Positions 1-64,000 of a stretch of 64,000 bases of DNA are shown one piece after another (position 1 is the stretch's first letter; the number at the start of each line of letters is the position of its first letter). The notes under the pieces are model-generated. The model saw only the letters and a list, made by a program, of their open reading frames with translations, ran no database searches and was not told where the DNA came from. Source of the stretch: Raphanus sativus (Eukaryota; Streptophyta; Magnoliopsida; Brassicales; Brassicaceae); assembly GCF_000801105.2 (NCBI RefSeq), contig NC_079512.1, forward strand, positions 3,181,902-3,245,901, in the 5' to 3' direction. The translations under genes were made by a program, and so were the position numbers.

Positions 1-1299
1 GAGAATTAAATTAGGAAGCACCTCTTTCAACCTGTCAGCCAAGATACGGGAGATCACCTTATACAGGGTGTTCAAACATGATATGGGTCGGAAGTCCTGA
101 ATATTTTCCGCTCCTGGTCTTTTGGGGATTAAGATAAGAGTGGTGGAATTCAGACCAGAAGGCATAAACTTATGAGAGAAAAAATCCAATACCGTAGCAC
201 AAACTTCATCTCCCATAAAATTCCATGTTGCTCTAAAGAATTCTGCCGTTAGACCATCAGGACCAGGCGTTCGATTTAGAGAGAGTTTAAACACCGTAGA
301 CTTAATTACCTCCGCCGAAATCGGAACAGAGAGATAATTTTGATGTGTCGAGGAACAGACAGTTGCAATTACCCGAGAGAGATAATTTGGCAAGAACCGG
401 CAATAAGATCCTCGCAGCTCACATAAGACCTTGGCAAAATGAGCAGCAGCGATTTGGTGCATTTCTTGAAGTGACTCAGATCTCGACCCATCTCCTCTTA
501 ATAAGTAGATGATCCCATTAGATGCATTCCTAACAAGGGTAATCCTATGGAAGAAACGAGTATTTAAGTCTCCAGCCTCCAGCCATTTGATTCGAGATCT
601 TTGGCGGAAAAACATTTCTTCCACAAGACGCAAAAACATCCAATATTCCCGGAACTGTTTTTCCTGTGCAACATTATCCTCAGAAGGCAAGTTCAGAGCT
701 TGAAGCTGGTGAGAATGAAGAGTAACTGTCGCCTCTTGTACCCTTCTCTCAATCTGACTAAAATTCTCCTTACAAAGGGACTTGATAGGAGATTTTAGCT
801 GCTTAAGTTTGTAGCACAGGGAGGTCAGATTCCTTGCAGGGTCCCCCATCTGAATCCAGAGATCCTGAACGGTAGGAACGAATGAGGGAAGCTTGATCAG
901 ATAGCTGGGAAACATGAACGCACGAGTTCCATATTCCGGTCTAGTAGAGGTAAGCCTAATATGGCAAGGCGTATGATCTGAGAATTCCGGAGGTTCAAAA
1001 GAGCAGAAGCTTTTAGGGAATGATAACTGCCAAAAGTCATTAACCAGACATCTGTCAATTTTCTTTCCTATCGGATCAGACGGCCGGTGATTAGACCAGG
1101 TGAATCGAGGTCCCTGCGAAGTGAGATCAAACAAACCAGTATCTGAAAGACAGGAACCAAACTCTCGCATGGCTCTGGAAGAGATAATAATAGCAGGGTT
1201 AGATGATTCTATAGGATCCAAAATCTCGTTGAAATCTCCACAAACCATCCAAGGATGGGCAGCTAAATCAAAAGCCACAGCCGTGTCTCTTACAACTAG
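1..1299 (-). mobile_element. LINE (non-LTR retrotransposon) fragment, 5'-truncated
   Basis: Minus-strand translation is open across the segment and runs off the window edge. It begins inside the apurinic endonuclease domain (the GDFN motif is encoded near 1228-1239), continues through the conserved DHTPC-type end of the endonuclease (around 960-985), a linker, and the N-terminal part of a reverse transcriptase with the NRTPGPDG-type motif (near 260-285) and the LIPK...FRPIS motif (near 78-145). The RT catalytic FADD box would lie beyond position 1. The reading frame meets a TAA just 5' of the endonuclease portion (about 1299), and the ORF1 and N-terminal endonuclease regions are missing. This is the usual 5' truncation of a LINE insertion. 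The 3' end and poly(A) tail are outside the window. Confidence 0.88.
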
Positions 1300-1319
1300 T
1301 ATTTAAAGAATAGAAACGA

Positions 1320-1976
1320 GTACAGAACAAATAACAGATGTTATACAAGTAAGAATGTCGTTGACCAAAAAAAAAATACAAGTAAGAATGTTAGTAAGAA
1401 TGTTTGTGCCCAGCCTGCTGACTATAGCTTAACGTGAATATTTGGCCTCGAAGATAAGAACGATTTGTTTAGTCAAAAAAAAAAAGATAAGAACGATTTG
1501 TCACTAATCGCTAACTTGAGTCCAACTAATTTTATATTTTCTTTTTCTTTTTGAAACTCACTTGATAACACAAACAATTGCTCATTTTCTTTGTTCTACG
1601 AGTTTAGACAATACAATCAAATTAATCACTAAATGGAAACTCTATTTTATAATTTGTACGTATCTCCAAAAATAATTTTGAAACTTTAAATATAAAGTTC
1701 TGAACAATGAAATATTTTACTCTTCAATGCTTTATGCTTGTTATTTTATATTATTTAGGCATCCGTCTTTTAGATAACTATTTTAACTTTTAGATTTTTA
1801 TTTTAATTCTTATAATTTTATATTTTATAAATATTTCACATATAAAAATGTCAGTCGATAAATTTAAGCTTGTAACCTACATATAATAAATAATAAAAAT
1901 TAATATATTATTTCAAAATTTTATTAATTGACCATGTATTAAAACATTACAAAATAGCTATATTGAGTAATTTGAT
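1320..1976. other. AT-rich intergenic DNA
   Basis: No gene is recognisable. There are short local duplications (the word agtaagaatg three times between about 1350 and 1400; ataagaacgatttg twice near 1456-1500) and A-runs next to them. The stretch ends at the target site of the copia element. Confidence 0.6.
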
Positions 1977-1981
1977 ATTTC

Positions 1982-2449
1982 TGTAAGTTATAAAACACGT
2001 TTTTTGTGTTGGCCGGTGATGACGGTAATGACGGTGAGGGATGGCAAAGAAGTCAACAAAAGAGGAACCCCATTTTGTCAATAATTGTGGCTTTCACACA
2101 CTCAAGCTTCTCCTATAAATACTCACGTAAGGTGAAGAGGAAAATCATCCCAAAACAAAAACAAAGAGAGAACAAGAGAAGAAAAGAGTTCGTGGAGAAA
2201 AAAAGAAAATAAATTTTTTTTTTTTACAAAAAATCTTCTTTAAGAAATTAAGAGTAATTTCTTGAGTGTATTTGGGATCGGGTGTGAGTTGAGAGCTTGT
2301 AAAAATTTCCCAAGTTGATAATAAAAGATCTGTAGCAGGTCCGGAGACGTAGGCAAAAGTTGGCCGAACTCCGTTAACAAATTGTGTGTGTGTTTTCCCG
2401 TTCCCATAAATTTCGGTTTCCGCAAAATTTGACCGTATATTTCCTAACA
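1982..2449 (+). repeat. 5' LTR of copia element
   Basis: 468 bp, starting TGTAAGTTATAAAA and ending TTCCTAACA. A TATA box (TATAAAT) is at 2114-2120, so transcription would start near 2145. It matches the 3' LTR except for one A before a T-run near 2211. Confidence 0.97.
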
Positions 2450-2451
2450 AC

Positions 2452-2463
2452 TGGTATCAGAGC
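2452..2463 (+). promoter_or_regulatory. Primer-binding site (initiator tRNA-Met type)
   Basis: TGGTATCAGAGC, two bases after the 5' LTR. This is the standard plant copia PBS, complementary to the 3' end of initiator methionine tRNA, and it primes minus-strand DNA synthesis. Confidence 0.93.
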
Positions 2464-2597
2464 CTGAGTTACGGTGATCGGTCAAATTTTTGCAGAGTTA
2501 CTATTCACGTGAACAGTAAAAATCGTGAATAGTAAAATTTGTCGGTGATATCGGTTTGTCGACGGAGGTGTTTTAATACACGGTGGTTCCAGAAACG

Positions 2598-5500
2598 ATG
2601 GGAGGCGAAGACGGTTCGACGCACAGTATCGGGAAGTTTGACGGTACAGATTATGCATTTTGGAGAATGCAAATCGAAGATTATCTTTACGGAAAGAAGC
2701 TTCATCAACCACTGAGCAAGAAGCCTGAGAAGATGGATCAGGATGAGTGGGAGCTCCTTGACAGACAAGTTCTGGGTGTTATAAGGTTAACACTGTCGAA
2801 AAACGTTGCTCACAACGTTGCGAAGGAGAAGACCACAGAAGGGCTCATGAAAGTTCTCTCGGATATGTATGAGAAACCTTCGGCGAATAATAAGGTGTTT
2901 CTCATGAAGAAACTCTTTCATTTGAAGATGGAAGAAGGTGGCATGGTTGCCGCACATGTGAATGAATTCAACACGATTGTCAACCAACTGTCTTCGGTTG
3001 AGATCGAGTTTGATGATGAAGTGTGAGCACTGATTTTGTTGGCATCTCTGCCAAATAGTTGGGAGCCAATGAGGGCAGCGGTTAGTAATTCTGTCGGTAC
3101 TCAGAAGCTTAAGTTCAATGATGTGAGAGATCGTATCCTTGCTGAGGAAGTGCGTAGGATAGATTCTGGCGAGACATCATCAAGCTCTGCTTTCAATGTT
3201 GAAAACAGAGGTAGAGACCATGATAGAAGTAACCGGAGAAATGGCAGATCGAGGTCAAGGAATGGAAATGGTCAGTCCAAATTCAGACAGCCTGCACAGT
3301 GCTGGAATTGTGGAAAGACGGGCCACATTAAAAAGAATTGCCGGGCACCACCGAAGAAAGAAGACAACAAGGGAGGCGTAGCCAATGCAGTGACACGTGA
3401 AATTGCTGATGCATTGGTAGTGTCTGTTGATTCCCCGATAAAAGGTGAAGCTCGTGATGCAGCTACAAGTACCACCAAAGCGTCAATCTCCTATGTTGAT
3501 AGTCCAGTCGATTCATGGGTTCTTGACTCTGGAGCGTCGTTCCACACCACGCCACACCACAACATTATGGAGAATTATGTTGCTGGAAATTATGGAAAGG
3601 TATATCTTGCTGATGGATTACCTTTGGACATAGTTGGTATTGGAGATATCAACTTGAAGATGTCAGACGGACGTGTGTGGAAGATTACGAAGGTTAGACA
3701 TGTGCCAAAGTTGATGCGAAATCTAATCTCTGTAGGTCAACTTGATGATACGGGGCACGATGTCAACTTTGGTGGTGGAGCCTGGAGAGTCAGGAAAGGT
3801 TCCATGGTGGTGGCTAGAGGTCATAAAAGAGGCACTCTTTATATGACGACGAGTTATCAAGACACTGTTGCTGTTGTCGAGAATGCCAAACAAACCAAGT
3901 TGTGGCATTGTAGGTTGGGGCACATGAGTGAGAAAGGGATGAAACTCATGGTGGAAAATGGCGCTCTTCCGGATCTGAAGACGGTGGATCATCAGATGTG
4001 TGAAAGTTGCATTCTTGGAAAGCAGAAACGGGTTAGTTTCTCTAAAGGAGGAAGAGAGCCAAAATCTGAGAAGTTAGAGCTGGTGCACATTGACGTGTGG
4101 GGACCCGCTCCTGTTGCATCGCTGGGAGGATCGTACTACTATGTGACCTTTATTGACGACTCCACAAGGAAGGTGTGGGTTTACTTTATGAAGAACAAGC
4201 ATGAAGTGTTTTCGGTTTTCAAAAGATGGAAAGCCTTGGTTGAGACTGAGACGAATCTCAAGTTGAAATGTCTAAGGTCTGATAATGGTGGTGAATATAT
4301 CAGCGAGGAGTTCAAGAGACATTGCGCTGATAGTGGAATCAAGATGGAGAAGACTATTCCTGGAACGCCTCAACAAAATGGAATAGCGGAAAGGATGAAC
4401 CGAACCTTGAATGAGCGTGCAAGGAGCATGAGATTGCATTGTGGATTGCCTAAGATGTTTTGGGCAGATGCAATCAGTACCGCAAGCTTCTTAATTAACA
4501 GAGGACCGTCTGTACCGTTGGGATTTAAGATCCCTGAAGAAGTTTGGAGCGGAAAGAAAGTAAACCTTTCTTACCTAAAAGTGTTTGGATGCTTAGCTTA
4601 TGTTCACGTTGATGATGCTGCAAGAAGTAAACTTGACTCCAAGTCAAAGAAGTGTTACTTCATCGGTTATGGTAACGAGGAGTTTGGTTACCGGTTTTGG
4701 AATGATGAAAATCGAAAGATCATCCGCAGCAAGAATGTTGTGTTCAACGAAGAATTGTTGTACAAGGATAAGCTAAGAGAAGGCTCGGAGAGAAAAGAGC
4801 CTGGAGTTGTTGACTTAGATGATATCCTGACACCGGAGTTACAACAAGATACCGCAACAACAGAAGAAGAAATCTCTCAAGAAGAGAGTGGTGAGGCTGA
4901 AGAGAGTGATGATTCTGAAGTGGTCCCATATACACCAGTCACGGAGTTACGACGGTCAAGTAGAATCATCAGAAAGCCTGTAAGATTTTCTCCATCGCTC
5001 AACTACATTCTGCTCACAGACCGAGGCGAGCCTGAATGTTATGAAGAGGCTATGCAAGTTGATGAGTCGATCAAGTGGGAGCTTGCAATGAACGACGAGA
5101 TGGACTCGTTGTTATCCAATCACACATGGGAGTTAGCAGATTTGCCTAAGAATAAAAAGGCATTGCATAACAAGTGGGTCTACCGAATAAAAGAAGAACT
5201 TGATGGAAGTAAACGCTATAAGGCGAGGCTTGTTGTGAAGGGATTCCAACAAAAAGAAGGCATTGACTACACTGAAATCTTTTCTCCTGTAGTCAAGCTG
5301 GTGACCATTAGAACGGTTCTTGGACTGGTAGCACAAGAAGATTTGCATCTTCAGCAGATGGATGTAAAGACGGCATTTCTTCACGGTGATTTGGATGAAG
5401 AAATTTATATGAAGCAACCCGAAGGCTTTGAGGTCAAAGGAAAAGAAAGCCTTGTTTGCAAGCTTAAAAGGAGTTTGTATGGCTTGAAACAAGCTCCAAG

Positions 5501-6572
5501 ACAGTGGTATAAAAGGTTTGACAGCTTTATTAAAGGTGTCGGTTTCTTGAGGTGTGAAGCTGACCACTGTTGTTACTTCAAGAAGTTTGAAGAATCCTAC
5601 TTGATATTGCTCCTATACGTGGATGACATGCTGATAGTTGGAGCAGACTTGCATGAGATCAATAGCTTGAAGGCGAAACTCTCAGAAGAATTTGCGATGA
5701 AAGACCTTGGAGAAGCAAGACAGATTCTAGGGATGAGAATCAGTAGAAGCAAGGAAGGTCTTAGGCTATCACAAGAGGAGTATGTGAAGAAAGTCCTCAA
5801 GAGGTTTAACATGGATGACGCGAAGCCAGTCAGTACTCCACTGGCAAGTCATTTTCGGTTATCCAGAGAACAGTCTCCAAAGACGGAAGACGAGATGGCA
5901 CATATGGATAAGGTTCCATATGCTTCTGCTATAGGCAGCCTGATGTATGCGATGATTTGTACAAGACCAGACATCGCACATGCAGTGGGAGTCGTCAGCA
6001 GATTTATGAGCAATCCAGGAAAGGAACATTGGGAAGCCGTTAAGTGGATTTTCAGATATCTAAAAGGAAATCCAAGTTTATCGCTATGTTTCACGAAGTC
6101 TGCGGTGGGATTGCAGGGATATGTTGATGCTGACAACGGAGGTGACGTTGACAGCACGAAGAGCACAACCGGATATGTCTACACTTTTGGCGGTACTGCA
6201 ATTTGTTGGGTTTCAAAGTTGCAGAGAATCGTAGCTCTATCAAGCTGTGAAGCTGAGTATGTTGCGGTAACAGAGGCAACAAAAGAGATGATGTGGTTAC
6301 AATCATTTCTAGAAGAGCTAGGCCATGGTCAAGAAAAAGGTGTGTTGTACTGTGATAGTAAAAGTGCAATCGATTTGGCAAAGAATCCGGTTTACCACGC
6401 TCGGACGAAGCACATACATCGTCGATATCATTTCATCAGATCAGCGTTAGAAGATGAAATGTTGGTGCTTGAAAAGATCCCAGGAAGTAAGAATCCGGCA
6501 GACATGCTGACGAAGACTGTGCCGTATGATAAGCTGAGGTTGTGTGCAACCTCAGTTGGTTTGTTGGAGTAA
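2598..6572 (+). pseudogene. copia gag-pol polyprotein, interrupted by one in-frame TGA
   Basis: The reading frame starts at ATG 2598 and is open to an in-frame TGA at 3024-3026. The same frame then continues uninterrupted to the stop at 6570-6572. Order of domains: UBN2-type gag (about 2620-3100), a CCHC zinc knuckle (about 3300-3342), aspartic protease with DSGAS (about 3525), GAG-pre-integrase with an H...H zinc motif (about 3900-4010), integrase core with D, D (SDNGG near 4279) and E (near 4380), reverse transcriptase with YVDDM (near 5617), and RNase H with CEAEY and a D-S-K-S-A motif (near 6245-6370). The stop lies in gag upstream of all enzymatic domains, so this copy is probably unable to make its full polyprotein unless the stop is read through. 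No other break was seen. Confidence 0.93.
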
Positions 6573-6629
6573 CAAGCTGAGAAGACCTGCTACATTGATC
6601 AAGGTGTGAAGACAGATTGAAATCAGTCT

Positions 6630-6642
6630 TCAAGTGGGAGAT
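6630..6642 (+). promoter_or_regulatory. Polypurine tract of copia element
   Basis: A purine-rich stretch (AAGTGGGAGA) lies immediately before the TG of the 3' LTR. It is the expected plus-strand primer. Confidence 0.85.
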
Positions 6643-7109
6643 TGTAAGTTATAAAACACGTTTTTTGTGTTGGCCGGTGATGACGGTAATGACGGTGAGG
6701 GATGGCAAAGAAGTCAACAAAAGAGGAACCCCATTTTGTCAATAATTGTGGCTTTCACACACTCAAGCTTCTCCTATAAATACTCACGTAAGGTGAAGAG
6801 GAAAATCATCCCAAAACAAAAACAAAGAGAGAACAAGAGAAGAAAAGAGTTCGTGGAGAAAAAAAGAAAATAATTTTTTTTTTTTACAAAAAATCTTCTT
6901 TAAGAAATTAAGAGTAATTTCTTGAGTGTATTTGGGATCGGGTGTGAGTTGAGAGCTTGTAAAAATTTCCCAAGTTGATAATAAAAGATCTGTAGCAGGT
7001 CCGGAGACGTAGGCAAAAGTTGGCCGAACTCCGTTAACAAATTGTGTGTGTGTTTTCCCGTTCCCATAAATTTCGGTTTCCGCAAAATTTGACCGTATAT
7101 TTCCTAACA
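6643..7109 (+). repeat. 3' LTR of copia element
   Basis: 467 bp, TG...CA. It differs from the 5' LTR only by one missing A before the T-run near 6872. Confidence 0.97.
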
Positions 7110-7114
7110 ATTTC

Positions 7115-9552
7115 ACCTATATTTATGATTTAATTTGAATTTTTATAACTCTCTTTTTACTATAATATTATACTGTTTGTTATATGTTTTTAATAAATGC
7201 TCTATTATTTATAAAATCTTGTAATTTTTATTAGTTTGATCAATTTTAAGGAGTATAATGTAAATATTTTTTACAAAGTTAGAGTAAAAAGTTTACCATT
7301 GGAAAGAAAACACATCTTCGAACTTTAAATTTGAGTTCACGTCACCTCTAAAATAAAATTGTAGTTGGAAATGATCTAAATGGGAAAAACTATATTTTTA
7401 ATTAGGATAGGTGTTTTTTATAATTTATGTTAATGTCGTCCGTGTATCACTATCTATATTCGAATAGTGCAGGTTGCTGACAAGTTAAACTAACAGCACT
7501 TTTCTTTTAAAAATGTTTTGACTTTACAAATTAACACATTCATTGCATTTTGTAACAATACTTTACATAAAGTGGTGATGACTTATGAAGTTTTGACTTG
7601 TGAGTGACTCTATACATATCTAACCGTCATTCCAAATTTATTTAATTTATCTTCCATTAGCCATCGTGATCCATTTTTTGGTTGTTAGTTAACTCAAAAT
7701 ATATAAACAAACATACACGCTAGACAGAAAATAATATAAATATGATAATTTGTTCATATTTGGAGTTTTTTTCTTCATATTTGGAGTTGAATGGAATTAA
7801 AAGTTGGATAGAATAACTTAAATGAGAGTGCGTTATGTAAGAAAAGGCCGACCAGATGAGTGAGGACCACGGCGATCGAGAGGTAGGTAGTTAAACCTTA
7901 ACAAATAACAACCTTAATCATCTGACAGGGCCGACTTACTTTGCTAAATTAACCTCATCAAAAGTTCATTTTTACAAAATTTACAATATATATATATACG
8001 TTTTTGATTGATAAATTTTTAAGAAATGAAGCATTTGAATAGCTTAACGTTTAACTAAGAAACTTATATTGTATATACGTGTTTGTTATGAGTTTATGAT
8101 GTATGTCATATATAAGCGGTTTAAAAGAATTTTGGCAAATAGAATACATGTATATATAGAAGAAAATAAAATACTTTGGAGTAATTAATTTGTTAAAAAT
8201 GAGTTTTTTTTTAAATGTACATATTGTGGTGTTGATTATGATATTGAATTATTGATCCAAGTGGTAAAATATTTCATTTTAATTATTATTTTTTTTGTCA
8301 CAATGCATTGTTATTAAAGAGGATTTATTTTTGTTAAAATGCACAAACATATAAAAATGACTTCATGTTTCCACTCATGAGTCATTCAGCAGTATCACAT
8401 TGATAATACACAAGTAAAAATACATAGAGATAGCGATTTTGTAACCTGATAAACTCCATATTTTGATTACCCTGTCAAAACAACATACGTAGAGTATAAG
8501 AGGATCTTGAGTATCTAAAACTGGTATCTATGTTAATCTTATTCCCATATATACAATCTAACTTGTTTGTTTGGTAAACCCTTTGTAGCCTAAAAAAATT
8601 AGGTATTCAGGTTTGCTCTCTTAATTGGTAGTTGAATTCAAGTTAGTGTTCAAATCACTTTTTCTTTCGGCTTCGAATTGGTGCATCACTTACTCTATAA
8701 ACTAAAGTGCCAGCTTGTATCCACAAAAACCATAATCGTTTCAGCGAATAATCTAAACATATAGTGATTAACTTCGTCTTACTCCCACCTTGACTCTAGA
8801 GAAAAACTGACAAAGAAGCTAGTGATTAGGACCTCACTCATGAATAATCTCTAATTCGTTCTTTTATAAGCTTTAGAAGCTATAATCGTTTCACGCATGC
8901 ACATATCATAGAGAAAATCATAATTGATTTGTCTTATTAATAGTAGACTATTTCCTTTGTTACTTTATAGCATCTGTTATTTTCAGTCGATAGAATCAAA
9001 TTTTAATCAAAACACATTACTGAGATCACTTTACTTCGGGCTTACGTTAGAAAACTCATGTGGGCAGCTAATCGAAAGGCCAACCCGAAAAAAGGCGGCA
9101 AAAGTTAGCCACATGGCTTTTTTGACTCTTTGCTGCGACAATTTTAAAAATTTAATCCCATTATCATTTGTCCCCCATATTTTCCTTTTTAAATATATCA
9201 TCAACCGGTTTAGATAATTTAGCAACTCATGTCATCATTCAGATGCACTGGTTTAGAAAGTTTAACACATGTCATCTAAGCATTTTCACCTTTTTCTTAA
9301 ACTGTTACTCATCATACGTACACATTATACATAATTTTACAGTTTAATTATAAAACCATGCACATTGGCATTATTAGAAAATGTCTTCACACATTCTATT
9401 TTATTTTACTTATCATACACAGACGTAACAAACTAACAGTAACCTAGTTTATATATACATAAAACTATAAACTATAAACTAACAGTAACCTAGTTTATAT
9501 ATACATATATATAGCTTACTTTGGTATATTTTATCATTATATTTGTATATTT
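7115..9552. other. AT-rich gene-free region
   Basis: About 2.4 kb with no supported gene. The small open frames here (for example 8924-9217) have no recognisable domain. A direct duplication (aactaacagtaacctag plus the following AT stretch) occurs at about 9432-9461 and 9477-9506. A related sequence reappears at the junction near 15734, so this is where the tandem block begins. Confidence 0.6.
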
Positions 9553-9733
9553 GGTGAAATCTGGCATATCTTATATGTTGACAAAAAAAAACAATATATA
9601 TGTATTGTAAGTGCATGTGCGCTCGAACGGGCACTTTGCAGAAGTTGGAAATTCGTCAATTATTGGCTTTTACGACCGCCTTATCTATTTTATAATACAG
9701 CACAAAGATTATCATGATCCCCACGCCATTCTC

Positions 9734-9740
9734 TATATAA
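9734..9740 (+). promoter_or_regulatory. TATA box of CLE gene copy 1
   Basis: TATATAA, 92 bases upstream of the ATG and conserved in the second copy at 16129-16135. It implies a short leader starting near 9768. Confidence 0.65.
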
Positions 9741-9831
9741 ATGTCTCAGGCATATGATGAAAAACGTACCTCATTATTACATAAAACATATAAACACCTT
9801 ACGTATTGAATTATTAATTAGCACATAAAAT

Positions 9832-10065
9832 ATGGCTAACTTGAAGTTTTTGATGTGTCTGTTCTTGATCTGTGTTTCGTTGTCGCGATCATCAGCATCT
9901 CGGCCATTGCAGCAAGGGTTTGCAAACGCAGATGGAAGTAGACGAGGGCGTATGATGAGAGAAGCAGAAAAAGTGTTGAAAGCTAATATGGAAAAGCTAA
10001 TGGAGAGAGGTTTTAATGAGTCCATGAGACTAAGCCCTGGAGGTCCTGATCCTCGTCATCATTGA
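9832..10065 (+). CDS. CLE1: CLE family signalling peptide precursor (CLE1/3/4 type), copy 1
   Basis: Intronless 77-residue pre-propeptide. Residues 1 to about 22 form a hydrophobic secretion signal; a variable basic/amphipathic middle follows; the last 12 residues are RLSPGGPDPRHH, the CLE motif of Arabidopsis CLE1, CLE3 and CLE4 as I know it. CLE peptides are cut from such precursors, modified on proline and perceived by LRR receptor kinases; the CLE1-4 group is linked to nitrogen-responsive root signalling. The motif ends exactly at the stop, as in CLE1-4. Gene order next to GTE3 and TBL31 points to CLE1. The ATG is chosen because it starts the signal peptide and lies 92 bp after a TATA box. 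The second copy at 16229 encodes the same mature peptide. Confidence 0.93.
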   Translation: MANLKFLMCLFLICVSLSRSSASRPLQQGFANADGSRRGRMMREAEKVLKANMEKLMERGFNESMRLSPGGPDPRHH

Positions 10066-11039
10066 GTACGAACACTCGTAGATTTAAAGTTCCATGGATG
10101 TATTTTTTTCTTTTTCTCGATCGAGAACCGGTTTAGAAGAAATTAAAACATATTGATCCGTTTTGTATTGTAGCCTTGTTTGTTCGTTTGGTATAACCAA
10201 AATACATTGAGGTATCTGCTCGTTGCACATTTTTATGAATGGAGCATGCTTTACGTACCCTATACATTCTGTTATATTATATGCTAGCCTTGGACCTCTT
10301 GGTCTAGTCCAGAAGAGAGGACGTTTGCATATAAAGTGTGTAACTGGTAGCAAATTAAAGGAATATATGGAATGGTAGGAATTATAATTTCTGGAATTTT
10401 ATGGAATGGAATCAACGTTCCACTTATTCCAAAACGTTTTTGGGTTGGAATGATTTTTCAAGTGAAAGTTATTTTTTTCTCTGGAATAATTTGGAATGAT
10501 ATGGAATGAAATGGAATACTTTTTCTATTTTTTTATTACAACTGGTAGACATTTTTTGGAATGCACATGAATTAAGCATTCAGAAAGTTTTTATTCCAAA
10601 AAAATACATTCCAGTTGCAGTCTATATAACAAGAAAGAATAAAGAAATAGTATAAAAGTGAAAGAGATTTACAAAAAAAAGTATAAAAGTGAGAGTGCAA
10701 TAATTTAATTTATCATGTCTTTAATTCTCTAATGGCTCGTGTAGATAGATATATGATTTTTAATTGTGTTTGAAAAGTATATATGATTTATGACTATTCC
10801 GCCTAATATTCCACCAATAAAACATAGATAAAAGAGAGATAAGATGGTGACTGAAGTAGAAAAACATAGGGAAAACAAGGATTTGGTTTTAATGAAATTA
10901 GACCTTTTTAAAGTTAGAAGTCTGTTGACCAAAAAAAAAAAGTTAGAAGTCAACTACTATTAAATTGATAACCCGATATATATAAACCAAACGCTTCTAA
11001 TTTCGTTACTAGATCCACTTAAACTTGCAAGTATGTGTA
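10066..11039. other. CLE 3' flank and intergenic DNA
   Basis: No gene. It aligns by eye with 16463-17155 except for the GGAAT-rich insertion at 10338-10621. The tract contains A-runs and the likely CLE 3' UTR. Confidence 0.6.
10338..10621. mobile_element. GGAAT-rich short insertion, probable MITE
   Basis: About 284 bp present in copy 1 and absent from the matching site near 16740. The ends carry a short imperfect inverted repeat (AACTGG near the left end, CCAGTT near the right end). The interior is rich in GGAAT/ATTCC words in both orientations. No clear target duplication could be fixed, so the superfamily is not assigned. Confidence 0.6.
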
Positions 11040-11220
11040 TTGTGTACATGAAAGAGTATGAATCTGTTTTTTTTTTCCTTTGTAACACAACTTCATTACT
11101 AACACAACATCGGACATACCCAATGTGCAAGCCTCATGGCTACAGCAACACAACATCTAAAGCAATAGAAGGATAGGCACACAAGCTTTCAGAAGCTTGG
11201 CAAGGTGTTAAAAATGAATT

Positions 11221-11451
11221 TTGAAGGAGTCACTTGGGGATGAAATCACAGAAGATTCCAAACACACTTCAAGATCTTCTAACTTGCAGATTGCCACCTT
11301 AACATGTGACTTTGACAAACACTTCAAACTTTTGGTTATCACCAAAATGAGCACTGTTACATCTAGAGCAGTGTTAAATTTCAATGGAATTGGATCGGAC
11401 AGAATGTGCCTCTCATGGAGAAGGCAAACGATAGATAAATTCTCCCCTTAA
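11221..11451. other. Unidentified duplicated coding-like fragment, copy 1
   Basis: A segment (about 11200-11480) that recurs at 17370-17640 and, in part, at 20816-21010. It has open frames on both strands. The minus frame of the 17368-17577 copy ends in an orderly stop; the plus frame also stays open in all three. No domain was recognised in either frame. It may be a gene relic carried along by the tandem duplication. There is no evidence for expression. Confidence 0.35.
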
Positions 11452-11763
11452 CGTAGGAGTGTGGAAGTGTTCTCTCCTGAACACGTTACTTTCTTATCTT
11501 ATCAATATTAACTAAAATTCTAGTAAGAATATACAAACCATTTTGTTGGCAGTACCTGGTTTATTTGAAGAAGCTAGTATATACCAGAGAATCTTGAATT
11601 GAATATTGTGCCTCAATTTGTACTATCAACTCTCGAGTGTGTTGAGATTAAAAAAAAGTGACTAGTAACGTAATGACAGGTCCCAGTTATAGCGAAATCA
11701 ATGTTGATCAAAACAAGAACACTTTGGTTCTTAAAGAAAAGTTTACTGCAATTTTTTCTTCCC

Positions 11764-12288
11764 CTTATATTCAGTGTTTTGAAAACCGGATCGGACCGGC
11801 CGGTCGAACCGGTCCGACCGTGACTCGCTGAAGAAGCCGAGTCCGGTTCGGTTTAAAACCCGGATTTAATAAAAACCAGTAAAACCGACTGAAACCCGGT
11901 AAAACCGGTGATCCGGTTTAATTTTAAAACCCGGTTCTTAAAAATTAACATATAATTAAGTATTTTTATTTTATCATATTCTTAAAATTTGAAATGTTAG
12001 TTGTAAAAATAAATAAATATGATTTTATTAGCTGTAAATCATTTGTTTTTTTTAATTCTTAGTTTACATAGTAATCAGATTTATGTTTGTTGTTTATTTT
12101 GAGTTAATAAAAAAAGAATATAGAAAGTATTATATGTAGAAGTAAAGTCTATATAGTATAAATATATAATTATATACATTTTTATATAAATAAAAAACCC
12201 GGTTCAACCGGTTGAACCGGTCTAACCAGTCAACCAGTAGTTTTACCGAGTCGGTGTCCGGTCCGGTTTTCAAAACATTGCTTATATT
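11764..12288. mobile_element. Non-autonomous hAT-type element with 8-bp target duplication
   Basis: The element is 11772-12280 (509 bp). It is flanked by a perfect 8-bp duplication CTTATATT at 11764-11771 and 12281-12288. Terminal inverted repeats are CAGTGTTTTGAAAACCGGA at the left and its near complement at the right (one mismatch in 19). The subterminal regions are dense in CCGGT/ACCGG words and there is no coding capacity. An 8-bp duplication and CA..TG ends fit hAT. The matching positions of the other block copies (about 20592 and 21415) have no insert. Confidence 0.92.
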
Positions 12289-12488
12289 TCATTTAACTCC
12301 AACTCATGCAGTCATGCTTAAATACAAAATTATTCAAAGAACTAAACTAACTACTACGTGAGTGGGTCACGTTAAGGTAATACAATCCCACTAAATAAAA
12401 GGCAATATTGAAACTAAAAAGCTTCTGTACAATCGATTTGGTCTTCATGGAGATGGCCACGTTAACTTCTTGCTCAAGTTATATCTCA

Positions 12489-13097
12489 TCATGTCGGGAT
12501 GTCTATTACAACCTCCGACGTCACATCTGCTGAACGCTGATCAGAACAAGTTAGATTGCTGCGGGAACTTGGCTCGTTAGTTTTGAACAGGCGTACTCTC
12601 GTTCTGCAGATAGGACAAGTAGCGTGCGACTCAAGCCAAGCGTCTATACAGTGGGCGTGAAACCAGTGTTTACAGCTCGGTAAGAGCTTGGCTTTGTCTC
12701 CTTCTTCGAACTCAGAGAGAGAAACGACGCACTCGACGCCGCCGTCCTCAAAGTTCCGAGGACTAAAATCAACGACGGGGATTGATCGGATGAGGATGGA
12801 GCGGCTAACACTGGCCAACTCCGTGATGTTGATGATAACATGGTCACCGCTGGTACCCAAACCATGACCATTGTTGGCATCATCATCATCATCATCATGA
12901 TCATCAACAAAGTAATATTTATAGGCGCCAGACACTACTAGTCCAAGGAGCCCAAGGGAAGCCAGAACGATACCAACCAAAAAAAACATGTGGGCATTCT
13001 TGTCACCACGATGATAAATAACCCGATACATGCAATACGCGAAGCCAAGAAAAAACATACAGATATCAGTAATAAGTATCTCCATAATGTCGCTCAT
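12489..13097 (-). CDS. Membrane RING-H2 (ATL-like) protein, copy 1, with a lost zinc ligand
   Basis: Intronless, 202 residues. Two predicted membrane helices (about residues 6-28 and 38-60) are followed by an acidic Asp run and a C-terminal RING-H2 domain (about residues 121-165) of the ATL type, including the HWFHAHCIDAWL core and CPICR. ATL proteins are membrane-anchored E3 ubiquitin ligases. In this copy the second zinc-binding cysteine is serine: the motif reads CVVS (codon at 12720-12722), while the duplicate at 21610 reads CVVC. All other ligands are present. Loss of that ligand would be expected to weaken or abolish RING folding, so this may be an expressed but inactive copy. A TATA-like TTTATA (complement) lies at 13214-13219. 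Confidence 0.85.
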   Translation of the reverse strand: MSDIMEILITDICMFFLGFAYCMYRVIYHRGDKNAHMFFLVGIVLASLGLLGLVVSGAYKYYFVDDHDDDDDDANNGHGLGTSGDHVIINITELASVSRSILIRSIPVVDFSPRNFEDGGVECVVSLSEFEEGDKAKLLPSCKHWFHAHCIDAWLESHATCPICRTRVRLFKTNEPSSRSNLTCSDQRSADVTSEVVIDIPT

Positions 13098-13678
13098 CTT
13101 CGAATTTATGTGTGTGTTTGTTATTCAGAATAGCTGAAGGTGGAAGGATACTAAAACTTGAGCAAGAAGTCGTAATGATTTTGATTTGTTTTCGTGAACA
13201 TACATTACATGTATTTATAGGTTAAGTGATCTTACCATTGTTCTTTAAAGAAAAACTTACAAAACTTGAATAGATGAAAAAGGAAAAAGTAAGTAATTTC
13301 CTTATTTACTTATCAAAAAGGTAAAAAGGTAAAAGAAAAAAAAAAGAAGAAGGAAATTTCCTTATTTTAAACTAAACCATAACCATAAACTACACTCTGA
13401 TATTTCGGTTAATACTTAGTAATCGAATTCCGAAATATATTGTTTTAAACAATATAGAGGCACACTAGGCAGTGTGTTTATAAACGCTTCTACTCTGATG
13501 TCAGATATTTCTTTGAATTTTATATCGGAATTCGATTTTCAATTGAGTTTTCACATGTCTTAGCACGTTTTACATACCTTTCTACGATCAATTTCGACTA
13601 AACCGGGACATACATGTCGAATTTCGTCGGTTAATTCCGGTTCAGCATTCATCAGAGACACGTAAGCGTTATTACTTA
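13098..13678. other. RING-H2 promoter region, copy 1
   Basis: Aligns with 22204-22750 in copy 2, including the TATA box and a palindromic tract around 13425-13460 (cgaattccgaaatatattgt and following). No gene. Confidence 0.6.
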
Positions 13679-15128
13679 GAGTCATTTAGGTAAGAAGCCA
13701 TAAAAGGAAAGTTATTTAGGCAATTAGGCAAAAAGTTATTTATTTAGGTGGTTGGTCATATGAAACAAAACCAATTTACATTATTCTCCTCTTGCTCTAT
13801 CACTAAACATCAGCATGTGATCGTGTGTTTTTTGTCGCTGTTTAATTGAAGTTAACTTGCTTTAATCCAGATTCATTAACCATAAATTTGTAGAAAAATT
13901 TAATGGTTAGTAATTTGTAAAACAAAATTCGTCAGTAACCATTTATTTTGGATACTAAACCATAATGGGTGTGTAAATCTTAAATCCAAATAAAAATTTT
14001 AAACTTTAAACCTTGAATTATAAACCTAAATAAAAATGATAAACTTTAAATCCAAGTATAAATTCTAAATTATAAATATTAAACCAAAATAGAAGCTCTA
14101 AACACAAATAGAAACTCTAAATTATAAACCCGAATAAAAATTTCGAACTCTAAATCTTAAATCTAAACACTAAACTCTAAACTCTAAGCCCAAATAGAAA
14201 CTCTAAACCCTATACCCAAATAAAAACTATTAACTCTAATCTCTAAACCTAAGTATAAACTCTAAACTTTAAGCCCAAATAAAAACTTCAAACTTTAAAC
14301 CTTAAATCGTAAACCCAAACAGAAACTATAAACTCTAAAACCAAATATAAAACTCTAAATTCTAAATCCAAATAGAAATTTTGAACTATAAATCTTAAAC
14401 TCAAATAGAAACTTTAAACTCTAAACCCAAATAGAAATTTTAAACCCAAATAAAAGTTCTAAACCCTAAACTCTAAACCCAAATAAAAACTCTAAACTCA
14501 AATAAAAACTCTAAATCCTAAACTCAATAAAAACTCTAAACTCTAAACCATAATTTTTTATCTTCTAGAAATCCTAAAGTGACAGATCCAAGATAATAGT
14601 GTCTTTTTCCAATTTTCTTTTTTTTTATATGAGTAACTATAATACTTTAAACGGATAACTCACTATAAATACATAAAAAGATAACAAATAAAAGGATAGG
14701 TACAAGATAGTTGAAACATAATTTGGGTTAGTCCCTCTTAACCCCATATCGATTTCTAAAGAAATAGAGTAAGAGAAAAAAAAAACACAGATGTGGTATT
14801 ATAGGGATAATAATGTCATATAAGGAAACTCATACAGTCACTTTACGTACGTTTACCAAAGCTGCAAATAATCTTCGAGCACCATTAATGCAGTTGCTTA
14901 AGAGGAGGTGTTTAGTGATTTTCAGATTAAAAAAAAAGTAAAAAAATAAACAAAAGTTGGAAGAGAGAAGCTTTGGTGCTTAATTAAGCACTCCAAGCTT
15001 GATTTAAGCATCAGTGCTTATCACTTTTACCACTTTAATTATTAAAAAAAAAATAAGCACCCCTAATTGGATATCTAGGATAATTGTGCTCTAAACATGT
15101 CTATAGCATGCAATTGCTCTATTACTTA
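13670..15128. mobile_element. 1.44-kb insertion with 9-bp target duplication (MULE-like), containing telomere-like repeats
   Basis: The insert is 13679-15119. The 9-bp word TATTACTTA precedes it (13670-13678) and follows it (15120-15128), while copy 2 has a single uninterrupted site near 22749-22757. A 9-bp duplication fits Mutator-like elements. Terminal inverted repeats are weak or absent. The interior holds a degenerate array of CTAAACCCAAATA-like units (13960-14550), and near the right end a self-complementary AGCACTCCAAGCTT/GGTGCTTAATTAAGC segment (about 14970-15060) that may be a nested MITE. No transposase was seen. Confidence 0.75.
13960..14550. repeat. Degenerate telomere-like (CTAAACC-derived) tandem array
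   Basis: About 590 bp of imperfect units of roughly 18-22 bp built around CTAAACCCAAATAAAAA / CTCTAAAC. The array sits inside the insertion at 13679-15119. It is far too degenerate to be telomere. Confidence 0.8.
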
Positions 15129-15381
15129 TTACCGCGCGTCACACTTTACACATGTATATCATTCCCCTAGTTTCTCGGGGTCTTTTACGCGCGTGGGATC
15201 TATAAGCGCGTGCGTCTTACTCACAATCGCTTCCTAGGGTTAGTCTCGTTGCTGCAATCACGATCCTATTATCTCACACCGATCTTCGATTCCTTGCTTC
15301 GAGTCTCCAATATCGCCACCGTGCGCGATAAACCCTAAAAAAACCCTAATTTTCCCAAATCAGAGAACCGTCAACGAGGCG

Positions 15382-15726
15382 ATGGCGTCTGGTGCTATAG
15401 CTCCGAAGGCAAAGCACAAACGGAGCGAAATCAGCAACAAAAGAATCGAAACCCACGACGGCGGCGGCGAGACCGTCGTCGTCTCCGTCGAATCCACTCA
15501 TGTCGGAAGCTAATCGTCGGACGATGATGAAGATAAGTCTGAACTCGATTTCGAAGCTCGAAGCTCGCACCTTGAAGCGGAGACTAACCTCTGAGCTCGA
15601 AAAAGTCAGAACCTTTATCAACCGCCTCGACAAGAAGGGAGGTAAAGCTCAGATCTTGAAGAGCTGCGGTGGCTTGCTTTCGAAGCTGATGAAGCATAAG
15701 TTCGGGTGGATTTTCAATACCCCGGT
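15382..15726 (+). pseudogene. GTE3: GTE3 5' fragment, truncated and frameshifted
   Basis: Begins with the same ATG context as the intact gene at 23730 and follows it through the coiled-coil region into the start of the bromodomain (WIFNTP). It then breaks at 15726 and runs into the upstream flank of the second CLE gene. An extra base near 15451 (agaatcg against agaacg in the intact copy) also shifts the frame after about 23 codons. About 115 of 396 codons are represented. The promoter with two CCCTAA telo-box motifs (about 15331-15352) is still present, so a short transcript is possible. No functional bromodomain or NET domain can be made. Confidence 0.93.
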
Positions 15727-16228
15727 ATATACTCTAACAGTGACCTAATTTATATATATATATAAAAGTAGGTGTTGATATATATATATATAGCATCACA
15801 CATTTAAACCAAGCATAAACCAGCTATGCTACCCGAGACTTTTGAAATTTGAAGATTAAAATCTTAGATATTTTAAAAATGGCCGGAAGCACAAGCTTCT
15901 GTCGCTTGTACCTAGGGCCGCTACTGAATAGGTGAAATCTGGCATATCTTATATGTTGACAAAAAAACAATATATATATGTATTGTAAGTGCATGTGCGC
16001 TCGCGCGAGGACTTTGCAGAAGTTGGAAATTCGTCAATTATTGGCTTTTACGACCGCCTTGTATATTTTAAAATATACAGCACAAAGGTTATCATTCCAT
16101 TGAGATTCATTATCCCAACGCCATTCTCTATATAAATGTCTCAGGCATACGATGAGAAAAACGTACCTCATTATTACATAAAACATATACACACCTTACG
16201 TATTGAATTATTAATTAGCACACAACAT
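15727..16228 (+). other. Block junction and CLE copy 2 promoter
   Basis: Starts with the AT-rich sequence found upstream of CLE copy 1. A short unique insert follows (about 15770-15930, ending ctagggccgctactgaata), then sequence matching 9553-9831. A TATATAA box is at 16129-16135. Confidence 0.7.
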
Positions 16229-16462
16229 ATGGCTAACTTGAAGTTTTTGATGTGTCTGTTCTTGATCTGTGTTTCGTTGTCGCGATCATCAGCATCTCGG
16301 CCATTGCAGCAACGGTTTGCAAAAGCAGATGGAAGTAGACGAGGGCGTATGATGCGAGAAGCAGAAGAAGTGTTGAAAGCTAATATGGAAAAACTAATGG
16401 AGAGAGGTTTTAATGAGTCCATGAGACTAAGCCCTGGAGGTCCTGATCCTCGTCATCATTGA
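16229..16462 (+). CDS. CLE1: CLE family signalling peptide precursor (CLE1/3/4 type), copy 2
   Basis: 77 residues, intronless, secretion signal at residues 1 to about 22, and the same C-terminal RLSPGGPDPRHH motif as copy 1. The only differences are in the propeptide: Gly to Arg and Asn to Lys just after the signal peptide, and Lys to Glu in the helix region. The processed 12-mer is therefore the same molecule. An in-frame ATG further upstream (16136) would lengthen the protein to 108 residues, but it lies right at the TATA box (16129-16135) and outside the signal peptide, so 16229 is preferred. Duplication may raise ligand dose or split expression. Confidence 0.93.
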   Translation: MANLKFLMCLFLICVSLSRSSASRPLQQRFAKADGSRRGRMMREAEEVLKANMEKLMERGFNESMRLSPGGPDPRHH

Positions 16463-17367
16463 GTACGAACTCTCGTAGATTTAAAGTTCCATGGATGTAT
16501 TTTTTTCTCTTTTTCTCAATCGAGAACCGGTTTAGAAGAAATTAAAACATATTGATCCGTTTTGTATTGTAGCCTTGTTTGTCCGTTCGGTATAACCAAA
16601 ATAAATCGAGGTATCTGCTCGTTGCACATTTTTATGAATGGAGCATGCTTTACGTACCCTATACATTCTGTTATATTATATGCTAGCCTTGGACCTCTTG
16701 GTCTAGTCCAGAAGAGAGGACGTCCGTTTGCATATAAAGTACATATAACAAGAAAGAATAAAGAAATAGTATAAAAGTGAAAGAGATTTACAAAAAAAAA
16801 AGTATAAAAGTGAGAGTGCAATAATTTAATTTATCATGTCTTTAATTCTCTAATGGCTCGTGTAGATAGATATATGATTTTTAATTGTGTTTGAAAAGTA
16901 TATATGATTTATGACTATTCCGCCTAATATTCCACCAATAAAACATAGATAAAAGAGAGATAAGATGGTGACTGAAGTAGAAAAACATAGGGAAAACAAG
17001 TATTCGGTTTTAATGAAATTAGACCTTTTTAAAGTTAGAAGTCTGTTGAACAAAAAAAAAAGTTAGAAGTCAACTACTATTAAATTGATAACCCGATATG
17101 TATAAACCAAACGCTTCTAATTTCGTTACTAGATCCACTTAAACTTGCAAGTATGTGTATTGTGTACATGAAAGAGTATGAATCTGTTAGAATGCCTTCA
17201 GTCAAAAAAAAAAAAGAGTATGAATCTGTTTTTTTTTCTTTTTTTTCGTAAAACAACTTCATTACTAACACAACATCGGACATACCCAATGTGCAAGCCT
17301 CATGGCTACAGCAACACAACATCTAAAGCTTGATAGGTACACAAGCTTTGAGAAGCTTGACAAGGTG
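16463..17367. other. CLE copy 2 3' flank
   Basis: Matches 10066-11200 without the GGAAT insert. It contains a small A-rich direct repeat (aaagagtatgaatctgtt at about 17168 and 17213). No gene. Confidence 0.6.
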
Positions 17368-17640
17368 TTAAAAATGAATTTTGAAGGAGCCACTTGCGGA
17401 TGAAATCGCAGAAGATTCCAAACACACTTCAAGATCTTCTAACTTGCAGATTGTCACCTTAACATGTGACTTTAACAAACACTTTAAACTCTTGGTTTTC
17501 ACCAAAATGAGCTCTGTTGAATCTAGAGCAGTGTTAAATTTCAACGGAACTGGATCCAGACAGAATGTGCCTCTCATGGAGAAGGCAAAAGATAGACAAA
17601 TTATCTCCTTAACGGAGGAGTGTGGAAGTGTTCTCTCCTG
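17368..17640. other. Unidentified duplicated coding-like fragment, copy 2
   Basis: The best preserved copy of the segment also seen at 11221-11480. The minus frame from 17577 to 17368 encodes 69 residues with a Lys/Leu-rich pattern and ends in a stop. The plus frame from 17381 encodes 86 residues. No family was recognised in either. Confidence 0.35.
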
Positions 17641-17667
17641 AACACGTTACTTTCTTATCTTATCAAA

Positions 17668-20328
17668 TCTATTACTATAAAGAAAGGTTGTATCTATCCT
17701 GGTGACACATCAGCATCCACCTAGGAAATTAGTGTTCTCACAAGCTGCCACGCGTCTGGTAACTTTGAAGTGCATTGTTTCATTTAGAGATTTCGTTCGT
17801 GGGCTTCGTCGGGTGTAATAGATTTCGGCCCAGCGAGAACCAGAGAACACGATCGATTCTTAGCTTTCCTCTCCCTTATAATTCTGATTTACGGAGCCTT
17901 CTGGTTTGATTGTTTTTGTTGGCTTATTTCTGAACCAATTGTCTCTCACATTTGAGAAATCGACAGGGAGAGCGCTGGAGTAAGAAATAGAGAGAACGAG
18001 ATTGAAAACAACAGAGTAAGTGACAGAGATGTTGAGATGAAGAGTGACGGAGAAGTCGAGATATAGAGACACGAAGCAAGTGAGTAAGATGGAGCATTTT
18101 TATGTATCTTCTGGTCGGATCTGCTTAAATAAGCTTCGATACGATCAAAACAAGGAAACATACACATAAGTATAATATTGTTTATGCTATTTCCTATTTC
18201 AGACGAAATGGTCTTGCTTGATGTTATTTGATCTCCAGATATTGGCATCGTTCACGATTCATAAAGGTAATCAAATATTGACCAGGAGCTTGAGATGTCA
18301 ATTAACCAAATCTGGATGCTTTTCTCATGAATTATGATTATACATTGCTTCTTCTTTTGAGCTTCTGAAGGTATTGTATTTTTTTTCTTAGATTACCTTG
18401 GAATATAATGCTATTGAGAACAGCTTTAACTACTGTATTTTTATATAAGCACCCAAAATGGACGAAGAAGTGTCAAAGCTGAAGGGGAAGCTAGAATACA
18501 ATGATGACGTAGAGGTTAATGTTTCATCTCTTGCAGTCTTCATATGTCTGCATCAACTATTTTTACACAAATAACAATATGAATCATGTCTCTTTTGATG
18601 TATTTTCCCAGAGTTTCTTTGATGCGTTGTTTAAGATCGTCGAAGATCTAGGTCCTAACAGTGGCTTTATTCGATTTATCTTGGGGATGACGCTGATTAT
18701 CACCATGAGACACATGATAATCTGAAAATTGATGTATGTTTTCATCTTCTGTTTTGATCATTGGATTTGATTTTTTCATGCATATGCTGTTGAGAGTCCT
18801 TTTGGGTTCTTTAGGTTATGCTTGATACCATGAGACCTGATTTGCATGTTATCAACGATTCTGAGAGAGCCATTACTCTTAAAGATGACGGACATGTGAC
18901 ATTAAAACCAAACCAAGCTTAAGAAGAAGCCTCTTCTAAAGTCTTTCCCGTTAATTTATTGCCAACATTCTTTCTCTACCAGAACGAAATAATATCATAT
19001 ATCTAACCACTGTTAATCATCTCTTTCCATAGGTAATCAACCTTGGTCTTTGATTTCAGCATGAAAAAACAAAGATTTATTATCTTACTTTGTTTTTCTT
19101 TTTCTTCTACTTTCAGTCAATTCCATACTTCCAACTTTGTTAAGTAAATTCATGATTTTCGTAATCCATTGTTGGCTCTTTAATATATGCAGGGAGCAAT
19201 CTGGACTAATGGGTTTACTCACACAGGCTTTGTTGGTAGGGTGGCGGAACCATCCAGATGATGAGGTGCTGTTAATCTCTCCGTGCACTCAAACCCAATT
19301 GTAAACAACATTGGTCCAGAAAACACCAACAGGTGTGATGCTGCTGCAGCAATCGAAGGCTGTTCAGAAGTGTCCGAACCAAATTCTCTGCAAACTGATA
19401 CACTGGTGAACACGAAGGAGTAAACAACGGGTGCTGAGAAGGGTCCAAACTATAAAGGGTCCTGATCACTCAACCTATAGAGACAATGAATCTGGCCAAA
19501 AATTTCTTAATTCCATTTCTGCTTCCTGAGTTTTTACCCTTCACTGAATAATGTAGTTGTCTTGCAACTTTTTAGTTAATCAGCTCTGGTTTTCGTTTGT
19601 TGAAGTATAATTGGTACAGCTGGTAATTTTAGTATTTATGTTGTGGTTATGAAACTTTTTTGTTAACCTGATTTTTTTTGGGTTTCGTATTGTTTTGGTA
19701 TCATTTTGGAAACAGAAAGGAAATATATAGCAACGACAAACACCACTATTACAATAAACAGTTGTAGTTTTTTTTTTTACTTTAAGCTAGACTTTGTCCT
19801 AAAGTGGAAAATGTAAAAAGGAAAAAGAATTCAAATTAATATAACTAACATAATTCAATTGTAATAGGGAAGATTAAAGTAAATAATTGTAAAGTCTGAT
19901 CGAGTACCGTAATACACAATAATTTGATAAAAACAAATAAGAGTAAATAAAATAAAGTAATTACTCTCTTAATAAAAATGGGTTATCCACAACCTAATCA
20001 TTCCAAATCCAAAATATTACAAATCACATAAATTTTTGTAAAAGCAAATCATTTGAAGAACCATTCGAAGCCCTCTTAACATATCAACCACATATGTTTA
20101 TGTAAAAACAACTATCACTTTTTTAGACAACATAAACAACTATTGTAAACAAACAAAATATATCTTATCACGTATAATTTTTTCACCTGAAATTTCATAA
20201 AAACAAAATCATTATCATATACATTTCGTTCAAATGCAGATCTAAAACAAAACGACAAAATCATACAAAAAAAAAAAATCTAGATCACAAGTAAATTATA
20301 TCCCGCCCGTATGGCGGGCCGACCCTAG
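17668..20328 (+). mobile_element. Non-autonomous Helitron with captured fragments
   Basis: 2661 bp present only in block copy 2. It starts TCTATTACTATAAAG after an A and ends in a GC hairpin (CCCGCC...GGCGGG, about 20302-20319) followed by GACCCTAG, with a T after it. TC at the 5' end, a hairpin about 10 bases before CTAG, insertion between A and T and no target duplication are the Helitron hallmarks. The empty site is seen in copy 1 (about 11504) and in the local repeat (about 21165). No Rep/helicase is encoded. The interior has exon-like pieces (see 18458-19420). Confidence 0.9.
18458..19420 (+). other. Exon-like fragments inside the Helitron, source gene unidentified
   Basis: Short coding-like stretches separated by intron-like T-rich stretches. 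One starts ATGGACGAAGAAGTG at 18458. One near 18610-18725 contains a FDALFKIVEDLG-type peptide. One near 18814-18920 follows an AG and reads VMLDTMRPDLH-like to a TAA. One near 19192-19420 is also partly open. I do not recognise the donor gene. Helitrons often carry host exons in this way. Confidence 0.4.
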
Positions 20329-21164
20329 TATTAACTAAAATTCTAGTAAGAATATACAAACCATTAATTTTGTTGGCAGTACCTGGTTTATTTGAAGAAG
20401 CTAGTATATACCAGAGAATCCTGAATTGAATATTGTGCCTCAATTTGTACTATCAACTCTCGAGTGTGTTGAGATTAAAAAAAAAGTGACTAGTAATGTA
20501 ATGACAGGTCCCAGTTATAGCGAAATCAATGTTGATCAAAACAAGAACACTTTGGTTCTTAAAGAAAAGTTTACTGCAATTTTCTCTTCCCCTTTCATTT
20601 AACTCCAAACTCATGCAGTCATGCTTAAATACAAAATTATTCAAAGAACTAAACTAAGTACTACGTGAGTGGGTCACGTTAAGGAAATACAATCCCACTA
20701 AATAAAAGGCAATATTGAAACTAAAAAGCTTTTGAACAATTGATTTGGTCTTCATGGAGATGGCCACGTTAACTTCCTGCTCAAGTTATATCTCATCATG
20801 TCGGGATGTCTACCACAAAAGTTTGCAGATTGTCACCTTAACATGTGACTTTGACAAACACTTTAAACTCTTGGTTCTCACAAAAACGAGCTCTGTTGCA
20901 TCTAGAGAAGTTTTAAATTTCAACGGAATTGGATCCGGTCAGAATGTGCCTCTGGAGAAGGCAAACGATAGACAAATGTGTGGAAGTGTGGAAGTGTTCT
21001 CTCCTGATCACGTCACTTTCTTATCTGCATTTCCCCCTTTACCATGGCTTCGATCTTCTGCTACACCGCTCCAATCACGATCCAAATCATAAGATATCTG
21101 TTTCTTGGTGGACTACAGCTAATAGTTCTGTCTTATATTTTGGTGTTTATACAGGAATTTTATC
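20329..21164. repeat. Extra partial copy of the RING 3' flank joined to the unidentified fragment
   Basis: 20329-20815 matches the RING-gene 3' flank (also at 21165-21620 and, with an hAT insert, 11505-12510). At about 20816 the sequence switches to the unidentified fragment (as at 17440-17640). It then ends in a short unique stretch before the flank begins again at about 21165. This is a nested tandem duplication of about 840 bp with a chimeric junction. Confidence 0.8.
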
Positions 21165-21609
21165 AATATAAACTAAAATTCTAGTAAGAATATACAAACC
21201 ATTTTATTGGCAGTACCTGGTTTATTTGAAGAAGCTAGTATATACCAGAGAATCCTGAGTTGAGTACTGTGCCTCTGTTTGTATCAACTCTAGAGTTGAA
21301 ATTAAACAAATGACTAGTAATGTAATGATAGGTCCCAGTTATAGGGAAATCAATGTTGATCAATACAAGAACACTTTGGTTCTTAAAGAAAAGTTTACGG
21401 CAATATTTGTCTTCTCTTTTCATTTAACTTCAACTCATGCTTAGATACAAAATTATTAAAAGAATTAAACTAACTACTACGTGAGTGGGCCACGTTAAGT
21501 AAATACAATCCCACTAAATAAAAGGCAATATTGAAACTAAAGCTTCTGAACAATTGATTTGGTCTTCATGGAGATGGCCACGTTAACTTCTTGCTCAAGT
21601 TATATGTCA

Positions 21610-22203
21610 TCATGTCGGGATGTCTATTACAACCTCCGACGTCACATCTGCTGAACGCTCATAAGAACAAGTTAGATTGCTGCGGGAACTTGGTTCGTTA
21701 GTTTTGAACAGGCGCACTCTCGTTCTGCAGATAGGACAAGTAGCGTGCGACTCAAGCCAAGCGTCGATGCAGTGGGCGTGAAACCAGTGTTTACAGCTCG
21801 GCAAGAGCTTGGCTTTGTCTCCTTCTTCGAGCTCAGAGAGGCAAACGACGCACTCGACGCCGTCCTCGAATTTCCGAGGGCTAAAACCAACGACGGGGAT
21901 TGATCGGATGAGGATGGAGCGGCTAACACTGGCCAACTCCGTGATGTTGATGATAACACGGTCACCGCTGGCACCCAAACCATGATCATTGTTGGCATCA
22001 TCATCATCATCATTATCAACAAAGTAATCTTTATAGGCGCCAGACAGTAGTAGTCCAAGGAGTTCAAGGGAAGCACCCAGAACGATACCAACCAAAAAAA
22101 CTCTGTGGGCATTCTTGTCACCACGATGATAAACAACCCAATACTCGAAGCCAAGAAAAAGCATACAGATAGCACTAATAAGTATCTCCATAATGTCGCT
22201 CAT
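21610..22203 (-). CDS. Membrane RING-H2 (ATL-like) protein, copy 2, intact RING
   Basis: 197 residues, intronless: two N-terminal membrane helices, an Asp-rich linker, and a complete C-terminal RING-H2 domain with all eight ligands (CVVC ... CxHWFHAHC ... CPIC). Expected role: membrane-anchored E3 ubiquitin ligase of the ATL type; the target is unknown. The canonical ATL GLD motif is degenerate. An in-frame ATG exists upstream at 22308, but a TATA box (TATAAA on the minus strand, complement 22321-22326) puts the transcription start near 22296, downstream of that ATG. The frame upstream of 22203 is also not conserved in copy 1, so 22203 is preferred. It differs from copy 1 by the restored second zinc cysteine and scattered substitutions. 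Confidence 0.88.
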   Translation of the reverse strand: MSDIMEILISAICMLFLGFEYWVVYHRGDKNAHRVFLVGIVLGASLELLGLLLSGAYKDYFVDNDDDDDANNDHGLGASGDRVIINITELASVSRSILIRSIPVVGFSPRKFEDGVECVVCLSELEEGDKAKLLPSCKHWFHAHCIDAWLESHATCPICRTRVRLFKTNEPSSRSNLTCSYERSADVTSEVVIDIPT

Positions 22204-22787
22204 CTTCGAATTTATGTGTTTCTTATTCAGAATAGCTGAAGGTGGAAGGATACTAAAACTTGAGTGAGAAGAAGTCGCGTAATGATTTTGATTTGTTTTC
22301 GTGGACATACATTACATGTATTTATAGGTTAAGTGATCTTACCATTGTTCGTTAAATTAAAGGAAAACTTTACTAAACCTGAATAAATCAAAAAGGAAAA
22401 AGTAAGTAATTTCCTTATTTACTTATCAAAAAGGTAAAAAGGTAAAAGAAAAAAAAAGCAAAATTTCCATATTTTAACTAAACCATAACCATAAACTACA
22501 CTCTGATATTTCGGTTAATAATCGAATTCCGAAATATATTGTTTAAAACAATATATTTCTCAGATATCAGATATTTCTCGGAATTTTATATCGGAATTCG
22601 ATTTTCAATTGAGTTGTCACATGGGTTAGCAAGTTTTACATGCCATTCCTTTCTACGATCAATTTCGACTAAACCGGGACATACATGTCGAAAATTTCGA
22701 CTCGGTTAATTCCGGTTCAGCATTCATCAGAGAGACACGTAAGCGTTATTACTTATTACCGCGCGTCACACTTTACACATGTATATC
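22204..22787. other. RING-H2 promoter, copy 2, and distal GTE3 promoter
   Basis: Holds the RING TATA box (22321-22326, complement) and the palindromic cgaattccgaaatatattgt tract. It then joins sequence shared with the GTE3 promoter (from about 22750). Confidence 0.6.
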
Positions 22788-23481
22788 ATTCCCCTTAGGG
22801 CTGGGCGTTCGGGTACCCATTCGGGTTTCGGTTCAGTCCATTCGGATCTCGGGTTTTCGGGGTCAAAGATTTCAGCCCCATTCGGATATTTCTAAATTTC
22901 GGTTCGGGTTCGGTTCGGATCTTTGCGGGTTCGGTTCGGGTTCGGATAACCCATTTAAAATATTTTTAAATTTTCAAAATTCATTATATACTTTAAATTT
23001 TCAAAATCTATAAGAAAGATAATATATTACATATAAATTTTCATAACATATATCTCAAAATACCTTAATTTAACATATAAATTGGTTTTCTTTGAATATT
23101 TGGATAAAGAATCAATAGATATTAACTATTTTGGTGTTTTCAGTATACTTTAGCTATTTTAAACATTTACTTTTGACTATTTGCATATATTTTCCGAGTA
23201 TTTTGGAGAACTTAAAGGTATCTTATATATTTTTAATATTTTTAATATACATTATATATAAAAATAATGTATATATTTAAGTATATAAATTTATTTCGGA
23301 TACATTCGGGTACCCAAAATATTTCGGTTCGGATCGGGTTCGGTTTCGGTTCTTTAAATACCAAAATTTTGAACCCGTTCGGATATTTAATCAATTTCGG
23401 TTCGGGTTCGGTGCTACTTTTTCGGATCGGGTTCGGTTTGGTTTTTCGGGTTCGGATTTTTTACCCAGCCCTAATTCCCCT
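22788..23481. mobile_element. Non-autonomous hAT-type element in the GTE3 promoter
   Basis: The element is 22796-23473 (678 bp) with 8-bp duplications ATTCCCCT at 22788-22795 and 23474-23481. Ends are TAGGGCTGGGC and its complement GCCCAGCCCTA with one mismatch inside. Subterminal regions are dense in GGTTCGG/CGGGTTCGG words, and there is no coding capacity. The matching site in block copy 1 (about 15162) is empty. Similar but decayed GGTTCGG-rich sequences occur at 26680-27085, 48790-49290, 57110-57670, 59200-59830 and 61790-62440. Confidence 0.92.
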
Positions 23482-23729
23482 AGTTTCTCGGGGTCTTTTA
23501 CGCGCGTGGGAGCTAAAGCGCGTGCGTCTTACTCACAATCGCTTCCTAGGGTTAGTTCCGTTGCTGCAATCCAATCACGATCCTAACCTGACCTAACCTA
23601 AACCCCTTTCTGATTACCTCACACCGATCTTCGATTCCTTGCTTTCGAATCCCCAAAATCGCCACCGTGCGTAATAAACCCTAAAAAAACCCTAATTTTC
23701 CCACAATTAGATAAACCGTCAACGAGGCG

Positions 23730-25180
23730 ATGGCGTCTGGTGCTATAGCTCCGAAGGCAAAGCACAAACGGAGCGAAATCAGCAACAAAAGAACGAAACC
23801 CACGACGGCGTCGGCGAGATCGGAGAGGCCGCCGTCGTCGTTTCCGTCGAATCCACTTATGTCGGAAGATAAGATGAAGATAAGTCTGAACTCAATCTCG
23901 AAGCTCGAAGCTCGCAACTTGAAGCGGAAACTAACGTCCGAGCTCGAAAAAGTCAGGACCTTTATCAACCGCCTCGACAAGAAGAAGGGAGGAGGTTGTT
24001 CCGACAAAGGTAAAGCTCAGGTTTTGAAGAGCTGCGGTGGCTTGCTTTCGAAGCTGATGAAGCACAAGTTTGGGTGGATTTTCAATACCCCGGTTGATGC
24101 GGTTAAATCCGGTTTACATGATTACCACACGATTGTTAAGAAGCCTATGGATTTAGGGACGGTTAAGAGTAGGTTGAGTAATAAGTACGAGTCTCCCTTG
24201 GAGTTTGCTGAGGATGTGAGGCTTACTTTTAACAATGCGTTGCTGTATAACCCTGTGGGGCATGAGGTTCATCGTATGGCTGAGTTTTTGTTGAACATGT
24301 TTGAAGAGAAGTGGGCCCCGCTTCAAACACAGTATCAGTCTCTTAATAGTAGTCAACAAGAACGAGCTCCTCCTCCTATAGTGGTTGAGGATAGGACTTT
24401 GGAGAGAGCAGAGTCTATGACAAACGCGGTGGAGCCTGCAGCTCTAACCGTTTCCCCTGAGAAGCGTGAAGAAGAGGATAGGGACTTGACGTTTGAGGAG
24501 AAGCGGAGACTTAGTGAAGACCTTCAGGATTTGCCTTTTGATAAGCTAGAGGAAGTTGTTGAGATTATAAAGAAGAGGACACCGGAACTTGAACAACAAG
24601 ACGATGAGATTGAGTTGGATATTGATAGTCTTGACCTCGAAACGCTTTGGGAGCTTTATAGGTTTGTGACAGGATATAAGGAGAGCTTGAGTAAGAAAAA
24701 GGAAGAGGGTGGATTGGGATCAGAAAGAGAAGGTGAATCTGTTCACGAGAGTGTCCAAGAACCTGTGAGTGCAAGTAACTAATTGTCATTCAGTTCTCTG
24801 CTTTTATCTAGACTCTAATGATATCATGTTTCTTCTTTTGTGTTCACAGAACACTCTAGTAACTGGCCCTGTATCGACGAAAGTTACAGAATCAGGTGAG
24901 ATTTCAGTTCTTAAGTACTAGATTAGTCTCTTTTAGCCTCACTGGAATAACTCTACTTTAATCTTGTTTTTGACATTTTAGGTCATGTGGCATCTCCAGT
25001 TCGTCAAGTAAATGCTGGTGGATCAAGTAGTTCTAGTAGTAGTAGTGGATCAGGCTCTTCTAGTGGTAAATGTTGAAACTTGTCTACTCTTCTTCTCCCT
25101 TATCAGCATTGCGTTTCCAAACCAGTTTACTTACACTCCTCTTTCCTTATGCAGATTCTGACAGTGATACTGGTAACTAA
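23730..25180 (+). CDS. GTE3: GTE3: BET-type bromodomain protein
   Basis: Four exons: 23730-24764, 24850-24895, 24982-25065, 25155-25180, all GT-AG and phase-consistent, 396 residues. A basic N-terminus and coiled coil (about residues 45-85) come first. A bromodomain follows (about 110-200) with the WIFNTPVD start, the PMDLGTV motif and the conserved NP in LLYNPVG (acetyl-lysine-binding region). Next is a NET domain (about 250-315) with the acidic DDEIELDIDSLD motif, then a Ser-rich, Asp-ended tail. Plant GTE proteins are nuclear acetyl-histone readers; Arabidopsis GTE3 also interacts with the SUMO system. Promoter CCCTAA telo-boxes lie at about 23677-23696, and the hAT insertion ends 256 bp upstream of the ATG. 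If the first intron is retained, the protein ends early, after 350 residues. Slightly shorter than the Arabidopsis protein as I recall it. Confidence 0.95.
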
Positions 25181-25616
25181 CCAAGACTGTGAAAGTATTT
25201 AGCATAGGTGGGAGAGCCTTGGTGTTGTCAGTTTCAAACTTGGTGCATCTCTCTCAGTAGCAAACCTAGGTTGCTTTTTTGTTCCAGCGTCCTCCACATC
25301 AGATTGTTTCTGTATTATTAGTGTTCTTGTTAACTGTACATAAAAGTGAACAACATCTCAAGTGTTTTGTTTTGGCCTTGTCATCAATTTGAACAGGCTT
25401 GTTATGTACACTTCTTATTTGTTTTGTCATCTTGGATGTTCTTTTATTCATATCATCATTATTTGAAACAAACTGATAGACAAAAAAGACATGCTACCTA
25501 ATGTAGAAAAGTTCACCAACTGGTGGTTGCAGGAACAAAAGCCATGCTTGTATGTAAAGTTACCCAACATGGATTCAAGACCTCAACAGTCTGTTCCATT
25601 TAGTCTGTTTTAAAAA

Positions 25617-27562
25617 ATGTCGAAACAAACATCTGCAGATTCGCGGATGAATCAATCCATCTTCCAGCTTGTGCTTGTTAGTCTTCTAGTCATAGGATCC
25701 GCGAGATGGATCCTTGATGAACTCAAGAGCAACAAGAGCCGGATATTCAACCTCTATGGCTTCAGACAGAAACCTGCAGTGTTTGTCACCAAAGAGGATC
25801 AGCTTGATGAGAGCTGCAACGTCTTTGAAGGACAATGGGTTTGGGACAACGTCTCGTACCCGCTTTACACCGAGAAGAGCTGTCCTTATTTGGTCAAACA
25901 AACAACGTGTCAACGGAACGGACGGCCTGATTCTTCTTACCAGAACTGGAGATGGCAACCTAGCTCATGTGACTTGCCCAGGTATGAAAGAAAAAAAGAG
26001 GCATGTGTTGATTGAGTAGTGACTTAAACAATCTCTTGTGATGTTTTCAGGTTCGATGCTTTGAAACTTTTGGACGTGTTGAGAGACAAAAGACTGATGT
26101 TCATAGGAGACTCAGTGCAGAGAAGCACGTTCGAGTCAATGATCTGTATGGTACAATCAGTAATACCTGACAACAAGAAGTCTTTCCACAGGGTTCCTCC
26201 TACGAAGATCTTCAGAGCGGAGGAATACAATGTGTCTATTGAGTATTACTGGGCACCTTTCATAGTGGAATCGATTTCAGATCATGCAACTAATCATACA
26301 GTACACAAAAGGTTGGTTAACCTCGACGCCATTGAGAAACATAGCAAGAGCTGGGAAGGTGTTGATGTTCTAGTCTTTGAGAGTTATGTTTGGTGGATGC
26401 ATCAACCTAAGATCAATGCAACGTAAGCTGAATAACGCATAAGCTTTATCAAAGTTGCTTTGCATTTGAGCGCATAGAATGAAAAATTATTTTTGTATCT
26501 ATATATGCAGGTGGGGAGATACTAGTAAAGTCCAAGAGTATAATGTGACGACTGCTTATAGAATAGCGTTGGAAACATGGGCCAAGTGGTTAGAGACGAA
26601 GATCAATCCAGTGAAGCAAAGAGTTTTCTTCACAAGCATGTCTCCAACTCACCTATGGTATGTTCTAGTCCTGCGGTTTCGTGTATTTTCGGTTAGTTTG
26701 GATCGGGTATTTTCGGTTTTGGTTAGTTCGGTTCGACCACAATCCCACCTAAGTAAACCTATAAATTCAGTTCAGTTTTCGGTTAATGTCGGTTTTATTT
26801 TTTTTCTGAAATTAACCTATTTTTCTTGTTTTGGTTAGATTTTAGTACATCTATTTAAACAGCTCAGATGGTTTCGATTAAATTTAGTAAATTCGGTTTT
26901 GATTTATTTTGGTTAATTTCAGATAACTTGTTTGTTTTTTCTCTTTACACACTAAACTAACCAAAAACGGAATCGAAATCGAAATATTTTCGGAAAGCTT
27001 TCCAAACTAAACTGATCTCAAAACTGAAACTGAACCGAGAACTGAAAATTTTGGTTCGGTTCAATTCATACGGGAAGGGCTAGTATGTTCCTTCAAAACT
27101 AAAACAAAAACATAGAAGGTTTCAAAAGCTATACAGATTATAGACGACAGAGCAAACATTTTTCAGTTTCCAAACACATGGAGAATGATTTGGGTGTGTG
27201 AACTTGGCAGGAGCTGGGAGTGGAATCCAGGGAGCGATGGAACCTGTTATAACGAGTTATATCCAATAGACAAACCATCATACTGGGGCACAGGATCAAA
27301 CCAAGACATCATGAAGATAGTTGGTGATGTTCTAAGCAGAGTTGGAGACAAAGCAACGCTCCTGAACATCACGCAGCTATCAGAATACAGGAAAGACGGA
27401 CACACGACTGTGTATGGAGAAAGGAGAGGGAAGCTTTTGACGAAGGAACAGAGAGCTGATCCTAAAAACTATGGAGATTGCATACACTGGTGCTTGCCTG
27501 GAGTTCCTGATACATGGAACGAGATTCTCTATGCATATTTGCTGCGCAGTCATCGAAATTAA
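25617..27562 (+). CDS. TBL31: TBL31-like polysaccharide O-acetyltransferase (TBL/DUF231)
   Basis: Four exons: 25617-25981, 26051-26422, 26511-26657, 27211-27562; 411 residues. An N-terminal signal anchor (about residues 15-31) is followed by a TBL domain ([12 protein letters not shown] start) and then the DUF231/PMR5 domain. It has the catalytic GDS motif (IGDSVQRS, about residue 139) and the C-terminal DxxH motif (DCIHWCLPG, about residue 383). This family acts in the Golgi as wall-polysaccharide O-acetyltransferases; Arabidopsis TBL31 is linked to xylan 3-O-acetylation. Gene order after GTE3 supports TBL31. Intron 3 (26658-27210) is enlarged by a decayed GGTTCGG-rich repeat, yet splice sites and frame are kept: WSWEW is formed across the junction. 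Confidence 0.94.
26680..27085. repeat. Decayed GGTTCGG-rich element in TBL31 intron 3
   Basis: About 400 bp with TTCGGTTAG/GGTTCGG words on the left and complementary CCGAAC-type words on the right, similar in style to the hAT element at 22796. Ends and duplications are no longer clear. Confidence 0.6.
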
Positions 27563-27753
27563 CTTCTGAAGAACATGAAGTTTTTACCATTAATGGTTTT
27601 TTTTAGATAGGATGAAGTTTTGGTTATTCATTGTGAAAAAAGTTTGCATCTCAGAGCAGATTAGCTCGTTTATGTTTTTAATAAAGCAAAAGGAAACTCA
27701 CTATTATACAAAGGCTTGGTTTAAACTAGTACAAAATGATGTGAGCATGACTC

Positions 27754-29157
27754 TCACAATAGCTCCCATTGGGAATCTTCTGATTCAAGTACCTGTGAGC
27801 TTTTGGAGTCTATGGCTTCTTTGACCAGATCAGAACCCATATCTGCATCTCCAAACCAAATTGCAAGCTGCTCATACTCCTTCTCTCTTATTCTTTTTGT
27901 AGCTAAAGCATCCAAGATCTTTCTCTGATTGTGATAAAAAAAGGTAAAAGTTAGGCAATGAGAGATAAGTAAATGCTTCCTTTTGAGGTAATGCTAAGTT
28001 TTTCAGAAGAAGGATGATGGAAGCCAAATTAAAACCAGTCAGAATGAACTGCAATAGGTTCAGGTTTATCACAACAGACATATTATCTACGAGAAAGTAA
28101 GTAACCACCTTTACCGATCTGAGCTTCTTGGTCCTGACATGGAGTGCATAGAGTGCATTGTCGTCAACACAGGAGGGCTCTTCTCGAAATGATAATGCTT
28201 TGGTATCCAGTGGAGCAGCATCAAATTTGCCATTAATCACATCATCTGAATCATCTACAGAAATTAAAAAAAAAAAAAAGAGTTGCACATGAAACAATAG
28301 CATAACCAGAACTGAGTAAAGGGTAAGTGAAGCACTAACCCTCCTCATTAGAGTATCTCATGTCTGCCACATTATCTTGAACAGACGCATCTGAACTCTT
28401 TGTTTCGGTTTGATTTAGATTTGAATCATCTATAGAGATCCCAAGCGTATCTGGATCATCATTACGTTCTATTACAGTCCCAAAACTTTCTCCCGAGCTT
28501 TGAGTAGTAGACTGAGATTCTGTGGAAACATAATCTCTGAACGATTCAACCTTAACTTCTTCTACATTTCCCACTTTATTAGCAGAAAATTTCTGAGGAG
28601 TTAAAGTGTTACTGATCTGAGACTCCTCATCGCCATGTCTAGTAGCTGATGTGAGATTACCAGCACAGTACTCTTGAATCAATGAAGCTCCAGAGAGTGT
28701 TTCTCCATCAGACGACGAGGAAGAGGAGGAGGAGACTGACAAATCCTCCTTCAATATATCCTCTTCAACTTGTAAATCCTCAACCCCTACATATCCTGAA
28801 ACGTCAAAGTTCTGATGCGATGGTGGATCAGAAGGACTGTCACACCTCGGTAAACCGAGCCGGTCATGGTGTTGCTGCAAATCAGAAGAAGGGTCCTCTC
28901 CGGACTCATCTGGATCAAATCTTACAGATTCCCATCCAGAAGGATCACCTGAATTTAAACAAAGAGTGCTCTGTCCAAATATAAGAAACAATCACTCATT
29001 ATTACTCTTTAACATCATTTTCATTAGACTGAACCGAATTTGACAACAATAAACAATGGAATCTCAGAGAAGAGAGTACCTGTGAAGTGAAAGTGTCCAC
29101 CTCCACAAGTATAGTTTCAAGCTTGTTGTAGATTTTACCAAACCATGCTGGACCCAT
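27754..29157 (-). CDS. Conserved serine/acid-rich plant protein (At1g73130-like)
   Basis: Four exons read on the minus strand: 29157-29080, 28970-28340, 28254-28115, 27924-27754; 339 residues, all junctions GT-AG and in phase. The N-terminus MGPAWFGKIYNKLE is compact and amphipathic. Most of the protein is low-complexity, acidic and Ser/Thr/Gln-rich (including an eight-Ser run), and the C-terminus is helical (KRIREKEYEQLA). No catalytic domain was recognised. Position between TBL31 and the next gene suggests the Arabidopsis neighbour At1g73130, annotated as mucin-like as far as I recall. A non-coding first exon probably lies near 29530-29580 (splice donor after ttactttctcaag on the minus strand). 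It is transcribed divergently from the LEA-like gene. Confidence 0.8.
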
Positions 29158-29639
29158 TGTTTTACACTACAAAACTATGCAGTAACAGCAACAAAAACAC
29201 ACAAAAAGGTACAAACTTTGGTTAGGAAACAACATCATCCCAATAAGGAAAGACGATCAAACAACAACAAAAGGAGAATTCCCAACTTAGAAACAACTCA
29301 AAAACAGTAATTTAGCAATTTTTTCCTCGGAGAAGAAGAGTAAATAAGTAAAAACTCTCTCGAGTTTAGTGATCAAAGCATGAAGATCTCTGATACAGAG
29401 AAACTCAAAGACGCATCGAGTTACATAAAAAAGGAAACTTTTGGATGAACAGAGCGGAAAGAGACAAACCCTAAACTCCAAAGTAAAACATAGATTGAGA
29501 AAAAAATAAGGAAAGAGATGAAGAATTTACCTTGAGAAAGTAACGAGGAGACGACTACAACATAGCTTATTATTATGATCAAACGAGTAAAAACTTGAAC
29601 AGAATCATCATTATCATCACACAACAATTATATAAAATC

Positions 29640-30113
29640 TTTATTATATAATATTAAGATTTTTAAGGGTGGGTTTAAGATTTTTTTTTTTCGTTTTATA
29701 TTTATTATTTAACCAAGTGGATATTTATTCGGGCCATAAATGGGCTATGCATGGGCTAACGCTTCTCTTGAGTGTTGTTAATGGGTTTAGATTATAAGAA
29801 AAGCATAACTTAATGTGCTTGTTATGTGTATGCTTACGTATATGTGTTTAGAGGAAGGATACAGAATTAGAAGAAGTGGATGATGCCACGTGGAGGAGAT
29901 GGCCAAAGAGAGGCATGGGTCTGGCCATAATCTACATCGGTAGAAGTGAGTATGGATTCTACCCCACTCCAATATTGTTTTATTTTTATGTATGCATAAG
30001 TTCCATTCACATTTGATGATGATGCGTGTATATATAAATGCAACTGATCTCACAACACAGACACACATTATATTCTATACTTTTAACAATATCCGACTAT
30101 TATCATACACATT
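29640..30113 (+). promoter_or_regulatory. Promoter and 5' leader of the LEA-like gene, cut off by CACTA insertion
   Basis: GCCACGTGG (G-box/ABRE core ACGTG) is at 29885-29893 and a TATA box (TATATATAAAT) at 30028-30038, so transcription should start near 30060. Leader sequence follows to 30113, where the CACTA element begins. The rest of the leader resumes at 38073, only 30 bp before the ATG. The ABRE fits an ABA/stress-regulated LEA-type gene. Confidence 0.75.
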
Positions 30114-30129
30114 CAATACAAGAAAACAC

Positions 30130-30470
30130 GCAGATTCTGAGGGAAATACCGAGGGAAAATGAGTTCCTCGGAAATTTCGGACAAAATATCGAGGAAATAC
30201 CGAGGAAACCAAGAAATAGGGTTTCCTCGAAATTTCCTCACTATTTTTTGAGGAAATTTCGAGGAACACCAACTTCCTCTGTAATTTTCGAGGGGATACC
30301 GAGGAAACCAGGGTCGTCGGAAAAAATCGACGGATATTTCTAATATTTCGACGACATCTTGTAGCCGTTAGAGAGCCGTTGGGAAAGCCGTTGGGGGATT
30401 TAAACAATTTCGAGGAAATTTCGAGGAAATGTCTGTTTCCCTCGAAATTTCCTCGATATTTCCTCAGTAT
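30130..30470. repeat. Left subterminal repeat array of CACTA element
   Basis: Many copies of GAGGAAATTTCGAGG-like words in both orientations, giving strong local fold-back potential. Confidence 0.85.
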
Positions 30471-30575
30471 GCCGGGAGGATTTCATCTATAAACACAGCC
30501 ACCCCTCTTCCTCTTCATTCACTCCATTTCTTTTCTTCTTCTCTCCTAGTCTCACGAATTTGATTCCAAAAAAAC

Positions 30576-33500
30576 ATGTCTTCTTCAAATTATTTTCGTT
30601 CTTGGATGGATCGACCTCATTTGGATCCGGACACGAGATTGCTTACGGAAGAATACAATCAAGGTATAATCGAGTTCATGAGGGTAGCTCGCAAACAACC
30701 GGAAGCAGAAACAGGTAAGTTAAGATGTCCTTGCTCTAATTGTAAAAATAGAAAAGTTATTAAAGAGTGGGATGTTTGGACTCATCTATTATTGAGTGGG
30801 TTTACACGAAGTTACAAAATTTGGTATCATCATGGGGAAACTGATTATGAACTTGGTAGTACTAGCGAACCTCAGCCGGCGGTTAGATTAGAAGAACCAA
30901 TTAGGGCGGATGTAGATTATGGTGTAGGTACTGAGCAGATGATAAATGATCATTTTAGAAGGGAAGATTTACCCAATGCAGAAGCTAGGAGATTTTATGA
31001 AATGTTGGATGCTGGAAAGCAACCATTGTACGAAGGTTGCAGAGATGGTCATTCAGCTTTATCATCTGCTATGAGACTGATGGGCATTAAAACAGATTAT
31101 AACTTGGCTGAAGACTGTGTGGATGCGATAGCTAATTTTGTTAAAGGTATTCTACCTGAGGATAATGTAGCTCCAGGTTCATACTACGAGGTTCAAAAAC
31201 TCGTAGCTGGGGTTGGTTTATCTTATCAGGTAATAGATGTATGCCGCGATAACTGCATGATTTATTGGAGGGTGGATGATCAGCGGACTACATGCAAATT
31301 TTGTGGGAAGCCTCGTTATAAAGATACTAGTGGAAGAGTTCCAGTGCCATATAAAAGGATGTGGTATTTGCCTTTGACGGAAAGGTTGCAGAGGTTGTAT
31401 CTTTCAGAATGCACAGCGCAACGAATGAGATGGCATGCGGAGCACTCAACAGATGGTGAGATTAGACATCCTTCAGATGCAAAAGTGTGGAAACATTTCC
31501 AATCAAAGTATCCCGACTTTGCGTATGAGAGAAGAAATGTCTACCTTGGATTATGTACTGATGGTTTCAGCCCGTATGGGAAGAGTGGAAGACAATATTC
31601 TCTATGGCCAGTCATTGTTACACCATACAACTTACCCCCAAACTTGTGCTTGCGACGAGAGTTTTTGTTTCTCTCCATTCTCGTTCCCGGACCAGAGCAT
31701 CCTAAGAGATCACTTGATGTGTTTCTTCAGCCACTAATATATGAGTTGCAACAACTATGGGCTCAAGGTGCTGAAACATACGATATTTCGTGTAAAGAAA
31801 ACTTTCAAATGCGGGCAGTACTAATGTGGACAATAAGTGATTTTCCAGCATATGGTATGTTATCTGGATGGACAACGCATGGAAGGCTATCATGTCCATA
31901 TTGTCAAAATAACACTGATGCTTTCCAACTAAAACACGGAAGGAAAATGTGTTGGTTTGACTGTCACAGGAGATTCCTACCACCTGATCATCCATATCGT
32001 AGGAGTAGGAATTTGTTTACTAAGAACAAGAAGGTGTTTGACAGTCCACCTGCGGAAATTAGTGGGAAAAGTTTGAAGACACAACTAAGAGATTTTGGTG
32101 CAGAAAGGACGCCAGACATCGGTGGACATGCGCGTTTTCCGGTAGATGCTGTTGGAAACCTACATAACTGGCACAAAAAAGTATATTCTGGGATCTGCCA
32201 TACTGGGAGGATCATTTGCTAAAGCATAATTTAGATGTCATGCATATTGAGAAGAACTTTTTTGACAACCTCATGAACACGATCCTTAACGTTCAAGGTA
32301 AAACAAAGGATAATTTGAAGTCAAGACTGGATTTAGGTGATATATGTGATCGTTCAGAACTTCATGTTGATGGGAATGGTAGGGCTCCTTTTCCCATATA
32401 CCGACTTGATGCAGAGGGAAAAAATGCGTTCTTCGATTGGATTTCAAACGATGTGGAGTTTCCAGACGGTTATGCATCTAATTTGCGTAACTGTATCGAC
32501 AGAAAGGAAGGAAAGTTTATTGGTTTAAAAAGTCACGATTGTCATGTGTTGATGCAGCGCTTACTTCCGTTTGCTTTCAAGGAACTATTACCACGAAATG
32601 TTCATGAAGCAATAGCAGGGATAAGTGCTTTCTTCCGCGATTTATGCGCCAGATCATTGACTCTTGAAGGTATTGAAAATCTGAAGACTAACATAGCCGT
32701 GATTCAGTGCAACCTTGAGAAGATATTTCCTCCCTCATTTTTTGATGTTATGGAGCATCTTGTTATTCACCTGGCAAGAGAATTGGAACTTGGTGGTCCT
32801 GTGCAGTATAGATGGATGTATCTGTATGAGCGGTATATGTTTCATTTGAAGAAGATGGTGAAAAATCTAAGTAGGGTGGAAGGTTCTATAGTCGCACAGA
32901 TGATCAATAAAGAAATTTCAAACTTTGCTGAGTACTACTTTCCAGCAGAAGTTCAGACCAAAAACAGAAGACCTGCACGGCATGATGATAGAGGCGAACG
33001 GGCAACATACCATGTTACGGTTCCTGACATTTTCACAGATGTTGGACGACTTAGCGGAAAATCAAAGGACCGTCGACTTACTGAGCAGGAGCGCAGTCAT
33101 TTGGAAACATATTTGCTCACCAACTGCGAAGATGTTCTTCAATATGAGAGGTAAGTTTATTATCTTACAAAATTTTATTTTAACAAATTAACATTTATAT
33201 CTTAATTAATTACATTTTTTGTCTTCACAGGATTTTCATGGCAGAAAAGCGGTTCGAATATAGATACGCTACAGAGGCAGAACTAGAAGAAATGAAGCAA
33301 AAAGAATTTGCTGGATGGATGTTTACTTATGTGAGTGCCTTAAACAAATTAAAAAATCATTTATCACATATTTATAGAAATTAAAAAAATATTTATCACA
33401 TATTTATACTCATATATATGTGCTATTAATAGGTGTTTGCTGGTTTGGCCAGAGGTGAAACATTTGACGATTGGATACGCGAAATGGTGGTTGGACCAAA

Positions 33501-34105
33501 CTATGTTGTGAAGTCATATCCGAGATTTTGTACTCGAGGATATGCATTCACAACTGAAAAGACGAAACGTTCGCGTACGACCTATGATGCTGGCGTTTGT
33601 TCTGCATCGGGAGATGATGTATACTACGGACACATACATGAGATTTTGGAAATCAAGTATTTAGGCCTGCTTGGATTGCGCTGTACTGTTTTCTATTGTG
33701 ATTGGCACGACATCACTCCAGATCAAGGTGTGAGAACAGATGCATTTGGTGTTACATCAGTTAATTCGAGACGAAAGCTGCAATATTATGATCCTTTCAT
33801 TCTTGCTTCTCAGGCCGATCAGGTAAGTTATTGGTCATCATCTGTAATAATTTAAACTTGTACTAAAAAATTTTAAAATGTTACAGGTTTGTTATATCAA
33901 GTACCCCCGGATAAGGAACAGAGATGATCCATGGGTTACTGTTACCAGACTCAACCCGAGAGGCCGAGTTCAGGGGAGTTCTGAGCTGGAAGACCCACTA
34001 CAACCAATCACATCCAGTAACTTAAGTGCAGAAGAAGATGTAGCAGGAGTTGGCCTTGTAGTAGATTTCACCGACTTCGCAGAGGAAGCCGTCGTTCACG
34101 CATAG
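30576..34105 (+). pseudogene. CACTA TNP2-type transposase, frameshifted
   Basis: Exons by eye: 30576-33150, 33231-33330, 33433-33822, 33887-34105. The N-terminus (MSSSNYFRSWMDRPH) carries the transposase-associated CPCSNC zinc motif at about 30727-30745. Then come the Tnp2 core (CTDGFSPYG, VLMWTISDFPAYGMLSGW, LKHNLDVMHIEKN), a DUF4218-like part (MQRLLPFAFKELLP) and a DUF4216-like C-terminal part (YYGHIHEILEI ... VFYCDWHD). Reading breaks in a run of six A at about 32175-32180: the upstream frame ends at 32222, and the family motif HNLDVMHIEKN continues in the next frame. An in-frame TAG at 34103-34105 also precedes 25 more acidic codons to 34182. So the enzyme is probably non-functional here. 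In En/Spm elements this protein cuts the transposon ends. Confidence 0.92.
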
Positions 34106-35060
34106 GATGAACCAGTTATTGGAGAGTTTCACCAAGATCCAGATTCAGATTCATCTGCTGATGATGAGTCGGAATCAGAGTAGTTTTTTTTTTTTTTTTT
34201 TTTTTACTAATTTCGAGGAAATTTCGAGGGAAGTTAGGGTTTCCTCGAAATTTCCTCGGAATAACCCTTAACGGTTTAGGGGTTTGATAAAAAACACCTA
34301 GATCGTCGAAATTTCCTCGAAATATTTCGAGGAAATTTCGACGACCAAGATAATTTTAGGGGTTTGATTTAAAACACCTTGTTTCGTCGAAATACCCTCG
34401 AAATATTTCGAGGAAATTTCGAGGGATTACAAATTTTTTGGTTTTCCTCGAAATTCCGTCGAAATATTTCGAGGAAATTTCGAGGACCTGGCCAATTTTT
34501 GGTAGTTCCTCGAAATTCCCTCACAATATTTCGACGGAATTTCGAGGAACAGGGGGTTTTAAACCGAAAACAACGTTTTGCGGATTGAATAACACGTATA
34601 TAACCTTCATTAAGTGTCTTAGCCAGATTATAAAGTCCAACTTTAGGGTTTTAACCCGAAAACAATGTTTTGCGGATTGAGACGAAAACCACACAACATG
34701 AGATAAACACTTATACGTTTTAATAAACGTTAAAGGAAATACTTACAATAATTTTTGTAATTGTGTTATTTCATTATTTATGATCATCTATACAAAGAAA
34801 CCTCATTATTATGAATTACATTTGTATAAGAAATGACATAGGGGAAAAAAATCGATGTTTTCAAAACCCCAAACCCTCTTTCCTCGAAATTTCCTCACAA
34901 TATTGTGAGGAAATTTCGAGGAAGGTTTTCCTCGGACTGTTTTTCATTAACCAGGAAACCCTAGCCGACAACAAGAAAATTTCGAGGAAATTTCGACGAC
35001 CACATTAAGAATTTCGAGGAAATTTCGACGGACCCTGTCCGTCGGACCCCTCATAAATTA
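34106..35060. repeat. Internal inverted-word array between the two CACTA genes
   Basis: Dense ATTTCGAGGAAA words (34210-34560 and 34875-35045) separated by AT-rich DNA. A T-run of about 20 is at 34184. A near-duplicate pair (accgaaaacaacgttttgcg at about 34562 and the similar cccgaaaacaatgttttgcg at about 34655) marks a local direct repeat. No gene. Confidence 0.75.
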
Positions 35061-35074
35061 GGTTTTCATTCTTT

Positions 35075-35267
35075 TCTTCCCCATTTCTCTTCTCTCGATC
35101 TTCCTCTCTTCCTCTCGCGCGGCTACTCCTTCTCCTCTCCTCTCTCTTCCTCGCGGCTCCTCTCCTTCTCCTCTCCTCTCCTCTCTTCCTCGACGGATCT
35201 CCTCTCCTCTCCTCTCCTCTCTTCCTCTCGGCCTCCTTCCTCTCCTCTCTTCCTCTCCTCTCTTCCC
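35075..35267 (+). repeat. Pyrimidine-rich 5' leader of CACTA second gene
   Basis: About 190 bp of almost pure CT sequence (repeats of CTCTCCTCT), directly before the split start codon of the second gene. It probably forms its leader and core promoter. Confidence 0.6.
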
Positions 35268-37423
35268 ATGTAAGTTCATATCTCTTCTATTCTTCTCTTC
35301 ATAGATCTCGAAATTTAGGTTGTTAGATAGAAAATTCTAGGATTGAATGGATAGTTTAGGATTTGCATGTTTGGATTGTTGTTTGGATTGTTGGTATATT
35401 TTTTTTTTGATTTATTTTGTGTTTTTGATTTTTTAAAACGTTTTTTTGATTTTATAAAACGTTTTTTTGATTTTAAAACAATTTTTTGAATTTTTAAAAC
35501 GTTTTTTTGATTTTTAAAACGTTTTTTTGATTTTTAAAACGTTTTTTTGATTTTTAAAACGTTTTTTGATTTTAAAACTATTTTTATATATTAAAACTAT
35601 TTTTATATATTAAAACTATTTTTTTATTTATTAAACAATTTTTAAAATATTAAAACTATTTTTAATATATTAAAACTATTTTTTTGTAATTATTAAACAA
35701 TTTTTAATATATTAAATTTTTTTAGTAATTATTAAACAATTTTAATATATTAACAAATTAAATAAATAATTGTATATATTAAATAAAATTTATTTATATA
35801 AAGGTCTCAAGAGGAACATACCCGCTCTCGACAGCGTCGTGGTCGTGGTGGTTCGGGGAGCGGCTCCATTTCGGGTTCCGCATCGCCGTACAGCTCCTAC
35901 CAGACATCTCCTTCTCCATTTCCCTCTCATTCTCCTCCCGCTCCCGGTGTGGCACCCACTCCTGCTCCTGCTCCTGCTCATCCGGCACTTCTGAGAGTTG
36001 CGGAGTTTGTTCGACAGCCGGGTCGTGACCATCTTCCATATCTCACTCAGTATCCACGTGGACAGGGTCAGACATGGTAATTAAACCTATTTTTTTTTCA
36101 TTAAAATTTGATTCATTTAAAATAATTAATTCTAAAATAATTAATTCTTTTTATTAGGTTTGACCGATCCAGGAACGGGATCAGCGGATGGATCAACAGT
36201 ATGATGTACTCGTCCCTCGACAATGGACATCCGACTTTCACCGACTTCCCTCTCGAGAAGCAGCATATGTGGTTTCAACAGTTTGCGGTAAGTATTCTAT
36301 TTTTTACTTATTTTTTACTTATTTTTTTCATTTTTAATATTAATTTTCTAATAATTGTGTTTTATTTTCAGCAACAATTCAACTGGAATGCCGATGATAC
36401 GTTGTTTATCTATTACCACTTCGTCCATAAAGTTATGGACAACTATGGGAAGCAGATGCACTCGTGGAAGAAGAAGTGGGAAATAAACAAGGTTCGTTTT
36501 TATTTATGATACAATTTTTTTAATTTTTTAAAATATTTTTTTATTTATTTAACAATTTTTTTTTTAAAGGTTCCAAAGGGGATGGACCCGACGGTCTGGC
36601 AGGAGTTGAGTGTGCATTGGAGTAAGAACGAAGTGAGAGCAACTTCTTCCACCAACTCCACCAACCGCAAGAGCGACCGTAAGGGGAAGGGCATGTACGT
36701 CCATAACTTGGGTGCTCAATCTTTAGCCAGTCTGGGGGATCGCTTGGTAAGCTTGTCGGTTTTTATTATATTATTTAAGATTCTAATATTTTTTTGTGCA
36801 TTTCTTTTAATTACTAATGTTTGTTTAATTTATGTTTTTTTCAAGGCGGAAGAAAATGAGGGGGAGCCGGTTGATCATCTCCGCCTAATAAAGACGGCGT
36901 ATACCAACAAGAAGACCGGCGAGATTGATGATGGTGTTGTGAGGGATGTGGTCACCCTCATCGACAGTCAGATGGAACAGGAAGTGTCTCAGCTTCAAAC
37001 CGAGGATGACGATTCGACGGGATCGACCGGCTTGCCTCGGGTTCGGATCAACCAAATCGTTGAAGCGGTAAGTTCATTTTTTAAAGTTCAATCCATTTTT
37101 ATATTATTTAAATTTGACACTTTTTTTTTCAGTCGGTTCCAAAGAAGAAGGGCCGTTTGTTCGGTTTGGCTCGTCGGTCTCCCTCGGTTCCGTCTGCTTC
37201 TGCACCACCACCGTCCTATGTTGATCAAGAAGTCCTTCTAAGCCAGATGAGGGACAAGGATGCTCGCATATCTGCGCTGGAGTCCATGGTGGCGAGTCAA
37301 GAGGCGGGCTGGGAGGCACAGAGGAAGCTGAACGAGCAAATGATGGCGATGATGAGGAGCATGAACCCGAACGCCAACGTGGACTTCCCGACCATGCCAG
37401 ACCCGGACTTCCAAACCCCGTAG
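35268..37423 (+). CDS. CACTA second protein (Ptta/En/Spm plant transposase family, TnpA-like)
   Basis: Exons by eye: 35268-35269 (AT), 35804-36076, 36158-36287, 36372-36491, 36570-36746, 36846-37067, 37133-37423; 404 residues with every junction in phase. The start codon is split: AT before a GTAAG donor at 35270, and G after the acceptor at 35803. Unspliced, the ATG is followed at once by TAA. Protein: Ser/Arg/Pro-rich N-terminus, then the Ptta/En/Spm domain ([45 protein letters not shown]), an acidic central part, and a C-terminal coiled coil (about residues 340-385). Such proteins are thought to bind the subterminal repeats and assist transposition. This gene has no visible break, in contrast to TNP2. 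Confidence 0.85.
35381..35800. repeat. Low-complexity tandem repeats in CACTA gene intron
   Basis: About seven imperfect units of AAAACGTTTTTTTGATTTT (19-20 bp) at 35429-35575, followed by about ten TTAAAACTATTTTTATATA-like units to about 35760. Confidence 0.8.
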
Positions 37424-37539
37424 TTTAATTTCTTTCAGAAACTCTAAATGTTTTCTTTTCGTTTGTATGACTTTGAATTTTAAATAATATGTTTTCAATT
37501 TAAATTTTAATTTTATATTTTCGAATTTAAATATTTTTT

Positions 37540-38072
37540 TTTAAAAAAACAATTATTAAAAAAAAAAATATTCAAAATATTCCGAGGAACAGCTGTCCTC
37601 GGTATATACCGAGGGATGTGTTCCTCGGAATATTCCGAGGGAAGGTTTCCTCGAAAATTTTCGAGGGCTGCTTTCCTCGAAAATTTTCGAGGAAACAGTC
37701 CCTCGAAATATTCCGAGGAAAACTGGTCCTCGAAATTTTCGAGGAAATAGTCCCTCGGAAATTTCCGACGAAACTGTTTCCTCGAAAACTTTCGTAGGTG
37801 TTTTCCCTCGGTATAATCCTCGGTACATATCGAGGGAATTGTTCCTCAATATATTCCGAGGACCTCTTCGACGAAGGGCAGTCCTCTAAATATCCTCGGA
37901 ATTATGTTTCCTCGAAATTCCGTCACAAATTTTCGAGGAAATTTCGAGGGAAAATGAAATTTCGAGGAGATTTTTTCGAGGGACGTTTTCCTCGGTATTT
38001 CGTCGGAATACGCTTATTCCGACGAAATAGCGAGGAAAAAGTCCCTCAGTATCAGCGTGTTTTCTTGTAGTG
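37540..38072. repeat. Right subterminal repeat array and terminus of CACTA element
   Basis: Clustered TTTCCTCGAAATTTTCGAGG-type palindromes and TTCCGAGG words, ending in the terminal TCTTGTAGTG. Confidence 0.85.
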
Positions 38073-38102
38073 ATTATTTTAAGAGATTATAGAGAGTTTG
38101 AC

Positions 38103-38745
38103 ATGGCAACTTCCAGCTTCTCGTCTCGTGGTGCGCAAACCGTGAACACCATTTTCGTCAAGTAAGTCTGACTCCATACAGTGGCGGAGACAGTGCTTTA
38201 GCACAGTGGTCACTTGACCCATGTGATTTTTAGGAAACAAATTTTTTTACATGTATTTTGAAGAAAAAAATTGAAAACTATCACCATTTTAATTCATTGA
38301 CCCATGTAATATATAGATGCTTATAAAGAAATTGACCCCTCTAATTGATTATGCTGGCTCCGCCACTGACTCCATACTAATAAATGCATTGTGTTATCTT
38401 TTTTTTTCTGATACACACATTGTGTTATCTAACTTGTATTTATACACATGCAATTACATATACAGACCGATGCTTAGGAAATCTATCCACAAGAAGAGCG
38501 GGTCACAAGACATAGTGAGGGAGTCGGTGAAGAGTGATGGCGCCAGCGTCCGAGAGGCCGAGATGAAGACGATGAGAGGTTTCTCCGTGGCCGGAGAGAC
38601 GACGTCAACATCGTCAGAGAGTAGTTGGGTCCCACATGAAACCACGGGAATATACTATCCAAAGGGACAAGAGAAGGTGATGCAAGATGTGCCTCCTCCT
38701 CCAGCTGGTAGCCATGTGGACGAGCTAGTTAACTGGTTCTTTTGA
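38103..38745 (+). CDS. Small LEA_3-like stress protein (At1g73120-like)
   Basis: Two exons, 38103-38161 and 38466-38745; 112 residues. The N-terminus MATSSFSSRGAQTVNTIFVK resembles a short organelle-targeting sequence (Ser/Arg-rich, no acids). The mature part is hydrophilic and ends in the LEA_3-type module SSWVPHETTGIYYPKGQEKVM plus a Pro-rich tail, the pattern found in SAG21-like proteins (SWVPHP.TGYY.P). A stress or dehydration-related role is inferred from the family and from the ABRE upstream. Its promoter is separated from the ATG by an 8-kb CACTA insertion in the 5' leader, and its intron carries an hAT MITE. Exons themselves are intact. Gene order suggests Arabidopsis At1g73120. Confidence 0.8.
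38171..38376. mobile_element. 190-bp hAT-type MITE in LEA-like gene intron
   Basis: The element is 38179-38368 with 8-bp duplications ACTCCATA at 38171-38178 and 38369-38376. Ends are CAGTGGCGGAGACAG and the complement of CAGTGGCGGAGCCAG (one mismatch in 15). There is no coding capacity. It starts 17 bp after the splice donor. Confidence 0.93.
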
Positions 38746-40760
38746 TCCTTACTTTCCTATCATCTCGATCTCACCATGATAGCACTACTGTTCTCGATAT
38801 CTAAGTCTAATTATTGTTGTAAGGAGAGGGGGGGGGGACAAACTTTACTATACTGTTCTGTGTTGTATCATACATATCTGTGTGTATAAGTGTGGATATG
38901 TATGTATAGTCATATAATCAATGATAATGAATAATGATGATGGTAGTAATTAAATGAATTAATTTAAGTACCAATGCATGCAGCAAGTAACTGCTGCTTT
39001 ATGCATGTTTTCATGAATTTGTTTGCTGATCACCCTTCTACAGACTAACTAAGTAAGGCTTTGTTTAGTGTCAAGCCTTATCCGAATAAAATTAATCTTT
39101 CTGCATTAAAATTGGAACTTACAAGTAGTTAACAAAGAGAATAAGAATGAAGTTGAACGTGGGACCAAAACTAGTCATTGTCTTAGAAAACCACAGGATT
39201 AGCTACTACAATCAGACAAGAAACAAGCATGTTATTTCTTTCTTTCTTTCTTTCAAAAAAACATGACTTCAGAAAAAAATAGAAAAGACATGACTTTAGA
39301 CAAGACCCATGCATGTTGGCTTTGAACAAATGGCTCTTTTTCTTTAACATCCAAAAAGCCACTAAACACACTCAGATTTTAGTTTGTGTTACCATTCATC
39401 ATATTTCACACACAACACATACTTAAAAAATAGTTTACAAAAAAAAAACACATACTTAAAAATATATATAAAATAAGATGAAACGCACCTGAGACTAATT
39501 AGGTGAGTTTGTTAAGTTATTTTTTCATATCAAACTTTTTCATTTCATTTTTTAATTTTATTAAATATAAATAGTTAGGTTTAAATAGATTAAATCTAAT
39601 TTTCATTTATTATTAAAGTGTTATTTTAATATAAATATATAGTATATGTAATACAAAATAGAAACATTTATCATTCTACTATTGGTTTTGGCATTATATT
39701 TCTTTTTTTACCATTTACATTTTATTATGTGCCGCTTTTTTATTTAACTGCTAATATTCCATAGTTTCAAAAACCGTACTCAAACTGTACCATATTATCT
39801 CATTCGCTTTATCTATACTGCTTATTATGTTGTTACCATTCAAAGCATAATACTAGAAATATATAGGCTCCCTGCTGTGTTCTTCTTTTGTCACATTCGC
39901 TGGGATTTGGAACTGTCACCATGAAGTTAAGCTTCTACAACACAACTCAGATCTTTATGTGCAATCCATGTAGGAGAAGATCTTTATGTTTCTCGTTCGT
40001 GCTGGATGCCTTGATCACTAAGTCCGACTGGAGCCGCAAGAACCTCAGACGCCGTCAAGTCTGTCACGCTTCCCTCGAGACAGCCGCTTGTTTCCTGCTA
40101 GCGGTTCAGTTCTGAGGTATGATGAGTTCTTTGCAGGTGTTTACTTATGTGTAGTATTTCGATATTCGTTGCAGGTGTTTACCTATGTGTAGTATTTCGA
40201 TCTTATGTGTTTTCTATCTTTGCTATTATTTTTGTAATGTCTTCCTTGTTTGTATGTGTTTTCTTTCTCGTCGGACTGTGTTCAGTATTACAATATGCTT
40301 TTGTGATTTACAGATTTAATATAACCTTTTATTATTCCGAAGATTGAAAATGTTTGCAATTTAAAAGTGTCACCTGATTCCTATTTAGTATACTATATAC
40401 ATATAAAGTGGTTGAATTTTATAATCTCTGAAGCACCACTGGTCCAGCATTAGTATACTATATACATATAAAGTGGTTGAATTTCATAATCTCTGAAGCA
40501 CCACTGGTCCAGCATATAACAGTTTCACAACTCTCAAGTTATTCAGAATCAAGTTAAAAGTTTTTTGTCTCTCTTTTCTGCTAAGAAAATCAAGTTAAAA
40601 GTTGTTCTTATTGTTCCCAGACTATTTATTACCGGATTGGCAACTTTGATGATGACTTGTAAGGCAAGGAAAGACGAGAGTTCTCATGATCAATGATCAA
40701 GTCCTATTCTAGAGTTCTCATAAGCTAAGTTGTAAATCCTCTGCTTTTATACCGCAAAGA
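38746..40760. other. Gene-free region between LEA-like gene and LPA3 unit A
   Basis: The 3' flank of the LEA-like gene is followed by AT-rich DNA. A GC-richer segment at 39960-40115 is open in one frame (39888-40115) but has no recognisable domain. Small tandem repeats lie at 40133-40202 (gcaggtgtttac-tatgtgtagtatttcgat twice) and 40386-40515. Confidence 0.6.
40386..40515. repeat. 65-bp perfect-phase tandem duplication
   Basis: Two adjacent units, 40386-40450 and 40451-40515, differ at one position (T/C). Units begin TAGTATACTATATACATATA and end GGTCCAGCAT. Confidence 0.95.
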
Positions 40761-40872
40761 TAAAGCTTCTTATACAAGTTATTTTGTCAGAAAAAAAAAG
40801 GCTCTTCAAGCCAACATGAAACAGTTTTGCAATCTAAAATTAACAAAAAAAAAAAAGAAGCCTCCTTAAAAT

Positions 40873-43142
40873 TCAACTGTACTGTCTGACCATAAGAACG
40901 TCGGAGCATAATCTTTGAGGAACTTGTTGCAGTTCTTTACCTTCTTGCCATGCCTGTCCTACGCATACACCAGGACCTATATGTCGTATGTATATGACAA
41001 CACTGTCGTCGAACGGATAGGGATGCTTGGCTGCAACATTAAATGAACGAAAAATTAAACATATAAACCTATGAGTTGAGATACAATGTGTGTGCAAGAA
41101 AAAATGGAAAAAGGCTAATCTAAGCAATGAATCTTACCTGGTCGAGGAAACCCTTGTGGGTAATCTTCAATGGCAAGAAGCCCATCACCAAATGTGCAGG
41201 CTATGTCGCAGGGTTCTTCTGTGGCCATTACTTCCACAGCTTCTGTGACCTCAAAGTAAAGCGGGCTGAAAGCATTGGCAAGGGTTGAGACTATCGGTCC
41301 ACCTGCATAATGACATTTCTAGAGATATTAGTTAAAACATATATAGCAACAGACAGTCATTAAACATATATATATAGTAATAATGACTTGCAAAAAGGCT
41401 TTTAAACAGTTACAAAGATGCAAACAAATCTCTAAATCTCTTAAAATGCAAGCCCTGCCTAAGGAAAAAGGAACAGAAAAATCTAAACAAAATCAGTTCC
41501 AAAGATTAGCTAATCCATGATCTGCCCATCGTTAAGTATATTTTCACATAAAGTTAACTATACCTGTGTTGGCAATAAACTCCTAGCAAGTGAAAATGGA
41601 AAAGTGATTCACATGTATATTTTGAGAAAATCATTAAATGGAGAAGGACTCACCACAAACACGCCCATAGATTTGGCCGTTGTTGGAGGAAAACACAGCC
41701 TACCAAGTAACATAATAAACTATGTCAAGAAAGATAGATGCTGCTGAATGAAATAGGCATGGAAGTGGTGATATCAGTCCTCACTTACCATCTTGAAGGA
41801 CTTTATCCAGGATATGATTAGTGGACCTAAACAATAAGAGAAGAATATCTTAGAAGCTGTCAAGAACATACAAAACCATTTTTTTTTTAATTTGTGGAGA
41901 GAATATATCAGACCTAAGAATGGATTATTTACCATTACTTGTTCGGCAGTTAAAGTATTCAAGTGACACTTCCGCATCTCCTCCAGTAGTGAACAACTTT
42001 GATGCAGCCATTTTAGCTAATTTCGAATCTTCATAACGAGAGCCTGCTATTTCCCACGCTCTTGATATAAGCCTGCATAGATACATAGCTCTCATGAAAA
42101 CTCCATAAAGTGTTTCATCCATTCCATGCAATATTTTCAAAGAGACGTATGACAAACCACAAGACTCAAAAGCTATATATATACATATAGATAAAATTCC
42201 AGAAAGAAGAACCTTGGCTCTAGAAATTGCAGCAAGCGGTGGCGCCTCTCTTCAGGGATATCTTCAATCTTTTTCCTGCACAGTCTGAACTCTATCAAAC
42301 AGTTATCTTATTGTTATACAAGATGCCAAATGAAAACTAGCAGTTAAATGCATGACTAGAGGTAGTATAACTTAAACTGATGGAGTCATTTTATCCTCTT
42401 GCTTTGAGATATACAAGTATACAACACACCTATCAATAGTTATCCAGATATTAACTATAACAATCCATCGTAGACAAGTGTAAAAGAACAGCAAACTGAA
42501 GCTGCAGCATATACCTACTCAAATTCCATTTCTATTTAATATAGATAACACTGGTGTAGTATAGTGACTACTTTATATATGCAAAGCCTTTCAGATTTAG
42601 AGTAAATCAATCACAAGCAGACTAACCAGAGATAAGCAGCTGGGTTATATGAAGTAGGGTCCAATGGAATCAACTCCTTGGGAGGATCAAGAAACGTTAC
42701 AACATCTGATTCGTCAACGTAAACCTTTTTGCCAGTGGGAAGAGTTTCATAAGGTTTCTCATGCCAGGGAGACTCATATCCTCTCCCTCCCTGAACCTCC
42801 ATAACCACACCACGAGACAACCCTGCAGAAAAATCAAAAATCCGTTTTTTTATCAGACAAATCTCTCCATCTAGAAATTAAACAAGATGAAACCCACAAG
42901 GAAACTGTAAATATTTGCAAGAAAGAACTGAACTTTATCTTCTACAATCACTACTACTAAACTGACACAAAAGTTTTTTTAAGAAAAACTTTATAAATGA
43001 AAACTGAAGAGCTTAGCTCACTCTTCGAGAGAGCAAACCCGAGCTGCTGCGGCTTTTCATTCCGGTGAATTAAGGCGCGAATCGCCGGAGGAGTTACCGG
43101 AGTCCGTACCAGCCAACTCTCCCGAACCGCCCCTATCTTCAT
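40873..43142 (-). CDS. LPA3: LPA3-like chloroplast protein (photosystem II assembly), unit A
   Basis: Eight exons read on the minus strand: 43142-43022, 42822-42627, 42275-42213, 42072-41933, 41826-41789, 41699-41654, 41302-41138, 41030-40873; 308 residues, every junction GT-AG and in phase. The N-terminal 45 or so residues are basic with few acids and resemble a transit peptide. Then comes a conserved domain (GRGYESPWHEKPYETLPTGK, LIPLDPTSYNPAAYLW, EERRHRLLQFLEPR, CDIACTFGDGLL, VVIYIRHIGPG). I recognise it as LPA3-like mainly from gene order (Arabidopsis At1g73060 next to At1g73050). LPA3 in Arabidopsis helps CP43 assembly into photosystem II with LPA2. This model is shorter than I remember for LPA3, so the 5' end or identity could differ. 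It is transcribed divergently from the GMC gene. Confidence 0.75.
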
Positions 43143-43843
43143 CTCCGACAAGACTCAAACAAAAAGAACTCTCGACAGTTTCATCAAATAACGGGTCGAT
43201 TTCGAAAATACGGTTTCAAGTAACGGGCCTTAGCTAGGCCCATATTAGAATTATGGGCCGAGTTGTGTTGCTTTTAGTGAGCAGTAACGTACAATAACAT
43301 CCCTAGGCCTAGCCCGTTAACTGCAATTTCTCGCTAACGACAACTAAAAGGTTGTTATCCACTGCGGTTGTGTTCATGATATCTTCTCTCTCTCTAACGG
43401 TTGATCTCTTCTTGATCTAATTCATCGATGCTGTTCTTTTATATCGTAGATACACAGATGAGTTCGAGAGCTGAGAAACACTCAATAAAAATTACTTCTA
43501 TACCGAATTAAACCGGAATTTGATTAGCAGTCATCGAACCAGAAGACCAAACGGCCACGTTTTAAGAGCATGAAATATATGGAAAGCTGTTATCCAGTGC
43601 GGCTAGGTCCATGATTATTCCTCTTGATAACCGTTGATCTCTACTCGATATAACTATCCTCGATGTCTATAAGTTCTTTTATGTCGTAGATACACCGATG
43701 AGTTCATGAGCCCAGAAACACTCAACAATAACCACTCATAGCTACGAGTCTTCTTCTATAACTTTGTAACTGACAAAAATCCTCTCTTTCCCGGGAAAAT
43801 TTAATTTTCTTTCTGCTCCTCCGAGAAGATCTGAAGAGCGAGA
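43143..43843. promoter_or_regulatory. Divergent promoter region LPA3/GMC, unit A, with internal duplication
   Basis: A block of about 140 bp occurs twice (about 43353-43490 and 43588-43729), sharing TTATCCA-TGCGG, CGTAGATACAC-GATGAGTTC and AGAAACACTCAA. Unit B has a single, shorter version (about 51690-51805). The GMC 5' UTR begins near 43790. Confidence 0.7.
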
Positions 43844-45675
43844 ATGGACTGTTATCTTCTCTACACGGTGCTTCTACTCCTTCTTCTTGGATCAGTTTCT
43901 CTCTCTAACGCAAGGCCACGCGCTAATCGACGTAAGTTTTCCCCAGAACTTTCCCGGAAAAAATCTTTGCTCGTGCTTGAACATCGAACCTAATTAGATT
44001 CTTGTAGCTAGCGATGATCGATTCCTTTGCATCTCACGTGTTTTGCAGATCCCAGTTTCATGCGATCCGTGACGAACGCAACCGATTTCGCGTCGGAGGA
44101 CTACTACGACTACATAATCGTCGGCGGAGGAACGGCGGGATGTCCACTCGCCGCCACTCTCTCCCAATCCTTCCGCGTCCTCCTCCTCGAGCGCGGCGGC
44201 GTCCCCTACACAAACCCCAACCTGATGACTCACGACGGTTTCTTGACGACTCTCACAGACGTCACCGCCGTCGACTCCCCCGCTCAGTCATTCGTCTCCG
44301 AGGAAGGAGTCCCCAACGCTCGAGGCCGCGTCCTCGGAGGAAGCAGCGCGATCAACGCGGGATTCTACAGCAGAGCCGATGAGCACTTCTTCGAGAACTC
44401 AGGTCTCGATTGGGATCTGAGGAGCGTGAATCAGTCTTACGAGTGGGTGGAGAGAGCGATCGTGTTCAGACCTCAGCTGATGACGTGGCAGTCCGCGTTT
44501 CGAGACGCGATGCTCGAGGTCGGTGTGGGTCCCTTTAACGGCTTCACGCTTGAGCATAAGGTTGGGACTAAGATCGGTGGGTCCACCTTTGACCGTTCAG
44601 GGAGGAGACACAGCTCTGCGGATCTTCTCAGATTCGCTAGAAGCTCCAATATTAGAGTAGCTGTTTACGCTACTGTTGAGAGAGTCTTGCTGAGTGATAA
44701 TTCAAATGTCTCTGCTATTGGAGTTGTGTACCGTGATCAGCTTGGACGTTACCATCACGCAATGATACGGGAGAGAGGAGAGGTGATACTCTCAGCTGGC
44801 TCGCTCGGGACTCCGCAGCTGATGCTTCTTAGCGGGATTGGTCCGAGGAGTTACCTTTCGACTTGGGGGATCCCTGTGGCGGTTGACCAGCCTCACGTGG
44901 GAGGGTTTGTGTATGATAACCCGAGGAACGGTATCTCTATTGTTCCACCCGTTCCGATGGAGAACTCGTTGATACAAGTGGTGGGTGTTACGGAGGACGG
45001 TGCTTTTCTTGAAGCTGCTTCTAACGTGATCCCGTTTGCGTCTCCTCTGCATTCAGTTTTCATCAGGGCTCCGGCTTCTCCTCTGTATGTTCCTGTGACG
45101 ACTATAATGGAGAAGATTCTAGGTCCGGTGTCTGTTGGTTCGCTGAGGTTGGCTTCGACGGATGTGAGGGTGAACCCGGTTGTTAGGTTTAACTACTTCA
45201 GTGATCCACAGGATCTGGAGAGGTGTGTGAACGGGACTAGGAAGATTGGTGAAATACTTAGGAGCCGAGCTATGCGGGACTTTATGGTCAGGGAGTGGTT
45301 TGGGAGCCATAGGTTCAGATTCGTTGGAGTTCCGTTACCGTTGGACCAGAGTAATGATCTGGTGATGGCTGACTTCTGCAGACGAACTGTGAGCACTATC
45401 TGGCACTACCATGGTGGCTGCGTTGTGGGGAGAGTAGTGAACTCTGATCTCAAAGTCATTGGTGTTGATTCATTGAGGATCGTGGATGGATCAACCTTTA
45501 ATATCTCTCCAGGGACTAACCCACAAGCTACCTTGATGATGCTTGGAAGGTAAAAAGTTTGTACTTTTTGATACCATTACCGATGCTTTTTGATTAGAGT
45601 AAAAACAATTCTCTATATGACTAAAATTGCAGGTACATGGGTCTGCAGATGCTGAAAGAGAGAATGAGATACTGA
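43844..45675 (+). CDS. GMC oxidoreductase, (R)-mandelonitrile lyase-like, unit A, intact
   Basis: Three exons: 43844-43931, 44049-45549, 45633-45675; 543 residues. A signal peptide (residues 1 to about 23, ending LSNA) is followed by the FAD-binding dinucleotide motif IIVGGGTAGCPLA (about residues 48-60), the GMC signature RGRVLGGSSAINAGFYSR, the second GMC signature (GEVILSAGSLGTPQLMLLSGIG), several Asn-x-Ser/Thr sites, and the C-terminal active-site region IWHYHGGC with NPQATLMMLGRYMG. The family comprises secreted FAD proteins; almond-type members cleave (R)-mandelonitrile to benzaldehyde and HCN, but in Brassicaceae the substrate is not established. Gene order points to Arabidopsis At1g73050. 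The duplicate at 51897 is broken. Confidence 0.94.
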
Positions 45676-46382
45676 TTTTCAGATGAGCTTGATGGCATTT
45701 CTTTTCTGGATTACTTAACTGTTTCTTTTGTTGTATAGCTCTCTATTAGGTGCTTTTACCGTTAGTCTATTCATTTGTTCATTGTTTCTATTGGACTACT
45801 CTCGTTGATTGATGTAATAATAGAGTATAGAGAGTTCTTTAATATTCAGCAGGACTGAGATGTAATGATCAAGAGCTGATCTTGCTCAGAGTAGCTATGT
45901 TTCTCTTACATGAACATACAGAGCAAAATTAAATCATGAGGCAATATTCTTCTCGTCTTCTTTTGGCACACTATGATGGAATATGTTCCATGAAAATGTT
46001 TTCTTCTTGAAGTTTTCTGGAATCTACCAGTCCCTTCGGCAAAGTATGATAGGACAATCAGACATACCTATCATCCTCACTCAGTGCTGCCTTGGAATCC
46101 AATACCTTCCTGCGAAGTCTTTGTCTCTTCATCCTGTTGCCCTCTTTTTATATGCGTTGTTGCAAAAGCTAAATACTCAGTTCCTGTTATGTATCAATCG
46201 ACAACCTGTTTGAATTCCAAAAAGCTTCTGCTGTAGCAAAAAAGGAGAAGTTTGGTTCTTCATAAATGGTATCAAACAAATAGCAACTTCATCTTTGTTG
46301 TTAAATTTTGGTTTCTTTAGCATCTTCCCTTATTTATCTTGTTTACAAAGTAAGTTTGACAATCGAACAGCAGGACAGATAC
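45676..46382. other. Intergenic region GMC to jacalin, unit A
   Basis: The GMC 3' UTR and the jacalin gene promoter/leader. It is nearly identical to 53729-54434 (one 1-bp indel seen near 46005). No separate gene. Confidence 0.65.
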
Positions 46383-46993
46383 ATGGATCAACAGCAACAA
46401 GGTGATAAGAATCTGACAGTGTTCGTTGGACCCTGGGGAGGAAATGGAGGAACCGTTTGGGATGACGGGATCTATTATGGTGTCCGTGAGATCAAACTTG
46501 TTTATGATCACTGCATTGACTCCATCACTCTGGTCTACGATAAGAATGGTAAAGCTGTGAGATCAGAGAAGCATGGAGGTCAGGGAGGCAACAAAACAAC
46601 AGAGGTAATATTCCTCTCTCAGTTTCTGTACATTCATTCCTCTCTTAGATTGTGGCTTCTTTTACACGAACCGAGTTTACACAGATAAAGCTGCAATACC
46701 CAGAAGAGTATCTGATTGGCGTGAGTGGTTACTACAGTCCAGTAGTACACAGTGGCACTCCTGTGATCAGATCAATGACCTTCAAGAGCAATAAACAAGT
46801 GTATGGACCTTATGGAGTTGATCAAGGAACACCTTTCACTTTCTCAGTTAACGGAGGACGCATTGTTGGCATGAACGGTAGAAGCGGCTGGTACCTTGAC
46901 TCCATCGGCTTCCATCTCTCACGCCCTAAATCAACCAAGATGATCAACAAGCTTCGAAAGAAGATTCACTGGCTCACAAGAATGGTTGCATGA
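46383..46993 (+). CDS. Single-domain jacalin-related lectin, unit A
   Basis: Two exons, 46383-46604 and 46685-46993; 176 residues, consisting of one jacalin fold. Typical features: GPWGGNGGTVWDDG at the N-terminus, the GVREIKLVYDHCIDSI strand, YPEEYLIGVSGYY, and the sugar-site loop GRSGWYLDSIGFHL (the GxxxxD-type loop). No signal peptide, so a cytosolic/nuclear mannose-type lectin is expected. A basic tail (KMINKLRKKIHW) follows the fold. The exon junction is phase 0 (KTTE then IKLQ). Gene order suggests Arabidopsis At1g73040. Starting upstream at 46308 would add hydrophobic residues not seen in the family, so 46383 was chosen. Confidence 0.9.
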
Positions 46994-47228
46994 CAAGGCT
47001 TTCTGCATAGAAAACAATATATTTCTGCATAAACTCTGCAGATAAGGATGTTACTTTTTTGTTGCACAAACTCATATCATTGAAGTGGTAAAACAAACAC
47101 AAATATTTTAATATAAAGTTAGTAGACAAAGCAAGTCTCAAAAGTGAGCAATATACACAAATGCGTCAGTGTTCGCAGATAATAGTAGCAACATTTCGAT
47201 AAGGATCTCGTCGTAAGTGGCAGATAGT

Positions 47229-48413
47229 TCATCCTCTGGCCTTGAGTTCTGCAAGCCTCCTTGACAGATCATCCTCATCGACTTTCTCCTCTGTAGCAGT
47301 AGGGATGGTATGGCCAGCAGCCTGAGGAAGTCCAACAGAGACTTCAAGACCGTAGTCATCTGCCACCTGCTGCATCAGGTTGTTGACGTCGCCTTCTGGA
47401 GTGGACAATGATGTCGAACCAGCCATGGCGTTCTCCATGAACTCAGCTTGCACCTCCATGTTCACAAACTGCTTCTCAAATGAATCCATCGTCTCTGACA
47501 TCTTCTGTAGGTTGCCTGGTAAGAGAAACAATGAACAGATAAGCACCCCAAAGCTGTATACAATGAATCTACTTGCTATTTATACTCTACTCATCATGCT
47601 AGTTTCCTATTTTGAGAAGAAGTATGCAACCGAGACTAAAGGATGCACCTTTCTTGTGTGTTTTGCATAAAAACAAAACCTTTCTCTCTACCCAATACGA
47701 ATCATGCAGCTCCACATTAGCCTTTCTTTTTTTTGAGCAAAGCTCCACATTAGCCTAAAATGTCATAACTAAAAACTTAACGAACACGCACAAGTGAACT
47801 CTAATCAATGATTAGCAGACGTCAACAGGCAGAGAAACAATACTCGAAACCGATCATTAAAGTTATAAGAACCCAAAGTTGTACACAACTCAATGAATCT
47901 ACTTGCTATTCAATCTAGCTTCCTCTTATGAGAAGAAGTGTGCAATTAAAACTAAAGGCTGCACCTTTCTTATGTATGTTTCCATAAAAACAAAACCTTT
48001 CTCTCTACCTTAACTTCAAATTAGCTTAACTAAACCCTAATTAATGATTAGCATCACATCAACATACAAAATCACCTAATGACGATACCTGTGGCAAGGG
48101 AAGACTCAAGGGACTTGACGATGTTAGTCATCGACTTGGTGATGGTCGCCATCTTGGCCTGAGTGTCCAAGCGAGCCACAACAGCGTCAAGGCGAGAAGC
48201 GAGGCGGAGGTAGTTCATCTGCTCGCTTCGCTTGCGGATCGCGTTCTCGGCGTAGATCCGAGCGCCGTCCATGTTCCCTTTCTCGATCGCCTTCTTCACC
48301 TTGAGCTTCTCCGCCTTCTCCTCCTTCTCGCACTTCCTCGACTGCCTCTGGAGAGACTTGGACGTGAACTTCAGGTCGAATATCTGATTCATCAGCTTGT
48401 CTGTGTTACCCAT
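47229..48413 (-). CDS. VPS46.2: CHMP1/VPS46 ESCRT-III protein, unit A
   Basis: Two exons on the minus strand, 48413-48089 and 47515-47229; 203 residues, the usual CHMP1 length. The basic N-terminal half ([20 protein letters not shown], rich in Lys/Arg) is the ESCRT-III membrane-binding helical core. The acidic C-terminal half ends in [14 protein letters not shown], a MIM1 motif for MIT-domain partners such as VPS4/SKD1 and LIP5. Plant CHMP1A/B sort membrane proteins into multivesicular bodies. Gene order identifies it as the At1g73030 (CHMP1B/VPS46.2) orthologue. The intron (47516-48088) contains a tandemly repeated segment. Unit B holds a second intact copy. Confidence 0.95.
47570..48060. 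repeat. Two-unit tandem repeat in CHMP1 intron, unit A
   Basis: Two units of about 300 bp, starting at about 47568 and 47890, share CAATGAATCTACTTGCTATT, GAGAAGAAGT-TGCAA, ACTAAAGG-TGCACCTTTCTT and AAAACCTTTCTCTCTACC. Unit B has three units. Confidence 0.8.
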
Positions 48414-49680
48414 GTTGAAAATCGATTCAGATTCACAAAACAGAGGATTAGGGTTTTTTATTTGAATTTGGGGAAAGGATCTCGACGCGTTTGTTTTACG
48501 ATTGTTTCATTCGTAGAAGAAGATGAAAAAGGAGGAATCTAATATTTTAAGTGGGCCCCTGAAGAAAAGTCAAATAATAATGTTGGAGTCAACTTTGGTT
48601 TTCCTAATTCAGATAGGACTTGGCTGGTTCAATCAACCGCGGTTTAGTGATTGTTGGTTTAACATTTGATCCTCATGTCATGATGTAGGATTGCAAATAC
48701 GCCTTCTCAGCTTAAAAAAAACTGAAATGTGAAATTGTGTTTTTGCTTTACCAGATTCCCTCAAGCTGGCTTTGCAGTTTGGAACAGGTTTAGACATTTT
48801 CGGATCTTTGGATTGGGTTCAAATATGTTTGGTTATAGAAATTCGGAATACATCTAAAATTGACTAGTGTTACGATTTGTAATATCGATTTTAGGTTGGT
48901 TCGAGTTTTAATTAAGATAAACCGTATAATCTTCCAAAATTATGATATAGTTTGGTTAAAACATTTAGTATCCGAAGTATTTTGAATTTATCTTAATACC
49001 CGAATACATATATTTAAAGACTTGAAAATATGCCAGAATATCCGAGAAAAACTAAAACTATGTCTATAAAAATCTGAAATGTATCTGAAACTTGAAATAA
49101 ATATCAGAACCTCACAACTAAAAAATATACAAATGCTATAAATATTTAAATACCCCAAAATAACTAATACATACATTTTTTGGTTTATTGGGTATTTATC
49201 GGTAGAAACAAAACTCGAACCGAATTCGCAAAATTAATATCCGAACCGAGAAGAATCCGATTTTTTGGGTTGATACGGTTCATGCTTTTAGAATCAGACA
49301 ACACGAATATTTCAAAAGAAACTTAATATTTGCTCGTAATTTAATATTTTTAAAATTTAAAATATAATTTATCATATTTTGAAACTAGAATTAGACAACA
49401 AGACTATGGTATTTTGCTTGTAGTTTAATATTAAATTATGTATTTGTATTTATAATTTTATATTTTAGTGTAAGATTTTATTAATTAATATTGTTGTTAT
49501 ATTTTTGTATGTGTTTGTTATTTATAAAAATTGTATGAATTTATTATAAAGACCATAGTGCAAAATACAAATTATTTTGAAGTTTGGTTTGACATTTTGC
49601 TTTTGAAAAAGAATACATAGAAACTTCGAATATGCAGAGTTTTTTAAACTTCGAATATGTAGATAGAAAAACTTTTTTTG
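48414..49680. other. CHMP1 promoter, decayed GGTTCGG element and AT-rich spacer between units
   Basis: CHMP1 5' flank to about 48780, then a degenerate repeat with GGTTCAAAT / CGAACCGA words (48790-49290), then AT-rich DNA to the start of unit B. No gene. Confidence 0.6.
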
Positions 49681-49764
49681 AGATGCTCTTATACAAGTTA
49701 AAAAAAAAAAAAGCTCTTCAAGCCAACATGAAACAGTCTGCAATCTAAACTAACAAAAGACTTG

Positions 49765-51540
49765 TTAATTTAAATTGTATTGTTTGACCATAAGAATGTC
49801 TGAGCACAATCTTTGAGGAACTTGTTGCAGTTCTTTACCTTCTTGCCATGCCTGTCCTACGCACACACCAGGACCTATATGTCGTATGTATATGATAACA
49901 CTGTCGTTGAACGGATACGGATGCTTGGCTGCAACATTAAGTGAAAGAATAAACCTATGAAGCCATAGACTTTCTTGTCTATGCTATTCTCAAACATAAA
50001 GTCATACCTGGTCTAGGGAACCCTTGTGGGTAATCTCCAATAGCAAGAAGCCCATCACCAAATCTGCATGCTATGTCGCAGGGTTCTTCTGTGGCCATCA
50101 CTTCCATAGCTTCTGTGACCTCAAAGTATAGTGGACTCAAAGCATTGGCAAGGGTTGAGACTATCGGTCCACCTGCACAATACCATTTCTAGAGATATTA
50201 GTTAAACATATATATAGTAACAGACAATCGGTCTGGCGGGCACATAGGCTCCCAGCCTAGGAGGCAAATCAGGTTTAAAAATCGGTCTAGATGTTTGCCT
50301 AATCAATAATCCAATAATTCCCTGCAAAACGCCTAGTTACCAGTTAGAAAAGTAAACATTAATTGGATAAGGGCTCACCACAAACACGCCCATAGATTTG
50401 GCCGTTGTTGGAGGCATACACAGCCTACCAAGGAACATATAAACTATGTCAGAAAGATAGCAAAGGATATAAGATGCTGAATGGAACAGACATGGAGGTG
50501 ATATCAGCCCTGACTGACTTACCATCTTGAAGGATCTTATCCAGGATATGATTAGTGGACCTAAACAATAACAGAAGAATATCTTCCATGCAACCACATG
50601 ACTCAAAAGCTATAATAAACCTTGGCTCTAAAAATTGCAGCAAGCGGTGGCGCCTCTCTTCAGGGATATCTTCAATCTTTTTCCTGTAAGTATCAACTCA
50701 ATCAAATAGTTATCTTATTGTTATACACGATGCCATATCAAAACCAACAGTTAAATGCATGATTAGAGGTAATATAACTTTAACTGATCAAGACATTTAA
50801 TCCTATTGCTTTGAGATATACAACATCAATTATCATTAGTAATACCAGATATTAACTAAAACAATCTATCCCAGCCAAAGTGTTGAAAAACAGCAAACTG
50901 AAGCTGCAGCATATATACCTAATCAAATTCAATTCTATTTAATATAGATAACACTGGTGCAGTATAGTGACTACTTTATATATGCAAAGCCTTCGGCTTA
51001 GAGTAAATCAATCACAAGCAGACTAACCAGAGATAAGCAGCTGGGTTATATGAAGTAGGGTCCAATGGAATCAACTCCTTGGGAGGATCAAGAAACGTTA
51101 CAACATCAGATTCATCAACGTAAACCTTTTTCCCAGTGGGAAGAGTTTCATAAGGTTTCTCATCGCAGGGAGACTCATATCCTCTCCCTCCTTGAACCGC
51201 CATAACCACACCACGAGACATCCCTAGAAAAACCCAACTCCTTATTTGAAACCCAACAAGACCCCAGCAACATGAAACCCACAAGGAAACTGTAAATCTT
51301 TGCAAGAAATAAATGAACTTTATCTTCTAACTATTATTTACTACTAAACTGACATCAAAAGATAAGCTTTTTACAAAAGTTAAAAACTTTGTAAATGAAA
51401 AGCGAAGAGTTTAGCTCACTGTTCGAGAGAGGAAACCCGAGCTGCTGCGGCTTTTCGTTCCGGCGGACGAAGCCGTGAACCGCCGGAGGAGTTACCGGGG
51501 TTCGCACTAGCCAACTTTCCCGAACCGCCCCTATCTTCAT
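49765..51540 (-). pseudogene. LPA3: LPA3-like copy B, internal exon deleted
   Basis: Seven of the eight exons are recognisable on the minus strand: 51540-51420, 51223-51028, 50683-50621, 50560-50523, 50424-50379, 50172-50008, 49928-49765. The 140-nt exon present in copy A at 41933-42072 is absent. The sequence passes from the intron 5' of it to the intron 3' of it near 50585, removing about 270 bp. As 140 is not a multiple of three, joining the remaining exons shifts the frame and meets stops in the following exons. The last exon has also lost the original stop and would read two codons further to a TAA at 49765. Splice sites of the other exons remain intact, so decay is recent. Confidence 0.88.
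50215..50345. other. GC-richer insert in an LPA3-B intron
   Basis: About 130 bp absent from the matching intron of unit A, containing TCGGTCTGGCGGGCAC and AGCCTAGGAGGC plus a second TCGGTCTAG. It resembles part of a transposon, but the ends were not resolved. Confidence 0.45.
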
Positions 51541-51896
51541 CTCCGACGAGACTCAAAAAAAAATCCAAAACGATTTTATTAAATTCAATTAACGGGCCTA
51601 AGTTAGGCCCATATTAACATTATGGGCCGAGTTATCCCTAGGCCTAGCCGTTAATTGCAGTTTCAAGATAAAGGCCATGAAAATATATTATCCACTGCGT
51701 AGGGCTCATGATAAACTCTCTTAATAACCGTTGATCTACCTGATCGACAGTTTCATTTGTATCGTAGTACACCGAAGAGTTCGTGAGCTGAGAAACACTC
51801 AATCAAAAGCACTCACTGTAACTGACAAAAATCCTCTCCTTTCCCGGGAAAATTTAATTTTCTTTCTGCTCCTCCGAGAAGATCTGAAGAGCGAGA
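51541..51896. promoter_or_regulatory. Divergent promoter region LPA3/GMC, unit B
   Basis: A single, shortened version of the block that is doubled in unit A. High identity to unit A starts abruptly near 51825. Confidence 0.6.
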
Positions 51897-53728
51897 ATGG
51901 ACTGTTATCTTCTCTACACGGTGCTTCTACTCCTTCTTCTTGGATCAGTTTCTCTCTCTAACGCAAGGCCACGCGCTAATCGACGTAAGTTTTCCCCAGA
52001 ACTTTCCCGGAAAAAAATCTTTGCTCATGCTTGAACATCGAACCTAATTAGATTCTTGTAGCTAGCGATGATCGATTCCTTTGCATCTCACGTGTTTTGC
52101 AGATCCCAGTTTCATGCGATCCGTGACGAACGCAACCGATTTCGCGTCGGAGGACTACTACGACTACATAATCGTCGGCGGAGGAACGGCGGGATGTCCA
52201 CTCGCCGCCACTCTCTCCCAATCCTTCCGCGTCCTCCTCCTCGAGCGCGGCGGCGTCCCCTACACAAACCCAACCTGATGACTCACGACGGTTTCTTGAC
52301 GACTCTCACAGACGTCACCGCCGTCGACTCCCCCGCTCAGTCCTTCGTCTCCGAGGAAGGAGTCCCCAACGCTCGAGGACGCGTCCTCGGAGGAAGCAGC
52401 GCCATCAACGCGGGATTCTACAGCAGAGCCGATCAACACTTCTTCGAGAACTCAGGTCTCGATTGGGATCTGAGGAGCGTGAATCAGTCTTACGAGTGGG
52501 TGGAGAGAGCGATCGTGTTCAGACCTCAGCTGATGACGTGGCAGTCCGCGTTTCGAGACGCGATGCTCGAGGTCGGTGTGGGTCCCTTTAACGGCTTCAC
52601 GCTGGAGCATAAGGTTGGGACTAAGATCGGTGGGTCCACCTTTGACCGTTCAGGGAGGAGACACAGCTCTGCGGATCTTCTCAGATTCGCTAGAAGCTCC
52701 AACATTAGAGTAGCTGTTTACGCTACTGTTGAGAGAGTCTTGCTGAGTGATAATTCAAATGTCTCTGCTATTGGAGTTGTGTACCGTGATCAGCTTGGAC
52801 GTTACCATCACGCGATGATACGGGAGAGAGGAGAGGTGATACTCTCAGCTGGCTCGCTCGGTAGTCCGCAGCTGATGCTTCTTAGCGGGATTGGTCCGAG
52901 GAGTTACCTATCGACTTGGGGGATCCCTGTGGCGGTTGACCAGCCTCACGTGGGAGGGTTTGTGTATGATAACCCGAGGAACGGTATCTCTATTGTTCCA
53001 CCCGTTCCGATGGAGAACTCGTTGATACAAGTGGTGGGTGTTACTGAGGACGGTGCTTTTCTTGAAGCTGCTTCTAACGTGATCCCGTTTGCGTCTCCTC
53101 TGCATTCAGTTTTCATCAGGGCTCCGGCTTCTCCTCTGTATGTTCCTGTGACGACTATAATGGAGAAGATTCTAGGTCCGGTGTCTGTTGGTTCGCTGAG
53201 GTTGGCTTCGACGGATGTGAGGGTGAACCCGGTTGTTAGGTTTAACTACTTCAGTGATCCACAGGATCTGGAGAGGTGTGTGAATGGGACTAGGAAGATT
53301 GGGGAAATACTTAGGAGCCGAGCTATGCGGGACTTTATGGTCAGGGAGTGGTTTGGGAGCCATAGGTTCAGGTTCGTTGGAGTTCCGTTGCCATTGGACC
53401 AGACTAATGATCTGGTGATGGCAGACTTCTGTAGACGAACTGTGAGCACTATCTGGCACTACCATGGTGGCTGCGTTGTGGGGAGAGTAGTGAACTCTGA
53501 TCTCAAAGTCATTGGTGTTGATTCATTGAGGATCGTGGATGGATCAACCTTTAATATCTCTCCAGGGACTAATCCACAAGCTACCTTGATGATGCTTGGA
53601 AGGTAAAAAGTTTGTACTTTTTGATACCATTACCAATGCTTTTTGATTAGAGTAAAAACAATTCTCTATATGACTAAAATTGCAGGTACATGGGTCTGCA
53701 GATGCTGAAAGAGAGAATGAGATACTGA
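51897..53728 (+). pseudogene. GMC oxidoreductase / mandelonitrile lyase-like copy B, 1-bp deletion
   Basis: Exon structure as in copy A: 51897-51984, 52103-53602, 53686-53728. In exon 2, a run of four C in copy A (near 44217) is three C here (about 52268-52271). The frame then meets TGA at 52276-52278, ending the protein after about 88 residues, just past the FAD-binding motif. The remainder of the gene is otherwise about 99 percent like copy A. An ATG inside intron 1 (52068) opens a 512-residue frame that enters the GMC body in the correct frame after the deletion. It lacks the signal peptide and the GGGTAG motif and needs intron 1 retained, so a working enzyme is unlikely. Confidence 0.92.
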
Positions 53729-54434
53729 TTTTCAGATGAGCTTGATGGCATTTCTTTTCTGGATTACTTAACTGTTTCTTTTGTTGTATAGCTCTCTATT
53801 AGGTGCTTTTACCGTTAGTCTATTCATTTGTTCATTGTTTCTATTGGACTACTCTCGTTGATTGATGTAATAATAGAGTATAGAGAGTTCTTTAATATTC
53901 AGCAGGACTGAGATGTAATGATCAAGAGCTGATCTTGCTCAGAGTAGCTATGTTTCTCTTACATGAACATACAGAGCAAAATTAAATCATGAGGCAATAT
54001 TCTTCTCGTCTTCTTTTGGCACACTATGATGGAATATGTTCCATGAAAATGTTTCTTCTTGAAGTTTTCTGGAATCTACCAGTCCCTTCGGCAAAGTATG
54101 ATAGGACAATCAGACATACCTATCATCCTCACTCAGTGCTGCCTTGGAATCCAATACCTTCCTGCGAAGTCTTTGTCTCTTCATCCTGTTGCCCTCTTTT
54201 TATATGCGTTGTTGCAAAAGCTAAATACTCAGTTCCTGTTATGTATCAATCGACAACCTGTTTGAATTCCAAAAAGCTTCTGCTGTAGCAAAAAAGGAGA
54301 AGTTTGGTTCTTCATAAATGGTATCAAACAAATAGCAACTTCATCTTTGTTGTTAAATTTTGGTTTCTTTAGCATCTTCCCTTATTTATCTTGTTTACAA
54401 AGTAAGTTTGACAATCGAACAGCAGGACAGATAC
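53729..54434. other. Intergenic region GMC to jacalin, unit B
   Basis: Nearly identical to 45676-46382. No separate gene. Confidence 0.65.
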
Positions 54435-55045
54435 ATGGATCAACAGCAACAAGGTGATAAGAATCTGACAGTGTTCATTGGACCCTGGGGAGGAAATGGA
54501 GGAACCGTTTGGGATGACGGGATCTATTATGGTGTCCGTGAGATCAAACTTGTTTATGATCACTGCATTGACTCCATCACTCTGGTCTACGATAAGAATG
54601 GTAAAGCTGTGAGATCAGAGAAGCATGGAGGTCAGGGAGGCAACAAAACAACAGAGGTAATATTCCTCTCTCAGTTTCTGTACATTCATTCCTCTCTTAG
54701 ATTGTGGCTTCTTTTACACGAACCGAGTTTACACAGATAAAGCTGCAATACCCAGAAGAGTATCTGATTGGCGTGAGTGGTTACTACAGTCCAGTAGTAC
54801 ACAGTGGCACTCCTGTGATCAGATCAATGACCTTCAAGAGCAATAAACAAGTGTATGGACCTTATGGAGTTGATCAAGGAACACCTTTCACTTTCTCAGT
54901 TAACGGAGGACGCATTGTTGGCATGAACGGTAGAAGCGGCTGGTACCTTGACTCCATCGGCTTCCATCTCTCACGCCCTAAATCAACCAAGATGATCAAC
55001 AAGCTTCGAAAGAAGATTCACTGGCTCATAAGAATGGTTGCATGA
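54435..55045 (+). CDS. Single-domain jacalin-related lectin, unit B
   Basis: Two exons, 54435-54656 and 54737-55045; 176 residues, intact. Only two residue changes from copy A were seen: Val to Ile in the first GPWGG strand (FIGPW) and Thr to Ile near the C-terminus (WLIRMVA). The loop that forms the sugar site is unchanged. The intron and the flanks are also almost identical, so this copy lies in the recently homogenised block. Likely a redundant cytosolic/nuclear lectin. Confidence 0.9.
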
Positions 55046-55281
55046 CAAGGCCCTTCTGCATAGAAAACAATATATATCTGCATAAACTCTGCAGATAAGG
55101 ATGTTACTTTTTTGTTGCACAAACTCATATCATTGAAGTGGTAAAACAAACACAAATATTTTAATATAAAGTTAGTAGACAAAGCAAGTCTCAAAAGTGA
55201 GCAATATACACAAATGCGTCAGTGTTCGCAGATAATAGTAGCAACATTTCGATAAGGATCTCGTCGTAAGTGGCAGATAGT

Positions 55282-56707
55282 TCATCCTCTGGCCTTGAGT
55301 TCTGCAAGCCTCCTTGACAGATCATCCTCATCGACTTTCTCCTCTGTAGCAGTAGGGATGGTATGGCCAGCAGCCTGAGGAAGTCCAACAGAGACTTCAA
55401 GACCGTAGTCATCTGCCACCTGCTGCATCAGGTTGTTGACGTCGCCTTCCGGAGTTGACAATGATGTCGAACCAGCCATTGCGTTCTCCATGAACTCAGC
55501 TTGCACCTCCATGTTCACAAACTGCTTCTCAAATGAATCCATCGTCTCTGACATCTTCTGTAGGTTGCCTGGTAAGAGAAACAATGAACAGATAAGAATC
55601 CCAAAGCTGTATACAATGAATCTACTAGCTATTCATTCTTTACTGATCATGCTAGTTTCCTCTTATGAGAAGAAGTATGCAACCGAGACTAAAGGATGAA
55701 CCTTTCTTATGCGTTCCATAAAAATAAAAACTTTCTCTCTACCCAATGAGAATCATCTACCTTCACATTAGCCTAATATGTCATAACTAAAACTTGATGA
55801 ATACTCATAAACTAAACCCTAATCAATGATTAGCAGCACATCAACATGCAGAGAACAAATACTCAAAACCAATCAATAAATGATAAGAACTTATATACAA
55901 CTCAATGAATCTACTTTGCTATTCACTCTCTTCCGTTCATGATAGCTTACTCTTATGAGAAGAAGTATGTAATTGAGACTAAAGGATGGACCTTTCTTGT
56001 GTGTGTCCATAAAAACAAAACCTCTCTCTATAAAACCAATAAGAATCATGCAACTCCACACTACCCTAAAATCTCATAACTAAAACTTGACGGAAACGCA
56101 TAAACTTAAACCCTAATCAACGATTAGCAACACCATCAACAGGCAGAGCCAATACTCAAAACCGATCATTAACTGATAAGAACACAAAGTTGTATACAAC
56201 ACAAAGCTTGAAGAAGTATGCAATTGAGACTAAAGGAAGCACCTTTCTTATGTGTTTGCATAAAAACAAAACATTTCTCTCTACCCAATAAGCATAAACT
56301 CCACATTAGCTTAATTAAACCCTAATCAATGATTAGCAGCACATCAACATACAAAATCACCATTTGAACGATGTATATATACCTGTGGCAAGGGAAGACT
56401 CAAGGGACTTGACGATGTTAGTCATCGATTTGGTGATGGTAGCCATCTTCGCCTGAGTGTCCAAGCGAGCCACAACAGCGTCGAGGCGAGAAGCGAGGCG
56501 GAGGTAGTTCATCTGCTCGCTACGCTTGCGGATCGCGTTCTCGGCGTAGATCCGAGCTCCGTCCATGTTCCCCTTCTCGATCGCCTTCTTAACCTTGAGC
56601 TTCTCTGCCTTCTCCTCCTTCTCGCACTTTCTCGACTGCCTCTGGAGAGACTTGGACGTGAACTTCAGGTCGAATATCTGATTCATCAGCTTGTCTGTGT
56701 TGCCCAT
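55282..56707 (-). CDS. VPS46.2: CHMP1/VPS46 ESCRT-III protein, unit B
   Basis: Two exons, 56707-56383 and 55568-55282; 203 residues, intact. I saw no residue difference from copy A; the nucleotide changes noted in the exons are silent. The C-terminal MIM1 motif is kept. The intron (55569-56382) is longer than in unit A because the internal repeat has an extra unit, and its donor is preceded by a short TA stretch. Silent-only change suggests selection on the protein, although the age of exon 2 is reset by the homogenised block. Confidence 0.94.
55610..56330. repeat. Three-unit tandem repeat in CHMP1 intron, unit B
   Basis: Units start at about 55615, 55903 and 56195 (the last is shortened) and share GAGAAGAAGTATG, GAGACTAAAGGA and AAAACCT/AAACATTTCTCTCTA words. 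Unit A has two. Confidence 0.8.
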
Positions 56708-58090
56708 GTTGAAAATCGATTCAGATCTATCGGTGGAGATTCCAATTAGATAATTAGGGTTTTTATTTGAATTTGGGGGAAAGGTCTCGACGCGTTTGTT
56801 TTACGATTTGTTCTTTAAGAAGAGATGATGACGAAGAAGAAAGAAGGAATCTAATATTTTAAGTGGGTCCCCTAGAAAAGTCAATTATAATGTTGGAGTC
56901 AACTTTGGTTTTCCTAATCCATATCAGACTTGGCTGGTTCAATCAACCGTGGTTTAGTGATTGTTGGTAGTATCCGGTTTAATATTTTATCCACAGGATG
57001 TAGCTTGCTAGGCAATTGCATATGCCTCAGCTAAAAAAACAAAGAAAAAAAAACTGAAATGTAAAAGTTGTGTTATGCTTTTGGAGATTCCTAACTCGTA
57101 GTTTGGAAGAGGTTCATTGATTGGTTTTTATTGGATCTAGATCTTTCGGTTAGATTCATTGATTGGTTTTTATTGGATCTAGATCTTTCGGTTAGAGGTG
57201 ATTTGAATCTATTTAAAACGTACTAATGTTTTAATTTGGTTCTAAGTTGGTTTGAGTTTTGGTTAACATAACCATGTAATACTCCCAAAATATTTTGATA
57301 TGGTTTAGTTCAGAATTTTAGTATCTAAATTACTTGATACTAAAAGACCCGAAAAATATATATAAATATCTGGAAAACTAAAAATAATATCTAAAAATCT
57401 GAAAATTTAATCGAAACTCAAAAGATGATATCAAAACCTCACAACTTAAAAAATATCCAAAATGCTATAAATATATTTGAAATATACAAAATAACTAATG
57501 CCGATAAAAAAAATTGGGTTATCATGTATCCTATCGGACGTCGGTAGAAACCGAACCAAACCGATCGACTCGCATGTCTAAATAAATATTATCGAATAGG
57601 GAAAAATGTACATATCCGAACCGAGAAGAACCAGATTTTTTGGGTTGATACCCATTCAGATTTTTAGGTTCGTGTTAGTAGCTGCAGAACTAGTTTGGAA
57701 TGATCATGATGTTTGCTTGTGCATGCCTTCCCTAACAGTTAACATTTTGTCATTTTCATCTTTAGCTTTTGGGATTTTTTTTTTTTTACAAACATGAATA
57801 TATGTCTTGCACAGGGTAATATAATTTAAATAAGAACAAATTCTTTAAAGCTACCCGTTCTTTTTTTTGATTAAAAAAAAAAGCTACCCGTTCACACTTG
57901 CAATATTTGGAGCTTTCGTTATGGCAAGTGACTTGGATAGCACGAAAAACATGTTTTATATGATAAGGCATCATGCACCGTTGTTTTTATCTCGCTTCAC
58001 TCAGTGATTTCTTTCTTGTGTTCGATTTCTAGTAATAACGTGCATAATGCACAAACTCAACGCTCTTGGTATGCGTTGCATATTTCTTTC
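56708..58090. other. CHMP1 promoter B, decayed GGTTCGG element and spacer
   Basis: The CHMP1 5' flank is followed by a 41-bp tandem duplication (ttcattgattggtttttatt at about 57115 and 57155). A degenerate GGTTCGG-like element (57110-57670) follows, then AT-rich DNA. No gene. Confidence 0.6.
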
Positions 58091-58094
58091 TTGT

Positions 58095-58276
58095 GTTCCT
58101 TCCATCAAGAAGGAAAATGGAAGATGGAACTAGACCTAGCTGCAATTCTCATCATGGAACATATACTCTTGCTTCTGAAATTCGAACTCTCACGTCTTGT
58201 CCCTGAACCTGAAGAGCCTGCTTGGGTTAGAGCCGATCGTGTGAAGAATGTGACACTAGTACAAGACATGTACTGA
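58095..58276 (+). pseudogene. Probable anoctamin-like (TMEM16, At1g73020-like) C-terminal remnant
   Basis: An open segment of about 55 codons ends in a proper TGA. It begins near [31 protein letters not shown], continues [14 protein letters not shown], and ends at VQDMY. The hydrophobic helix followed by a VPEEPAW-type tail looks like the last helix and C-terminus of plant anoctamin-like proteins. Arabidopsis has such a gene (At1g73020) next to VPS46.2, which fits the order here. The remaining exons are not present upstream (only CHMP1 flank and repeat), so this is a truncated relic or an isolated last exon. Identification is from memory of the family and position. Confidence 0.5.
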
Positions 58277-58299
58277 AAACAGCAACAACAAGACTCGGA

Positions 58300-60400
58300 G
58301 CAATGTTGACGTGAAAATAAATAGATTCAAAGAATACCGAAAGGCTTTTTGATATAAGTTATAATCATGGGTCTTCTAATATTTTCAATGTTTATGGTTC
58401 ACATCATCAGCAACAACTTGGAACATCTCTTATACTGTGTGTATAACAATTTGTGTACTCCACGAATGGTTGCAGGCTCTCGTATTATTAATTAGGAAAC
58501 TTTTCTCATTTATGATCAAAAGTCTTGTAAAGATGGAATTATTAGAACAATAATTTTCTCTTTTGGGTCAAAGATATGTGTTTTTCTTTTCATTTAAAGA
58601 TGATTTGTCAATTTCTCCTTTTTGGATTAGTGGAAAATTCTTTTCCGAATGGTAATCAGACTATCAAATTACCAAATGTGTTTTGTCCCTGATTGCAGTT
58701 TCAACGTTTTTATTTATGACGCTATATATTAAACATTTATATGCTTCCTCTATAATATAAAAACTAGATTAAGATATGTGCTTTGGCGGAATGAATGTTG
58801 TATATACGTACAGTTTTATGTATTACTATTTATTTGTGTTTTTTATTTATATTAAATTAGTGAGAGGTCACTGACTATTACTTATATATAACTAAATTGA
58901 TGCGGATATATAAATCAAAATAATCATTGTTTTTTACAATTATTTTATGGTAAATAAATCTAAATAATAATTTACGGAAATAATGAATAATATTTTTATA
59001 TTAACAATTAATTATATGATTAGTTTAATAAAAAAATATACTATATATGATGACACATGTCATGATTCAGCGTTGTAGTGTTTCTCTTTTAATATATAAG
59101 AGATTGTCAAAGATAGAAGAATCAAGCTGCTAATATGCTGTCAAAGAAGTCTTATGATGAAGATCAATATGTATAATTGTCAGCTTGTATGGCTTGTTGA
59201 TTAGGAGTGGACATTCATGTACCTATTTAGATTCGGTTCATATCTACTCGGTTTTGAGTTTTTGGGATTAAAGATTTCAGTTTCGTTCGAGTATTTATCA
59301 ATTTATGCTTGGTTCAGATCTTTGCGGGTTCGGATAACTCATTTAAATTATTTTTTAATTTATATATTTTTAATTTTCTCAAAATCTGAAAATAATAATA
59401 TATAACATATAGTTTGAATAATATATGCCAAAATGTCCAAACTTAACATAAAAGTTGACTTAACTTGAATATTTTGATGGAGAATCAATAGATATTTTAA
59501 GTATTTTAGTGTTTGTTATTTTAGATATATAATTTTGACTTTTGGTATGTATTTTTAAGTATTTTGGATAATTTCAAAATATCTTATATATTTTAGATAT
59601 TTTGGATATTAAATCTAAAATAACTAATATATTTAAGAGTATAAATTTGATTCAGATATATTCTGATACTCTTGGTTTTTTGGTTCGAAGTTCAGTTCAG
59701 GTTTTCTAGATGACAAAATTTTGAAATTATCCAGATATTTAACCAGTTTTAATTTTGGTTCGGTACCACCTTTTCGGATCATTTTCTATTCGGCTCTTCG
59801 AATTCTCAGTTTATGTACATCTCTATTATTGGCTATTTGTAGTATCCGTTAGTTCTCTAGAATGTTAAGTTAGAAAAAATAATCATATATACAGGACAAG
59901 TCTCAGAATATCACATGTAGGTTATTTGATTTGTATAATTGCCATCAAAATTAGAAAGGCGACAAAAATCAAATGTACTTTTTATAACACTCAACTTTAT
60001 TAGCTTTAATGTATTAAAGGTTTTAATATGTATAGGAAACGTCATTATTTACTAAATTTTTGGTAAATCATTATAAACATATAAACTTGCTAGTTCAAAA
60101 CTCAAAAGTTTCTTACAACTATAAAAACCAGCTATTATGAAGAAGAAGCTAATGTTTACAGGATTTATTAGAAATCCGTTGTCGCGAAGAGAGATTATCT
60201 GTTTAGTTTAGTTATTTTTTTTGGTAAAATTAGTTTAGTTATTTTCTTTCAGTTTAATTAGTTTTTATATGTTTTATCGCCTGATCTCGGTTTTGGAAAG
60301 AACGTACTCAATGTTACAGAGTGAAGTTGATAAACTGTATGCAAGACTATCATATAAACTGCATGAGCAAAGCCTAGTTTTGATATGTCGGATTTATACA
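58300..60400. other. AT-rich gene-free region with a decayed GGTTCGG element
   Basis: No gene. At 59200-59830 a degenerate element begins TTAGGAGTGGACATTC and ends with ATGTACATCTCTATTA; it is rich in GGTTCGG on the left and right flanks and AT-rich inside, like the hAT element at 22796. Confidence 0.55.
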
Positions 60401-60445
60401 ATAAACAAAAAAAATGTAAAAACTATTTAAAGCAAAAAAAAAACA

Positions 60446-60462
60446 TAAGGACTGCTTCTTAT

Positions 60463-60497
<35 letters not shown>

Positions 60498-60529
60498 CAA
60501 AAAAAAAAAAACATAAGAAGCAGTCCTTA
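60446..60529. repeat. Perfect hairpin with long T and A arms
   Basis: Left arm TAAGGACTGCTTCTTATG (60446-60463) plus 32 T; right arm A-run plus CATAAGAAGCAGTCCTTA (60512-60529). The 18-bp arms are perfect complements, extended by the T/A runs to about 31 bp. Confidence 0.9.
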
Positions 60530-60799
60530 CAATAACATGGAGTCATGGACAATTGATTGAATTCTCGTCGTGTTATGCATTAAAGACAACGTCGTGGCCT
60601 CTCTATGCAGTCACGACCAATTAATAAAGCATATGACAACTCTTTATTTATCAAAAATATTCCATTAATTTTATACAGTATCAAATGTCGTTTAATTTTT
60701 TTTACTACATAATGTCATTTTTACTGCATTTTCTGGATATAGAAGTTTTATTTCTGTTTTTTAACCTTTTTATTAGTGATATGATCATACTGAAGTGCA

Positions 60800-61513
60800 C
60801 TTATTATAGAACAATACTTAGATTCACTTCTAGGGTGAACTTTTTAAATTCACCTCACCTCTATTAACCAATTAAATCGCCACGTAGGATTAATGACAAA
60901 AAATATTAAATACATTTTTTAAAAGCCAAAAAATCTTTTAAATGTCATATTTAACAAAATTAATACCGCAAACTAAATTCTAAATCCAAACCGTAACTAT
61001 AAACCCAAACTCTATACCCTAAACCCAAATCCTAAGCCCTAAACCCAAACCCTATACCCTAAATTCTAGACTCTATACCCTAAAATAAAATTCTATATCT
61101 TAAACCCAGACACTAAACCCAAACCCTATACCCTAAAATCAAACTCTATACCCTAAATCCAAACTATAAACCCTAAACCCAAACCCTTGGGTTTAGAATT
61201 TACAGTTTAGATTTAGAATTTAGCGTTTGGTTTTAGGGTATAGAGTTTGGGTTTAGGGCTTAGGGTTTGGGTTTAGGGCTTGGGTTTGGGTTTAGGGTTT
61301 AGGGTTTAGGGTATAGGGTTTGGGTTTAGGGTTACGGTTTGAATTTAGGGTTTAGTTTGCGGTACTAATTTTGTTAAAATTGACATTTAAAAGATTTTTT
61401 GGGTTTTTTAAAATAAATTTAATATTTTTTGTCATTAAGCTTATGTGGCGATTTGATTGGCTAATAGATGTGAGGTGAATTTAAAAAGTCTCTAAGTATT
61501 GTTCCTTATTATA
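60800..61513. mobile_element. Foldback MULE-type element with 9-bp target duplication
   Basis: The element is 60809-61504 (696 bp), flanked by CTTATTATA at 60800-60808 and 61505-61513. Ends are GAACAATACTTAGA and its exact complement. The whole element is a large inverted repeat: arms of about 330 bp pair through the CGCCACRTA and TTTAAATTCACCTCAC segments and through telomere-like CTAAACCCAAACC units, with a centre near 61186. A 9-bp duplication fits Mutator-like elements. No coding capacity. Confidence 0.92.
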
Positions 61514-61713
61514 CTACAAAGAAAAAAAATAACTTGTTACCTATTTTCATATATGTGTGTCAGTGTGTGTGAAAACTTTAAACAGTAATGAAGCGAAGGG
61601 AGTATGAAACAAGATAGCAACGGCTCTTGTTGTATATGTCGCCGATCTAGACAATCAAAGTTCTCCACAGCCCACACACATCGAATGCCGTGTACGTAAA
61701 ATGTAACATATTA

Positions 61714-63357
61714 CTAGATTTTTGACCCGCACGTCCGTGCGGGTGTATTTTTTATAAAATATAATGCTATTTATTTTTCATGTTAATATTAGAGTTAGAA
61801 CAAAACCCTGAATCCAAAAAATTGAACCGATCCAAAAAAGTACTGAATCCGAGCCGAAATTGATTAAATATCTAAATTATTCAAAATTTTCGTATTTAGA
61901 GAATTAAAACCGAATCCAATCCGAACCAAAGTATTTCAAATACCCGAATATATTCGAAATAGATTTATATATTTATATATATATATATATATATATTATA
62001 TTTTTAAGATCTAATGTATATAAAATATCTAGTATATATATGACACTTTTAAGTTGGTTTAAATAATTGAAAATAGTCAAATGTAAATATCTAAAATAGT
62101 TAAAGTATATTTAAAAAACCAAAAATACTCAAAATAATTACTGATTTTCTATCCAAATATTTAAATCAAACTAATTTATATGTTAAGTTTGGGTATTTTA
62201 ACATATGTTATTCAAATTTATATGTAATCTATTATTTTGTTTATAGATTTTGAAAAATTTAAAGTATATAATGAATTTTTAAAAATTGTTTAAATGGGTT
62301 ATCTGAACCCGAACGAACTCGCAAATAACCGAATCGAATCCGAATCAAAATTTAGAAATATCCTAATGGTACTGAAATCTTTGATTCCGAAACCCGTAAT
62401 CCAAATAGACCCAAACCGAACCTGAATGGGCACCAGAACGCACACTCATAATTCACAATCTATTTTTCAATGGACCAAACATATAATTAATAGTATTTTA
62501 TATGTACTAATATATAAATAATCACATATATAATATTTTAAAAAATTTAATGTGAAATATAAAAAAATATAATTAAGCTGGTATATGAAATTGGACTTTG
62601 TATTGTATTTTTGTTAAATATATTGAAAACATTTTTATAATAATGGTTATTGAAAAATATTTTAGTAAAAATAAAATTTTGAATATATGTATATTTGAAT
62701 CTATTTTTTTGATATATAAATCAACTTCAAATTATTATTTTTATATATACATATGGAGAAATTGAGATTTGAGAATATACCTATTGCTATAGTTAGATGT
62801 TGCTTGATCGTAAGGTCGATATAATTGAAAAGATTCATATTATTAATCCTAATTTAGAAGGTTATATTTCAACAAATACGTGACATAAGTCAAAGATTTG
62901 GTTACATGAGCAATTTGTTTAAAGCCGTTGGTTTATTTGAAGTGTGGTATAGATGTAATGTTTGGTTAATCATTTAAATTAAATTTACTTGGTTTGATTT
63001 AAGTGAAACATGGTTTAGATCAATGGCATGTGATGGTAATTATTGTGGAAAATTTAGGGTCAAGTACAAAATGTACTTTAGTTTTAATAGATTAGATTCG
63101 TTATTATTACTATTATAGACCAAGATTATTGCACGATACTTGGAAACTTTAGCAGCTTTGTTAAGTGGGATTCGGGTTTTAATGGGACACGCATGACATG
63201 TCACACAGACAGAAAAAGAACGAATCTTATTCACACTTTAACGGTTCACACTTTAACGGTTTGATTACTTGACAACAAATAAATTTTATTTTTGAAAGCT
63301 TGGACAAAGAATTAATAATTGTTAATTAATATTATAGTCTTTTTAAAATATATTAGA
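61714..63357 (-). mobile_element. Probable Helitron on the minus strand
   Basis: On the minus strand a GC hairpin (ACCCGCACGGACGTGCGGGT, about 61725-61744) is followed by CAAAAATCTAG ending at 61714, with T next: a classic Helitron 3' end. A candidate 5' end, TCTAATATATTTTAAAAAGA, lies at 63357 preceded by A, consistent with insertion between A and T. The 3' end is strong; the 5' end is a best guess. The interior holds a decayed GGTTCGG-type element (61790-62440) and no gene. Confidence 0.65.
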
Positions 63358-64000
63358 TTTCGTCGAAGTTTAAAATTCTCAAATCTGCCGGCACCACTTT
63401 ATTCATACGAACCACCGCACATGATGCTAATTGCATTAAAATGAGAACATCTATCGAACTTTAAATTTTCATATTAGTTTTTTTTTAAGATTCTCAGCGT
63501 AGGGGACTTCACGAGCTTGTACTGATGCTGATTCCTGAATGACGTTAGTGCTGTTAGGTTAGGGAATAAGTGTGTATTTGAAGATACTGTTCACATGTGA
63601 ACTCATGCAAATGAAACTCATCAACGTGGAAATCATCGCAAGGCATACTTCCCGAATATCAACAGAGTATAGAATATACTTATTTTATGCATCCATATTA
63701 TCTTATTGAGTATTCATACTAAAACACCTTTAGCTTTTACCAAATTAAGTGAATAAGCATATGTATCTCTCTTTTTTTTTTTTTTCAAAATGCGTTTAGT
63801 GACACATGCGGTTTTGAGAAGAAAAAAGGACACTACTCTGTTCATATGTATTAGATTTGAAAAGTTAATTAAGGAAATTGTACGCAATTTAGTCATGTTG
63901 TCATAAAATACCACAGATTTGATAAAATTGTATGAATATGCGAAATACAAACGATTGTATCGCCAAACGTAAAATTATCTGAACTCTTTTAACTACGGTT
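63358..64000. other. AT-rich intergenic DNA at window end
   Basis: No gene or element recognised. Confidence 0.55.

What the first reader, a model, noticed from the sequence alone, without database searches (positions are those of the whole stretch)
29885..38745. 8-kb CACTA inserted inside the 5' leader of a stress gene
TATA box, ABRE and leader start lie at 29885-30113; the ATG lies at 38103 with only 30 bp of original leader in between (38073-38102). The host exons are intact. The gene must be silent, be driven from the CACTA right end, or have its element spliced out of a long transcript.
Basis: partly seen in the sequence, partly recalled or inferred. Interest (0 to 1): 0.75.

Follow-up and report, generated by a model that had tools for sequence, protein, structure and literature searches.

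The report
Transposon splits radish iron gene's leader
In this radish sequence an 8-kb jumping gene sits between the promoter and the start codon of OLIVIA, a small iron-response gene, so this copy of the gene is probably nearly silent; the type of event is known from other plants.

Summary
Confirmed. A 7,959-bp CACTA (En/Spm) element lies at 30114-38072 with an ATT/ATT target-site duplication. It separates a TATA/G-box promoter and about 50 nt of inferred leader from the last 27 nt of leader and the ATG (38103) of an intact two-exon gene. Homologues and synteny identify the gene as the orthologue of Arabidopsis OLIVIA (OLV, At1g73120), a small iron-deficiency-induced partner of POPEYE. The window is radish or very close: its GTE3 neighbour matches a Raphanus sativus model at 321 of 322 aligned residues. 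A Sinapis alba OLV gene model reads through an unbroken leader, which gives moderate evidence for the empty site.

The element looks immobile on its own: the left end reads CAATA, and the TNP2 transposase has a frameshift and an in-frame stop. Its second gene (Transposase_24) is open.

Most likely reading: the insertion uncouples OLV from its promoter and strongly reduces its expression, as a CACTA element in the 5' UTR of lettuce ANS does. Clean splicing-out is disfavoured (no GT in 30041-30162), and so is a right-end promoter (no TATAWAW between 35795 and the ATG). No transcript data were available. This is a new member of a known kind. Useful corrections: the gene's identity, and iron deficiency as a test condition besides ABA.

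The parts
29886..29893 (.). CCACGTGG palindrome (G-box / ABRE-like) in the OLV promoter
   Evidence: two occurrences in the window (29886, 36054)
30029..30039 (+). TATA run, putative OLV TATA box
   Evidence: role inferred
30060..30113 (+). left part of the OLV leader (start site inferred), ending in TSD copy ATT 30111-30113
   Evidence: transcription start inferred from TATA spacing
30114..38072 (+). CACTA (En/Spm) element, 7,959 bp; left end CAATA, right end TAGTG
30576..34183 (+). TNP2-type transposase gene (Transposase_21, Transpos_assoc, DUF4218), broken: frame change within 32174-32180 and in-frame TAG at 34103-34105; original end inferred
   Evidence: 88 of 120 relatives match in both frames, 85 of them with query gap -5 to 25 residues; 2 of 120 align past the TAG
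34206..35040 (.). internal block of the same repeats as the two ends, upstream of the second gene
35268..37423 (+). second element gene (Transposase_24 / 'TNPA-like'), 7 exons inferred by GT-AG, open reading frame of 404 aa
37576..38060 (.). right subterminal inverted-repeat array
38073..38102 (+). TSD copy ATT plus the last 27 nt of the OLV leader
38103..38161 (+). OLV exon 1
   Evidence: relatives
38179..38368 (.). 190-bp hAT-like insertion (MITE) in the OLV intron; TIR CAGTGGCGGAG, 8-bp TSD ACTCCATA
   Evidence: superfamily inferred from TIR and TSD length
38466..38745 (+). OLV exon 2 with the TGIYY motif (WVPHETTGIYYPKGQEK)

Best explanation
A CACTA element jumped into the 5' leader of the radish OLIVIA (OLV) gene, in the same orientation as the gene. 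Shown from sequence: complete insertion with a TSD, intact OLV coding sequence, a defective left terminus and a broken TNP2 gene. Inferred: the native promoter now reads into the element's transposase gene instead of OLV. Because there is no GT between the TATA box and about the first 50 bp of the element, and upstream ATGs then accumulate, little or no OLV protein is made from this copy. DNA methylation spreading from the element may add to the silencing. With its own transposase broken and its left end mutated, the insertion should be stable rather than mutable.
For: Insertion and TSD. Gene identity: named full-length Brassicaceae hits are 73-87% identical (31 proteins from 37 candidates; a Cochlearia fragment is 69%). 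The TGIYY motif is as described in PMC11020826 (abstract and passages), which calls OLV a unique gene in Arabidopsis. S. alba OLV and GTE3 carry tags 1 and 4 of one scaffold, and B. carinata OLV and GTE3 have tags 4 apart, matching GTE3 and OLV here. Ancestral unbroken leader: the 28-residue N-terminal extension of the S. alba model scores 36.7 on the joined leader, reached by 0 of 500 shuffles, by 2 of 1000 with a random right part and 4 of 1000 with a random left part; the occupied site scores 23.2. No GT in 30041-30162; no right-end TATAWAW, six upstream ATGs. Precedent: CACTA LsC1 in the lettuce ANS 5' UTR leaves ANS about 155 times lower than wild type (PMC8195511 section 9).
Against: No RNA or methylation data. 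OLV shows no decay: frame, splice borders and the TGIYY motif are intact. It has 3 changes at otherwise invariant columns, 2 of them shared with P0008 (five other species looked at have 1 to 6; alignment of 11 of the 31 hits). So the insertion is young or the gene is still used. The empty-site evidence rests on one gene model; each half of the leader alone is not significant (134 and 136 of 500 shuffles reach it). In an earlier version of the test the left flank alone scored higher (34.7) than the joined leader (31.7), and 5 of 300 shuffles and 2 of 300 random stretches reached the joined score. The occupied site also scores above most background (5 of 300 random and 8 of 300 AT-matched stretches reach it). 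Acceptor scores do not decide: the best one before the ATG (0.8) is close to that of OLV's own intron (0.9).
Confidence: 0.68

Rival explanations
1. OLV is still expressed from a start site within the right end of the element or the 27-nt leader remnant, with new or constitutive regulation supplied by the element's repeats.
For: OLV coding sequence intact. A CACTA-like element 3.9 kb upstream of rapeseed CYP78A9 acts as an enhancer through tandem repeats (PMC12822431, abstract passage and other passages). In radish RsMYB1 a 7,372-bp CACTA at -154 with terminus CACTACAAGAAAA is present in all red-fleshed accessions that its authors tested (PMC7210773 passages).
Against: No TATAWAW between 35795 and 38102; six ATGs between 37424 and 38102, the last at 37954. 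Any start site must lie after about 37957 to avoid them.
Confidence: 0.17
2. A long transcript from the native promoter is spliced so that most of the element is removed and OLV is made at a reduced level.
For: A near-perfect donor CAG|GTAAGTT at 30715 (7.9, top 0.1% of GTs), and the element's right end reads TTTTCTTGTAG|TG. The best acceptor before the ATG (38092, 0.8) is about as good as that of OLV's own intron (0.9). CACTA ends can mimic splice sites, and a 13-kb CACTA inside a soybean MYB intron is still spliced out (PMC4219821 passages).
Against: The first GT after the TATA box is at 30163 and scores -6.5. The strong donor lies after the TNP2 ATG (30576) and after three earlier ATGs, so the spliced RNA would keep about 600 nt of the element. 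The acceptor at 38070 scores -0.7, against 0.9 to 5.8 for the seven inferred introns used for comparison. The scoring matrices were recalled approximations.
Confidence: 0.1
3. Assembly artefact, or a rare allele, with the empty site being normal in radish.
For: Only this one sequence was seen; the genome search tool did not complete.
Against: Clean TSD and both termini present. A polymorphic real insertion remains quite possible.
Confidence: 0.05

Closest known systems
Lettuce LsC1/LsC2 CACTA in the ANS 5' UTR (PMC8195511; abstract, passages and section 9 read)
   Same: CACTA element in the 5' UTR of an otherwise intact gene; LsC2 lacks one TIR and is inactive, comparable with the mutated left end here
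   Different: LsC1 is 3.9 kb, non-autonomous and mobile with intact TIRs; the gene is in pigment synthesis; expression was measured
Radish RsMYB1-CACTA (PMC7210773; passages read)
   Same: Same species, CACTA of 7,372 bp with terminus CACTACAAGAAAA, 154 bp upstream of the gene; methylation can spread and silence
   Different: Upstream of an anthocyanin regulator and present in all red-fleshed accessions that its authors tested; its sequence was not compared here
Brassica FT-C2 with a roughly 6-kb CACTA in upstream block A (PMC3469537; passages read)
   Same: CACTA insertion associated with a silent Brassica gene copy
   Different: Upstream regulatory block, not the leader; a retrotransposon is inserted there too
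Rapeseed BnaA09.CYP78A9 CACTA-like enhancer (PMC12822431; passages read)
   Same: CACTA-like element upstream of a Brassica gene
   Different: Raises expression from 3.9 kb upstream
Maize Spm-suppressible / Spm-dependent alleles (mostly recalled; Spm-suppressible alleles are mentioned in PMC4219821 passages)
   Same: Gene state depends on an En/Spm element in or near the gene
   Different: Those alleles respond to an active element; here TNP2 is broken and response to transposase is untested

Membership tests
CACTA (En/Spm) superfamily | Terminal inverted repeats beginning CACTA / ending TAGTG (PMC4158355 passage) | tested here: inconclusive
   Right end exact; left end CAATA; 17 of the 18 terminal bases agree. 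Consistent with a member that has a mutated left end
CACTA (En/Spm) superfamily | 3-bp target-site duplication | tested here: met
   ATT/ATT
CACTA (En/Spm) superfamily | TNP2-type transposase with DDD/E centre | tested here: met
   Transposase_21 E 2.8e-77; gene broken. Catalytic residues were not checked
CACTA (En/Spm) superfamily | Second ORF | tested here: met
   Transposase_24 E 4.9e-25, open frame of 404 aa with exons inferred by eye
CACTA (En/Spm) superfamily | Subterminal short repeats in direct and inverted orientation (PMC8195511 passage) | tested here: met
OLIVIA (OLV, At1g73120) orthologue | TGIYY motif and overall similarity to angiosperm OLV | tested here: met
   79% identical over 99% to the A. 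thaliana protein P0006; motif as in PMC11020826. P0006 is not labelled At1g73120; it has the 109 aa and the motif WVPHEGTGIYYPKGQEK of OLV
OLIVIA (OLV, At1g73120) orthologue | Synteny with GTE3 | tested here: met
   GTE3 at 23730; S. alba N665_0476s0001/0004 and B. carinata Bca4012_027802/027806. That GTE3 neighbours OLV in Arabidopsis is recalled
OLIVIA (OLV, At1g73120) orthologue | Induction by iron deficiency | not testable with these tools
   no expression data
   LEA_3b 22.0 bits vs cut-off 27.5, LEA_3a 21.2 vs 24.7

The most novel reading that the evidence does not exclude
The element has become OLV's new first exon: a transcript from the native promoter, or from the element's own TNP2 promoter, splices from the near-perfect donor at 30715 to the TAG|TG at the right terminus (38070). 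The phases match (139 nt, phase 1), giving an in-frame protein with 46 residues of TNP2, a short linker and the whole of OLV. A matching phase is a 1-in-3 chance event, and the acceptor is weak.
Probability: 0.03. Interest if true: 0.6.

Novelty: new member of a known kind. Interest (0 to 1): 0.36.

Why it matters
If the insertion is common in radish, it is a natural knock-down allele of OLIVIA, a recently described small partner of the iron regulator POPEYE. That would allow a direct test of what OLV does in a crop, provided other OLV copies do not compensate. It would also be another radish gene, besides RsMYB1, with a long CACTA element close to its start. The broken TNP2 and mutated terminus predict a stable allele.

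Tried and rejected
Searching the window's own genome for the terminal motif was tried six times and never answered, so copy number, a second OLV copy and empty sites in the genome are not covered.

The reading of the gene as an LEA_3 gene was dropped: both Pfam scores are below the curated cut-offs. The absence of a radish-named OLV among the 31 hits was considered as a sign of silence and rejected as uninformative, because no B. napus or B. oleracea OLV is named there either, although PMC8065761 lists a rapeseed gene annotated as AT1G73120 (passage).

The first version of the empty-site test was too weak: the left flank alone (34.7) beat the joined leader (31.7), and 5 of 300 shuffles and 2 of 300 random stretches reached the joined score. 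It was replaced by a test fixed at both ends with half-replacement controls and a comparison with the occupied site. A tblastn stretch of the S. alba model also runs into the element's right end in frame (residues 10-48 against 38052-38162, 59% identity). It includes exon 1, and the joined site scores better.

Searches for print on this insertion or gene listed no report of a CACTA element in OLV: 13 of 13 papers naming At1g73120 listed; 25 of 168 listed; 15 of 4,934; 12 of 163; 20 of 29. Most were seen as listings only; of the 13 papers, I searched passages in five. The library holds open-licence papers only.
Full report
Observation. The window holds a 7,959-bp CACTA element at 30114-38072 with the target-site duplication ATT on both sides. 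The right end reads CACTACAAGAAAACACGC inward. The left end reads CAATACAAGAAAACACGC, one base different at the third position. The motif occurs nowhere else in the window with up to 3 mismatches. Upstream lie CCACGTGG at 29886 and a TATA run at 30029-30039. Downstream, 27 nt after the second ATT, is the ATG at 38103. The host gene has two exons, 38103-38161 and 38466-38745, with GT-AG borders and an open frame of 112 aa.

What the gene is. The protein search returned 31 proteins from 37 candidates. The named full-length Brassicaceae matches are proteins of 106-111 aa plus a 141-aa S. alba model, 73-87% identical, with A. thaliana at 79%. The window's protein carries WVPHETTGIYYPKGQEK, the TGIYY motif of OLIVIA (OLV, At1g73120) in PMC11020826 (abstract and passages). 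That paper reports an iron-deficiency-induced small protein that binds POPEYE and is a unique gene in Arabidopsis. PMC5048462 (passages) lists At1g73120 among robustly FIT-regulated genes. PMC7913487 (passages) cites overexpression giving oxidative-stress tolerance, and PMC3695525 (passages) counts it among stress-related mRNAs, so 'stress gene' is not wrong. Pfam LEA_3 scores are below cut-off. Synteny agrees: GTE3 lies at 23730 in the window, and in S. alba and B. carinata OLV and GTE3 carry gene tags three and four apart. CCACGTGG may thus serve bHLH iron regulators as well as ABA factors; this is inference.

Which species. The GTE3 reading frame agrees with R. sativus Rs2_04013 at 321 of 322 aligned residues; the two differ by a 23-residue gap in the public gene model and by where the last exon is read. 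The window is radish or something very close to it.

Empty site. No related plant DNA could be fetched. However, the S. alba OLV gene model P0001 starts 28 codons early, and those codons can be compared with the leader. The joined leader of the window (TATA-side ATG to coding ATG, 103 nt) aligns to the 84 nt of the extension with a score of 36.7; 0 of 500 dinucleotide shuffles reach it. Replacing the right part by random window sequence reaches the score in 2 of 1000 cases, and replacing the left part in 4 of 1000. With AT-matched pieces the figures are 0 and 1 of 1000; with 80 stretches of the element's right end, 0. With a free 5' end, the joined site scores 36.7 (0 of 300 random and 0 of 300 AT-matched stretches reach it) and the occupied site 23.2 (5 and 8 of 300). 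Against this, each half alone is not significant (134 and 136 of 500), and a first version of the test was weak. I take this as moderate evidence that the leader is ancestrally continuous.

State of the element. The first gene encodes Transposase_21 with Transpos_assoc and DUF4218. Its frame changes within 32174-32180. All 120 relatives listed matched by tblastn; 88 match in both frames, and in 85 of these the two matches follow each other in the relative with a gap of -5 to 25 residues. A TAG at 34103-34105 is in frame with the last exon; 2 of 120 relatives align past it, and most do not reach that region. The second gene has seven inferred exons and an open frame of 404 aa with Transposase_24. 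Relatives of TNP2 are many: 1523 proteins from 7599 candidates, the best at 92% over 98% of the query, and one at 98% over 63%. So the element cannot make its own full transposase, and its left end is altered; relatives elsewhere could still act on it in principle.

How it probably works. There is no GT in 30041-30162, so no donor lies in the native leader. The first strong donor is 30715 (7.9), inside TNP2 and after at least four ATGs (30159, 30429, 30469 and 30576). Acceptors near the ATG score at most 0.8, against 0.9-5.8 for seven inferred introns; the 0.9 is OLV's own intron, so acceptor strength does not decide (matrices recalled, a rough guide only). No TATAWAW lies between 35795 and 38102, and six ATGs lie between 37424 and 38102. 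The likeliest result is loss of most OLV expression from this copy. In lettuce, a CACTA element in the ANS 5' UTR leaves expression about 155 times below wild type (PMC8195511 section 9). In radish, a CACTA element with the terminus CACTACAAGAAAA lies 154 bp upstream of RsMYB1, and methylation of the promoter in white mutants is attributed to spreading from it (PMC7210773 passages).

Against silence. OLV shows no decay. It has three changes at otherwise invariant columns, two shared with P0008, whose source is unnamed; five other species examined have one to six (11 of the 31 hits aligned). Either the insertion is recent or the gene is still used. Other OLV copies may exist in the tribe: B. 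rapa has BRARA_B02057, and B. napus has BnaC06g43900D annotated as AT1G73120. The locus numbers suggest different chromosomes; this is inference.

Verdict. A real, clean insertion in an iron-response gene; the kind of event is known, the gene hit is new in what I could search (partial listings), and the effect is untested.

Noticed in passing
window 38179-38368: 190-bp hAT-like MITE in the OLV intron with matching TIRs and 8-bp TSD ACTCCATA; the gene has been hit twice.
   Followed up: partly
window 1982-7110: Copia-type element with LTR-like repeats 99.8% identical over 469 bp (1982-2450 / 6643-7110) around an open pol reading frame (3036-6572); probably very young.
   Followed up: no
window 34206-35040: The element's end repeats occur again between its two genes, upstream of the Transposase_24 gene, which might allow self-regulation of that gene.
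   Followed up: partly
window 43674-48007 and 51752-56032: Direct duplication, 95.8% identical over 4.35 kb, each copy with a GMC oxidoreductase reading frame.
   Followed up: no
window 15161-15726: Partial copy of the start of GTE3 (82.8% DNA identity to 23474-24094), within a zone of shuffled duplicates at about 9.5-22.8 kb that includes two RING-finger genes.
   Followed up: no
P0070: A CACTA transposase fragment is labelled Escherichia coli in a public record; probably plant contamination.
   Followed up: no
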